NCBI GenBank assembly: GCA_014904985.1
Contig: MU129110.1
Coordinates: 42,707-106,706 of the forward strand
DNA length: 64,000 nt
Direction: 5' to 3'
Origin: Hydnum rufescens UP504
Taxonomy: Eukaryota > Basidiomycota > Agaricomycetes > Cantharellales > Hydnaceae
Positions 1-64,000 of the stretch are shown here, piece by piece. The translations under genes and the position numbers were made by a program. Below the pieces are notes generated by a model. The model was not told where the DNA came from and ran no database searches. It saw only the letters and a program-made list of their open reading frames with translations. Position 1 is the stretch's first letter, and the number at the start of each line of letters is the position of its first letter.

Positions 1-573
1 GACCTGATGTCTTCCATTCCCCCCCCCGCCCCTCCGCTCTCGATGCATTGTAATCCGTGCAACCCTGGGCTGCCTCTATGTGTACCTTTGTGGAAACGTC
101 CATGCCCTCTTCTTCCCTCTTCCTCCTGGTCGGCGATTTCACTTGTACTGCGTTTCCCATCACATTGTGTTCTACCTCACTCTTCGTTTACGAAAAAAAC
201 TGATTTTCATTGTATGAGCGGGTCGCGAGATTCGGGCGGGCTGGCCTATGGCTCCACCTATTAAGTAGATTACAGTAACCATTTGAAAAAAACTGATATA
301 TTAGAAAATGTGAGATATTATAACCTATTATAATAGATTAATAATAGGTGGGAAATCAAAACACAGCAGGGAGCCTAGAGGGATGCTGAGGACAACTGGG
401 TGTGTCACTGTGCACAAGGTTCCAGTTGATCCTCTTCGGTGTCTTCCGAGGCAAGGCGCGCCCAACTTCAAAATTATGGAGGCTGTACTAGACCAGCTCA
501 TTCGCTCTCTCCGTTCTGACCGTGTCTCCCCCAACCCACGGTCTTTCCAGTCACTCAGTTTCTATCACCCACA
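1..573. other. Intergenic, no supported gene
   Basis: Short open frames exist on both strands but none shows a recognisable domain, a plausible exon chain or biased codon use. Poly-C and AT-rich patches occur at about 20-30 and 280-350. Confidence 0.4.
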
Positions 574-1275
574 ATGAACGATACAAGTAGACCAAGGCAG
601 ATGTGGACTCGGCGCTTACTTGCATTCTTCACACTCCGCAAACCCCGAGACCCGAAGCGCAATGTGCACCCCCAACTCCCCAAGAGCATCTCCACGAATG
701 CAATAGTATCTGTGGAGAACGCACTCAGGGAGATTCCTATTGGCATTAGTGGTGCGAGAGCGGGGATCCGTGCTTTCCTGAATGTCATCAAGGAAATAAA
801 TGTTGTCAGTGGGGCGATACGTCGAACTATATGACTGACTGTGTTTGTTCATCCTGCTTGCCGTGCTCTTGTTCGGGATCGATCTAGACTCCTGCCACTG
901 ATGAAAGAACACTGCAACACCTGGAGAGTGACATTCGTCTCCTTGCAGAGCTTTTGGGACCCCTTGGTTATACGGAATCGTATCTATTCTCTCCTGAACT
1001 TTTACACCAGCTCCGTAGGCTCGGGAGGTGAGGGTTGAATTATCACATGGAATTCATTCAGGATTGACTGGAGGATGTCATCGGGGCCAACCCATGTGCA
1101 GGAAGTTGCAGGACACTTCCTGGACGATGAAGCAGTCGATATCGCCCGGTGAACATAGGCGCCGCTTCTTTTCCAGTGAACCCGAGAATACTGGGGGTGA
1201 CCTGAACTTATTCGCGGAAGGCTTCCATCTCATTTTGGACAAATTTCGTGTGCGCCTCTCTCGCATTGGGGTCAT
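574..1275 (+). CDS. Unrecognised multi-exon gene, helical N-terminal-like fragment
   Basis: A frame opens at ATG 574 and can be followed through plausible introns. The first has donor GTCAGT near 805 and an acceptor near 889. A second lies at about 1027-1062, with a GTGAGG donor. The joined peptide is rich in amphipathic helix, for example ENALREIPIG, then LESDIRLLAELLGPLGY, then LILDKFRVRLSRIG. The pattern loosely recalls the helical N-terminal bundle seen in many fungal NLR-type or HeLo-like proteins, but I cannot place it in a family. A possible third intron would be only about 28 nt, so the 3' end is unsure. The peptide continuity argues for a real or recently dead gene. Confidence in the function is very low. 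Confidence 0.3.
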
Positions 1276-1687
1276 CAGTTACATGTTTCCCAATTCGTAT
1301 TATTCCACCCTTCCTTCTGACTCTAGGTGACTGCACTCCCAATGTATTCAGTCAGCACGATGGAGGCGGCGGTGCGCCCATTGGGTATTGTATCAAACTC
1401 TTCATGCGCCCTACTTCCGTTTTTGGATTGGGCCGTACAATCCAGACAGGTCATGGATCACCACTTCGGTCTCATCCAAACCTTGCGCCTGTGTGGTAGA
1501 GGATACAGAGTCAGCAGAGCACGGCGTCGTGTCTATGACTCTAACCCTTCCGCCGAACCTCGAGTACGCAAATACATTTTCCTTCATGTAGGATTGTTGA
1601 ATGCAAGGGGGATTGAAAATTGGTTGGAGATAGAAATAACCGCAACCAGTAGTGCGTGGATATCTTCGGTCTCACGTTTCTTTCAGT

Positions 1688-2080
1688 ATGGCATTAATAC
1701 TGATCGCAAGCACTGGATTGAAAGCGCAAGGGATAGTAACTTTTTCCCCGACGAACGAGGCTCTAGTTCGTGGTGCTGTCGCATTCAGCGATCTCCCCGT
1801 CTTAGTAGGAGATCCGGGTCAATCAATGAGTGACCTGGCGAGGCAGATCGAAGATGGCCTACATGCCATTCCACTAGTTAGGTTTTCTTCCAATGTATTC
1901 ACTTAATCCGCAACTGACAAGACACTTGTGCAGTTTCGGTCATACGATGTGTATACGATGTTTCTTCCCTATAGTCGGCAGGGTGTGGATCCTCCCGGGA
2001 ACCAACTTTATGGCCGCTTGGACAAGTGGAAGGCGTTCATTCATCATTTACTTACTGATGAGGTGCGCCGTGAACTATGA
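1688..2080 (+). CDS. Small two-exon gene of unknown function
   Basis: Exon 1 (1688-1876) starts at the first in-frame ATG and is joined in phase 0 to exon 2 (1934-2080) by a 57-nt intron with a GTTAGG donor and CAG acceptor. The product is about 130 residues counting both exons. Exon 1 contains the stretch NEALVRGAVAF, which recalls a motif near the end of fungal Hsp70-like (HSPA12-type) proteins. Exon 2 ends in a charged helix, RLDKWKAFIHHLLTDEVRRE, just before TGA. It may be the 3' end of a longer gene that starts upstream. I do not recognise the family with confidence, and the Hsp70 likeness is only a hint. Confidence 0.35.
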
Positions 2081-2828
2081 GCACGGGTTCCAGGTGAGCA
2101 TAGAAGACATGAGTGGGGTTTACAATGAAGGAAGAGGTTTAACCACCCCAAACACTGGACTTATGTGCGCAGTGGAGCCGGAATCATACGGATTTGAAAG
2201 CCTTGTTACTTTAGTTGATGGTACGGTGTAAACATGACAATCGAACCTGAGCCCTTCACAGTCATCGCATATTTTCTCCCCGAGAACATAGCGGGGGGAA
2301 CTCATTCGACGTAGTAGTACACGCGAATGGGTTTGTCCGTCTTCAAACATAGGCACGATCACTTTGTATACACGTAACACCCAATTATATTGACTATTGC
2401 CATCCAAATGTATGGTTAAGGTCCCAAATAAATCACCTGATTCTTACGGGTGCCGTGGAGATCCAAGTTGTAGTCCGAGGCACGAGGACTACACACGCAG
2501 GTTGAACCGTTGAAGGAAGGAGCGGAAACCGCCGAAACCTTGCTTCCGCTTCGTTTCGTCGCGTCTCGACGGCCTCACTGTCCCGGCCAGCAGAGCCTGG
2601 GGGAGGCCCTGTTTTCTTTTCCCCTCGTTTATGATGGTGTGGTCTTTGTTGGTGTCTAGTCGTGAGTCCCACCCATCCCGTGCCCGCCCTCCCTCACAGT
2701 CGGGCCGGGTGCCGGGTTCTCACGCCAAATTGCCTGCGGCAATTTTCACACACCTACACCAGCAGAGACCTGCCATGGATGCAGGCAGACTGCTTCGGAG
2801 GTCACGCGGATGACTTCACTAGCTCCCC
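2081..2828. other. No supported gene
   Basis: A minus-strand open frame (2407-2120) of 95 codons lacks recognisable features. From about 2430 the sequence becomes GC-rich and CpG-containing up to the palindrome. Confidence 0.35.
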
Positions 2829-3930
2829 CGGTATACAGTCGATGAGTCCCACTCGGCAATGCGGGCCTTGTTGCCGTTGACGACGGTTACGGAGGACTCA
2901 ACGCCGGGACGAAGGACCGGGAGAGATACGGAAGGCGCCGGGTATTTTGCGGAAAGTATTTTAACAATATCTCATTGAATATTGAGTATTTATCCTCGCT
3001 GTAAAATCAAACGAGTCCCAGTTGATCATCTGCACCCTCTGGCATGCTCAGAGAGTCATAATTTGAAGATTTAGATGTTAAATCACCATAGCCGGGGGTA
3101 TTTTAGATTTCTCAGGTGAACCACCGAGACTCACAATAAATATAGCATAATACTGTTTGTCTAGACAATAGAGACCCTCTTGAAAAGACATCAGCACAAT
3201 ATTCGAATATTTAGAGATGGAGTCGGGTACCGTATTTTTCATTTTTCGGGCGAACCACGGCGAACTAAGCGATAAAACTATTATAATATTAGAGCCTCTG
3301 TTTTCCTCTGCCTCTTAAAGCAAAAAATGGCGCGATTGAAGAACATTTGATTCCTCACCGTACCACTTAGTAAGTAATAAGGTGGACGGTGTAAAATTCA
3401 TTTAGTGGGGTCAAATGTTATTCGATCGCTCTAATTTTTTCTCGGAGAGGCAGAGGGAGATAGAGCCTCTAATATAATAATATTTTTATTAGTTAGTTTG
3501 CCGTGGTTCGCCCGAAAAATGAAACATACGGTAGCCGCCCGACTTAATCTCTAAATATTTGAATATTGTGCTGGTTTCTTTTCAAGAGGGTAGGTATTGT
3601 CTAGAGATACAGTATTATGCTATATTTATTGTGTGAGTCTCAGTGGTTCACCTGAGAAATCTAAAATACCCCCGACTATGATGATTTAACATCTAAATCT
3701 TCAAATTACGACTCTCTGAGCATGCCAGAGGGTGCAGATGATCAACTGGGACTCATTTGATTCTACAGCGAGGATAAATATTTAATATTCAATGTCAAAA
3801 TACTTTGGGCAAACCGCCCGGCGCCTTCCGTATCTCTCCCGGTCCCTTCGTCCCGGCGTTGAGTCCTCCATAACCGTCATCAACGGCAACGAGGCCCGCC
3901 TTACCGAGTGGGACTCATCGACTATATACC
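2829..3930. repeat. 1.1-kb near-perfect palindrome (foldback element)
   Basis: The left end GGTATACAGTCGATGAGTCC is mirrored by GGACTCATCGACTATATACC at the right end. Matching continues inward with scattered substitutions to a centre at about 3380, where CACCGTACCACTTAGTAA faces its mirror with almost no loop. Each arm is about 550 bp. There is no open frame of note inside. The two arms differ mainly by C/T and G/A changes. The structure fits a non-autonomous foldback or a head-to-head duplicated MITE. No certain target-site duplication was identified at the ends. Confidence 0.9.
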
Positions 3931-3949
3931 CCAAATGGCCCCTCAAACC

Positions 3950-4380
3950 CTCTCTTACTTAAGTAAGAATCGGGGATTGACTTGGCATGACTTCAGCTTT
4001 GCTCAAGTCATTGAGTCAAAATTTAACGCACAATAGGTACAAACATTGAATCATCCACATCAAGCTTAGTCTCACCAGTGACAATGATGTGGAAATGAGA
4101 CATTTCCATCAATCCACCAAGCAAGGTGAGTTTCTGCCATCTCTCTATGCCCTTGTTTCTGCCATATGGGGAACTTGATGCTTAGGGCCTGAACAGTTGA
4201 AAGAATCTGAATCTATGAGTACAAACAATTGATCCAGAAACACACAGCATACCTTTGCAACAATATATTTATATTGATACATACATATTTTTGACTTAAG
4301 TCAGGTTGAGTCGAAGTCGAGTCGGTAAATTTGACTTGACTTCGGAGATAAGCCAAAGTCGACGGAAGTCGTGCGGAGTC
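3950..4380. repeat. Possible short element rich in GACTT/AAGTC motifs
   Basis: Segments at about 3955-4030 and 4290-4375 are dense in GACTT, GAGTC and their complements, and partly mirror each other (TTTTGACT with AAGTCA motifs). They could be the degenerate ends of a roughly 400-bp inverted-repeat element. The sequence between them has no gene. Confidence 0.25.
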
Positions 4381-4389
4381 GCGGCAACA

Positions 4390-6552
4390 CTAGCAGAGGG
4401 GCGTTGCTGTAATCAGCTCTGATGCCAGAAATAGGATTCCAGTCCCAGCGACGGCAATTTTCATGGTGCGACTGGAATACGTCCCCAACGTGGTGACATG
4501 TCTATTGTAAGGGTTCCATGAACCTGAAGAATGGTAGATATCTGAGAAACCAACCAGGCGGCGGATGTGCAGAGATTCGTCCCATACAATCGGAATGTCA
4601 GAACATTGATTTCCCACGAGAGTGCCGGTATTCATCCTCTACTTGGGTTGCTTGAGCCTATGAGTGATACTGGACAGTTCAGAGACCCATCGTTATTGAT
4701 CCTGGGCGTTGATTTCTGTGTTGATGCTGTCCGCAGCTCGTGCTGCTCCCAATACACCATGAACCAAAAAAAGACACTGAGTCCAGTGGGTCCTGGATGG
4801 GTCCGCACAGAGAAAGGGGATACACACCACTCGTGATGTCATTAAAGTTTAAACGCATGGACATTCGGCTAAAGCCAGGGATTCAACAATCCACGCACGG
4901 ATTTACGTTCAACAACTCGCCATTCAGCACACTGATGACAGGCGAAGATGGGCGAAAAGCATCAAGTTCCAGAGACGTTCCACCCAATCAGCAATGAGAA
5001 GGGGGACTGACTCTGCGCGTAGGGACGTCTGCGACCGTTGAATTTCCCTGCATACGGATTACCGATTTAGCCAAGGGATCTACTCACCGCACTAGCCTGT
5101 GTAAACACGTTAAAGCTGATAAAGGTCAGATAACCGCCCTAGTGATCTCAGGAGACAAAAGAAAAGGAGACGAAGAACTCAGGGAGTGCAGTTGAACAAA
5201 ATAAAAGCCCAAAGTGAAAGGCAGGCACCTGGCTCAAGGACGTTTTGGTGGCACCAACAAGAAAGGCATGTGAGGGGGAACGAATTAACGGCAATATACA
5301 CTAGGAACACGGAGGGATGGCAGGATTGAACGATGCATCGCCCGATACACTGGGTGTGCATGCATGTGGCAGCGACGCCGTCGTTGCCCACAGTGAAATG
5401 CCGGCTGTAAAAAAGCGCATGTGACCCAATGAGGGTCACACCCCCAACGCTGCTCTCGAATGAGCATTTAGATATAGTTCCCCATCAATTCTTCACCAGA
5501 AATGAAGAAATGAATCACCGGTTGGCCTGGATGTGTTCACGAACCATTAGTCTCCAATCGTGGGGACCCAACCCCATTTTTCCGCCCAGAAACCATCTTT
5601 CTATCGTTACTCGTGGCCAACTGTCCATGTCTTCTCGTTTCATACATTCGTCTCTTTGGGGGAGATGTCTTCGAATTCTTCTCCTTATCATGCGATACGA
5701 CGAAACAAGAGTCCTCTTGCGTCCCACAGCGGCTTGCCCTGAAATTTTACGTGGTTCATCCTCGGCTCTTTTTTTTTCTCCCTCAAATGGTCATGCTACA
5801 GGAAGATCGATCCCTTTGTTTCTCCATCTTTCACTGGACAAATTTTACAATCCGTTCATCTCTGTCCCTGTGATGAACCATGATACGGATCCCGCTCACT
5901 TTCCTCTGGAATCCCACCGAACTTCTCGAGGTTTTCGGGCACCCGCACTCGCTGCGTGGTGACTGCGGATGACCATGAATTACAGGCTTCTTTAAATATC
6001 CTGCTCTCAATCTGCCCTTGAAGCAGATTTGAACTGATCCCACATTTATACTAAATCATAGAACCATACTGGCCCTGGGAAGCGGGGGTTTTTCCATCTC
6101 TATGTGGGATCTTCTGATTATTAACAAGCTGTTTCTGCTTCTGCTTGCGCTTCTGAGTTGTAAGGCCGCCTATTAAATACTCAAGGTATAGAATACTCAG
6201 GCATTGTCGCTTCCAGTGTCTTCGGAGTTTATGGTATCTACAGACTCGAGGATGGTGCTTGAGCCTGTTCCGGATAAGGAATGAACCTGCGGTAATCAAG
6301 GACGGAGAGCTCCCTACCCAGGCGAGCAAATACACTCCACACTGAGATCGGATTGATCACTAATCGACGGAATAACATTTTGCAGTAAAGGGGCCGATTG
6401 TCCTGATTTGTAGGGGGGATCATGCGTGCCTCAGACTCATTCAGGGAGGGCTGCGAGTGTCGAATGAGCGGCGCTCGTTCTCATAAGGCATGTGATCTAC
6501 GAGTTTACTTTAAACACTGAAAACATTCGTCAGGTTGTGATGTTCCCCCAGG
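4390..6552. other. No recognisable gene
   Basis: Several open frames of 60-177 codons lie on both strands. The longest is on the plus strand at 5429-5962. None shows domains, and overlapping frames on the opposite strand look equally plausible. The base composition, with normal CpG content, is like host DNA rather than the CpG-poor repeats further on. Short unrecognised or decayed genes are possible here. Confidence 0.3.
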
Positions 6553-8029
6553 ATGCTCTTTCCCTGGATCTCAATCTTGGCTCTCGTCTCTGAAATATTC
6601 GACTCGGCACTTGCTTCTCCCGCAAACCCGTCTTGTCCCACTGTCCAGATTCGAAAAGAGTGGCGACAGCTCTCCGACGACCAAAAGACGAATTGGCTTT
6701 CTGCTGTGAAAGTATGTGTATATATTTCCGTGCATTCAACACCACACCCCGATCCCATAACCCGTTGCTGCAGTGTCTGTCGCACAAGCCGCGCAGTAGG
6801 ACCTTTGTGCCCTCACATTCTCCACCGGACATAGTGGCGTATAACACTAGTGGCTCTCTTTATGACGATTTTGTTTTTTTACACATGGAACAGAATCACT
6901 GGGTATGTACCAGTGGACTAGCGGGTGCTCGTGTGGCAAGTTTCTCATGTGCTTCTATAGATCCATTTCACGGGATTCTTCCTTCCGTGGCATCGGTGGT
7001 TCGTATACCATTTCACTAAATCATTGAAGGAGGAATGTGGATATGAAGGAGTAGCACCGTACTGGGATTGGACACTCGGTGAATCCTTGGCCCAAGAGCC
7101 CTATTCAAGGAGACAAGGAGCGGACTTATCGACAGACTCTCTTTAGATTCGGTGGACGTATATGGGTCCTCATTCTTTAAAGAATCGTCCCCCATTTCTG
7201 GCCTCGGGGGCTGGGGCCACCCCGAAAATGATTATACCGTTTCAGATGGTGCCTTGTCGTCTGGATTCGCGTTATCGTACCCTGTCTATCATCATCTGCG
7301 CCGTAACTGGACCATACAACCATACATTGCCCTAGCCGCTGTGGAGCCTTCGATATTCCCTAATCCATACGTTTTAGCAAACTCGACTTTCACGGTAAGT
7401 CCCTGGGTAATCCCGAATCTTCTAGCGATCCTGATTTTGTGCCGTTCTTACCGGATTATGAAGCCAGAGAAGGTTTGGAATTTGACAAATAGCTATGTTG
7501 GGGACTATATTGGCTTTCAGACGGACCTTGAGCAACCTGAACACATGCATGCTGCGGTACATCTCATGATGGGCGGCGATCTTGGAGGTGAATCTTCCCG
7601 TGTCTTGAATGATGACCCGGTGGAATGTTACTCACGGCTTTTCTTAGGAACGTGCCCGGCTTCCGCGCCGCCGACCTGTGTAGGTGGGTCGACATTTTCC
7701 GTTAATGGTTTGTCTACTTTTCATTGGAAGTTATATTTATAACATTATAAGTGCTGAATTTTCTTGGGCTTTTGTTGTATGCAGATCCCCTGTTCATGTT
7801 GCATCATGCAATGGTTGACAAAATTTGGGCCAATTGGCAGGCAAAGGACCATCGTAATGCTGTTGCATTTGCGGGTGGTAGCACTCAAGACCCTACATAT
7901 GTGGGCTACCCCACTGGGATGGCACCATGGTTGAACCTCAGCAGCCCCATTCCCACAGATGGACTCTTCCCATCCACAACTGTGGGAGATATTCTTAGTA
8001 TTCAGCAGCTGTGTTATTGTTATGAATAG
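6553..8029 (+). CDS. Tyrosinase (type-3 copper polyphenol oxidase), secreted form
   Basis: Seven exons join in frame: 6553-6711, 6774-6902, 6961-7078, 7147-7394, 7464-7587, 7648-7683 and 7785-8029, giving 352 residues and a natural TAG stop. The first ~22 residues form a signal peptide ending near ALAS. The CuA site is visible as HMEQNHW followed by HFTGFFLPWHRWF. Next comes the conserved GVAPYWDWTL. The CuB site shows HAAVH and DPLFMLHHAMVDKIW. The family oxidises mono- and diphenols to quinones (melanin and tanning chemistry). The length matches the short fungal secreted tyrosinases without a large C-terminal cap. Intron 4 ends in AAG rather than YAG, the only odd splice site. No lesion was found, so the gene looks functional. 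The flanking DNA is repeat-rich, especially downstream. Confidence 0.92.
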
Positions 8030-8657
8030 CAACCCTGTTGATCTTAACTGTTTTTTGCTCCATAATCCAGTTATTGATGTTTTCAATCCACTTCATCTGC
8101 TGTTGATATGTTTTTGAGCAGAATGGCTTTCTTTTATTGTATGTTTGCATTCCATATATTCAGGTGTTCAGGTTTTGTCTGAATCAGTGAAAACTGAACC
8201 AACCCCTGACCGTGGCAAGCATAACCCCAGGGGGCCCTTTGTAAGGACCCATTGTCCTAGACTGTAATAACATGTCCTTCAACTTCAAAGGGATATTGGT
8301 GCAATAAGACCCGCAAATGATGCAAATCACATGATAAGTACTACGTTGGCAGGCGTGCTAATTGCCGGAATCTGGATGGTCCGTCGTGCTGTACGGACAC
8401 AAGGTGAAGTCATTCTGCTTCCTTGTTAATGCAAAAATATATTGACATGGATGCTGAAATGGAATCCTAGGCATAAAATGTGTCTGGCAGAGAATCCCCC
8501 CAGGTCTTTTTCATAGTGTGCCAATGCTTCTCCTGGTGGATTGCCTCTCCTAAGGTAATAACACCTTGGATGTCCTTTACAATCTCTTCAATGTGTTTTG
8601 GATGGAATTTGAAGTCACGGGAGGAGATTTCTGAGTAAATCTGATCAAAAATTTCCT
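8030..8657. other. Tyrosinase 3' flank and MULE 3' non-coding end
   Basis: There is no open frame of note. CpG becomes rare here, like the adjoining transposon, so the transposon edge probably lies in this interval. I could not find its terminal repeat. Confidence 0.35.
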
Positions 8658-10160
8658 TCAGAACTTGAAGGTAGCTCTCTTTGAACTGGTCCTAATTGGA
8701 ATCTTATCAGTAAAGGGCCAAGTGAACTCTGAGATCTGTCCTACATGAGTGAGTCCATCAAACTTGGCAGCATCATTCCATGGTGAGTCTATGGTGTTGC
8801 TACCAAGTTCATGGGGATCTGAATTGAGATTATCAGAATCAAGGTTATTGGATTTGTCATGAGGCACCAAGATTGTTTCTTGAACAGGTGCCAATACATC
8901 TCTGTGTATCCCAGGAAGATGATAAAAGGGGGTTGTTTGTTGCTGCCAAAGATTGTAAAAGAACTGAAGATCATGCTTGATCCCCACTTCCCCTAGAGCC
9001 ACATTTGCCAATCAGATGAGGTGCTTGCAAATAAGGAAGTGGCTATGAAGATATGATGGACAGCTGCATGTCCAATCATGTAAGGAGGTGTTGTATGTGC
9101 CTGCTTCCCACTCCTCCTCCTGAAGCCAGTCCAGGCACTCTTGCCACCATGCCTTGGTATTTCTGGGATTACTAATGGTAACCTTCTCTTTTGCAGTTTG
9201 GCAGACATCATCAGGCTTTGAATAGTCAGCCCATAACTTCTTGAAATCACATTGCCATGGTGCAAGGGATTTTGGGCAGCTGAGATGATGATGATCCATA
9301 TTGTTAAGGGTTGTTCCTAGTATGGGGGAGTGATTACATAATCAGGCCAAGTAGGAATGGGAAGCCCTTAATATATCTGATGCATGGATTCACAAAGTGA
9401 ATGATTATATAATGTCATGGAAGATGGGAACACAGAGAGCAGAGTGAAAGAACTGAATTCCCAAGAGACTTAAGACAAGAGAGAATGGATGAAGAGAGAG
9501 TCAGGTACAGACATATATTCTCAATCTTTCTAAGGAGCTAGAGTACTGGAGGTAGCTACTTATATAGAGATCAAGGACAATGAGGGAGGAGGTACAATAA
9601 GGCAAGGGGGATGAATAAGCACAAAGGTGAGGTGAGGTCACATGATGGGGTTATGTAAGAGGTTATGAGTACAACTCATAACACATATGGTATGAAAGTT
9701 TGAGATTGACAGTAGGAATAATTTGCATGAGAATCAGATGAACAATGAAGTTGATGTGAGGTTGATTAAATGACATGAGTGTTGTATGCTTCAGGTGGTT
9801 CCAAAAACCTTCAACCACCATAGTTGTTCTCAAAACCAATATGCACTCTGAGGCAGAGCATGCCCATAATACCCACTTGTTGGGGTAGTACCAAGAGTTC
9901 CATAGGTAAGCCCATACCTGTGACAGGTCATTTTCATTGCGGTATGTGTACATGTCAAGTATGGCACCCTTGTGTATCTCTGCTGCTGTCAAGAAGGTAT
10001 TGTTGGCATCATTCAATGGTATCAATGGGTGCTGACATGAGTGTTGACAGAATTTCTCCATGATGTATCAACAGTATATTTTGGGAGAGAATTCTGGAAG
10101 CTCACTCTTTGAGACTTTGGGTGGATTCAGCCAAATCAGTATTCTTTTCCCATCATGGAT
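8658..10160 (-). pseudogene. MULE transposase, C-terminal part with SWIM zinc finger
   Basis: The upstream piece (10160-9684) carries VWAYLWNSWY, then VLRTTMVVEGFWNHLKH, typical of the region after the MULE catalytic domain. The downstream piece (9301-8658) carries the SWIM finger WTCSCPSYLHSHFLICKHL (CxC, then CxH), followed by FFYNLWQQQTTPFYHLPG. The solo LTR at 9302-9683 interrupts one reading frame; removing it with one target duplication rejoins the frame exactly. A TGA interrupts the frame at 10068-10070, just upstream of the first Met. SWIM fingers in these transposases are thought to bind DNA. The copy is inactive. Confidence 0.8.
9302..9683 (-). mobile_element. Solo LTR with 5-bp target duplication
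   Basis: On the minus strand the element begins TGTTATGAG and ends CCCTTAACA, 382 bp long, with a TATATAAG box near the middle. It is flanked on both sides by CATAT (9297-9301 and 9684-9688), a perfect 5-bp duplication as made by LTR retrotransposon integrase. No internal retrotransposon sequence remains, so it is a recombination product. It lies within the MULE reading frame and is therefore younger than the MULE. Confidence 0.88.
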
Positions 10161-10310
10161 GATGATGATATGGGGCGGTTGACTAGTACAATGGATAACT
10201 TATATGGATCACATGAGATATGGACCTCTCATGGTAATCTGTCTCATGCTTACCTCTCTGTCTTCTTCAACACTAATTTCAGCCTCGCCCACTTGCCTTG
10301 GTTGTGCACT

Positions 10311-11400
10311 GTGGAAGATAAAAACATCCATCAGAAAATGTGATATCACCACACTTCCAGCCTTTGGACAATCACATGACCAATTACAAAATTAATTACA
10401 GCATGCACAGAAACCAAATTCATTCTATTACTCTGTCAGTTTTGATCAGAAATGCTTGCCCATATAACACTTGGAAAGCTATGATTCATACCTTTCAAAT
10501 GGTACCAAAGACAAGTTGAACAGACCAGAACTGCACTCTCCAGGCTGATTTTACTATCAGAAACCAAATCTTTCAGTATTTAATGAATTTATCTGTCAGT
10601 TTGCATCCAATCTGCTCAGAACCACTGCACCTAGAAAGCTGTTGAAAATCCACATCTAATGGTACTGAGCATGCTGAGAACAGATTAAAACTGCATTCTA
10701 CAGAATGATATGACTATCAAAACCAACACCCACCAGTATTTCATGAATTTCTCCATCAGTTCACATCCAATCTGCTCAGAACCACCACACCCAGAAAGCT
10801 ATTAAAAATCTGCATTGAATGGCACCAATAATACCTATCATGGTGTGGAAGATAAAAACATCCAGTATCAGAAAATGTGAAATCACACCACTTCCAGCAC
10901 TTGGATGATCACATGACCAATTACAAAATTAATTATGGCTATGTGCAGAAACTGAATTTGTTCTATAACTTCATCAGTTTTGATCAGAAATGTACACCCA
11001 TATAATGCTTGGAAAGCTATGATTCACACCTTTCGAATGGTACCAAACACAAGTTGAATGGACCAAAACTGCACTCTCCAGACTGATTTTACTATCAAAA
11101 TCCGAAATTTCCAGTATTTAATGAATTTCTCCATCAGTTCACATCCAATCTACTCAGAATCACTGTGCCTAGAAAGATGTTAAAAAGCTGCATTGAATGG
11201 TACTGATAATGCCAAGAACAGATCAAAACTGCGCTCTAAAGAATGATATTACTGTTAAAATCAACACCCACCAGTATTTTATGAATTTCTCTATCAGTTT
11301 GCATCCAATCCTTTCAAAACTGCCGTGCCTAGAAAGCTATTAAAAATATGCATCTAATGATACCAAAAATGCCTATCATGGATGCAAACTGCTGTCTATG
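10311..11400 (+). repeat. Tandem satellite-like repeat, two ~540-bp copies made of ~180-bp subunits
   Basis: Copy A (about 10311-10848) and copy B (about 10849-11390) begin with GGAAGATAAAAACATCC and share most of their length. Within each, a roughly 180-bp subunit recurs about three times, recognisable by CATCCAATCTGCTCAGAACC, AGAAAGCT and the GAATTTCTCCATCAGTT segment. A third copy lies at 13189-13730. No coding potential was seen. The repeats lie inside the interval that interrupts the MULE. Confidence 0.8.
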
Positions 11401-12189
11401 CATCAAATCCCACCCCATGCACTTGTTCCCATTATTGTTAGTGGTGTGTAAGCCTGGTGGGCACACAGTTTCACTGATGACTTATAAACTCGTGTATATA
11501 CTCATTTCTCTCCTTTATTCCCTTCTTACTCCTTCCCCCCACAACCAGTGTAAGCAGGCTGGTTATTAAACCAATCCAACCACTGTCCACGATGTTGAGC
11601 CGGGGACAAAAGAGGGGATCACAGATCCAATCCAGATGTTCAGGTCCGAGTGGGGGAAGGTCTTTAGAACAGGGAAATTGCAGTGAGCCAACAAAGCCCA
11701 AGCAATTAAGTGAGAAAATGTATGTTTCAGTCAAATTACCACACCCTAAGAATCTCTTCTTGACACCTTAGTCAAAGTGTAGTTAGAATTCGCTTTTTGT
11801 AGTGAGAAATCACCCAGGGACCAGCAGCTGTTCAAGGAGCTTCAAACTGGAAGGAGGGGGAGAACTTGTGATTTTGTGTGCTAGCTGCACCTAATATGCA
11901 ATCCAGACTTCGACTCAATAGAAAGTGGAAAAGTCGGACTTAAGGGACACACAGAGAAAAAGAAATCAAGTTAAAATCTTCAAAACTGATGGAGATATTC
12001 CAATTTCAAGATAAAAGGGGAGATTGACACATTACATGCTATTCCTCCTTCAAACCTGGACAAGTTCCCTTAAGAAAAAGTGGAATAGGTCGCCCTGAGG
12101 GTCCTCTCCATCGGACATAAGAGGGATGGAAGTAATTCGCTATTTTGAATGGTGGAGCAAAGGGGGAGTCATGGGGAGGGAGTTGTCTT
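11401..12189. other. Non-coding repeat debris, LTR-end-like segment
   Basis: The stretch 11440-11590 has a pyrimidine-rich run and ends ...CAACCACTGTCCACGATG, reminiscent of the 3' end of an LTR followed by an internal region. No partner LTR was found. The rest to 12189 has no open frame with meaning. Confidence 0.25.
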
Positions 12190-12490
12190 GTGAAAAATGG
12201 AGTTCGCGTCCGCTCGTTTTGCCCTTAGTACCGTTCGATGCGCATTTTCAACAGATTTCAGGGCATGGTTGTTTCGAGTTGATCTGATCAAAACTGATGG
12301 AGAAATTCGAAAAATACTCCTTCAGAGTATGAATCATGGCAAGATATTGTTACAGGGACCGCATTTTTGATCCGTTCGTTTCGTGTTTGGTACCGTTCGA
12401 TAGGTACAATTCGTATCTTTCTGGGAGCGGTCGTTTCGAGTCGACCTGATCAAAAATGACGGAGAAATTCGAAAAATACTCCTTCAGAGG
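12190..12490 (-). repeat. Two ~130-150-bp tandem copies related in inverse orientation to the 180-bp repeat
   Basis: Both copies contain the sequences GTACCGTTCGAT, TCGAGT, and GATCAAAA followed by a GGAGAAATTCG segment. The last part is the reverse complement of the CGAATTTCTCCGTCAG segment of the 540-bp repeats, so this is the same family turned around. Confidence 0.55.
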
Positions 12491-13188
12491 AGTGCAGCCC
12501 CTATCTGGATCATGTGATGGATCTGCGAGTCCAGAATCGGAACTAGGCCCGGTCTGCGTCGTTACATAATCACAATTCATCGCCCTTAAGGCAATAGGAT
12601 GGCTTGGAAGAGCAGGCAAGTCATCCAGTCTTGAAGAAAGATGGCAAGTTGAATTGCCTTGTCCAAAGAAAATGGACTTGAAGTAGGGCATAAACTGCCC
12701 CTTTTTGATGAGGACTGTTGAAGTCCGGCGGATAGTCAATAAATTGACTGTTGGACATGGTAAAGGAATGAGGCGATATTATGGGTTGGAAAGGGGTAGG
12801 AATCCAATTGATTTCTTGAATAAATGAATGGCAATAAAATTAAATGAGCGCAGTGACATATAATTGATTCATTCATAGGGAAAATGGCCTTGGATGAGGA
12901 TTTCTATGGTGTAGGGATTTATCCCTCCAACACCAGTGGAAAGCTTCTCCCACAGGGAGTTTGGTGCTGCCCCGGGTTTAGCTAACTTCTGCTTACTTAA
13001 TACTGTAGCAGTCTAGTAGCCAATCTGGGTCATCCTGAATGTATCTTTTTTCCATTCACTCAGTCTGCTATTCGCAGTGCACTGAACTGTGCACTGCGAC
13101 CTACATACTGCGTGACACTAGTCATGAACATCACTAGTCATGAACATCTCTGGTCCTACTGAACCTGGGAATACATCCGTCATGTCTG

Positions 13189-13730
13189 TTGTGGAAGATA
13201 AAAACCTCCAGTATCAGAAAATGCGGAATCACACCACTTCCAGCCATTGGACGATCACATGACCAATTACAAAATTAATTACAGCTACGTGTGGAAATCG
13301 AATTCGTTCCATAACTCCATCAGTTTTGATCGGAGAGGTACGCCCATATAATGATTAGAAAGCTACGATTCACACCTTTCGAACGGTACCAAACACAAGT
13401 TGAACGAACCAAAACTGCACTCTCCAGGCCAATTTTACTATCAAAATCCGGAATTTTCAGTAAAAAACGAATTTCTCCGTCAGTTTGCGTCCAATCCTCT
13501 CGAAACAACTGCACCTAGAAAGATATAAAAAATCCGCATCCACCGGTACTAAGCACGCGAAGAACAGATAAAAACTGAACTCTACAGAATGATAATACTA
13601 TCAGAATCAACACCCATCAGTAAAAAACGAATTTCTCTGTCAGTTTACACCAGATCTGCTCAGAACCACCGCGCCCAGAAAGCTGTTGAAAATCCGCATC
13701 TAATGATACCAAGAGCGTCTATTACAGATG
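13189..13730 (+). repeat. Third copy of the ~540-bp repeat
   Basis: It starts GTGGAAGATAAAAACCTCC and follows copies A and B at 10311-11390 throughout. This copy retains many more CpG dinucleotides than A and B (for example AACGAATTTCTCCG, ATCCGCATC), so it is younger or less methylated than they are. Confidence 0.8.
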
Positions 13731-14340
13731 CAAACTGCTGTTTCTGCATCGAATCCCATCCCATGCACTTGTCCCCATTATCAACCAGCAACAAAACACC
13801 TTAACCATTGGACTATGCCCAAATTAATCTCCAAAACCCAGAGATATCCTTTCATTTCACCTCCAGAATGCTCCACATGGTCAGTGACCACATGCTCCAA
13901 GCATTCCACATGCTCAGCAAATTGGTGACATCACCCCCCCTCATGATTCCTTTTGTTCTCTTTATGAATGACATCACTATGACATCACACTCTATGGATT
14001 ACTCAGCTATGACCGCATTATGACATCATAGTTTTATTACTCTTTTGTTCTGCTCCACTATGACCTCATAGTTTTATTAACTCTTTTGTTCTCACATATG
14101 ACTCACCCATGAGGGAGTCATATTTCTTAAACACAGCCACCTTCAGAAAGGTATAAAAGCTGGTAGATTTCCTGTATCCCCCCATCATCTCCTCTCTGGA
14201 AATCATCACTGTCAACCACTGTCAACTTTTCTGCTTGCCTCTAAAGAACAGTCTATCTATAAGCCATCTGGAGCTAAGTCATCTTCAAGGTTGTTGAGAC
14301 AAAGCCACTGGTAGCCCTCTACATGAATCACTAAAGCCAA
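13731..14340 (+). other. Possible LTR-like promoter segment
   Basis: The stretch has repeated TGACATCA/TGACATCAC motifs (about 13925-14030), two near-identical pieces ending CTCATAGTTTTATTA, and a TATA box (GTATAAAAGC, about 14151-14160) followed by a pyrimidine-rich leader. This layout suits a retrotransposon LTR or another RNA polymerase II promoter, but neither ends nor a target duplication are clear. Confidence 0.35.
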
Positions 14341-14553
14341 GGATAGTTGCAGGACCTAAGGTTAGAGTTGCTGGACATCCAAGGAAAAGTAAGCATAACG
14401 AAATATGTATCAGGTTTTGAAGAAAGAAGGAAGAAACATACTAACAAAACTAACCAAGCACTGACCAGTCTGTAGCCCACAGATATCCGCATTTTGACCA
14501 GGAGAACGTAAACAAGAGTACACAAATATCAGTAAACTGACCAACACAACACG

Positions 14554-14712
14554 AACGATGTATAAGCCTTTCAACAAGCATCCCCAATGTATAAGCCTTT
14601 CCACAAGCATCCCCAACATATAAACCTTTCCACAAGCATCCTACATGACATATAAGCCTTTCTATAAGCATCCTACACAACGTATAAGCCTTTCTATAAG
14701 CATCCCCAATGA
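14554..14712 (+). repeat. ~31-bp minisatellite, five copies
   Basis: The unit is roughly GTATAAGCCTTTCYAYAAGC followed by ATCCYMMAAY and is repeated about five times with small changes. The changes sit mainly at the junctions. It is not coding. Confidence 0.85.
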
Positions 14713-14842
14713 TATATCATTGACTACAGCCAGTCCATATCCCATCCTATTCTCCACTGAACACCATACACATCTTGCAGAGAGTGATCAACCATTGAAG
14801 CAAACCAACCCAATGAATAACAACAGAAATACAGTCTCCCAT

Positions 14843-15391
14843 CTACACACTGGCTGAACCAGATTTTGATTTGACATTCATCAAAGCTCCCAACCCTTGT
14901 TCTATAGCACTCCCACTGTTGGCATCTAATTCAGCATTCCCAGCACTTGCAATCCCTGGTGCCCACATTGAATTGATGAAATTAAAAATACAATATGCTG
15001 AACAAGGGTTGTAAGCCATTGGAGGGATATTTTTGGCAAGTTGCTCATCAATGTATGTGGTGGCATGCCATACACAGCAGATATGTTTTGTATGAGGGAA
15101 TGTGGTACCCATGGCTTTGATTTCACTGCTCTCTTTGTCAGGGAGTATGAATTTGACATTTGGACATTTCCTCACATAGTATGCCAGAAAGTCATTCAAG
15201 ACCCATCCCTTAGCACCACTAGCAGCAGTACCATTGGTTGACACATGCATAAAGAATCCAAGGGGTATTCCCTGACTGTTGGCCTCAGCCATAACTGTTG
15301 ACATTTCATACCCTGCTGCATTTGTATTAACTGTGGCCCTAGGAATCATATTTATGTCCTGTGTCTCTTTGTTTTCACTTACATGTCCCAT
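14843..15391 (-). pseudogene. MULE transposase catalytic (DDE) segment
   Basis: The 182-codon frame has the MULE hallmarks: an initial catalytic-type stretch with VSTNGTAASGAKGWVLNDFL, then PDKESSEIKAMGTTFP (the D of the second catalytic motif), and the conserved CVWHAT (C/W-H motif). It ends in a TAG near the boundary with the inserted repeats. The rest of the protein continues at 10160. The family cuts and pastes DNA flanked by long terminal repeats. It is not functional as it stands. Confidence 0.75.
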
Positions 15392-16026
15392 CCAATGCCA
15401 ATTCTACTGTGTGTGTTGCCCATGAGTGAGTGGAGTTTTTCAGTGCAAATGCAATGATGTGAATTCCAGGTTCCTCACAAATTACTATTATTTCAATATT
15501 CTGGCCATTGTCAGCCTTCAAAAGTAATTGGGCTGAGGCAACTTGATCCTTATCAAGCCTCCAAATGTTTCATTTACTTGCACCCATTCAGAATAGACTT
15601 GTCATAGTGTAAAGTCAGGGTTCAGATGTGATAGCAGAATCTCTTTCCAAATCTAGCTCAGAAGTAATGGCAGTGAGCATATGAAATTATGATGGCCCTG
15701 AAACCCTTACTTCAGATGGTACAGAGTTTTTCCTTCACTCAATAAGCTCCTTAATTTTGGTAGGGATTGAAATGTTGGCATAGGGAATGTGGTTTTGTCA
15801 GTGCTGGAATACAATTTGGAGAATATGCTCATGCATAGAGCTTACTGTAACATGAAGCTGCCCTTTACAGGCAAAATGTGACATATGCCAGTGATCATGA
15901 TGGTGGGTCTCATCAGGATTCAGTGGATTTATGGTCTGATTACCCTCTGCCTGGGCATGATAATACACAAATGTGTCTGATTCATTACTAGAGTGTTGTC
16001 AGTCATATCTAGGAATACAACAATTT

Positions 16027-16446
16027 TTAATTCATCATAGGTGGCAAGTAATGGAAAAAAAACACTTGCATGAATCTCCACTGACATATCTTGTCTATTT
16101 CCCTTACCAAGGCATCAGATATATCTTTTTGGGTGCCATCTAAGTCTGGGTCCAGCTGTGTGATGTCCACAATGTGATCCAAGGCTATAGAATCATGAAG
16201 TCCCCCTTCTAGCTTGGTTCTGAATACATCCCAGCAGCTTTCCAGTTGATCCAAAGAAACCTGACTCTGACCTTGTTGAGGCTGGCCACTCAGTTCAGAA
16301 TTTTTTTTCTTTGGGCACTTGCTGTTGGCTTCCTTGATAGCAAAAGAGGACTTGTGGCATGTTTTCAATTGTCTCATTGCATTTACCAAAAATGGGAATA
16401 AGTTGGGATCACCCTGAAATGGACAACAAGTACACTGTTGTGACAT
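16027..16446 (-). pseudogene. MULE transposase N-terminal fragment
   Basis: The frame is 139 codons and starts with a Cys-containing segment (SQQCTCCPFQGDP). The middle is basic and polar, and it ends WRFMQVFFFHYLPP. It is assigned to the MULE by position and orientation rather than by a strong motif. The frame is then lost until 15391. Confidence 0.45.
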
Positions 16447-17131
16447 GGCAAGAAACCAATGACCAAAATGGTAGGTGAGTGAATCCAGACAGAAGGTTGT
16501 TTTGAGCTTATGAAATCATTATGTAATCATCATGTGATCTGCATCATTTTCAGGTCTTATTGGATAAAATTCAAAGGGATGTGGTATTGATCATCATTAG
16601 ACAAGGGAGAGTCAATAGTCCTATAAAGAGAAGAGGAGAAGTCCAGCCATTCTAAGCACTGGCTTCAAATGGGAGGGCTGTGAATGAGGCTAAGCACTAG
16701 CTTTGCCTTGGACTTGGGAGAAGCAGAAGGAAGGAGGATATTGGGAGGGGAAGTGGGAGCAGCTGACCAAAGGGGCTCAGCTACTATCTAAGGGCAGAAG
16801 GGGGGGTTAGCTAGTACACTAGATGTATGTACTTACTTTTCAGAGTCACACTCATATGTGACTCTCCCTTATCCATCTCTACTCTGTGCTCTGTGGCAAT
16901 GGATCATGGGTGCTTGGTGTGGCTGAGTCATTACACAACTTGATTGTGCAGTTGGGGTGTGACTGTGTGGGTTTCATGGTTCTCATGAGTGTGAAGAGGT
17001 CTGGGTAGGCTATTGCACAGGGTCCCCATGGGGGAATTCAGGACCTCCCACCCTGCAGGGCTGAAAACCTTCCCCTGTGACTCATGGGGGTGGGGGCCAT
17101 GGGATACATAACAGGGTTGAAAACCCCCCCC
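16447..17131. other. No gene seen
   Basis: Purine-rich DNA with poly-C/poly-G runs (17125-17137). Possibly the MULE 5' end and intergenic DNA. Confidence 0.35.
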
Positions 17132-17547
17132 CCCCACGAGTGTTATCACCCCCTCTGTCAAGCATTACTTGAGGCAGTGCAGGGGCGGAATTTCTGGCAT
17201 GTGGGGTGGTGCTGAGGATCATCCACCCTTAATTGCCGTGCAGCAAAATGCTGAGTCAACCCGCAGTATATAATCAACTTAAATTAAAGATACCATGTAG
17301 CCTGAAATAATGGAAACAAAATCTGATTAAGCTGGGCTTCTGCCTCCTGTGGTGAACCAGAAGGACTTACTGGTTCATCACAGGAGGCAGAGATTTTTTA
17401 TTATTTCGGGTCACATGATATCTTTGTTAATACTGCGGGTTGACTCAGCATTTTGTTGCATGGATGGGTGGTCTCCAGCACCACCCAAAAATTCCGCCCC
17501 TTCACTGCCTCAAATAACACTCAACAGAGGGGGTGATAACACCTGGG
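17132..17547. repeat. 0.41-kb foldback element (MITE-like palindrome)
   Basis: The ends GTGTTATCACCCCCTCTGT and ACAGAGGGGGTGATAACAC mirror each other. The arms continue inward (for example GCTGAGTCAACCCGCAGTAT facing its complement) to a short loop between GGTGAACCAG and CTGGTTCATCAC at about 17360. Poly-C and poly-G tracts flank it. There is no coding sequence. It lies directly upstream of the large unknown gene. Confidence 0.88.
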
Positions 17548-17599
17548 GGGGTGGCAAATAGAATTATCCACACTATTACGAAAATTTCCGGGACTGCAG

Positions 17600-20500
17600 A
17601 AGCAAATTGACCACATGCCTACTTCCAGGGGGAGCAGCAGCATCCCTTCTTCAAGCACGTTGTTGATGTCTGCGATGAGTACCAGCCCTGCTGTTTTGAG
17701 CGGGGGGGGGTAATCTTGCTTCATCAAGTTCAAATCCGAATCGCGAGTTGGAGCCTGGCTCTGTCACAAGCGGAGAGGGCGCACTCATTCCCTCAAGTTT
17801 GCAGATTGATGTTCTCAATAGGAAGACGTGTCTGGAATCTGATGACCAGATGCCACTTCCAATGTCGATGGATCTTCTAGGTTTTCCCTCTCCCAGTGAC
17901 TGGAAAGTGGCCAACCAAAAAGTGCAAGAGAGGATCGGTATGTCTGTTTACTCTGCTGAAGAGAAGAATTGAACTAAGGGCTTTACGCATCATCTAGATT
18001 CCTCAAATGTTGTGAATATATACAACATTCTGGAATGGTTGGTGGTATACACCAACTCGTTGCGAAATTTTCAGTTCTTAGGTCACTGGCATGGCCCTGA
18101 TGACATTTACAACGTGGCTGGACACTTGCCTAAGCATTCGAGCCGGCCCCCGCCCTTGATTTCCCCCACAGACTTCACTATTGTTCCCCATACGTTTAAC
18201 CAATTTCAGCCTTGGTATGCCTATATCAGGTGCTTGAAGTCCAATCCCCCCTTCGTCAGTGACTCTGTCTACGATAGAGTCAATGGCGTAAGGCGCCTCT
18301 CATATCCTTATTACAACAAGTGCTGGAAATTCTTCCAAACATCTGAGGCGCTGTACAAGGGGTGGCTGGAAGTTGCTCGGGATTGGCTGGGGAACGAGTC
18401 ACAATGGCCAAAAGCACCAGTTGCGCCAGCTACATCGTCACTATGCGATGAACTTGAAGATATCCAACACAAGAACAAGGACGTACTCCACGTCAATGGC
18501 CCTATCATCACTGCCTATGAATTCAATGGCTATGCCAGCTACCTGATGTTTTGTTGCATTGACAAGCTTGTGGAAACATTCAAGGCCGACGCCCCTGTCT
18601 TCTGCTTCGACGACAGAATTATTGGTGCTGTGTTTGGGAACTCTGTTGGCGACAAGGAGACAGTTTGGCATGAGGAGCTTGAACGACAAGGCATTCCAAT
18701 TTGGATCGTGCAGGAATTGAGGAGTCGCTGGGATACATTTCGTGACAGACATAGCCCAAATGATGTTTTGTTGGCTCCCTCTCATGTTGCAGAAGCAAGG
18801 AAGAATCCTCATGATTTGCATCATCGGCATCTTCGTTTGGAAATACCACTTCTTCATGTATGGCATCTGACACCTTGGCATACCATGAGCCCCAACCAAT
18901 ACATTATGGGAGACAATGCAACTCTGGAGGGTCTATTCCTTAAAAAGGTTCAGACTGTAACTACTGGGTTATTCAAGTATCGCATGACCAGGTCCCATCT
19001 GGATGATTTGGTTAACGCACTTCATGAATCAGGATCCTTGCCTCCTGCCTTCCTTAAACCTCTCAACCCCCCCAACCCAGAGGTCAATCCATCCAATCCT
19101 GAGGTCGAGTTGAGGATTTGGGATGGATTCGATGAAGATGAAGGTGAAGATGGAGATGACGATTATGATACGATGTCCTTAGTCGACGATACGTTGCAGC
19201 AGGGTGTGCTTGAAGTGGATGATGACTTCCAGGCACGTGTGGACCAGGAAAATAGCAGGAAGGTGGAACAGGCAAAAGAGGAAGAAGAAGGCCAAATGCT
19301 TGTCGCTGCTGCGTATAGTGGAGACTTTAGGGCTATTGAAACCATCAAGCAGATTCTCAGGAATGCTACAGGCAAGAGGGTCGGCAAATCACACAGAGGG
19401 AAGCCGCCATGAAGTTATCTCGAGATTTACCTCGATAAGCATTGGGATCCTTACTGTGCTCAGAGACTGACTGGTCAACGACGAAGAGGCTTGGCATATG
19501 GCCAACAGGTTTGCTTACCTCGACAACTTTTCTTCCCCCCATCATCCTCACCATCATCAGTTCCTGAGCCTCCTGCCCCTACCCCTGCCGATCTCCCTGT
19601 TTCCGTCATGCCTTCTGATGCTGTCGTTTCTTCGCCTGCCCCTGTCATACCTCCCGCCCCTTCCTCGCCTGCCCCCGCTGTGCCTGCGTGTCCTACCCCC
19701 GTTGTGCCTCCTGCCCCCGCCATGCCTGTGCCTCCTGCTCCTGCTGTGCCTCCTGCTCCTGCTGTGCCTCCTGCTCCCGCTGTGCCTCCTGCTCCTGCTG
19801 TGCCTCCTGCTCCTGCTGTGCCTGCCCCGCTGTGCCTCCTGCCCTCGCTGTGCCTCCTGCTCCTACCATGCCCCCCACCATATCTCCAACTCCCTCTCGC
19901 CATCACAATGATGATGATGATGATCTTGTGAGTTTGAGACCCGGATCGGACGAGGAGAGAGATTTACTGGACACCGTTCATCATTTTAACCAACTGACTG
20001 TAACCCCAGCGGTGGGAAACTCGGTTGGTCCATCGCAGAGACAACGCAATGATGAAGTGCTGGCTGTCTTGAGGGGAATGGAATGGCTGGCTCTCAACCC
20101 TCAATCCACCCATCCCAGGGAGGCCCATTCATCTTGGGATCAAAGGCCCCAGAAGTCACAACAAGGGCCCAGGGAACATGAATGCGAGTCTCAGGTCAGG
20201 CACGAAAAGGTGCAGGGTCAGGAGGGCGAACGTTCGTATGAAGACGAACGCCACAACCATGAACAGGACAATGAACGCCACTGCCGTGAATTGGAAAACG
20301 AACACTGTCATCGTGAATGGGAAGATGAACGCCATCGTCGCGAATTGGAAGTCAGACGTCATCATCATGAATGGGAAGATGAGCAGCGTCCCGTGAACAT
20401 GAAGGTGAATGGCGTCATCGTGAAGGTGGTGATCTATGGCGTCATCGCAAACATGAGCCCATCCATGAGCTTGGTTGGGGGTCTGGACACGAAAGGGAGC

Positions 20501-21693
20501 AGTCTCTGCATGGTCGGTTAGATTCTGTGTGCAGCATGGGTTCGTCGGGAATGGGCTTTCCGCAGGGCAGACACTTTTCCAATGATGGGAAAGGGAACAC
20601 CCGCTATGTGTGGCACCACGATGCTGGGAGCCACTCTTATTCTGCTGGCAGAGATGGGAAGGCTGGGCCAAGTAAATATGCGGAACATGCAGAGCCTATG
20701 GGATGGGCTGCAACGAACATTGCTGGACCCAGTAGCTATTCCCAACAGGCCCCCTCCAGGAAACTTCCTACTGCCCCGCGCTCCATGGATCCCCCCCTCC
20801 CTGCCCCTCCCGTCGTTCCCACCACTATGGTACCACAATGTGGTGCTATGCCATTGAAGTCTTGGTATTGCATCGATATCAGTCCAATCCCTGAGAAGCA
20901 CGACCGGGACCCTCAAAGATGCACGGACATCAGGTGGGTGCTCAAGCTGCGACAATGGGATTGCCTTGCTGCTCGCAAGAGCAAGCCCAGTCGTCATAAG
21001 GGTGCCCCATACCATATGTTTCTCATGTTCAAATCTCTGGCCAGGCGAGATGCTTGTCAAGCACATCTTTGGGGGACTCAGGAAGCCAACGAATTGACAT
21101 CTGTGGAGACGATGGTCTGGGAGCAGCCCATCCAGAATTTTATGGGCCTAGTGGATGTGTACTACATTGATCAAGTGTATGCGCATGCACGGTCAGAAAT
21201 TGAATTGAAGGAACTTCTCGATGTCGGCCCTCCCCCCCTCGCTATGGCCAGCTCGCTTGGTGAATTATTCCTTGACTATCAAAGGCATCCCCCTATTCCA
21301 GTCGATAAAGCCAAACTTGTAGCCAGAAAGATGGATATCACCGACATCTCAGTATCCTGGTACAGTGCTCAACTGGCCTCAGCTCCTCCTGGGTCAATAA
21401 CATTGTGGATGTGTCGATTGGAGATGATGATGTTGTCATACATCGATAAACTGGATGTTGGGGGTATTGCATTGCACTTCCAGGAGCCAATTAGGCAGAC
21501 GGGCAGTGGTACAATGGTTGCAGATTTTCGCCGGATTGCTAGGTGGAAACAGCAGGATGTGCGCAAGGAAGGCTCGCAATTGAAGACAACTGAGGCCAAA
21601 GAAGAGACATTTGGGCGAATGAAGTCAAGTTCAATTTGGAGACTGATTTTAGACCTGACTGTAGAACGGCCTTCGTATCCATCAACCGGCTAA
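17600..21693 (+). pseudogene. Large gene of unknown family, broken by two TGA codons and frameshifts
   Basis: One reading frame runs from about 17710 to 19890 and is interrupted only by TGA at 17970-17972 and 19410-19412. It then shifts within a Pro/Ala-rich tract to the frame ending at 20390, and again to the frame that ends at TAA 21693. Together this is about 1,300 codons. The order is a Ser-rich leader with [14 protein letters not shown], a globular N-terminal domain (from WHGPDDIYNVAGHLPKH to LFKYRMTRSHLDDLV), an acidic tract, the Pro/Ala tract, a His/Arg/Glu coiled-coil-like repeat (HREWEDERHRRELE), and a C-terminal domain with IRWVLKLRQWDCLAARKSK. A one-base longer G run at 17702 also shifts the leader. 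I do not recognise the family. The same leader recurs at 51.5 kb, so this is a dispersed, probably transposon-linked gene. Confidence 0.6.
19540..19885 (+). repeat. Pro/Ala-coding low-complexity tract (~15-bp repeat)
   Basis: The repeat is CCTCCTGCTCCTGCTGTG with variants, about 12 times, encoding PPAPAV in the gene frame. Indels of non-multiples of three here have shifted the frame of the host gene. Open frames on the opposite strand in this tract are artefacts of the repeat. Confidence 0.85.
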
Positions 21694-22763
21694 GATAATC
21701 CTATTCACGGTGGTCGTTATCATCATCTCCCTCATTCCCCTTGCATTTGTTGCGATCCTCATCACCTTCATCGCCATTACCCTCCTCATCATCACCTTCA
21801 TCGCCTTTCCTTGTTCTGCCTTTACCTTCCTCCGTCTTTGTGACAACATCTTTAATTTTTTTATTCCCTCCTCCTTTTTGCACCTTTGTACTTCGCATCT
21901 AGAATTTTATGCCGTTAATAAATGTAATGTCAGAAGCAAACTTGGTGTTGAGTTGTTGAATTCAAGCTTTTTTCCTCAACTCAATCGCGCTTCATTGTCC
22001 ATATGCTCTGATAACACCAGTCGCGGGGTTGTAGACACATACAATTGTGTTTGCCCTCACACAGTCCATCAAACTTTTTATTACTTGAGCTTCAAACGAA
22101 GTTGTAAGTTGTGCTCTGTTGCATCTAATCTCCATGTACACCTTGGAGGATCCCCTGATTTTCGCTCGATACAGGTCAGCACACTTACACGCTCACCACC
22201 CTCGACACACTTGTACACGTAGCACCAGCTGTGGGGTTGTAGGCACATATTCTTGTGTTTGCCCTCGTGCTATTCATCAAACCTTTTATTAACTTGGCCT
22301 CAAACGAAGCTGTGAGACTGGAATTGTACGGCGATTTTACCTTGCACTTCTACTTCAACTAGGTGACAAACAAAGAAGTTGAGTAGGGGACACACATAAG
22401 ATTGTGTGGTCCATCTTCACTTCTCTACAACTCAAGAGACCTACCTCGAAAGTTTGCCATGTTGACTCTTCTGCTCTCATGCCATCAAAATGCCCCCCAA
22501 GAATTTAAAGACCTACTGAAAGCCCAAGCCCCGAGGCAATGGCAGTCCGCCTGCCTCCAATGCAACTGTTTCTTCACTACAGCGGTTGCGTCCATACATA
22601 GAGTTAGATACAAGGGCACGGCTTGTGGAGTTCGGGAAAATCACACACCCAACTGCAGCTATGTCTAATAAAGCACTTGGAGAGCGTACTGGTTTTCCTC
22701 GTCGTGAGAACCGGTTAGACCAATCCTAGTCAACGGAAACTGAATGTTCTGGTCCACCTCGTC
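21694..22763. other. Intergenic with a ~205-bp tandem duplication
   Basis: Two related copies at about 22012-22110 and 22217-22318 share GGGGTTGTAG, GTGTTTGCCCTC and CAAACGAAG. CAT/CTTCAT-rich simple sequence occurs at 21715-21830. There is no gene with recognisable features. Confidence 0.5.
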
Positions 22764-22829
22764 ATGAAAACCGGTTGGCCAAACCATCTGGAACTCGTAC
22801 GCCTTTGCTGCCTGCTAATGCGCCCTCGT

Positions 22830-23012
22830 GACCTGTCCGTTTGCCTTCGCCATCTGTCCGTTTGCCTTCGCTGTCTGTCCGTTTGCCTTTGCCATCCTCC
22901 CGTTTGCCTTTGCAATCCGCTCATTCATCTTTGCAATCTGCCCATTCGCCTTTGCAATCTGCCTGTTCACCTTTGCGATCTGCCATTCACCTTTGCGATC
23001 TGCCATCCTCTT
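22830..23012 (+). repeat. 21-bp minisatellite
   Basis: About nine copies of a unit like TTTGCCTTTGCAATCTGCCCG. It is a multiple of three, so it is open in several frames on both strands. Reading frames through it therefore carry little weight. Confidence 0.85.
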
Positions 23013-23255
23013 TGCTGTCTTTCGCTCACCTTCATCAACTTCATCCAGGAGGTCTTTCCCCTGGATGCTGACCGTGAGGACAGTGTTCGCTGTTCGAAGG
23101 AACCATTGTTTCTATCCAATGGAGCTTCCCAAGTTGACAATGGTGATAACGATGCTCTCTTTTACAATCCGGATGAACGAGTAGATGATGACAAGGACGA
23201 AGGGTGCCAACTTCGGGGAAAGATGAAGACATTGAAGATGATGGCAGATGAGGAG

Positions 23256-23493
23256 NNNNNNNNNNNNNNNNNNNNNNNNNNNNNNNNNNNNNNNNNNNNN
23301 NNNNNNNNNNNNNNNNNNNNNNNNNNNNNNNNNNNNNNNNNNNNNNNNNNNNNNNNNNNNNNNNNNNNNNNNNNNNNNNNNNNNNNNNNNNNNNNNNNNN
23401 NNNNNNNNNNNNNNNNNNNNNNNNNNNNNNNNNNNNNNNNNNNNNNNNNNNNNNNNNNNNNNNNNNNNNNNNNNNNNNNNNNNNNNNNNNNNN
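23256..23493. other. Assembly gap (238 N)
   Basis: Run of N. The flanking sequence on both sides belongs to the unknown gene, so part of that gene is missing. Confidence 0.99.
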
Positions 23494-25019
23494 GTGGAAA
23501 TGCTTGGAATGCATTCCAGAGTAAACATCCTGAGGATCCTCAGAAGGAGACCCGTCCCCATCACCAGTACGTTGCTGAGGTTATTAAGCCTGCATATCAG
23601 GCCTTGATCACATCACATGGCGGAGCAGAGTTGTCTGAATGAAGCAAGGAGGCCCAGGAATTGGTGGCAGAGCATAAGAAACTCAAGTTGGGCTTTGCAA
23701 AGAAGGTTGGGTTGAGCCCTGCAAGATATCGGGAGTCAGCTCAACTCCTTAAAGCGTCGTTGGACGGATGATGCGTTGTCTGCCACATGGATGATATCCA
23801 TGTCGCGCCTTCCTTGTTTCGGGGCATCCAGACCTAGCTGCATCCAAGCATAATGCAGTTATATGTGGATCACCGGCAATGAAACAGTGGATTAAGGCGG
23901 TATTTCTGCCCACATCCACACACCTCCCCAAAATCCATTCACATATCCTTGTGGCACAAGGGGAGACAGGAATACATTTAACAACGGCTCCAAAACGATT
24001 CCTCCTGACATGCATGGCAGGTGGATGGCCTATACTGCTGAACTCACTTGGATTTTTGAAGAACAAAATGACGCAGCAATTGGGCCGAAGTTTCCTTGGA
24101 GCACAATCCTGGCATTCCTTATTCACATCGTTTATACATCTCTGGCTGGCCATCAAAATCCGAGTTTCCTAGTGTACTTGGGTTGATCGTATCCTCACTG
24201 CAGACGGAACATTGGACCAACTTGTGGAATCAGTTGTTTGCTGTGGAGGAGCACAAGTGCCTTGTAGTTAAACAGCTTGACATACCAGCCAGTGAGGACA
24301 TTTCGGATGATACTTGTCTCATCAGAGACAACAACAACTCAATGTTGTCTGTAGCGGACTGGCATGAGTATATCGGGAAACAAAAATCTGTTGCCTCTGG
24401 CAATGTTGGGACTTCAGGAGAACAGGCTAGGGAAGCGGGAAAACGACGGAAGAGGAAAGAAGTACCTGGGGGTGGGTCGGGGAAGGGAAAGAGGAGGAAG
24501 GTGCTTTCAAATCCGATTATAGATGAGGATGAGAGTCCTGAGCCATTGGTTGGAGGTGAGAGCCCTGAGCCATTGGTGGGAGGTGAGAGCCTTGAGGATC
24601 ACCAAGTTTCTGCGCCACCGGAACCCTTACAATCCAACATGTTTTGCAAAGTTTGCACTGGGGACATTGTTCAACCCATCCCTGACCAAGTACAACTTTG
24701 ACTTTGACAAGGAGATTCACTTCAACATGAATGGTTTGAATCCTAATGAGGGGACAAATTTGCTTGACTTTGTCAACCTGGCCAGTCCCCTGCCAACACA
24801 CTTAATCTTGACTTCTCTCAATTCCCAGACCTTGATATGTCTGAAAATCAAGATTTGTTATTGTGCCTGATGCTATAATATTTTCCAGTACATATTTTGT
24901 TAATAGATTTCTCCAGCAGTTGCTGACATTGAGTTGTGCTCTCCTTGCAACTACATACCCTGAACCAACTAAACAGGGAGCTGCCTAGAAAGGCAGGTAC
25001 AGACGACCACACCCGTTGA

Positions 25020-25740
25020 TGCAGGAGTGTGGTCATACGAGGTAAGTTTTTTTTTTTGGATTGTAGTAGATATGACAGCGCAAATAGAGCAGCGAAAGCT
25101 GCACTTTTTGCACTGCTTTGAATATCGTTACTAATGTTGTTCTTTTATTATTTTAGATCCTGGCCTGGTTCAGAGACCCAAACGAAAACCTGAGGGCCCG
25201 TGTTAGGGTCCAAACGACGAAGTGCTAACCAAAAACATGCCAAACAGAAAGCGCAACAAACAACATACATGAAGCCATGGAGAAAAATAGGCAGCCACAC
25301 ACCTGCTGCGGTGGGTGTGGCAATATAAGGTATGTATTTTTTTTAATAGCTACGAATGCGCAAAAAGAGCAGCAGTCGCTGCTCTTTTTTGCATGAGTTT
25401 TAATCTTAACTAACATATTTCCTATTTCCTATCCTAGGTCCAGATGTCCCATCCCAATGTGCGAAGTCACCCGGCCGTGAGCTCCAACCCACGACCCGCC
25501 AGAATCGCAATGAAACCCAGCACCCAATTACAAGCGAGCACGCAAACAAACAAAGGGCAATGCACACACGCAGCCACAGAGTAAATGAGGGAGCTACACA
25601 CCCGCCCCAATATAAGGTAAGTTTTTTTAATAGCTACAAATGTGCAAAAAGAGCAGCCACCACCGCTCATTTTGCGCAGGTTTTACTTTAACTAACAGAT
25701 TATTTTCCATAAGTGTCCCACCCGACATTGTGGAGTCAGG
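25020..25740 (+). repeat. Hairpin intron-like repeat, cluster I (three units)
   Basis: Three units, each shaped like an intron: 25042-25156 (GTAAGT ... TTTTAG), 25330-25437 (GTATGT ... TCCTAG) and 25617-25713 (GTAAGT ... ATAAG). Each has a strong internal hairpin, the clearest being GCAAAAAGAGCAGC facing GCTGCTCTTTTTTGC in the second unit. Each has a branch-point-like sequence 20-40 nt before the acceptor (TTAACTAACAT or TTACTAATG). Upstream of the donors lies another hairpin in exon-like sequence (CACACACCTGCTGCGG with GTGGGTGTG) and then ATATAAG. The flanks between units are also related to those in cluster II. No protein frame runs through all units. Confidence 0.85.
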
Positions 25741-25747
25741 AATCGAA

Positions 25748-26028
25748 CACAAGAACCCACGCAGCCACGAAGGCATGCAAACATACGAACCGGGGCCTGC
25801 ACGAAGGGGCAAATGAAGGCCCACACACCTGCTGCGGCAACACAAGAACCCACGCAGCCACGAAGGCATGCAAACACATGAACTGAGGGCCCGCATGAAG
25901 GGGCAAATGAAGGCCTACACACCCACTGCGGCAACGCGAGAACCCATGCAGCCATGAAGGCATGCAAACGCACAAACTGGGCCCATGTGAAGGGGCAAAC
26001 GAAGGCCCACATACCTGCTGCGGCAGAT
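25748..26028 (+). repeat. 93-bp tandem repeat, three copies
   Basis: Copies start at 25748, 25841 and 25935 with CRCRAGAACCCAYGCAGCCA and end with the CACACACCTGCTGCGGCA-type segment, which is the exon-side hairpin half of the hairpin intron family. The intron-like part is absent here. Confidence 0.85.
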
Positions 26029-26329
26029 GTGTGTGAATCCAAGGTGTTAGATTTTAGCATAGGTGTAGGCCTACAGACTGTACTACTCCATATAATAGTA
26101 TAATAATAATAAGCCAATAATCCTAATGCCTGATAACCCCGGATAGTCCACTAAGTGTTGAGAAAGATGTCAATTTGACATCCAAAGATTGTCAATTGAC
26201 ATCAAAGAAAAAACAGGCCTCTTAGGCTGACTAGATGAGGGATTTGTCCCACCTATTAAGGTCAGCCCAAGGGGCTGACCGAGGTGCTCTCTTGCACCCA
26301 AAGAACTCAGTAGCTCTGTGAGACTGCCA

Positions 26330-27800
26330 ATGTAAGGTTGAGTTTCTATTCACTGTTTAACTGTTCTGATCATAGCCTGAGTTCTTTTCCATTTAGATCT
26401 GCTTATTTCTTTAAACTCAAGACAGGACTCAACATCTAATGACCCATCTGTGACTTCAATGGCATGGTGCCGCTCTTCCAACCCATTGTCCGATCGATAA
26501 GGAATCTGCTCCTTTCACAGGTATTGGTTACCTTCAAGGGTCCCTTTGGATGTAGGTCAGTCCCTTCTGACTGTATGTCAATTTCACAACTATAACAGGA
26601 CTCATCTCCTTTCTTACTTGGAGGACCCAGCAGCTCTGTAAGGCTACTGACATGAGGTTGCAATCCCGCATTTTCTTCAATCATTCTAACCACAACTTGA
26701 GTTCTTTTTGATTGGGTGCAGGACTCAATATCACCCATGGCTTCAATTATTGACTGTCCGTCTATCCTGTTGAGACCCTGATGGTCGCTCGAATCCACTT
26801 TTAACTGAGCACTGATAAAGTATAGTTCAAAATCTGTATTATCTAGTTCTTCTGATATACAACCATTCCTGGGCTCATTATCAGGCAGTTCTTCATTGAT
26901 CGCACTATAGCATGACTCCTCTGTCTCTTGGACAGTGCCTCGTTCCGTGGGTTGTTCGTTACCGGCATATCTAGGTCTGTTGACAGTGCCAGCAATTGTC
27001 CTGCTCTGGTCTTGCAGACTTAGACTGTTTGACCCTTTGGACTGGGCACAAGACTGGGTGCCTGTCAGCTTATTCATGTGGTAGTAGGCTTCCCCTATTG
27101 TTGCCTGGGTACCTGATACATTATCGGTCGGCCTTAAGGTGTCGTATTGCATATCCTTTATTCAATAGTCAGTCATGCTGGAGTCCTCCCTACTCAGGGA
27201 GCTTGGAAACCCTGCCAGGTTACTAGTGTTAGTAGCATAAGGTTGAACTTCCACTCACTGCTTAATCATTCTAACCACAACCTGAGTCCCTTTCTGCGTA
27301 GACCTATTTGATTCTTTGAGCTCGATGTGGGGCTTGACATTACCTGCAACTTCTGTTATCTGCTGATTGTCTAACCTATCGAGATCCCAAATATCAAACA
27401 AGTCCGCTTGAGCATCAATAAGGTATCATTCAATCATCATCTTAGCTAGTTTCCCTAGTACACAGTTACTCCTGAGTTCATTGTCAGGTGGCTTTTCGTC
27501 AATTGTGCTATAGTGTGATCCTTCTGGTTCTCAAACAGTGTTTCATCTCGACAATTGCTCATTGCGGGTGTTTCCAGCTATGCAATCCATGTTGGCAACT
27601 GTCCCATCTGGGTTCCATAGGTCACTCGCGGCATTTCGCTTTATCAATATTGTGCTCCTCTTTCAAGACTTAGTAGGGAATTCAATGTTCCTCTCATTAG
27701 CTTCAGCTATATTGTGTTGTACTACTGACTGATCTAGACTGCTACAGTCTTTTGGTCCTGTTTGAATCCCAGCCGAGCCACTGATGTTTATTGACACAGG
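26330..27800 (-). repeat. ~580-bp tandem repeat in the post-protease region of the gypsy element
   Basis: Related blocks start near 26336 (partial), 26656 and 27239, each beginning GAGGTTG/AGGTTGA and containing TTCTAACCACAACYTGAGT. On the minus strand 27152-26436 is open for 238 codons and repeats motifs such as ESCTQSKRTQVVVRMIEENA. The block sits where a gypsy element would normally carry reverse transcriptase, which is absent. Confidence 0.6.
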
Positions 27801-30770
27801 CAATTCCTCTGTCACCTGCATTGCTGCCTGTGGTTGCTCTGCACTATTGGCTAGGTATGACTGTAATAGTACCTCGACCTGGTCATCTTCTGTGCAGGTT
27901 GATTCTGCTGCTGATGGGCTCTTAAGTCTGCTAATAGTAGCAGGGTCACAGGATGTTGTATGGGTACATACCATCTCATGTAGCTGATTTGTACTTTGGT
28001 TATATGTGGCTGCCAAATCCTCAGATTTGCTGATGATGCATACCAAAGAGGTAGGTCCAGTGTCTTGGCTGGCACTCTCTCTTGTGCTTCCCTCCTCTGG
28101 AGGAAGTAGCAAGTACTTTCTGCCACTATTGTCTTCATTGGAAGACTGACCAGGCATACTACCCTCAATGGGGTAGTTCCCTCATTTGTCTGCATGATGA
28201 AATGAGCTAAGGCTGTGGCCTCACGCTTCTGATCGACATTGAGGTTGACTATAAGAGACCCTCCTTGGGTATTCCCTTGTTCATAGAGCCTGAGGGACAT
28301 GCTGTCTGGAAGGCCTACCTCACCATAGCAGATTTCTGCTGCAGCAGCTTTAAGCCAAGGCTGGCCAAGTAAGAGGTCATAATCTGACCCTATTCTGCCA
28401 TTCTTAACAAAGAAGATGTGGTCAAATCTGAGACCCCCAATTCCAATGGGCACTTGCCTGCAGCATCCATGGAGGGTTTCAGTGTTTCCATTCACTCCTT
28501 TGATTCCCCAAGCAGCTCCTGCTGGGTCTAAGGGCAGTCTCAATTCTTCTTGTAGGTTATGAGACATGAGGTTTAGCTCAGAGCCAGTATCAATCATGGC
28601 TCTGATGTGCTCTTTCTCACCTATAGTTATATTGAGTTGGCCTGTACCCATAGCATAAAGGTATTTGTCTAGTACCTGCTTAAGCTCACTGACTTCAGCT
28701 GGCTTTGGTGCTTGTGGATGGGATTGCAAATAAGATGATGCAAGCCACTCTGTAAGTGTGTTCTCACTTTCATCATCTGAGTCATATTCACTATCCCCCC
28801 ATTCATCATTAGCTGCTACTGACCATGCTTCATGTATATTAGCAGGAGCCTGGTCTGGGGACTCCCACTTAGCAGTTTTGGTAAGCCAGTTGATATTCTT
28901 GGATACTTCTCCTGCTGCTCCTAGGATCTTGTGGAGGGGGAGAGTGATAGGTGAGTTCAAGATTTCATCTGTGAGTCCTTCCACATTCAACTGGTGGCAA
29001 AGGTCTGTAGTGAACTCATATTTGGGCATGGCGTGGGGTACATATCCTCTTGGAGTAGCCTTAGTTGTTCCATCTACCATCTCAATATCATCATTGGAGA
29101 TATTGTTGAGTGGTTTCCTGCCCATAGGTGCTGTATTACTTTCTTCAGGTCTCCTAAGTATGGCTGGTGGATTGGGAAAGGAAGCTGGTGGTTTGGCAAA
29201 AGGTAGATTGTTGGATGGAGCTGGTGAGGCTTTAGCCATTGTTGGTTGTGGTCGGGAAGGTAATTGGATGTATGGTTTCCCTTGGGTGGGTGCCTTGGTT
29301 GTGTGAATTCATTCTGCTGCTTCTAGCTGGATGCAAGGCTCAAAGCAGACATTCTTCCTTTCTGGCCATTCTGCCTCCATAACCATCCATTGCCCATTAG
29401 CAGATATTTGTCCAGTTTCATCATGGATTCTTGGTTCAATGACACTGGTAGTGGATGCCCTGCTGAGATGAGGTGGTGCTCCTTTTCCCTTGGGACTGAG
29501 TCTTCTAACAGCTTGTTCCCTAGACTCTCCAGGTTGCAGTGTCAGGTTTGCAAGGTTAGTCCCATCTGCTGTGTAGAGCCTGTCTCCGCTCATGTGGATG
29601 AGACCTTCATCCCTCATTTGATGAGCTGCAGGACAGCTTCGAGTACCTCCTGGGTGACTATTCATCCTGTTTCAGAACCAGCATGGCCAAGGCTCAAAAG
29701 GTCAACTGAGATCTGGCCAGTCACAGTTATAGCTTGTAGGGTCTGGTGGGTTCCCTGCCATTCTGCAAGAAAGATCATGTATTTCTCTAGTAAACTGAGC
29801 TATGGGATCCTCCACAGTGTTGCTAGGTTGGCCAATTGCTGCTGGATTCCCAGAGCTACTTCGGTTAAGCTTAAGGGATAACCTCCGCAATTCTTCTGCT
29901 AAGTCATCTACTCGGCTGTCTGCACATTTACTGGGAGCTGCCTTTGTCCTTGGCAAGCTAGTTTCCCTGCTAGATTTCCACTTTTCCTTCCTCTTTGCAG
30001 ATTGCTTATGGTGAGACCAGCAATGGTCATCTTCAGAGTCAGAATCACTCTCTGAGCTGCTGTCTTCAGACTCATTATTGGTTGAGGAAGAACTATCACT
30101 GTCTGAGTCTTCCTTGTGATGATGATGCTTACTAGTCTTATGGGACTTGGAGTATGACAGTTCATCATCTGAATCAGATTCATCAGACTTTTTCTTGTTA
30201 GCCCCTGTGTGGGTTATCCTCAAGTAGATAGATTCTTTGTCTAGCACTTTAGTGGCCATTCCCTTAACCTTCTCAATGCTTTCAGCACTGGAATGATTTA
30301 GTTGTGGGTTCTCAGCCTTTAATGCATCAAAAACATCCTTCTGGAGATGCTTGGGTAGACCTTTCCAGAAATACAAGTTCTGATCTGCCTCACTCAGAGA
30401 TCCTTTAGGCTTGAGATACTCAACTCAAGTCTTGTATTCTTGGTAGTATTTAGCAAGTTGCTTCTGAGTTGCAATTATTTGTTTGTGCTTAATAAAATGA
30501 ATAATATCTTCACAGGTATACCAAGGTCGGAATTGGTCAGGGTTGTAAAGCTCAGTGAGCTTATGCTTCAACTCATCCCAATTAGAGGCAGACTTGACTT
30601 CCTCAAGTGTAGAGACAAGGTGTCAGATAGACTGCCTACAGTATAGAGGTATCTGGCTGCACTTCTTCTTATCTGTCCATCCAGCTTCACTAGTTCCAAT
30701 TTCATAATCAGCCAAGAACTCTCAAAGGTTCTTGCCAGTGAATCTAGGGGCATCTCTAGAAGAAGGCATA
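27663..30770 (-). pseudogene. Ty3/gypsy gag-protease remnant
   Basis: The minus strand reads as one gag-pro frame from about 30770 to 27851, broken only by TGA at 30722, 30623, 30425, 29702, 29672 and 29309 (lower coordinate of each codon). Gag shows LYFWKGLPKHLQKDVFDALK, an Asp/Ser/Lys-rich linker and the remains of a zinc knuckle (CW..., H, C) around 29683-29640. The protease carries the active site MIDTGSELNLMS and DYDLLLGQPWLKA. Downstream the frame shifts to 28157-27663 (TCTEDDQVEVLLQSYLANSA). No reverse transcriptase, RNase H or integrase follows, so the element is truncated or rearranged. CpG is depleted. Confidence 0.82.
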
Positions 30771-31342
30771 GGCATAGCTGCCCTGACCATCATAGTATCA
30801 TGAGAGCTTGACATGTTTAAGACTGTAGTGGATTTAAGAGCTGCAGGAATAGGTGTGTTTCAGAAGTCTTGGTTTGGAGCACTGATTTCTGAGTCCAGCT
30901 CACTGGGTGTGCTCAGTGGAGAGTTGGATTCACTAATATGAGTGAAAACTTCCAGCTTGGAATCAAGTGTTTGTGTTACTTAGAAAGGAATACCTTCCCC
31001 TGTAAGGACCACCAGAATTTGTAGAAGAGTTTTATGGGCTAGGCTGTATGACCACAGAACTCCAAGGGCAAGCTGTCCAACTCGAGCCTCAGTCTTAGTC
31101 AGTGAGAATGGTGCAAGGTTTCGCAGGACACTCTAAGTACACAAGGTGTAGCTAGAAGCTATAAGAAGGTGGGGGAGGTATGCAGGAACTGCATGCTGCT
31201 GAGGTGGAACAATATTAATACCTTACAACTTGCAAGCTGCAGACTTGGACAAGAAGGCACAATAGAGGTCCTCAGGGAGAAGTGGTATGACTCTGAGTCA
31301 AGCCAAGGAAGGATGAGACAAACTGGAAAGGTAGTGGTCTAG
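30771..31342. other. Probable gypsy 5' leader, non-coding
   Basis: Lies between the LTR candidate and gag. No open frame of note. Confidence 0.35.
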
Positions 31343-31972
31343 TGTTGTAAGAGAGTAATGGCCTGTAGCACTATGTCAATTGTGTCAATATCCATGTATT
31401 ATGTAATCAAAGGTTCCAGCTACTTGGAGTTCAGGTGAGAGGTTGTATCAGGTCACTATGCCTGTATTGGATATGCAGTATTTACCAGATCACTATGCCT
31501 GGGTTTAGATTCAGATTCAGATACAAGTGAGCTTTAACTATAGTGGGCTATTCTACAACTAGTGGGACTACACATGTTCCGTTCACTAGCTGGACCACAC
31601 CAGAGGTACTTAATTGTACTGGCAAGGTGAATTTACAAGGCTTGATACCAGGGAACAGTCAATCACTATGATTCAGAGGAAGCTATCTATGAGACAAACT
31701 TCTACTAGCTAGTCCTAGTGTTGGATTTGTTGTTCTACCATGCCAGATTATAGGGATATTTATACCTTTAAGGACCCATTCTAGAACATTCTATCATCCC
31801 TCCATCTAACTTCCTTACCATTCTAGAGGTTTCTATCACAATCTAATATTCCATCCCTTGTTCTTTCTAGGACCTTCTCCGCTTTTCTGATCATGTGATT
31901 CTTTTCACAGCCGCATTTCCTAGACCCCTAAATGTGTAAATCAGATCCTCTCTTTTACTTTATCCTTCTACA
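31343..31972 (-). mobile_element. Candidate LTR of the gypsy element
   Basis: On the minus strand the segment begins TGTAGAAGGATAAAG, carries GGTATAAATATCC as a TATA box about 200 bp in, and ends CTCTTACAACA, so it has TG...CA ends and a length of 630 bp, placed just upstream of gag. No second LTR or target duplication was found in the window, so the bounds are tentative. Confidence 0.4.
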
Positions 31973-32024
31973 CCATGAATGTCAATTAGGGGACTTGGAT
32001 GATGTACAGCCAGAAAATGGTGTT

Positions 32025-33376
32025 CTGGGAAATTAAAAACCACTATGAAATTTCTTCTAGTATTCATTGGGGGGGATGGATAGTCAAGGGCGGGGGGGAA
32101 GTTGTCACCAGTGGAATAAATTACTCATTTCAATGCTTAATACTGGTATCTCATGTTTCAATTCCTACTGAGAAAGCAGCTGACCACAGTCAGGGGCTTG
32201 CTGGGTTTATTTCAAAACTGACTGGGGGGAACAGCTAATCCTGACCAAGACTTTTTGTGATTGGTGGCAGCGGAAGCATGTTGTGCCATTCATATGGTGG
32301 GCCAATTGTTCCAAAATTAATTTTGACTCCACACCCACTTTTTTTCTCCCTCCCCCCTCTCTTTCACCCCTTCCTCTATCAAATTTCTCAGCACACTCTC
32401 TCAGAATTCTCTTGTGATATTCAAAATTCAGAGTTCCCTCAGGCTTATTTATACTCTTTGGTTTCCATATTCATTTGACTATTCTTCCCTCAGCATGAAT
32501 ACCCTGTACACGTGATTATCACCTGTCATTGCTTGCGGTCTTGGGTCTGTTACAGGGGCCAACTTGGATTGAAAATTGAGGGAATAAGTGAAATAGTTTT
32601 ACATTGCTAGGTTGACCCACCCACATTTGTGCTTCCTGATGAAACCTGGTGTCTGTTGCTCCACATACAGGAAATAAGTCCTAAGCCCAAGGTGGTCTAC
32701 AGAATGCATCATGTAATATTTTCGGAAATTAAGTAAACCCCGGTTATCCATGCCAAAAAACATCACAAGAAACCCACCACAATGACTGGCACATGTTTGG
32801 TAGGCTTTGTTCACAAAATCTGTGCCAGTTGTTGTGGCAGGTTTCTTGTGATGTTTTTTGGCATGGATAACCGGGGTTTACTTAATTTCCGAAAATATTA
32901 CATGATGCATTCTGTAGACCACCTCGGGCTTAGGACTTATTTCCTGTATGTGGAGCAACAGACACCAGGTTTCATCAGGAAGCACAAATGTGGGTGGGTC
33001 AACCTAGCAATGTAAAACTATTTCACTTATTCCCTCAATTTTCAATCCAAGTTGGCCCCTGTAACAGACCCAAGACTGCGAGCAACAACAGACGATAATC
33101 ACATGTACAGGGTATTTGTGCTGAGGGAAGAATAGTCAAATGAATATGGAAACCAAAGACTATAAATAAGCCTGAGGGAACTCTGAATTTTGAATATCGC
33201 GAGAGAATTCTGAGAGAGTGTGCTGAGAAATTTGATAGAGGAAGGGGTGAAAGAGAGGGGGAGGGAGAAAAAAAGTGGGTGTGGAGTCAAAATTAATTTT
33301 GGAACAATCGGCCCGCCATACATTCAACGGAAATCCCCATTGCACCAGACCCTCTTATTAAGAGGGTCTGGTGACG
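32025..33376. mobile_element. MITE copy split by a 1-kb palindrome
   Basis: The left part (to about 32288, with GACCAAGACTTTTTGTGATTGG and GGAAGCATGTTG) and the right end (about 33322-33376, with CCCCATTGCACCAGACCCTC and its hairpin) match successive parts of the intact MITE at 36062-36332. The palindrome at 32290-33322 sits between them. The element abuts the 5' end of the proline iminopeptidase gene. Confidence 0.6.
32290..33322. repeat. 1.03-kb palindrome, ~515-bp arms
   Basis: The left arm starts TATGGTGGGCCAATTGTTCC and the right arm ends GGAACAATCGGCCCGCCATA. The centre is at about 32806. Both arms contain the same 59- to 70-codon open frame (with DNRGLLNFRKYYMMHSVDHL), reading inward on the left (minus) and outward on the right (plus). 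This mirrored frame is a product of the palindrome; its meaning is unknown. Confidence 0.92.
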
Positions 33377-33439
33377 AGACTAAGCCTTTTGATCTGGAAG
33401 CAGACGTCACGCAGAGCATGACGTCTGCCTGGGGAGACT

Positions 33440-35189
<1,750 letters not shown>

Positions 35190-35539
35190 CCCTCATTCTC
35201 GTGTTCTATACTGACGTCGAATGTATTGGTTTTTAACAGGCCGCAGACCAGTTCAAGCATCTTTAAGCGTGTTAGCGCCTGAAATCCCCCAGGCGATTTT
35301 TGCACCTCGTGTGATTCTTTAGCGTCGCGTTCAACGACTTTCCGTTGATAGTCATGCATCCAGTCTCCGTTGTCTCCTCCCCTGTTGTACTCCAAGAAAA
35401 CGATTTCAACAGTTTGGATTCAAATGCCTGCTATAAGAGTGTGACGAACGAAGGGTACACAGCTGGAAGCGGAGACATCGGCCAGAAAATGGAAAGGGTC
35501 CACAGTCTCAATTACCAACCACGACGTTTATAATGTAGG

Positions 35540-35925
35540 GCTCCCGAGACAACAAATGAACTCGCATTTTGGTCTTGATGAGGTCTCGTACCGTTTGAAG
35601 ATTCTCGATATCTCCGTCAACCTGGTGAATCGCGTGGGAAGAGTCGCTGGATATCATCAGAGGCGAGTTCTTGCTCAATATTGTGTTGAGTGGCATGATG
35701 GTCAGAGGTTCTGTATCGCACGCATTGGAATCAAAAAAATGAGATTTGGATTTAGGGAACCGCAGGAGGACACCCAGTGAGATTGACGCCGAATACTGCG
35801 TTGATCAAAGAAGAGTTCCCCACTCCTGACTGCGAATACTCTGGATCGTTGAGGTTCATTGACGTAAAGCACCTTGAAAGGATACATTGCTCACTTCGCC
35901 CATAACGAGCACCCTGAACCCAACG
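35540..35925 (-). pseudogene. P-loop GTPase, dead copy
   Basis: Minus-strand exons join as GFRVLVMGEVSN and SGVGNSSLINAVFGVNLT, a match to the basidiomycete GTPase G1 motif (GKSGVGKSSLINA) in which the catalytic P-loop Lys is Asn. The next piece reads HNIEQELASDDIQRLFPRDS, the G2/G3 region, and then hits a frameshift and stop before NLQTVRDLIKTKM in another frame. The lost Lys and the frameshift show that it is inactive. It points away from the intact GTPase at 36.9 kb, with the MITE between them. Confidence 0.65.
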
Positions 35926-36061
35926 ACGCTAGTTGAGCACTGACGGAGGTATGGATGACGAACGTAGCATACCTAGAATCCCTTAGCGGAGTGTCGGCGG
36001 TGGGGGTGAGCGGAAAGTCCCGGGGTGCATTGGTGATGCCAATGGTTGATAGTCGTCATAA

Positions 36062-36332
36062 CCAGACCCTCTTATCAGAGGGTCTGGTGCAATGGGGAGT
36101 TCCGTTGAATTGGGCAACATGCTTCCGAAACTACCTGTTTTGGCCCGGCATTTTGGCTGCTTTTGAGATGAAAATTATATTACTGTTAGTCGAGATATCA
36201 ATGCATTTCAAAATTAGCCAATGTTAACGGCTATCCCCGACCAAGACTTTTTATGATTGGCTGGACCGGAAGCATGTTGCCGAATTCAACAGAACTCCCC
36301 ATTGCACCAGACCCTCTGATAAGAGGGTCTGG
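36062..36332. mobile_element. 271-bp MITE with hairpin-tipped terminal inverted repeats
   Basis: The ends are CCAGACCCTCTTATCAGAGG... and its mirror ending ...AAGAGGGTCTGG. The TIRs run about 65 bp inward, through GCAATGGGGAGTTC and GGCAACATGCTTCCG. Each terminal 27 bp is itself a perfect hairpin. There is no coding capacity. A related copy borders the palindrome at 32-33.4 kb. Confidence 0.88.
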
Positions 36333-36919
36333 TTACGAGACTAAATGGTTGAACTATAGCAGTCTCAGGCTCGCTCGAAGTTTTACCACCTGGATAAATG
36401 GAATCCAGTATAAGACTAGATTTACGATCTGGAGCAGGGACGGGTTGTCGCCAACGGAGGAACGTGAAAGGTGGCCTTACTGGCTCACAAAGGGAGTAAA
36501 TCATCAAGAGAAGCTGACGTCACGTTCTCATTCGTCTGAGTGGGGCTGGAGCACATCATCTTCACGTGACTGATTCGCGCTTCACAGCCGTTGTCTAGCA
36601 TGCCGATTGGGACGTGTTCGGCCAGACTCCATGCACTGAGGCAAAATCACTTTGTTATCTATCTGGAACGAGGGGCCCAAAAGGATCAGATCTAGGGCCT
36701 ACCGAATTTCACATAGACAACCAGATAACAATATTTTGCTCTCTTGGAATCTCTGATGCCAGATCAGGCATGGCACGGGTTCGTGCTTCTCGGACAGGAG
36801 CTAGGCAAATTGACATAACCGGGAAGCTCCTGTTGGCTGGCTTTTGAGCATTCACATTTCACACACACCTGCATACACCCTCGCCCTCTCTCTAGCTCTC
36901 CTCCTGTGATCCTTCAGAG
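36333..36919. other. Upstream region of the GTPase gene
   Basis: Short open frames only. CT-rich tracts at about 36875-36905 directly precede the GTPase ATG, as in many fungal promoters. CpG content is normal. Confidence 0.4.
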
Positions 36920-38222
36920 ATGTGGAAATCTATTCGCAAGCTTTTTAAAGCTGACAGCGATAAGCGCTTCAGGGTCCTCATACTTGGACCGGCGAACGCA
37001 GGAAAGACCACTCTGCTCGAGCGACTAACGGACAGCCCTGCCGGCGCGGCCAAAGTGACCCGCAACGGAAAACGTGTAATTACTGTAGATGTTCGAACCC
37101 AGTAGAGATGCTGGTCTAATTTATCCCCTTATCCAAGGTCAAGGAGGTCCCCAGAGGATACGATCAAGTAAGAGCCATCCTAGCAAAGGTGCATTGCGGT
37201 TGCTCGATGCTTTGACACCATCTAGCGAGGGACCCATAATATCGACGACGAAATCACTTACGCATCAAACCCGGCATTCATTTTCCACGACTCTGGCGGT
37301 TTCGAGGCAGGAGGGGTCGAGGAGCTCGAGGCTGTCTGGAAATTTATTCGAAAGCGCTCGTTGGCTTCGCCTTTGAAGCAGCTGCATGCGATTTGGTGCG
37401 TTCACCCATGCAGTTCACACCTCTTCATATGTCAACTCGTCAATTGTTACAGGCTCTGCATTCCGACAGATAATGACAGGCCCTTGGGATTCTTGCAATC
37501 AGGCCTTTTCTCCGAATCCACAGCATCAGGTATGTCCCATCAGTCGTGGCATTCGACACTATCTGTTACGCACTGGTCCATGTATCTGTTCAGTGCCTGT
37601 TATTGGAATTTTCACCAAGTTGGATGGAAGAAGGACGAAAGTGGAGATTGAGGTTCTGGGCCCTGCTCCCAGCCCATCCGATTTCCGCGATCATGCCCAG
37701 GAGGTGGATCAGAAAGTAGCTGAATTTGTCAATGGACTCGAGACACAATTTCGCAATGAGCAGTACCCACCGGCTGGTTTCATCAGGGTTGGAAGTATGT
37801 ATACTCTATCCAAGCAGCAATTTTGGCACTTAAATCTATGGCCTAAAGACATGGATGAAGTTAGCATGCGGAGCATAGCATTGTGTGACCAACTTCTTCT
37901 AGTCACTATGGATGCTCTTCCCCATGAGACCCAGAGATCATTACTTAGGCTCACAGTTTGGAAAAGAAACCGCCGAATTCATACCATGTTTGTTTTAAAG
38001 CGGTGAGTTTTGGATGTCCAACAGATTGATGGTGGCTCATAATTGTGTTTATCTCATAGTGTCCTTCATGCTGGAACTGAAGGTCCTGTCTCAAGCTCTA
38101 TTAATGAGATGATGGTACAATTTGACTATATTCAGGGAGCATTGTGGCTAGAACCCAACAACCTGTGCAAGATGAAGAATCAGAGTTATGTGCAGACAAG
38201 GGTTTCAGGATTCTTATGGTGA
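36920..38222 (+). CDS. P-loop GTPase, seven exons, basidiomycete-expanded family
   Basis: Exons 36920-37075, 37138-37167, 37226-37395, 37453-37529, 37594-37794, 37849-38002 and 38060-38222 join in frame to 316 residues ending FLW-TGA. The G1 motif is GPANAGKTTLL at about residues 21-31. The second block reads HNIDDEITYASNPAFIFHDS then GGFEAGGVEELEAVWKFIRK (G2/G3 region), and the G4-like motif is IGIFTKLDG (TKLD). These small cytosolic GTPases are numerous in Agaricomycetes and of unknown role. The last exon lacks similarity I can recognise. The stop lies on a GTGAGT donor (TGG TGA GT), so splicing at 38219 instead would bypass the stop and carry the message into the intron array at 38.3-46.3 kb in phase 2. 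CpG is common up to about 37.7 kb and scarce after it. Confidence 0.8.
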
Positions 38223-38339
38223 GTGAATATATCCCTTGCACAACATTTAAGGTACTGATTGTATCATGGGGGATATGACTGTGGCAACTGGTTCTGACAA
38301 TGTGACACATAATGACACATAATTTACTCATTGGATGGT

Positions 38340-41300
38340 GTTAACAACATAGGAGGTATGGCTGCAGGTGTTCACATTTGGTGCACAATCATTGACTTAC
38401 ATGTCTCTTTGTGACACTGTCAATGTAGTTGGTCAGTCTGGATCTTGAATACATGGTCACTGACTGATATAATTTTTGCTGCCATTGGGAACACAGTATG
38501 TGAGTCCAGATCTCCCCCAATTCCATGCATAGTCATTCCCTGATACAGCTTCTGGTGGAATCTACAACACAGGGGGTGAGTTTATATCTCTTAGTTGATA
38601 TGAGGTGGCTGTATATCTTTTGGTGGCATGGATAACATAGCATGTGAGCATGGGTCTCCCACCATCAGATCCACACTGTCACCAGCTGATATCTCCCTTG
38701 GTGGCATCAACCATGTAGGGGGTAAGACTGCACCTGTCATAGTTGTCACTAGCTGATAGAACATTTGGTGGCATGAACATAGGATGTGGGTTAGATTTCC
38801 CCACCATTCAATGTGTTATGGCTGACTTATACATCTTTCCATGGCATAAACAACAAGGCTTGTATGTCCAGACGTCTTGGAATTTAATGCATGGTCACTG
38901 ACTGATAAATATTTTATTGACATTCACACTGTAGTATGTAAGTGTGGATTCAACCTGAGATCCATGGTTGATACATCATTATGTGCAATGGATAAAATAG
39001 GAGGTCAGTGCATATTTCCCAGCTTTCATTGGTGATTGTTTGCCAATACATCATTTGGTGACATGGATAATGTAGTATGTAAGTAGGAATTTCCTATAAG
39101 TTAGCACCTGGTCACTGGTTGATCCATCATCCAATGGCATGGACAATGTAGAAAGTATGCCTGGACCTCTTACAATTAGATGTGGTTGCAGGCTGATATC
39201 TCTCCTCTGTGATGGACAATGTAGGGTGTAAGTTCAGATCCCTCACAATCTGATGCATGGTCCCTCATTGATACATCCTTTGGTGTTGACACCACAGCCT
39301 GTAAGTTTGGATATTTCCCATTTTGTTGAGTGTGGTCACTGGCTAATACATTGTTGGAAAACACTAATAATATAGGATGTAAGTCTGGATCTCCTCCCCC
39401 TTCATGCACAATCATTGGCTGACACATCATTGGATGACATAAATAATCAAGAGTGTGGGCTGCTTTTCAATTTTGTGCTTGATCATTGGCTGATCTATCT
39501 TCTGGTGGCACTGACAACATAGAATGTAAATCTGAATTTCTCACTATTCAATTTGTTGTTGGCTAATATATCTTTTGATGATGTTGACAATGGAGGCTGT
39601 ATGTTTGGTTCTCTTCCAACAAAATGTACAGGTGCAGACTGATATTTCTTGGTCTGAATGGACAATGCAGGCAGTAGGGCTGGATCTCACAATTTAATGC
39701 ATGGTCACTGTCTGATACATTGTTTGTTCCCATTGACAATGTAGCATGTAAGTTCAGATCTCTGCTAAATAAACATGGGATCACTGGCCAATATATTCTT
39801 TGGTGACATTGATAATGTAGCATGTAGGTTCTGCTGCCACTCAGATGCACAATCACTGGCTGATACATTCTGGATGAACTTGACAATATCGGAGGTGAGC
39901 CTGGCTCACTTTTGATTCAGTGTGTGGTGACTTGCTGATCTCACCAATGGCATCAACAATGTAGCTGGTGGGCCCAGGAGTTCTCACAATTTGATGCAGG
40001 ATTGCTGGCTGATTCATCATCTGGTTGCATTGACAATGTAGGAAGTGAGTGACCTCCCCCATCACTTGATAGATAGGTGTTGGCTGATACATTGCCTGGT
40101 GGTATCATAAATGTAGGCTGTGTGTTGGGGTCTCTTGCAATTGAATGTGAGGTCATTGGCTGATACACTGTTTGGTGGCATGGACAATGTAAGATGGTGA
40201 GATTGCATCTACCACCATTCATTGAGTGGCCCTCAGTTGTTATACTTGTGTGGTCTTAACACCATAGTATGTAAGTCCACATCTCAGTCTGATTCATCCA
40301 TAGCATCTGCCTGATTCAGTGTTTGGTGGCTTCTGCAAACAAGAGGGTAGGCCTGGATACTTGAATTCCATATGTCACTGCAAGCTGATGTATCATTTCA
40401 TGGTTTTGACAACCCAGATGGTAAGATGGGATCCCTGAGAATTTGATGCAAGGTGCTGATTGGTTGGTCAACCTGAACACTGTAGGATGTAAGTGCATAT
40501 CACCCTCCTGGTTATGAGTTGATACATCTTTGGTTGGCATTGAAAATGTAGGAAGTAAGTGTCTGAATGTCTGAGAATTTGACACATCATCCCTTGCTGA
40601 TTCATCATTTGGTGGCATTAACAACATAGAGGGTAAGTGTGGATGTCATAGAATTCAATGGATTGTACCTTGTTGACTCATCAGTTGGTGCCATTGACCA
40701 CATAGCATGTAGTAGTGTGCTGGTCATCATGTCATAGAATTCAATGGATTGTCCCTTNNNNNNNNNNNNNNNNNNNNNNNNNGTTGTCCCTTGCTGATTC
40801 AATCATTGGGCACCATGACCACATAGGCATGTAAGGTAGGATGTCATGACTAATTCAATGGGATTGTTCCTTGGCCTCGATTCATCATTGGGTGCCATTG
40901 ACCACCATAGGCTGTAAGTGTAGGATGTCATAAGAATTCAATGGATTGTCCCTGTACTGCATTTCATCATTTGGCTGCCATTGACCTCATAGATTGGTAA
41001 GTGGTGGATGTTCATAGAGATCAATGGATAGCTCCCCTTGCTTGATTCATCATTTGGTGCTATTGACCATAGCATAGTGTAAGTAGTGGATGTTATAGAA
41101 TTCAAGGATTGTCCCTTGCTTGATTCATCATTTGGGTGCCATTGGACCACATAGTTGTTAGTGCTGGGTGTCATAGAATTCAATTGGATTGTTCCTCTTG
41201 CTGATTCATCATTGGGTGCCATTGACCACATAGTTGTAGTGTGGATGTCATAGATCAATGGGAATTGTCCCTTCGTGATTCATCGTTGGGTGCCATTGCC

Positions 41301-44300
41301 ACATAGGGTGTAGGTGTGGATGTCATAGAATTCCAATGGATTGTCCCTTGCTGATTCATCATTGGGGCTGCCTTGACCAATAGGGTCATGTAAGTTTTTG
41401 GATATCCATAGAATTAATGGATTGTCCCTTCCTGATCCATCCTTGGGGCATTGCCACATAGAATTGTAAGTGTGGATGTCATAGATTTCAATGGATTTTC
41501 CTTGCCGATTCATCATTTGGACCATACACAGGCTTGTAAGTGTGATGTCATAAGAATTCAACTGGGCTGTCCCTTGCTGATTCGATCATTTGGGTGCCAA
41601 TACCACATAGTATGTAAGTGTGGATGTCATAAGGATTGCAATGCGTTGTCCCCTTGCTAGTTTATCATTTGGTGCCATTGACCACAATAGTATGTAAGTG
41701 TGGATGTCATAGAATTCGAATGGATTGTCCTGCTGAATTCATCATTGGGTGGCACATTGGACCCATTAGAATGGTAAGTGGTGGATGTATTAGAATTCAA
41801 TGGATTGTCCTTGCTGCATTCAATCATTGGTGCCATCATAATAGGTTGTATGTGTGGATAGTCATAGAACTCAATGGGATTGTTTCTTGCTGATCCATAT
41901 CATTGGTTGCCCATTGATCACATAGGCTGTAAGTGGTGGATGTCATGAGGAATTCAATGGATTGGTCCCTTGCTTGGATCTCATCATATTGGTGCATTGA
42001 CCTCATTAGCTTAGTAAGTGTGGATGTCATAGAATTCAATGGGATTGTCCTTGCTTGATTGACCATTTGGGTGCCATTGACCCACAAAGCATGTTAAGTG
42101 CTGGTGTCATACAATTCAATGGATTGTCCCGCATCACATTGGTGTCATTGACCACATAGCTTGTAAGTGTGATGTCATAGAATTCAATGGATTGTCCCTA
42201 TGCTGATTCATCATTGGGTGCCATTGCCCACATAGGATGTAAGTGTGGATGTCATACAATTCAATGGATTTGTCCCTGCTGATTCTCTTTGGTGCATTGA
42301 CCACCTAGCTGCTAAGTGTGGATGTCAAGAATTTCAATGGATTGGTCCCTTACCTGATTCTCATCTTGGGTGCCATTGCACATCAGCATGTAAGTGTGTG
42401 GATGTCATAAATATCAAATGGACTTGTCCCTTGCCTGATTCACCCTTGGGTGCCATTGACCACCTAGGTTGTAAGTGTGGATGTCAATAGAAATCATATG
42501 GATTGTCTCTTGCTGATTCATCATTGGGGTGCCTATTGACCTTCATAGGTTAGTAAGTGTGGATGTTGTAGAATTCAATGGATTTTGTCCCTTGCTGATT
42601 GATCATTTGGGTGACATTGACCCACACAGGCTGTAAGTGGTGGATGTCATAGAAATTCAATGAGATTGTCCCTGCTATTCATTCATTGGGTGCCATTGAC
42701 CACATAGCTTGATAATTGCTGAGATGTCATAGAATTCCCTGGATTGTCCCTTGCTGATTCTATCATTGGGTGCATTGACACATATGCTGTAAGTGGTGGA
42801 TGCTCATAGGAATTCAACTGGAATTGTCCCGCATTCACATTTGGTGCCAATTGACACACAGCTTGTAAGTGTGGGATGTCATACAGATTCAAATGGTTGT
42901 CCTTGCCCTGATTCATCATTTGGTGGCCATTGGACCACATAGCATGTAAGTGTGGAGATGTCATAGAATTCAAAGGATGGTCCCTTGCTGATTCATCATT
43001 GGGTGCCATAACCAATTAGACTGTAAGTGTGGGGTTCATAGAAATTCAATGGATTGTCACTTGCTGATTCATCATAATGGGTGCCATTTGACCAACATAG
43101 CTGTAGTTCGAGCTCAATAGAATTAATGGATTGTCCCTTGCTGATTCATCATTTGGCTGCCACTGACCATACTACTAGGCTGTATGGGTGCCTGAGTTCT
43201 AGATAATGGACTTGTCCCTTGCTGCATTCACCATTTTGGGCCATTGACCACATAGCCTGTAAGTGTGCGAATGTCAATCAATTCAATGGATTGTCCCTTG
43301 CTGATTCATCAATTGCATTGCCATGGGACCACATAGCATGTAAGTGTGGATGTCATAGGAATTCAATGATTCTCCCTTGCTCGATTCATTCATTGGGGTG
43401 CCATTGACCACATAGCATGTAAGTGTGGGATGCCATAAGAATTCAATGGATTGTATTCTGGCCTGACATCATTGGGTGCCATTACCACATTAGGGTGTAC
43501 GGTGTAGATGTCAAGAAATTCAATGGGCTGTTTCTTGCTTGATCTCACCATTTGGGTGCCATTGACCCCATAGCTTGCTAAGTTCGTGGGATGTTCATAG
43601 AATTCAATGGATTGATTCCCTCACTGATTTCACCAGGTTGGGTGCCATTGACCACATAGCCTGTAAGTGTGCGATGTCATTGAATTCAATTCAGGCATTG
43701 TCCTTGCCTGATTTCATCATTGCGGTGCCATTGACACATGCATGTGGAAGTGATAGGATGTCATATAATTCAATGGATTGTCCCTTGCTGTACTCATATT
43801 GGTGCTGTTGACCACATAGGATGTAGTTATGGATGTCATAGAATTCAATGACTGTCCTGCCTTGATTCCATCATTGGGTGCCATATGACTTTGCATAGGT
43901 TGTAATGTGGATGTCATAGAATTCAATGGATTGTTCCCTTGCTGGATTCATCTTGGTGCCATGACCACATAGCATGTAAGTGGGGATGTTATAGAATTCA
44001 ATGGATTGGTCCCTTGCTGATCATCATTGGGTGCCATTGACCACATAGCGATGTAAGTGTGGATGTCATAGAATGCAATGGATTGTCCTTGCTGATTCAT
44101 CATTGGGATGCCATTGACCATGTAGCTTGTCATGGTGGATGTCTAGAATTCAGTGGATTGTTCCCTTGCCTGATTCACCATTGGGTGCCATTGGACCACA
44201 TAGGGCCCTGTAAGTGTGGATGTCATAGGAGGTCAATGGAATCTGTCCCTGACTGATTCATCATTGGGTGCCATTGGCCACTGCTTGGTAAGTGTGCGAT

Positions 44301-46300
44301 GTCATCGAATTCAATGGATGTCCCTTTCTGATTCACCATTGGGTGCATTGACCCTCATAGCTTGTCAGTTTGGATGTCATAGAATTCAATTGATGTCCCC
44401 TACTGATTCATCCATTGGTTGCATTCACATAGGCTGTAAGTGGTGGATGTCATAGAATTCAATGGATCGTCCCTTGCTGATTCACATTTGGTGCCATTGA
44501 CCCACATAGGCTTGTAGTAGGTGGTGCTCAAGAATTCATGGCATTTCCCTTGCTGATTCGATCCATTGCGCGCAACCATTGACCAGTGACCACATAGCCA
44601 AGTGTTAAGGTGGCGATGTCATAGAAGCTCAATGGATTGTCCCTTTGCTGATTCATCATTGGCGTTGCCATGAAAATGGTTAGGATGCTAAGTGGTCTGA
44701 ATGTCTGAACATTGACACATCATCCCTTGTTGATTCATCATTGGGTGCCATTGACCACATAGCGTTGTTAAGTGTGGATGTCATACAATTTCAATGGATT
44801 CTACCTGCTATTCACATGGGTGCCATGCACCAACATAGCTTGTAAGTGTGGACGTCATAGAATTCAATTGATTGTCCCTTGCTGATTCATCATTTTGGGG
44901 CGCCATTGCACCACATACATGTAAAGTCGTGGATGTCATTACAATTTCAATGGATTTCCCTTGCCTGATTCATCATTGTGCTTTGACCACATAGCCTGTA
45001 GGTGGTGGATGTCAAGAATTCAATGGATTGTCCCTTGCTGATTCATCATTTGGTGCATCCCACTTGACCCACATAGCGATGTAAGGTTGTAGATTGTCAT
45101 AGAATTCAATGGTATTGTCCCTTGCTGATTCACCCTTTGGGCTGCATGACCACATAGCTTGTAAGTGTGGATGCATAGAATTCATGAATTGTCCCTGCTG
45201 ATTTCATCATTGGGTTACCATTGACCACCATAGTTGTAAGGTTTGGGATGTCGCTTAGCATTCAATGGATGTTCCCTTGCTTGATTCATCATTGGGTGCC
45301 AGTTGACCAAGCATCGATGTAAGTGTGGATGTCATACAAATTCAATGGATGTGTGTCCCTTGCTGATTCATCATTTGGTGCCATTGCCCACATAGCATGT
45401 AAGTGTGGATGTCATACAATTCAATGGATTGTCCCTTGCTGATTCATCATTTGGTGCCATTTACCACCTAGCATGTAAGTGTGGATGTCATAGAATTCAA
45501 TGGATTGTCCCTCACTGATTCATCATTTGGTGCCATTGACCACATAGCATGTAAGTGTGGATGTCATAGAATTCAATGGATTGTCCCTTGCTGATTCACC
45601 CTTTGGTGCTATTGACCACATAGGTTGTAAGTGTGGATGTCATAGAATCCAATGAAATTGTCCCTTGCTGATTCATCATTGGGTGCTATTGACCACATAG
45701 GTTGTAAGTGTGGATGTTGTAGCATTCAATGGATTGTCCCTTGCTGATTCATCATTTGGTGACATTGACCACACAGGATGTAAGTGTGGATGTCATAGAA
45801 TTCAATGGATTGTTCTTGCTAATTCATCTTTTGGTGATATTGACAACATAGGTTGTAAGTCCAGATCTCTTAGAATTTGATGCATCTTCTTTACCAATTC
45901 ATCATTTCATTTCATTGACAATGTAGCAAGTGAGTCTGAATGTCTTGCAATTCAATACATTGTCCTTTGCTGACTTCCCTTTTCAATGATAATGCAGCCT
46001 GTAAGTCCAGATGTCTCAGAATTCTATTCACCCCTACTTGATCATGTCCCACTTGGTGGTTCTGTCCTATAGGAGGTCAGTCCACACCTCCCACTCTTGG
46101 ATTTGTGATCTCTGGACAATCTCTTATTTCACTACATCTACAACATAGGATGTATGTCCCCACTCTTACTATTCTGTGTATGATCTTGGCTTATACACAT
46201 CTCACTGACATTCACAATGTTAGCTTGTGAGTTCATAAATTTATACAATGGAATAATATCCTATTTTTTGGCTGCACTCCTTATACTTGGATTCATTACA
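38340..46300 (+). repeat. Tandem array of ~105 intron-like units separated by 3-nt spacers
   Basis: The unit is 73-77 bp. It starts GTAAGT (GTRRGN in diverged copies), has GAATTCAATGGATTGTCC or related sequence, then CTGATTCATCATTTGGTG (CTGAT as branch point about 28-30 nt before the end), and ends GACCACATAG or GACAATGTAG. Next come 3 nt and the next GTAAGT. The 3 nt vary: GAG, TTG, TAT, GGG, CAT, GAT, GAA, CCT, AGT, AAT, GCA and others in the left edge, mostly CAT, GCT, GTT or CTT in the core. Diverged units occupy 38340-40640 and 45860-46300; the core 40640-45860 is homogeneous. Single-base indels litter the core from about 40.8 to 45.3 kb, probably sequence error. The region is nearly free of CpG and not coding in any unspliced frame. 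Confidence 0.95.
40758..40782. other. Assembly gap (25 N)
   Basis: Short N run inside the array, at the left edge of the error-rich part. The true copy number is therefore uncertain. Confidence 0.99.
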
Positions 46301-46621
46301 GGATAATGTAAGTTACATCTAATGTGTGAAAGCCAAATGATTCTGTGTAATTGTGGTCTCATCATTGCTCCCCTGTTATATGGTAAATATTGTCAAGCCT
46401 CACCTCCATCCTTGTCCTTATCTCTCCCAAATTTTATCAGGTGCTCAAATATTCAGGCAGTCAAGGCCTGTGTGCCCTTCCTCAAACTGTTGGTCAGTTT
46501 GGGTTCTTGTTCATTTCCACCCTCCAGCATGTCTAAGCAACCATTCCAGTGTCACCTGCCTATTCCATCACACCCAAATCTTCAATATCTGGTGTTTATT
46601 TGTTGTCAGGGTTGTGACTAA
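46290..46621 (+). CDS. Putative terminal exons downstream of the intron array
   Basis: After the last array-like unit, an acceptor TTACAG is followed by the 6-nt GATAAT and a GTAAGT donor. Then TATCAG precedes a 52-nt exon-like stretch (about 46441-46492) followed by GTCAGT, and TGTCAG precedes GGTTGTGACTAA. If all preceding microexons are 3 nt and the GTPase message enters in phase 2, the 52-nt exon reads CSNIQAVKACVPFLKLL and ends GCD-TAA at 46621. The reading is internally consistent but rests on splice signals only. Confidence 0.3.
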
Positions 46622-48020
46622 TTCTAACTGTGGAAGAGATTGCTGATATTGGTTTGTCAACCCAGTGGTCATCCTTTGGATTCGGAGGGGGAGGAATGCT
46701 GATTCACCTGATGTACCTGAAATAGAGCACACCACTAACTTGGTCCAGGCTCAGATCAGGAGTGACTTGGTGGATTATGGAAATTTTCAAGCACTAGACT
46801 CATATGCTGCTGCAGACAGACTGGCAAGGATCATTGATGACTACACACCCATGTAATATGTGCAGAATACATGTATCAAGTCAAGAGATATCCTCCAATG
46901 TCATTAGTTGTCAATCCTTATCTCTGCTGGGCTGATCCACTTAGAGGTGGAGGTCAGTCTCAATGGATCCAGGTGTGATACCCATGCACCACAGTGTAGG
47001 TCACACAATTTCTGTACCTTAGCAGGGCCTATATCTATGTGTAAACCAAAGGACTTCTTCAAGTCCCACTATAGGAAGTAATCAAGATACAGTACATTGT
47101 GTCAAACTTTTTCAATTTTCAGGGGGTGTGCCAAGTTATCTTGGAAATTTAATGCCTGAGAGTGAGAGGGAAAGCTGTCAGGAGTGAACTGACAGCTGCT
47201 TCTGTCCTTGGAGCTATCCATCAAACTTTCCCCCTACATTGATCTTAACACATAGCACCTGTATCCTCATATGCTCTCACCTCCTCTTTCCCCAGCTCAG
47301 TCATGGGGTTCTCATCATCTCTGCTGTGATTATCAGCATTTTGATTATTCTAATTGCCCTCATATTATCAGGCCTAGGTCAGCAGGCTGTGGGTTGGGTA
47401 ATTGATCATTGGTGACATCTAGGGCTACATCAGCACCCCTTGTCACCTCACCCCCCATGTGAGTCCTTACAGCTACCAATCTAGACTCCCCTTCCTTCTC
47501 TGCCTACTCCCCCTTTACCTCCTCAATTGTCATTGCCAATCCCAATCCTGAACCCCTCACCATCACTACAATCCTTTGACACCTTTGGGGTACCCACACA
47601 TGGGCTGCCTTAGAGGCATAAGTGATGAGTCAGGCACACCTGGAAGTTGGGCATGGGGCATGTGGAGGGATACATGCAGGATGATTAAGGGTTCGTCAGC
47701 AGATGGATCATGGTTGGTAAGCAGCTGTATAAGCTTAGTGATGGTTAGTCAGGCAGGCTGTGGAGGCTGTGCCTTGGAAGGGTCTTGAAGGTTATGGAAG
47801 ATTGTGGAAGGCTCTGGAAGACTGGTAGCTGTGTGGAGGAAATGGTATTTATGGCCCTTTGCAGTTGGATGATCCTCAGTTTTGATCTCTTAGGATTTCC
47901 ACTGTAATAGGGATGTGTATCTCTTCTTTCTCTTTCTGTTCATGGCCTTGATGGCAGTGTCACCCTGACAGAAGATTGAAACTCACCTCCTTGACCCCAC
48001 AAACATCCTTTTCACCCTCT
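46622..48020 (+). mobile_element. Ty3/gypsy LTR-like leader
   Basis: A 64-codon frame (46665-46856) has no recognisable domain. From about 47600 the DNA looks like an LTR and leader. It has CTGTGGAGGCTGTGCCTTGG and TGGAAG-type short repeats, a TATTTATGG box at about 47848, pyrimidine-rich sequence, and then the gag start at 48021. The LTR boundaries are not resolved. Confidence 0.35.
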
Positions 48021-48300
48021 ATGCCTTTGTCCCTCATGGACAATGAGATCCCTGCTGAAGCCTTTGCAGTGTTTGGAGATGCTGGAGGAGGCCTCCATCA
48101 GATGATGGAAGTGCAACAACAACAGTATGAGCAGCTGGAGTGACAGAACCTTGCACTCCAAGACCTAGTGACTCACCTTCAGACTGATGCCTCTTCTTGA
48201 GAGGCTCTCATGGCTGAACTTGGGGTGATCACCAAGGCAGTTGTTAAAAACCTTCCTGCTCCCATTGTTGAAGTGCCAGCTACAGAGAAGAGAAAACTTA
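48021..48300 (+). pseudogene. Ty3/gypsy gag N-terminal fragment
   Basis: The frame MPLSLMDNEIPAEAFAVFGD is followed by a Gln-rich coiled-coil and AELGVITKAVVKNLPAPIV, a pattern typical of the start of basidiomycete gypsy gag proteins. TGA codons interrupt at 48141-48143 and 48198-48200. The frame is cut off by the palindrome that starts at 48284. The rest of the element is not present downstream. Confidence 0.6.
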
Positions 48301-48716
48301 CCTTATATGACCACACACCTGCAGCAGTGGGTGTGTGGTCCTATTCCCTTCCTCATTCAGGGTCATGTTCCTGTTGTGGTCAAGTCTGATGAGCCACAAC
48401 TCAATGCCAGCAATTGCCAGAATCCACAAGGTGCCCAAGTGCTGGCATGGCAAGGAAGGTATGAGCAAATAATGTGGACATTAAAAGGAATATTTATTAT
48501 CTAATAATAAATATTCCTTCACATTATTTGCTCATACTCTCCTTGCCATGCCAGCACTTGGGCACCTTTTGGATTCTGGCAATTGCTGGCATCAAGTTGT
48601 GGCTCATCAGACTCAACCACAACAGGAACACAACCCAAATGAGGAAGGTAATAGGACCACACACCCACTGCTGTGGGTGTGTGGTCATATAAGATAAGTT
48701 TTCTCTTCTCTGTAGC
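48284..48716. repeat. 0.43-kb palindrome built from the hairpin intron family
   Basis: The left arm starts AGAGAAGAGAAAACTTACC and the right arm ends with its complement. The centre at about 48500 is AATATTTATTATCTAATAATAAATATT. Both arms carry the exon-side hairpin (CCACACACC...GGTGTGTGG). The left arm also carries the donor on the minus strand (GGTAAGTTTTC read in reverse). It looks like two inverted copies of the exon-side half of the repeat joined head to head. Confidence 0.88.
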
Positions 48717-50365
48717 TACAAATGGGCAAAAAGAGCAGCGCTTGCTGCTCTTTTTGCCTGGGGTTTAAACTTATGACTAACATTATAATTCCTGTTCTAG
48801 CTATATCTCCCACCCATGAACAACACCCCCACACACAGCCACAAGATCAGAAACATGCAAACAATGAATGAACAAACAAACAATGACAAAAGCCACAGAG
48901 AAGAAGACAGAGAACCACACACCCACTGTGGTGGGTGTGTGGCTAATAAGGTATGCATTATTTTTAATAGCTACAAATGTGCAAAGAGACCAGCAGTCAG
49001 TGCTCTCTTTGCATGAGTTTTAATTTTAACTAACACATAGTTTCCATTCTAGATCAGGAGTCCAACCCCAATGCACAAATACCTATGCAGCCATGAGCCC
49101 ACACCAAACCACAAACTGTAATGGAATATATATATATTCATCTACATGGTCTGTAGTACTTAGGCCCTGTGCACCTAAGCCTTATGTAATTAGTTCTTGC
49201 AATTCATGAGCCACAGTGTTCACCACAGAAAAAGCATCTTTACTTCTACACTCATCTGCTTGTCTGCTAAAGGTCCCAACTCATACTCTGTAGCCATTTG
49301 TATGAACGATATGCCCCAGCCACAATATCTGTGCTCCTACTAGCTCTATTCATTCTCCTGACTTTCAGGCTGTACCTTAAGACAACTGTAAGTACTCTTG
49401 TGCTGTAGTGTCTACATGCCCATTGGAGACATGTTGCCCCATGTCTATTAACCCTTAAACCACTACCTCCTCCACCTCCTCATTTACACCCCCTTTCAGT
49501 CTCTAAAACACAGAACAGCAAGTGCCTTACATGAATACAAGGATGATGTGAACAGTGAGTGCCAATCATGTCACTTCTGCTATTGCCTCATTAGGTATCA
49601 CATCAACTATGACTCCTACCCTCCATCCTTGTCCCCACCTAGTTACCCCTGTCCCAGCTACATGATAGGCCAGGACTGATCATGTAGATCCTTTCCCTAC
49701 CAGTGTAGGCTTCACCTCATCTCCAACTTGACTTCAACCCTCACTCCTCCAATTCAGAGCATTCATTACACAAACACCCATGCAGCCACAAGCCCACACC
49801 AAACCATGAATACCCAAGCAGCCATGAGCCCACACCAAACCACAAACACCTATGCAGCCATGAGTCTGCACCAACCTGAGGACATGAGGACATGAACCAA
49901 GTCCCCCCAAGCAAATGGGTGAACAATGGTGCACATGAGCCATGGAGGAACATAACAAGTAAGTCTTTTTTGTTCAACTATATACATTCATGCAAAAAGA
50001 GCAGCATATGCTGCTCTTTTTGTGTGTCTTTTAATTTTTAACTAATGTATTATTTGCTATTCCAGATCACAAAATCCCATCCAACAACATTGAATCCTGT
50101 GAAATGACCCCTCCCCCCTTCAAAGCTTCAAAAACAGACACAATGCCCCCACATCACCTACTCTGAAACACATGCAAATGCACATACAGACACCTAGACT
50201 GGGACAATATGAGGCACTAAGAGGGAGCCACACACCTGCCACAGCAGGTGTGTGGCAATCTGGTGTGTTCAACTATATACACAACTATATACACTCATGC
50301 AAAAAGAGCAGCCTATGCTGCTCTTTTTGCACATCTTTAACTAATGTTGTATTTCATATTCTAGG
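48690..50365 (+). repeat. Hairpin intron-like repeat, cluster II (four units)
   Basis: Units: about 48692-48800 (donor mutated to GATAAG, acceptor TTCTAG), 48951-49052 (GTATGC ... TTCTAG), 49959-50065 (GTAAGT ... TTCCAG) and 50263-50364 (GTGTGT ... TTCTAG). Each contains the hairpin GCAAAAAGAGCAGC ... GCTGCTCTTTTTGC or a variant, then TTAACTAAC or TAACTAATG before the acceptor. The loop bases differ between units while the stem is kept. Exon-side hairpins of the CCACACACC/GGTGTGTGG type precede three of them. Sequence between units (49060-49950) has no supported gene. Confidence 0.85.
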
Positions 50366-51477
50366 TTGTGATATACCCACATATAAACTTGTGACCCCCC
50401 CCTGGTTGATCCCTAGGAAAAAATTGGTACCAGCACAACCCCCTCATGAGTCCCACTTGAAAGATGCATGTAATAATAAGTAATAAACAAATAAACAATC
50501 ATTGTAAGTCAGTACTCTATGTTAACAATTTTGATACATGTATACTATGGCATTGGGTATTGGGTGAGGAAATTGTCCCATGGGGATCCCTTGGGGTGGC
50601 AAATAGAATTATACTATTTATAATAGTAGTGTAAACAGTAGCATAAAATCCTGACTTTATCATGGCTGCAAATCTCCTTAGAATACTGTAGTTGCTCTAA
50701 GTCTAACAAAGTGTCACGTCACAACTGGGAAAAAGTCGCTAGAACCTATAGCGACCCCATCACATCTAGCCAGCTCTAGGATGTCACATGACTGAACAAT
50801 TGGCCAGGTGCCTGATTATTAGTTCCAGGGTAACAGAAACCAAATTACCAGGCATGTTTTGAGTGAGAAAAGGAGGTGAAAGCAGGTAAGGAATGAAGAA
50901 ACAAAAGAATAAGGAGGGGGAGAAGAATCAGGCTGGTTCGAACTGCTGTATGACCTGTGACCACAAAGAACTGAGAATGCATCCATGGCTGTGACCAAAT
51001 GTCCCCTTCTTCCATTGGGTTGCGGACGATATTAATGATGAAACACCTTGCACTGCAGGCTGCAAAGAAGAAAGGTGGCAGATTTTGGCAATGGTGGGAT
51101 GGGGATTAATAGTTTCACTTGATTATCTTGGTTTTTATATACAAGTTTAGCTTCATACAAGTGAGGCACCACAGTGGTATAAACCTCCTGAAAAAAAATT
51201 CAGGAAAATATATTTCAAAGGGTGCCTTTTCATAGTTCGTCGGGGTCTGTGACGTGTGGGGGGTTCAGTTCACAAGTCCCTGTGACCTGTGACCAACCCT
51301 ATGGTCGAAATAGGACAGTACAGTATGTGCACATAATCTGGGTATTAATTTGGAAGATTGCAGAACAATGCTAACAACCAAAACTAGCTACGAGAATATC
51401 TAAAAAAGAAGGTTCTATGCATTCTCAAGGCGAGCTCAGAACGGCAAACCAATTTCTGTGGGCGCAGCAATCCAGTA
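50366..51477. other. Upstream region shared in part with the 17.6-kb gene
   Basis: GGGTGGCAAATAGAATTAT at about 50593-50611 recurs at 17550-17568, in both cases some way upstream of the same Ser-rich leader. Otherwise there is no gene. Confidence 0.45.
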
Positions 51478-52743
51478 TTGCGGAAGCAAATCGACCAACT
51501 TCAAGTCTCCTCAACCATCTCAACTTACGCAATGGCTACTAACCCTGCCAGTTCCAGGGGGAGTAGCTTTGCTTCCTCAAGCTCGCTAGCAACATCTGCA
51601 ATGGCTGCCACCCCTGCTGTTTCAAGTGGGGGGGGTAGTCTTGCTTCATCAATTTCAAACCCAATTTGCGAGTTGGAACCTGGCTCTGTCACAAATGGAG
51701 AGGGTGCACTCACTTCCTCAAGCTCACAGATCGATGATTTGGACTCTAGCCCCACTGTCTACAGATTTCTACTATGCAACCATGTCGAAGTGAGTCCGCA
51801 ACACAACGGCTCATACATTCTCTGTCGTTGCATCAGCTCTGGGCGTACCATCCTTCCATTCCTCAAAGCGATCTGCCATGGTAAAAGATCATGGCAGGTC
51901 CGCCATACCGGCATCCGTATCGCCCAGCGAATCGCTGCTATGATGGGATGCGCAGTTCTTCCCCATCTGCGAAACCTCGTCGAGGTGATCGCACATGACG
52001 TGTCCTTACGAAGCTACGATGGACCTGGCCATGCGATGGACCACCATTTGCGCGTTCTCTGCATTCACTCTGAGGATTCCATCCTTCTGTTCATCAAAGC
52101 AGTCTGTCGCAGCAAGAAATCATGGCAGGCCCGCCATACCAGCATCCGTATCGCCCAGCGAATCGCTGCTATGATGGGATGCGCAGTTCTCCCTCATCTG
52201 CGAAACCTCGTCGAGGTGATCGCACATGACATGTCCTTACGAAGCTATGATGGACCTGGCCATGCGATGGACCACCATTTGCGCGTTCTCTGCATTCACT
52301 CTGAGGATTCCATCCTTCTGTTCATCAAAGCAGTCTGTCGCAGCAAGAAATCATGGCAGGCCCACCATACCGGCATCCGTATCGCCCAGCGAATCGCTGC
52401 TATGATGGGATGCGCAGTTCTCCCTCATCTGCGAAACCTCGTCGAGGCGATCACACATGACATGTCCTTATGGGGCTGCAATGGGCCTGGCCATGCGATG
52501 GACCACCGCTCGCATGTTCTCTGTCACTGTATTAGCTCTGGGGATTCCATCCTTCTGTTCATCAAAGCAGTCTGCCACAGCAAAAAATCATGGCATGCCA
52601 TACCGGCATCCGTATCATCCAGCGATTTGTCACCACGATGGGATGCACAGTTCTCCCTCATTTATAACTTATTGAAGGCTTACACTATGTCTTACTACCT
52701 TGGTGGAGGCCATGCTACAACTAAGTCCTTTGCTCAAGCTTAG
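51478..52743 (+). CDS. Chimera: Ser-rich leader fused to triplicated SF3B1 HEAT segment
   Basis: The frame is 421 codons; the first ATG is at 51532, and the frame is open upstream of it. Residues ~1-85 are a Ser/Thr/Ala-rich leader ([19 protein letters not shown]) shared with the gene at 17.6 kb. From residue 124, 201 and 278 come three 77-residue repeats (231 bp), each with [32 protein letters not shown] and a linker with [12 protein letters not shown] fourth begins at 355 but is frameshifted after KKSWHA. The core matches the HEAT repeats of SF3B1/Prp10, the U2 snRNP protein that clamps the intron branch helix; RHTGIK in human SF3B1 holds hotspot residues H662 and K666, and here the Lys position is Arg. 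A full SF3B1 is about 1,200-1,300 residues, so this is a captured fragment, not the host gene. No stop lies in the three repeats. Confidence 0.85.
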
Positions 52744-53100
52744 GGGGAAATATTGTAATTGATACTACAAATGGACAGTCAAAATTAAGTACAGGTTATA
52801 TATAAAATTGGGAGTGGTTGGTCACCGGCATGACATGCAGACATTGCCGAAACTCACCATTCTTTTTTTGTTCGACGCTTAACCATGCTTCCACTTCTTG
52901 TAGGATCCAGGCATGAGCATACGCTCCATGCTGACGTCCACAAAGCCCTCAAGAAGCTCGCTTCTGGTGACTGGGTGTCCCGAGCTTGAGCTCCATGGCA
53001 TCTTTCCCAGGTCGTCAAAACTCGTTCAATATTTAGCCCATCACTGTGGGACGTTTAGTGTGAGCTTGAGCTCCACACTAACCTCTCTAGTGCTTCAAAA
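52744..53100. other. Intergenic, no gene seen
   Basis: Two short copies of GAGCTTGAGCTCCA occur at about 52984 and 53062. No coding evidence. Confidence 0.4.
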
Positions 53101-54075
53101 ATGCCTGCCAAGCAAAAAGCACCCTTCAACGAAACGTCGCAGGCTTATTTCTACCTCCACAGAATTCCTAACCTCAGTGATACCGAAGCTGAGGACTTAG
53201 ATTATCTGTGGGGAAATGCCACCGCTTCCAAAGATGATGTCGAACAGCTCCTTGTCAATGGTATTGGGAAGCTTCTCATTTGGTGCAATGTCATTGGTTT
53301 TCCAGTCGGGTACATCTTTCGAACCCCATTTAAGGATTCTTTTAGCCTCATGCTTCAGATTAGCGGGGACCCAACAACAGTTGCGAGGATTGAGAGGGAA
53401 TTGGTGGGAGATCATGAAGACTGGGACAAAAAGGGTGTGTGCACGACTCTATTGCGTATGAAGTACAAGTATGAATCAGAGTTGGAGGCTGCTGGTAAGT
53501 GCTGGCACGGGTCAGATGAGGAGCCTTCGCTCATGCATCCCTTGTTTTCGTTTTTAGGGTATTGACATATGCCTCGAGGTATTGGTTCTTGGGTGGTACT
53601 CAGTTCTGCTGAGAAACAAGGGTGTTCCTCTGTAATCCTCACCCGCGACTGGAGCAAGGGACTGTTCAAGTGCTCAAAGTCTGTGCAGACCAAGTTCCAT
53701 TCATACACTGTGGATTGGGAATGTAATCCCACTCCTGCAGTTCTGGATCCAACAGTTCCCAGGGAATTACCACATGATGCGTACATATGGCCTGAACCCT
53801 GACCTGCCAGCTCCAAGATTCAAGTCAAAGAAGTCGTTCCAGCCCCCAATCCTTCACCCATTTTACCCACGACTGGTGAAATTCTACCTGCTGACGAGCC
53901 CGTTAAGCGGCATCATTTAGATATTCTGGCTGAATCTAATAAGCAGGGGGAAAGTGTGGATATGGAAATGGAAGAGATGGTCGAGGGATTTGCCTATGAT
54001 TGGTTTGGTGATGATTACCCCAGCTGTCATCACTATTTCGATTCCAGTCATTGGAATGCCTTCCTTGAGTCCTAA
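53101..54075 (+). pseudogene. Unknown gene, one frame with two TGA codons
   Basis: From ATG 53101 to TAA 54075 one frame of 324 codons is interrupted by TGA at 53563-53565 and 53800-53802. It starts MPAKQKAPFNETSQAYFYL and contains LLIWCNVIGFPVGYIF. After the first TGA it reads GIGSWVVLSSAEKQG and after the second VPAPNPSPILPTTGE; the acidic C-terminus includes FAYDWFGDDYPSCHHYF. A 63-nt stretch (donor GTAAGTGC at about 53495 to TTTTTAG) could be an intron and is a multiple of three. The family is unknown. Its place between the SF3B1 chimera and the KDZ element suggests a transposon passenger or companion gene. Confidence 0.5.
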
Positions 54076-54800
54076 AATTTCTCGGCGTGGTTGTCTCCCC
54101 TCATTTTTATTTTTTTTACTTCACCACTATATATTGTTCTTCTCATTGCTAATCCCTTACTATTTTCGTCTAATCATCACCATTGTGTATAGTTTATTTG
54201 TAGACAATGTATACACTGTATAGTAAATATTGATATTCGGCTAACTCTGCAATGTCGCCGACTCCAATCAACACTACTACCGTTCAGTCACCAGTACCTG
54301 TGTGGTGAAGTATAGCACTGCAATGCTGTTGTAGTGTTTATTTCCCAGCACCTCAAAGCTTCCAGTCGGGAGAATCACTGTTCCCAGCACTTTGCCACCT
54401 AGCTGTCCGGTTAAACAAAACACTGTTGCGCTGCGATATTGTTTGTTTTCTGGCACTCTCAAGCTTTCCCTTCGGTTTTCATTGGTTGGGTGGATCACTA
54501 CGACTTGTCTGTAGTGCCTGCTTGCCAATTCTTCCCAAATCCTCTCGTGCCACATTTCTGGTGGAGTTGTGTGCTGTCACGTTGTGACAGTGCCATTTCC
54601 CAGTACACTCAAAGCCTCGCTCTTTGTTCTCTGGGTTAAGCAACATGTTGTCATTACTTGACATTTGTTGTTTTCCTGGCCATCAAGTTGTCATTCTCAA
54701 GGTTGTTTTAGATTCCTAAAGGGCAAGTGCGTAAAGTACGTTGTCTTCTTATTTCATTCTAAACTTCTCATAACTAATTTGTGTCTAGCTTCTTTCTAGA
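54076..54800 (+). repeat. KDZ 5' flank with three or four imperfect ~120-bp repeats
   Basis: Segments at about 54290-54360, 54415-54475 and 54570-54640 share the pattern GTGTGCTG/CACTGTTG, a TTTATTTCCCAGCAC-like middle and CTCAAAGCTTCC or CTCAAAGCCTC. Such subterminal repeats often bind transposases; here that is inference. Confidence 0.5.
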
Positions 54801-57800
54801 ATGATCAGCAATGCTATGAGAAATGCCAGGAAAAGAAGTGCATGCAGGCCTGGCTCCTCAAATGGGGCTTCTGCAGTCAGTTGGGTACAGGTTCAGAATG
54901 CCATGTCTGCCGCCGATACAGGGTTGGCTGCACACGTCCCCAGTGGGCACTCAACTGGTACTCGATCTCCCTCTTTCCCAGATCTCCTTGACTCTCAGAG
55001 TCCTGCAGCATCGGATTTCATTACTTCGGAGTACCTGGATGTTCAATATGACTCAACGGATGTCTTAATTTCGTCGAACATCCAAGTCATTGATGACCAA
55101 CATTCACGACACACTCGTCAGAGGCACGTGCAGGCACACTGCTGGAGTACAAGTGTATTGCCCACTCTTATTTGACCATACATGAGATTCCAAAGAGAAC
55201 ACTCCGGTGCTCACCAAGCTGAAGAGCAAAGTTGGTTCATCTGCAAGTGTGGCAGCCAACACCACTCACTTGGGGTGGTCTGTGTGCATATGGAATGTGT
55301 CGAGGACATTACGCTGGACATTTGCAAATGCCAACCTGCCCTGGTTCAACTTGTGCCATGTGGTTTTTTCCCATGTTCTCTGGTTCGTCCTACCCTAGCA
55401 GTCAGCCTCGATATGCTAGAATTCGTTGCTGAGCTCTTCCTCCACATTGCACCCAATGAAAGAGGTTGGGCTGCAATGCTAGTCAAGTACCTGAAGACCC
55501 GCGGATACCTCTTCGTGACTGCTGATTCGTTTCGCCATCACTTTGCCAACGCACTTGCTCATTACCAGCAGCTTGTGAGACTTGTCGATGCAGAGGTTGA
55601 AAAATTGGTGGATCGTTCACGAGCCCTTAGTGGTGAAGATTGTGTGGCACCCCAGTTGGACGAGACTACCCTGGTCAATGGGCGAGAGTATTCAAATGCA
55701 CAGAACACTGCAACCTTCCCGAGCGATCACAACATCCCTAGTACCTATCTGCAGACATGGTGTCCCTTATGTTTTGGTAGTAATAGCTCGGAGAATGGGG
55801 ATTTGAAGGTTGATGCTATTGTGTGCCTCAATGCGAACTTCCAATTGAAACGTCAGTGAGACTTGGACCGACGCGCTGGTCATCAGGGCGAGACTGGGAC
55901 CCAGGATCCCTTTGTTGTGTCACCAAGAACAATTGAGCTATCGTGGAGAGATTTGGAACTGTGGGAGGCCAAAATCCTTGACCTTCGACCCAAGAAGTCC
56001 TCAGCCCGAGCTGGGCAGAAGCGAAAAGCCAACGAGACCATGGAAAGTGAGGCGCACGCTGTAGAGGATGAAGACAAGGTGGAGGATGATCTTAAAATGC
56101 CAAATTCGACATATAGTGCATGTGGCGAGTCCTTTATTGCTGTGGATGGAGACCGTGTCAAGGCTTCGACTCAATATTTCAGTGATACTGGTGTTCTTGC
56201 CATGCTCTGCTGCCACAATATTCCCCTAGTTATTGCTAGCATGTGGACTGCTGGTGAAAAACAGTTCTACGCATGCACTCTTCTTGATTTCCTTTTCAAG
56301 CATTTGCCTTGTTGCTGGAGAATTGGTGTTTTGTACGATATTGGCTGCCAAATGGACCAGTCATTGAAGAAATGGAATTTCATGCCTGACTGGTCTCCAC
56401 GTTTCGAGTGGGGCATCTCAATTTTCCATGCTTATGGCCACCAGTGGATGTGCCAACTCTGGTACCATCCAAGAAAGAGCACAATTTGGGGCCTCTCAGA
56501 TGGAGAAGGGTGTGAATGTTTTTGGAGTGGACTCCGCCAACTTATTCCATGCCTTAGGGTAACAGGCTATCATCAACACCTTTTCATTCTCAATCTACAA
56601 GTGGAACACATTGATGAAGAGAAGTGGGGGGACTTTGGAAAATGGCTGCGGGTCTGTGTTGATCGAGCTCAATCTTGGTTGGATGAGGCTAAAGAGAAGC
56701 TTGCCGAAAGTACATTTTCAATCGAGTACCTCCTCCACCAATTCAAAGAGCAATGTGCATATCATAGTAAACCTATCATGCGGCAGCCAAAAACCCAAGG
56801 GGCTCGTGCAATAGAGCACATCCTGTCCTTGCAGTCGACGTTAGAGGCACAACAAGAGAATTTGCGGGAACTGATTAGCGAAGGGAATGATGTGATCCCT
56901 GAAGACTCTGCTGGTGAAGCCGTACTTGTTGAGTGGCAGGAAAGAGTTCATTCGACCAAGCTGGCTATTAGTCAACTTCAGTCCAATATCAAGAAAAGGA
57001 TGGAAGGGCTGAAATTAGGGGATCAGGTGGCGGCACGGAAGCTAGAGCAACTGAAGAAGGATAGATGGATCACAATGCAACTTAATCTTTGCATCCTTCA
57101 TGAGCAGCTTGTGTGGAAGTTACATGCCTGCAAATTCGAACTTGCAACACTGGATCATGCCCATTCTACATGGATATTGGACCAGAAGACAAAGGTGCAT
57201 GTTGAGAAGGCGGTACACCATCACTCGTCCGGGATTGATGCAACGATGAAAAAATACAATGCAAAGATAAAGGAGATGGCAGAATATCATCGGACATCAA
57301 GGACAATATCAAAAAGTGCATATATTCCTCCCTTGCTTTTAAAGGAGGGTTTGTACAAGATGGATGTGGATCAGGATATATGGGAGGATGCGCGGGCTGA
57401 TGTTGGAGACTTTCCTGATGGTGTTCTTCCTCAGTGGTTAGTGGATGCTTTGGTCAAAAAGGGTATTTTCATGGCACAAGAAGTGGTTAATTGTGAGCAA
57501 GAGTTGGAGAGGTGCAAGGTGGAGAGCAGTAACCTTTGAACATGGTTCTACATGGAATATTGGGTGGTCAAGAGACTAGTCAAAGAAGTGGATGATGAAG
57601 TATCATTCTTTGCACTTCGCCGACTCCATCAATTGTATGAGTGGCTAGAACTCTGGAGGGTGAACATGATCCATGTTCCTACTCTGTCTACTGCCCCAAG
57701 CTGGGATGAGTTTCTTCCCCCTCTGACACTGGAACATCATGCATCACGCATACGAGTCCATGTGCCTAATGTAGATGGTGATGATGATGATGCCGTATCT

Positions 57801-57899
57801 TCAGATGATGATCAAGATGGAGAAGTAGAGGAAGATATAGAGACTGAGGATCTTGGATTTATCACATTAATAGACAATGTAATAGGAGACTTTCAGTAA
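54801..57899 (+). pseudogene. KDZ transposase with CxC1-like cysteine cluster, three in-frame TGA
   Basis: One frame of 1,033 codons runs from ATG 54801 to TAA 57899. The only interruptions are TGA at 55173-55175, 55857-55859 and 57537-57539. The first third has the cysteine cluster (FICKCGSQHHSLGVVC, ICKCQPALVQL) and PTLAVSLDMLEFVAELFLHI, typical of the CxC1 domain attached to KDZ transposases. The catalytic part shows DGDRVKASTQYFSDTGVLAM, GVLYDIGCQMDQSL, FHAYGHQWMCQLWYHPRKS and GLSDGEGCECFWSGLR. The C-terminal third is coiled-coil and ends acidic. KDZ elements are expanded in mushrooms and often sit near TET/JBP genes, none of which is seen here. CGA-to-TGA changes would explain the stops (the first context is LPTLI-stop-PYMRF). 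Confidence 0.88.
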
Positions 57900-58215
57900 T
57901 ACTATAGTCTTAACCCATATTCAGTTGATAGACTGAGATTTTGCACAAGTCCCAATAAATGAGGCACTTGACAATGATTGATGTCAAAAGATTGTCAAAT
58001 TGTAGGTTCCCGTTGTCAAGATTCAGTTTTTTGATCATCACTTGACATCAACCATGATTTCAGCCATTTAGGCATACCTAAGTCATCAACATGTCCCTCC
58101 TTTTAAGGCCCCTCTATATGGCTGACCAGGCTGGATTGACATGACTAACTGCTGAGTAAAGGGAGGGTGATACATTACCTTAGACTCCCTTAATAGTGTA
58201 TCAGGTAGCCGAGCA
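57900..58215. other. KDZ 3' flank, repeat-like
   Basis: TTGACATCA/TTGTCAA motifs repeat here and recur at 26150-26220 and 59515-59650, suggesting a dispersed repeat, perhaps an LTR. There is no gene. Confidence 0.35.
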
Positions 58216-58992
58216 ATGCAATGGGATCTCCACTATTTAGATGACGAATTAGAAGAACCATGGCATGTCATTGAAGTTGTGAATAAGTTGTTAGGAATCG
58301 AGCCTTGTGTTGGGTTCAAAGAAGTGAGCGGGTATGTATCAAAACCAAACCCAAAAGACAATCTGAAACTTGGAGTTACAGTCAGAATGGCTGAACAGTG
58401 GATGAAGCCTCAATATTACACTACCAATCCCAGAGGATTGTCGCACTGCTTGAAAGCAAGGCCTGAGTTGCGCTGTAGTAGCATAGCCAATCTATTGCTA
58501 AGGCCAAATAATCAGGATCTAGAGAGTGTGTTGGGGACAGTTAGTCTGACTAGCTACCAGGTAAGGACTGAGGAATCTACCTTAGAGCCATCTGACAAGG
58601 ACTCAGTCACCTGGAAATCGCAAAATGGGGCATCCTATCACCCAAATAATGAAACGGGGGAGATAGACACCAACTCAAGCGAGTATGAGTCAAACGATAA
58701 GAATCCAATAAAGATGAACTGCAAATTCGCAACCAATGGTATAATGGGATTGAACCACCTCAAAACGCCAGTTGAGGGTGTCATTAGTGACAAAGGCCTA
58801 GTGAGGAAGACATTAGCACGTCGAAAATTGAGGTTGAAGTACTCTTGGGACCTTACCCAGAAAGTTTGCGAGACAAGCTTATGCTCAAACCATCTAATCC
58901 ACACTTGCAAGTGGAGTCATCAAATAGCAGCATCGCCAAGAAGGAATCCGGGCCTTTGGCAGGTGACACACAGAGGCATAACACAGAGGTGA
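58216..58992 (+). CDS. Open frame of unknown function, probably retroelement-derived
   Basis: 258 codons, rich in Asn, Ser, Lys and Glu (SYHPNNETGEIDTNSSEYESN), with no recognised domain. Its composition resembles the post-protease region of the gypsy remnant at 26.4-28.2 kb, and both are flanked by TTGACATCA-type repeats. A further open stretch (59241-59501) reads in the same style (KAKVSDDQGSDDQKLQGY). Either could be part of a lineage-specific retroelement polyprotein. Confidence 0.35.
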   Translation: MQWDLHYLDDELEEPWHVIEVVNKLLGIEPCVGFKEVSGYVSKPNPKDNLKLGVTVRMAEQWMKPQYYTTNPRGLSHCLKARPELRCSSIANLLLRPNNQDLESVLGTVSLTSYQVRTEESTLEPSDKDSVTWKSQNGASYHPNNETGEIDTNSSEYESNDKNPIKMNCKFATNGIMGLNHLKTPVEGVISDKGLVRKTLARRKLRLKYSWDLTQKVCETSLCSNHLIHTCKWSHQIAASPRRNPGLWQVTHRGITQR

Positions 58993-59501
58993 AGCCTGAG
59001 AGAAGTGAAAGAAGTTATCTGTGACAATGTGTCACAGCAAGCCAGAAGAAATCAGAATCCAACAAGGTTGCAGCTCTGTGAGCCGGCAACAAGCACAAAA
59101 TGGATGGTAGTGAATACATGAAGTTCTACACTGCTTATAGACCACAACACCCTAAACCAACTCTGAGATCCAACCTGGTAATGAAATGACGATTATACCC
59201 ACATGAACAGACCATTAGGGGAAAATTACTATATAGATGAATGAGTCAGAAGTTAAAGGATATTCAGAAGGAAGCTGTTCACCAATCCGATAATCATGGT
59301 ACCAATAAGGAAGCAAAGAATACTAGAATCAGCGAAACTGAGCAACTCACTGAAGTGATGACTAAGGCAAAAGTCAGCGACGATCAAGGATCAGACGACC
59401 AAAAGCTGCAAGGATACATTACCATAACAGGAGAAGGATTGTCATGTCCTGAATTCTGCACCAGGCCTGAGGAATCCAGGCTGGTCAGACACTTCCATTG
59501 A

Positions 59502-60004
59502 TCTCAAAAGGCATGTCATTTTGATGTTTGTATAGGACCTAATAGGCCTGTGTTCTCTTTGATATCAAATATTGATCAAAATGGGCCTTCATATGGAACA
59601 AGTGCAGTTTGACATACTGTAGTTTTGACATCAATTTGAGATCAAAGTAGGGACTTGGAACTTTTACTTGTAGAACTCTGGAATGCCACTGGCTGACCTG
59701 TCAATTACCTAATATCCTAAATAGGAAATGATGTAATCCACCCAAAACAGCAGTGACATAATTGTGCACAACAATAATATTACATAATATTAAATTACAT
59801 AATTAGTTGATGATATAATTAAATATATTATATAATACACATTACCTAATATACATATTAGCTAATTGATTACATAATCCAGGTTGCATTACTACACCAG
59901 TGCCAACAAGAGGGAGCACCCCTGCCCCAGACCAACTCAAGGGGTGGGGGAGGGGGTAGAGGGGCCACCAGAGGGGACAGGGGCCCCTGGGTGTATACTT
60001 ACGG
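59502..60004. other. Non-coding, AT-rich block
   Basis: TTGACATCA motifs at 59515-59650, then TACATAATAT/ATTAATTA-rich DNA at 59755-59885, then a G-rich run. No gene. Confidence 0.45.
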
Positions 60005-60165
60005 GGATCCTATAATGGGGGGACAATGGGTTAGTTCAAAAAATCAATAGTAGTGCAAAAAGGGCAGCCAGAGGCTGCCCTTTTTGTACTAGAGTAGCTA
60101 AAGTTACAATAACATACCTTAACACCACACCCCAGTCTATACTGGGGTGTGGTGGCTTGTCCTGG
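60005..60165 (-). repeat. Hairpin intron-like repeat, cluster III (one unit)
   Basis: The minus-strand intron-like unit runs from 60117 to 60010: donor GTATGTT after TTAAG, hairpin CAAAAAGGGCAGCC/GGCTGCCCTTTTTG, branch-like GAACTAACCC, acceptor ATTATAG. The exon-side hairpin (CACCACACCCCAG with CTGGGGTGTGGTG) lies just upstream of the donor. Stem bases differ from clusters I and II by compensating changes (AGAGCAGC to AGGGCAGC with the complement on the other side). Confidence 0.85.
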
Positions 60166-60169
60166 GCTC

Positions 60170-60960
60170 TTGGCAGATGGAGGTGGTGTGGTGTCACGCA
60201 ACAGAAAAAAATTGCCGGCAATTGCCAGTAAATTGAACCTGGGACTCAACACCGGCAGTTGCCCAGTTTCAAAGGCAAGCCACCTGCTGCTATGAAAAAG
60301 CCTAAATGCAGTAACCAGATAGACCAATATAAAAGGGTGCATTAGATAATATTCCATAATAACTTTGGATAATATCCCATTACATAATACAGTGATTCCC
60401 ATTAAAAAAAGCCTAAATGCAGAAATTGGATGAAGTACATCCAAATAAGTGCTAAGCAGATCATTCTGAAATTTGGTGCATGGTTAGAGACTACTTCTAT
60501 GCAAATCATACTAAAATTTCAGCCAGATCCATTCATTAATTACAGAGCTATAAGGACAATAAGTTTAAATATTGAAAATAAATTTACTCCCCTCACAGAC
60601 AAGGTATGGACTTGAAATTTGACATGGGGTATGACCACATAGTTAACTAAACATGTGCCAGGAATCAGCTTATTCTGTTTGCTTCTAGGTATTCAACTCC
60701 CTTTTCAGGCAAAAAAAGAACAAAAAGCTACCATGAATGTTAAGCAGTTTAAAATAGACCTGAACTGGGTGGAATAGGCTTATAATATTATAATCCTGAC
60801 TATATCTGAAAATGGAATCAATTGGATGTGGAAGTGGCTGAAATTGAGGGGGAGGGGGAGAAAGATCAAAGGTCCATTACATAAGATGTAGAGCAGGGGT
60901 GGCTCTGATATTGCATCACTGAGTTAATACATATGTGGGGAGTGCACATGACAGATATCA
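60170..60960. other. No gene seen
   Basis: AT-rich sequence with two related ~60-bp pieces around ATTCTGAAATTTGG and ATACTAAAATTTCAG (60460-60530). No coding evidence. Confidence 0.4.
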
Positions 60961-60961
60961 A

Positions 60962-61982
60962 CCCAACTGGACTCCATTTAGGGAGTGCTCCACAGGCCTC
61001 CCCCCTAAACAACAATTTCCTCCCCAGAGCCTTCCATCCATGCAATTGCCTTGAAAATGCACACTTGGGTCATCCAAACACATCTATAGCATCCCTCAAA
61101 CTTTCAAATTCATGGCTCCAGTGCCAGAGTCTCCATAATATTTTCAAGTTTCACTGAAATACACCCTCCAGTTGGGATACTTCCAAAGCTCCAATCACTC
61201 TGATTTTTTGTAGGCCACACCTGCTCACCATTTGAGCCTCAGCCCCTGAATTTCAGCCCATTCTGAGCACTTTTGATATCTGTCACATGACCAAGATCTT
61301 TCCCTCCCCCTGCTTCACTCAGTCCTCTAATTTGTATGGACTTTGTTGCCATTTATAGTAGTAGTATGTGACAGTGTATGATTTAAATTTCAAGATATTC
61401 CATGCAATATTCATGGAGTTATTCAAGAAACATTCCAGATCAATTCAATTTGGGGTCAGAACAGCGGTATTTAGTGGAAATACTGCTGTTCTGACCCCAA
61501 ATTGAATTGATCTGGAATGTTTCTTGAATAACTCCATGAATATTGCATGGAATATCTTGAAATTTAAATCATACACTGTCACATACTACTACTATAAATG
61601 GCAACAAAGTCCATACAAATTAGAGGACTGAGTGAAGCAGGGGGAGGGAAAGATCTTGGTCATGTGACAGATATCAAAAGTGCTCAGAATGGGCTGAAAT
61701 TCAGGGGCTGAGGCTCAAATGGTGAGCAGTGTGTGGCCTACAAAAAATCAGAGTGATTGGAGCTTTGGAAGTATCCCAACTGGAGGGTGTATTTCAGTGA
61801 AACTTGAAAATATTATGGAGACTCTGGCACTGGAGCCATGAATTTGAAAGTTTGAGGGATGCTATAGATGTGTTTGGATGACCCAAGTGTGCATTTTCAA
61901 GGCAATTGCATGGATGGAAGGCTCTGGGGAGGAAATTGTTGTTTAGGAGGGAGCACTCCCTAAATGGAGTCCAGTTGGCAGC
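60962..61982. repeat. 1.02-kb near-perfect palindrome, ~510-bp arms
   Basis: The left arm starts CCCAACTGGACTCCATTTAG and the right arm ends with CTAAATGGAGTCCAGTTGG. The centre is at about 61470 around AGCGGTATTTAGTGGAAATACTGCT. Arm identity is almost complete, so the inversion is recent or is being homogenised. The same 60- to 70-codon frame (with FHPCNCLENAHLGHPNTSIA) appears on the plus strand at the left and the minus strand at the right. Confidence 0.95.
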
Positions 61983-62069
61983 CCTGGCCATAAGATTATA
62001 GGCTAAAAGCCCACAAAGCTCCTGTGATAATTCATGCTATCCCAGGGATAGCATATGATTACTAATATT

Positions 62070-62110
62070 CAAATACTATTATTATTATTATTATTATTAT
62101 TGATTTATTT
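62070..62110 (+). repeat. ATT microsatellite
   Basis: TATTATTATTATTATTATT run of about nine units; a shorter run is at 62425-62440. Confidence 0.9.
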
Positions 62111-62129
62111 ATTATACACATACATCTGG

Positions 62130-63960
62130 TGAGCCGATGGCTCACCAGTACCACAGAAAGAGCAGCCAGAGCTGCTCCTTCTGTGCAACTGTATCTAATA
62201 CAATAAAGAGACCTTACACTAACACACCCACCGCAGCAGGTGTTGTTCCTGTGTTACTCACCTGCCATTTGTCGGGTCATTGCTCGCCGGGGTTTCATTT
62301 ACAGTATAGATATATCAATTACAGTATGGTACCATGCTTAATTAGCATATAAACACAGTGTCTTACCCTATGGTAAGTTACCACCTCTGATATGTATCAA
62401 CATATTATTAATATTCATTTAAATACTATTATTATTATTATACACAAATTGTATTATATCCATCCGTTGCTGGACGTCCCCAGGGATCCAGGGGGGCCCA
62501 CTGTTCTGCCACTGTGTTGTGTATTTTGTTCGGCCGGATTGTGGGTTTCACTTGGCTGGCTCGCGGGCTTCATTCAGCTGAGTTGTGGGTTTCATTCAGC
62601 AGGTCTTTGCTTGGTGGTTCATGCAGGTTGCAGGTCGGGCTGGGGGTGGTTCATGTTCAAATAACATTAGTAGACAAAGAAAAAAAGAAAAAGGTCGCGC
62701 AAAGGAACAGCGCTGGCTGTTCCTTTTGCGCGATGGTACACATAGATAAAAAGAACTTACTTTAAAGAATCACCACACACCCACCTCAGCGGGTGTGTGG
62801 TGTATGGATTTCCTGGGTTTTCATTTCATGCATCTTCATTTGCGTGGGTTGATGCATATGGGAAGGGGAGGAGGGGTCATCTGGCATATCCCTGGGTTCT
62901 CGTTGGGTGGATTTTCATGATATACAATAAAAAGAAAAGATTAGTTAAAAATTAAAACCAGTGCAAAAAGAGCAGTGAAGCTGCTCTTTTTGCATGGCTG
63001 TATATACTGGGGGGGGACTCACCTTATATAGAACCACACACCCACTGGGGCAGGTGTGTGGTTCGCGGCTGTTCACTGCATGCGTTGTCGTCTTGCGTTG
63101 GTCACGTTTTCATGGTTTTTTTGGTCATGTTGTATGGGAAGGGGGGTGGGTTGTTTAGCATATCACTGGGCGGGGTTTTGTTCACCGGGTCTTTGTTCGG
63201 CAAGGTCGGGGGTGCAGGGTTTGGCTCAGCGGATTGGGGAATGGGGGTTCGTGTGGGTGCAAGTCTAAAAGCTAAAAAAAATAAACGGGTTAGTCAAATA
63301 TTAAAGATCACAGGAAGAGCAGCTTATGCTGCTCTTCTTGCACCACAAAACAAGAAATAAAACTTATCTTGTGGAACCACACACCTGCTGCGGTGGGTGT
63401 GTGGTTCCTGGAGCCACTCGTTGGCTCTGCGTCATTTCGTGCCTTCGTCTGGTTGGTGATCCTTTGCCTACACAGTTTTATTGGGCGTATGGCCTTGGTG
63501 TGCAGGTTACCATCTGGCACATGTTCGTGTTGTGGGCTGTGGTTTCAGGGGGCTTGGGTTCATTTGGCAGGTCCTTGTTTGGTGGGCATCCATTCCATTC
63601 GTTCTTGTTGGGCGTTCTTCATTTTGTTGATTATAGGGTAGGGGATAACCTAGAAAAATATTATGTTAGTTAGAAATAAAACCAGCACAAAAAGAGCAGC
63701 GTTCGCTGCTCTTTTTGCGCGGCTGGATACGTTGGGGGGGGGGGGCCATCTTATGTAGAGAACCACATGCCCGCTGTAGCGGGTGTGGGGTTTGTGCGGC
63801 CACTCACTGGGTGCGTTATTGTCTGTTGTGGTCGTGTTCGTCGTGTTTGTCACGTTGTCACGGTCCCCTTTCTCACATTCTCAATCCTGTTTGGGCCCTG
63901 GCAGTCAGGCCCTCATTGTTTGGCTGATTCTCAACTGGTCCCTAGGACCAGGTCATGATC
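62130..63960 (-). repeat. Hairpin intron-like repeat, cluster IV (five units, minus strand)
   Basis: Hairpins at about 62152-62185, 62695-62732, 62962-62994, 63309-63341 and 63685-63720, all of the form GCAAAAAGAGCAGC ... GCTGCTCTTTTTGC or variants. On the minus strand, donors are GTCTCT (62212), GTAAGT (62760), GTGAGT (63022), and mutated GATAAG (about 63367) and GATGGC (about 63753). Branch-like CTAACTAAC or CTACTAAT and acceptor TTCTAG (63650) are clearest in the last unit. Exon-side CCACACACCC...GGGTGTGTGG hairpins stand next to each donor. Short open frames between units overlap the repeats and are not supported as genes. Confidence 0.85.
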
Positions 63961-64000
63961 TATATAAAAAGTGCTGTGTCAGTAAACAAGTTCAACACAG

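Follow-up and report, generated by a model that had tools for sequence, protein, structure and literature searches.

The window analysed here is a stretch of 64,000 nucleotides from Hydnum rufescens UP504, in which the end of a GTPase-like gene is occupied by an array (38219-46440) of about 104 introns split by single-codon exons, all on the forward strand. Upstream of the array, the gene encodes a P-loop GTPase domain in eight exons (36920..38218), located at 36920-37075, 37138-37167, 37226-37395 and 37453-37529 (exons 1-4) and at 37594-37794, 37849-38002, 38060-38082 and 38136-38218 (exons 5-8). The limits of these exons were taken from the public model BS47DRAFT_1333835 (P0001) and give a stop-free translation, with exon 8 ending in phase 0 at GFRILM, directly followed by GTGAGT. 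The array opens with an intron of 134 nt (38219..38352) that ends in TAG and leads to the first single-codon exon, GAG, a junction that was found in 15 of the 15 loci aligned.

The left edge of the array (38353..40554) consists of 31 single-codon exons with diverged introns; its peptide in the paralogues is ELYGHEDLYEYKGPDNNAEHHELEAMYRMDE or near variants. In the window copy, units 8 and 22 have damaged junctions. The middle (40555..45854) consists of near-identical introns, which are 73 nt long in clean copies, and hypervariable single-codon exons, and ends with a V codon (45852-45854). The right edge (45855..46301) contains the last diverged units, whose single-codon exons read Q-P-E-D-L, followed by a last small exon of 6 nt (46302..46307), GATAAT, that comprises two codons, Asp-Asn. 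This last small exon is 6 nt long in 15/15 generic parses and, after correction, in 13 of the 14 cleaner arrays, the fourteenth being C6, where the generic parse gives TATAAT. The final array intron is 133 nt long (46308..46440), and its split at 46379/46383 by a second parser is artefactual. Beyond it lie downstream exon 1 (46441..46492, phase 0, VLKYSGSQGLCALPQTV), whose boundary is the least certain of all parts, and the C-terminal exon (46666..46856, VVILWIRRGRNADSPDVPEIEHTTNLVQAQIRSDLVDYGNFQALDSYAAADRLARIIDDYTPM), which ends with the stop codon TAA.

The first-pass annotation had proposed about 105 intron-like units for the window; the second parser returned 105 introns (38219-46440), and removal of the one artefactual split leaves 104, a total that holds approximately, since the count and the non-3-nt exons between ~40740 and 45330 are unreliable. 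In this stretch, the units carry 5.5-11 indels each (500-base bins) versus 0.73 in the units of other copies (comparing only those with ≤14 edits from the consensus), at an ordinary substitution load, and an N gap is present at 40758-40782. It is most likely low-quality sequence with indels introduced by assembly. Because of its indel-noisy middle, the window copy (C202) was excluded from the unit statistics.

The array itself is real, but it does not stand alone: it is a member of a family, with 16 further gene-plus-array copies read in the genome and a GTPase copy preceding the array in all 17 arrays read. Genome-wide, 951 pattern matches were obtained and none in the reversed control. Counts of family members are lower bounds because the searches score limited candidates. 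Across the family, array genes carry ~40 to 100 single-codon exons with near-identical introns between them. In a Pfam scan of the GTPase part, Arf scored just over the cut-off and MMR_HSR1 just under, and NACHT and WD were not found. The fold predicted for this part, modelled without the tail, is a G domain; among the 50 structure matches listed, which include G-alpha, IRG, GIMAP2, Era, EngB and others, query-normalised TM-scores range from 0.29 to 0.46, consistent with generic G-domain likeness.

The near-constant distance of 3 nt between YAG and GT, originally seen in the window, holds across the copies parsed. The generic parser used generic fungal splice weights and a flat exon-length prior of 0-40 nt, and was not trained on the array, so that the spacing does not stem from the parser itself. 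It assigned 3 nt to 88-95% of exons in the 14 cleaner copies (for example 84/88 in C267, 52/55 in C241, 97/102 in C86 and 35/37 in C87, with the lowest share, 36/41, in C32), and to 61 of 92 exons in the window copy, where the second parser gave 79/104. Random occurrence of the array was rejected, as 56/60 dinucleotide shuffles (20 each of C241, C267 and C87) produced no intron chain; in the chains from the remaining 4/60, only 3 of 101 exons were 3 nt long. In 13/14 cleaner arrays, the second parser cuts the final intron in two and so adds one false CTG triplet per array; these triplets are contained in the uncorrected counts of 1,005 triplets and 534 edge codons but do not affect the 471 middle codons. 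With these 13 artefactual triplets removed, a parser that favours 3 nt yields 1,008 exons in the 14 cleaner arrays, comprising 992 of 3 nt, 13 of 6 nt and 3 of 2 nt, the 2-nt exons being present in C101 and C164. More distant copies behave similarly (59/61 exons of 3 nt in C9; 71/71 in C2, which was read in part). Array intron lengths are spread over all three classes modulo 3, and the cleaner copies contain between 43 and 105 introns per array.

A branch-point-like site had been placed ~28-30 nt before each YAG, and a YTRAY motif is indeed found in 913 of 1,020 parsed introns (55-95 nt, 14 cleaner arrays; this set includes at most two introns per array that stem from the final-intron split), with the branch A at 29 nt before the intron end in 633 and a second YTRAY, 8 nt before the intron end, counted 475 times. 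Comparison of the 31 left-edge units and their junctions across 14 loci confirms that these diverged units retain GT and AG, with the excess conservation that selection on them as introns would predict: the mean pairwise difference is 0.000 at the donor GT and 0.005 at the acceptor AG versus 0.116 in the intron bodies, with 0.030 at donor G5. In both C164 and C127, one acceptor of the left units lacks AG. Of the 211 indel events, only 2 lie within an AG-NNN-GT heptamer, where ~21 would be expected from the heptamers' share of the sites (217/2,223). Judged from the sequences of the paralogues, these data demonstrate that splice signals and exon length are under purifying selection, and support the earlier suggestion that the units are, or were, under selection as introns, with exons of a single codon between them. 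The units carry the signals of U2-type GT-AG introns and would be expected to be spliced.

A neutral minisatellite grown from one intron, with splice signals and 3-nt spacing as mere common descent, would produce tandem repetition with a period of 76 and near-identical units in the centre, as is observed, but it does not explain why, in five more distant loci, GT/AG are unchanged at the edge where intron bodies differ by 0.203, why indels avoid the heptamers across the 14 loci, or the codon-specific patterns described below. Unless the left-edge alignment is wrong, the constraint on splice sites and indels across paralogues rejects this explanation, which we regard as hardly tenable.

The triplets between the introns behave as codons. 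The first-pass annotation had stated that they never spell a stop in roughly 30 strongly diverged left-edge units of the window. No stop occurs in the triplets of the 14 cleaner copies (0/992), and in the window's own array, with its indel-noisy middle, the second parser includes one 3-nt stop. An estimate of stop avoidance at the edge that assumes independence (25 expected, 0 seen) was not used because it is inflated by shared descent. When spliced in silico, the tails share one order, with a conserved start (ELYGHE..YEY..), a copy-specific middle and a conserved end (VQPEDLDN), and these conserved peptide ends recur in distant copies. Within arrays, codon diversity is 0.57/0.68/0.24 at positions 1/2/3 versus ~0.08 per intron site (380 of 467 units, those of exactly 73 nt; means without C87 and C32, which have fewer than 8 units). 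In 59 pairs of units with identical introns within arrays, the codon differs in 81%, and the same codon occurs in ~20% of the 105 pairs in which both flanking introns together have ≤3 edits per 146 nt, against a baseline of 13.7% of all 8,912 unit pairs.

This uncoupling of the codon from its flanking introns is extreme for selection alone, and a mutator process that targets the codon, making its variability mutational rather than selected, would give it more easily. Such a process, however, should also generate silent third-position changes, and these are rare: among the 471 middle codons, the third position is not T in only 9/243 codons of fourfold boxes versus 73/228 of split boxes, whilst within-array permutation gives a mean of 37.2 for the fourfold boxes and none of 5,000 permutations was as low as 9. 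The difference remains (3/191 fourfold, 25/159 split) without the dominating arrays C164 and C127, from which 48 of the 73 departures in split boxes come. Third-position changes in middle codons cluster where the amino acid is altered. Splice-site context or CpG loss could partly cause the third-position bias; NNC codons are absent from the 471 middle codons and the observed/expected ratio of CpG is 0.02. A mutator would also have had to spare edge codons 1-3, 9 and 11, which do not vary in 14/14 loci despite a like context, and we consider this process very improbable.

At the left edge, codon variability is on average only slightly above that of the introns, and the number of identical codons in distant pairs is close to that predicted from intron divergence (18 vs 17.2 for C6; 16 vs 15.3 for C9). 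Relative to C241, 0/30 codon differences are synonymous in C35, C171b and C169, and 3/100 over seven loci, a comparison in which the unit register of C32 and C2 may be slipped.

The near-identity of introns whose codons differ might also arise if introns had spread alone, as a mobile, introner-like intron inserted repeatedly between the codons of an ordinary pre-existing exon. Against this, the number of introns differs between cleaner copies over the range given above, and middle peptides compared between loci (66 pairs) are no more alike than shuffled ones (mean z -0.04), which rejects a shared ancestral middle peptide. Same-strand insertion at dozens of consecutive codons would moreover be required, for which we know of no precedent, and this origin appears still less probable than a mutator.

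The frame of the triplets agrees with both flanks. Phase 0 is preferred because it is used by seven of nine public models and leaves exon 8 and the last exon free of stops: exon 8 has no stops in the phase-0 frame versus 4 and 27 in the others (14 loci), the last exon has none in the chosen frame versus 14 and 58 (8 loci), and this open frame is reached only from phase 0. The phase-2 reading of the triplets (exon 8 ending in SGFLM) was rejected, its exon 8 frame being the one with 4 stops in 14 loci. Conceptual genes were built for eight copies. In the transfer of exon limits, C169 came out one base off and the first exons of C32 and C6 could not be placed; these three copies and C202 are not among the eight, and C101, C164 and C171a are without a full product (2-nt exon, or downstream part not placed). 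If spliced as predicted, the eight genes would have 51-113 introns for 423-483 residues, which to our knowledge is far beyond ordinary fungal gene structure. The frame is open throughout in 6/8, and the other two, C241 and C171b, have stops in downstream exon 1. At least 47 copies of the C-terminal exon are present in the genome, 46 of the 47 matches lacking an internal stop; its length changes are in multiples of three, and C6 and C32 stop at the same end. The dN/dS ratio is 0.37 for GTPase exons 2-8 (78 paralogue pairs), 1.61 for downstream exon 1 (24 pairs of close copies; C164, whose downstream sequence is N, was left out of the downstream-exon comparison) and 0.88 for the C-terminal exon (close copies), and differences are spread evenly over codon positions in exon 8 and the last exon.

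The public gene models compared miss such tails. In seven of the nine, the shared GF(R/W)ILM frame is followed by an unrelated short tail or a stop, P0006 reads the end of exon 8 in another frame and P0016 ends earlier; P0013 reads through the small intron upstream of exon 8. Searching a database with the spliced tail of C267 yielded four proteins whose matches each span 15% of the query region, the share expected of the exon upstream of the array; none has a joined tail annotated. The absence of the tail from all proteins found is what one would expect if the array were transcribed but wholly removed from productive mRNA, as one large intron or by stepwise recursive splicing, with the triplets as by-products, and the succession of a 3' splice site, 3 nt and a 5' splice site is reminiscent of recursive splice sites. 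By-products, however, would have no reason to carry the amino-acid-level signature, to avoid stops, to preserve peptide ends, to be multiples of three in all but 3 of 1,008 exons or to match the frame of both flanks, and we consider whole-array removal unlikely.

We therefore favour, as the probable explanation on sequence grounds, a translated hypervariable segment with one residue per exon, in which diversifying selection acts on the residues and homogenised introns serve as frame-safe recombination spacers. Each gene of the family would encode a GTPase-like domain followed by a tail of ~43-105 residues (cleaner copies), nearly all of which would come from their own 3-nt exon, translated in phase 0, once the ~73-nt introns are spliced out. 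The tail would comprise a conserved opening of ~31 residues, a variable middle of ~7-66 residues and the VQPEDLDN close, and would be followed by two ordinary exons. The middle residues would be under strong diversifying selection and the introns homogenised by concerted evolution. With every exon a single phase-0 codon and nearly all of the repeated DNA intronic, unequal crossing-over, deletion or exon skipping could then add, remove or reorder residues without loss of frame. The gene family, the anatomy of its units, the codon-level signature and the continuity of the frame are observed; splicing, protein production, recombination as the source of the number changes and a role in recognition (e.g. 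non-self recognition) are what we infer from them. More tentatively, the tail may be a hypervariable recognition peptide stored as single-codon cassettes, which DNA recombination and alternative splicing could edit residue by residue without frameshift, and perhaps a generator of diversity that depends on splicing and has no counterpart among known receptors, effectors or allorecognition systems.

Several known systems share parts of this arrangement. TAL effector repeats and PRDM9 zinc fingers combine near-identical repeats with hypervariable specificity codons, but their backbone is translated, whereas that of the Hydnum array is intronic. Schistosome micro-exon genes contain many very short exons whose lengths are multiples of three, which allows frame-neutral skipping and protein variation; these exons are longer and fewer, and do not lie in near-identical tandem intron units as those of Hydnum do. 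Introners are dispersed among many genes, whereas the introns of the Hydnum arrays read stand in tandem within a single gene family, each one codon away from the next. Microexons are numerous in bicycle genes.

Bicycle genes of gall aphids form a fast-evolving family, and their abstract-level description names microexons and mentions no tandem identical introns or single-codon exons of the kind found in Hydnum (PMC9168663). Multiplication of near-identical introns in a genome is described for fungal introner-like elements (PMC4457414). A 3-nt exon can be spliced in in mouse Ncam (PMC8042270), and a microexon is used in a filamentous fungus in Trichoderma Xlr2 (PMC11121469); as outlined in these sources, such microexons are single, whereas Hydnum has dozens in a row. 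In outline, the HNWD/NWD genes of Podospora anserina, which act in non-self recognition, combine a nucleotide-binding domain with an array of repeats whose number differs, and concerted evolution homogenises their units whilst strong diversifying selection acts on a few codons (Chevanne et al. 2010, PMC2873952). On this outline, the Hydnum family is similar in having a nucleotide-binding domain and a variable array of homogenised units with diversifying codons, and the combination of concerted unit evolution with diversifying selection at few codons is found in both. The GTPase part does not have the HNWD-like domain composition (NACHT/STAND plus WD repeats), and the repeat backbone in HNWD is the WD40 protein domain, whereas in Hydnum it is an intron absent from the predicted protein, with one residue per unit. 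No description of arrays of single-codon exons was found in the open-licence literature searched.

Variation is far greater in the middle codons than in their flanking introns, much as though the fungus possessed a kit for altering part of a protein codon by codon. If spliced as predicted, the arrays would test how the spliceosome handles dozens of consecutive 3-nt exons, and their introns would act as spacers through which a hypervariable coding region could recombine residue by residue. What at least 40 hypervariable GTPase-linked peptides would recognise in an ectomycorrhizal fungus becomes a testable question.

The array at the end of the GTPase-like gene comprises about 104 intron-like units between positions 38219 and 46440, in line with the roughly 105 proposed in the first-pass annotation; a parser favouring 3-nt exons returned 105, of which one arose from a spurious split. 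In order that the answer not be built into the method, 15 loci (the window copy and paralogous copies of gene and array, designated by C-numbers) were parsed with generic fungal weights for donor, acceptor and branch sites, without training on the array and with flat priors across exon lengths of 0–40 and intron lengths of 40–200. The 3-nt spacing read by eye was recovered as the dominant exon length: 84/88 in C267, 52/55 in C241, 67/74 in C101, 97/102 in C86, 56/60 in C35, 89/99 in C164, 58/63 in C147, 86/92 in C127, 35/37 in C87, 54/58 in C6, 65/69 in C169, 36/41 in C32, 56/62 in C171a, 52/57 in C171b and, unlike the other loci, 61/92 in the window copy. All 15 generic parses contained a 6-nt exon; in three copies inspected in detail it closes the chain. 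Dinucleotide shuffles of three arrays yielded a parse in 4/60 cases, with 3/101 exons of 3 nt.

For the 14 cleaner arrays (those of the 15 parsed loci other than the window's), the parser that favours 3-nt exons gives 1,008 exons once a single spurious triplet has been removed from each of 13 arrays: 992 are 3 nt long, 13 are 6 nt and 3 are 2 nt. Intron lengths in these arrays represent all residues modulo three. In the middle of the window array (~40740–45330), which includes an N gap, indels are about 10 times as frequent as in comparable units of other copies and substitutions are at the usual level; this stretch is likely to be low-quality assembly, and its exact units are therefore not to be trusted. 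Array matches at C2:726096-728328 also show some indels relative to their neighbours.

The window array is a member of a gene family rather than a single array. Hydnum rufescens belongs to the Cantharellales (Basidiomycota) and forms ectomycorrhizas (PMC7550596); the UP504 genome searched spans 63.2 Mb in 539 contigs. All family counts are lower bounds: at least 938 matches to the unit consensus, at least 951 to a spaced double-junction pattern (reversed control, 0), at least 47 to the C-terminal exon (46 free of internal stop) and at least 40 downstream matches (100% to 76% identity). Each of the 17 arrays read, the window's included, has a same-strand copy of the same GTPase-like gene upstream; the top protein match of this region in the window is a 317-residue hypothetical protein of H. 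rufescens UP504. The C-terminal exon lies 3’ of 16/17 arrays, there being no readable sequence behind the C164 array, and in C171a it is separated from the array by an N gap and an additional copy of downstream exon 1, the first ordinary exon after the array. The two copies of that exon, on contig C171 at ~41799–44788, flank the N gap behind one array, which suggests a local duplication or a mis-join. Runs of short N-terminal repeats (PDEQVPDEQVPDTG and similar) in GTPase paralogues P0012, P0014, P0026, P0027, P0028 and P0036 are a second repeat expansion within the same family.

Other repeats accompany the gene in the window. Upstream of it, at 36056–36338, two 72-nt arms that are 96% complementary and separated by 139 nt form an inverted repeat resembling a small terminal-inverted-repeat element. 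A palindrome at 32400–33214, with an 11-nt spacer, has 95% complementary arms each at least 402 nt long and similar 92-residue open frames on both strands; one arm starts at the edge of the search region, such that the true length may exceed 402 nt. A stop-to-stop open frame of 451 residues at 51388–52743 contains 3.3 copies of a 231-nt tandem repeat. CpG observed/expected is 0.08–0.14 in the 4-kb bins covering 8001–12000, 28001–32000 and 40001–48000, and 0.21–0.89 in the other bins, which suggests methylation-driven decay in repeats.

The order of left-edge units is identical in 15/15 aligned loci, making a conservation test of the splice signals feasible across paralogues. Over 31 junctions in 14 loci (window left out), the mean pairwise difference was 0.000 at the two donor positions, 0.005 at the two acceptor positions and 0.030 at the fifth intron base, versus 0.116 over 1,844 sites of intron body. 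This excess conservation of GT and AG in the aligned diverged units, a check set beforehand, supports the earlier proposal that the units are, or were, selected as introns. Among five more distant loci, the intron body differs by 0.203 and GT and AG not at all. Relative to C241, 2/211 indel events fall in the AG-NNN-GT heptamers, which make up 217/2,223 sites. The 14 cleaner arrays contain seven non-GT donors, five of them GC, and a YTRAY branch-like motif is found in 913/1,020 introns, with the branch A 29 nt from the intron end in 633. Left-edge units 16, 18, 26 and 28 have AAG or GAG acceptors instead of YAG in most copies, and these rare acceptors therefore appear stable. Broken junctions comprise one acceptor in C164 and one in C127, together with a C164 deletion spanning one junction.

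In frame and peptide, the array triplets behave as codons. Seven of nine public gene models inspected share the frame ...GF(R/W)ILM, which reaches the array in phase 0; of the other two, one has a different frame at the end of exon 8 (the last GTPase exon) and one stops earlier. Exon 8 contains no stops in this frame in 14 loci, versus 4 and 27 in the others. Phase 0 is preserved through the 3-nt exons and continued by both post-array exons to a stop codon that C6 and C32 keep at the corresponding end, their lengths differing by multiples of three; the last exon has no stops in the continuing frame in 8 loci, versus 14 and 58. The observation that the triplets never spell a stop extends to the 14 cleaner copies (0/992). 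Of eight conceptual full products, six are open throughout and two have a stop in the first post-array exon. The predicted spliced peptide opens with ELYGHEDLYEYKGPDNNAEHHELEAMYRMDE or relatives and closes with VQPEDLDN or relatives, and the opening remains recognisable in the most diverged copies read (C9, ELYGRENDYKY...LENVYGRDE; C2, ELYGCEKDYEY...).

Counting against a translated tail, there is little purifying selection on the C-terminal exons among close copies (dN/dS 0.88 for the C-terminal exon, 1.61 for downstream exon 1), and differences by codon position are flat in exon 8 (0.143, 0.114, 0.134) and in the last exon (0.044, 0.055, 0.058). A protein search with the spliced C267 tail returned four proteins, each covering 15% of the query region, the extent expected from the upstream exon.

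The hypervariable part is the middle of the array. Among 380 near-consensus units, within-array diversity is ~0.08 per intron site and 0.57/0.68/0.24 at codon positions 1/2/3, and middle peptides show no relatedness across loci (66 pairs, mean z −0.04). At the left edge, 10/31 codons are invariant in every locus having them (13 or 14 loci), and the codons of units 7, 8, 13, 22, 25 and 29 are more variable than 97% of intron triplets; in distant pairs, codon identity is as frequent as intron divergence predicts, so that edge codons taken together are not hypervariable.

Selection and mutation were weighed on the third base, which is mostly T in 471 middle codons. Departures from T are silent in fourfold-degenerate boxes, where 9/243 codons have them; in split boxes, where 73/228 codons do, nearly all alter the residue (CAA, GAA, TGG). 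Within-array permutation of third bases gave a mean of 37.2 fourfold departures and in 0/5,000 trials as few as 9; this is trusted above the Fisher value (3e-17) because units share descent. C164 and C127 supply 48/73 split-box departures, and the contrast without them is 3/191 versus 25/159; C86, C169 and C32 have no departures. Left-edge codon differences from C241 (100 unit comparisons, seven loci) include three synonymous ones. Third-position C occurs in no middle codon and once at the edges. CpG observed/expected is 0.02 in the arrays and 0.70–0.99 in the GTPase exons, so CpG loss before GT may explain the absence of NNC, limiting the silent options of NNT codons. CpG makes up 20/2,010 dinucleotides in codons versus 30/73,895 in introns, as would fit the retention or renewal of arginine codons. 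The uncoupling of codon from intron is nonetheless extreme for selection alone: the codon differs in 81% of 59 unit pairs with identical introns, and is shared by ~20% of 105 pairs whose two flanking introns differ by at most 3 edits over their combined 146 bases, compared with 13.7% across the full set of 8,912 pairs. Homogenisation restricted to the introns, or a mutator, may contribute to this uncoupling.

Isolated 3-nt exons are known (PMC8042270), and no array of single-codon exons was found in the open-licence literature on microexons, introners, tandem intron repeats, Hydnum rufescens or fungal repeat-based recognition. The nearest biological analogy found is the HNWD family of Podospora, described as having repeat units in concerted evolution with a few codons diversified, and repeat instability that generates new variants (PMC2873952). 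Membership of that family is not claimed, since the Hydnum domain is a small G domain. In the mechanism judged most likely, introns would be removed one by one from the primary transcript, perhaps sequentially, with one codon added each time, to give a GTPase-like protein whose tail would have constant ends and a hypervariable middle, and unequal exchange in the intronic repeats would alter the number and order of codons whilst leaving the frame intact.
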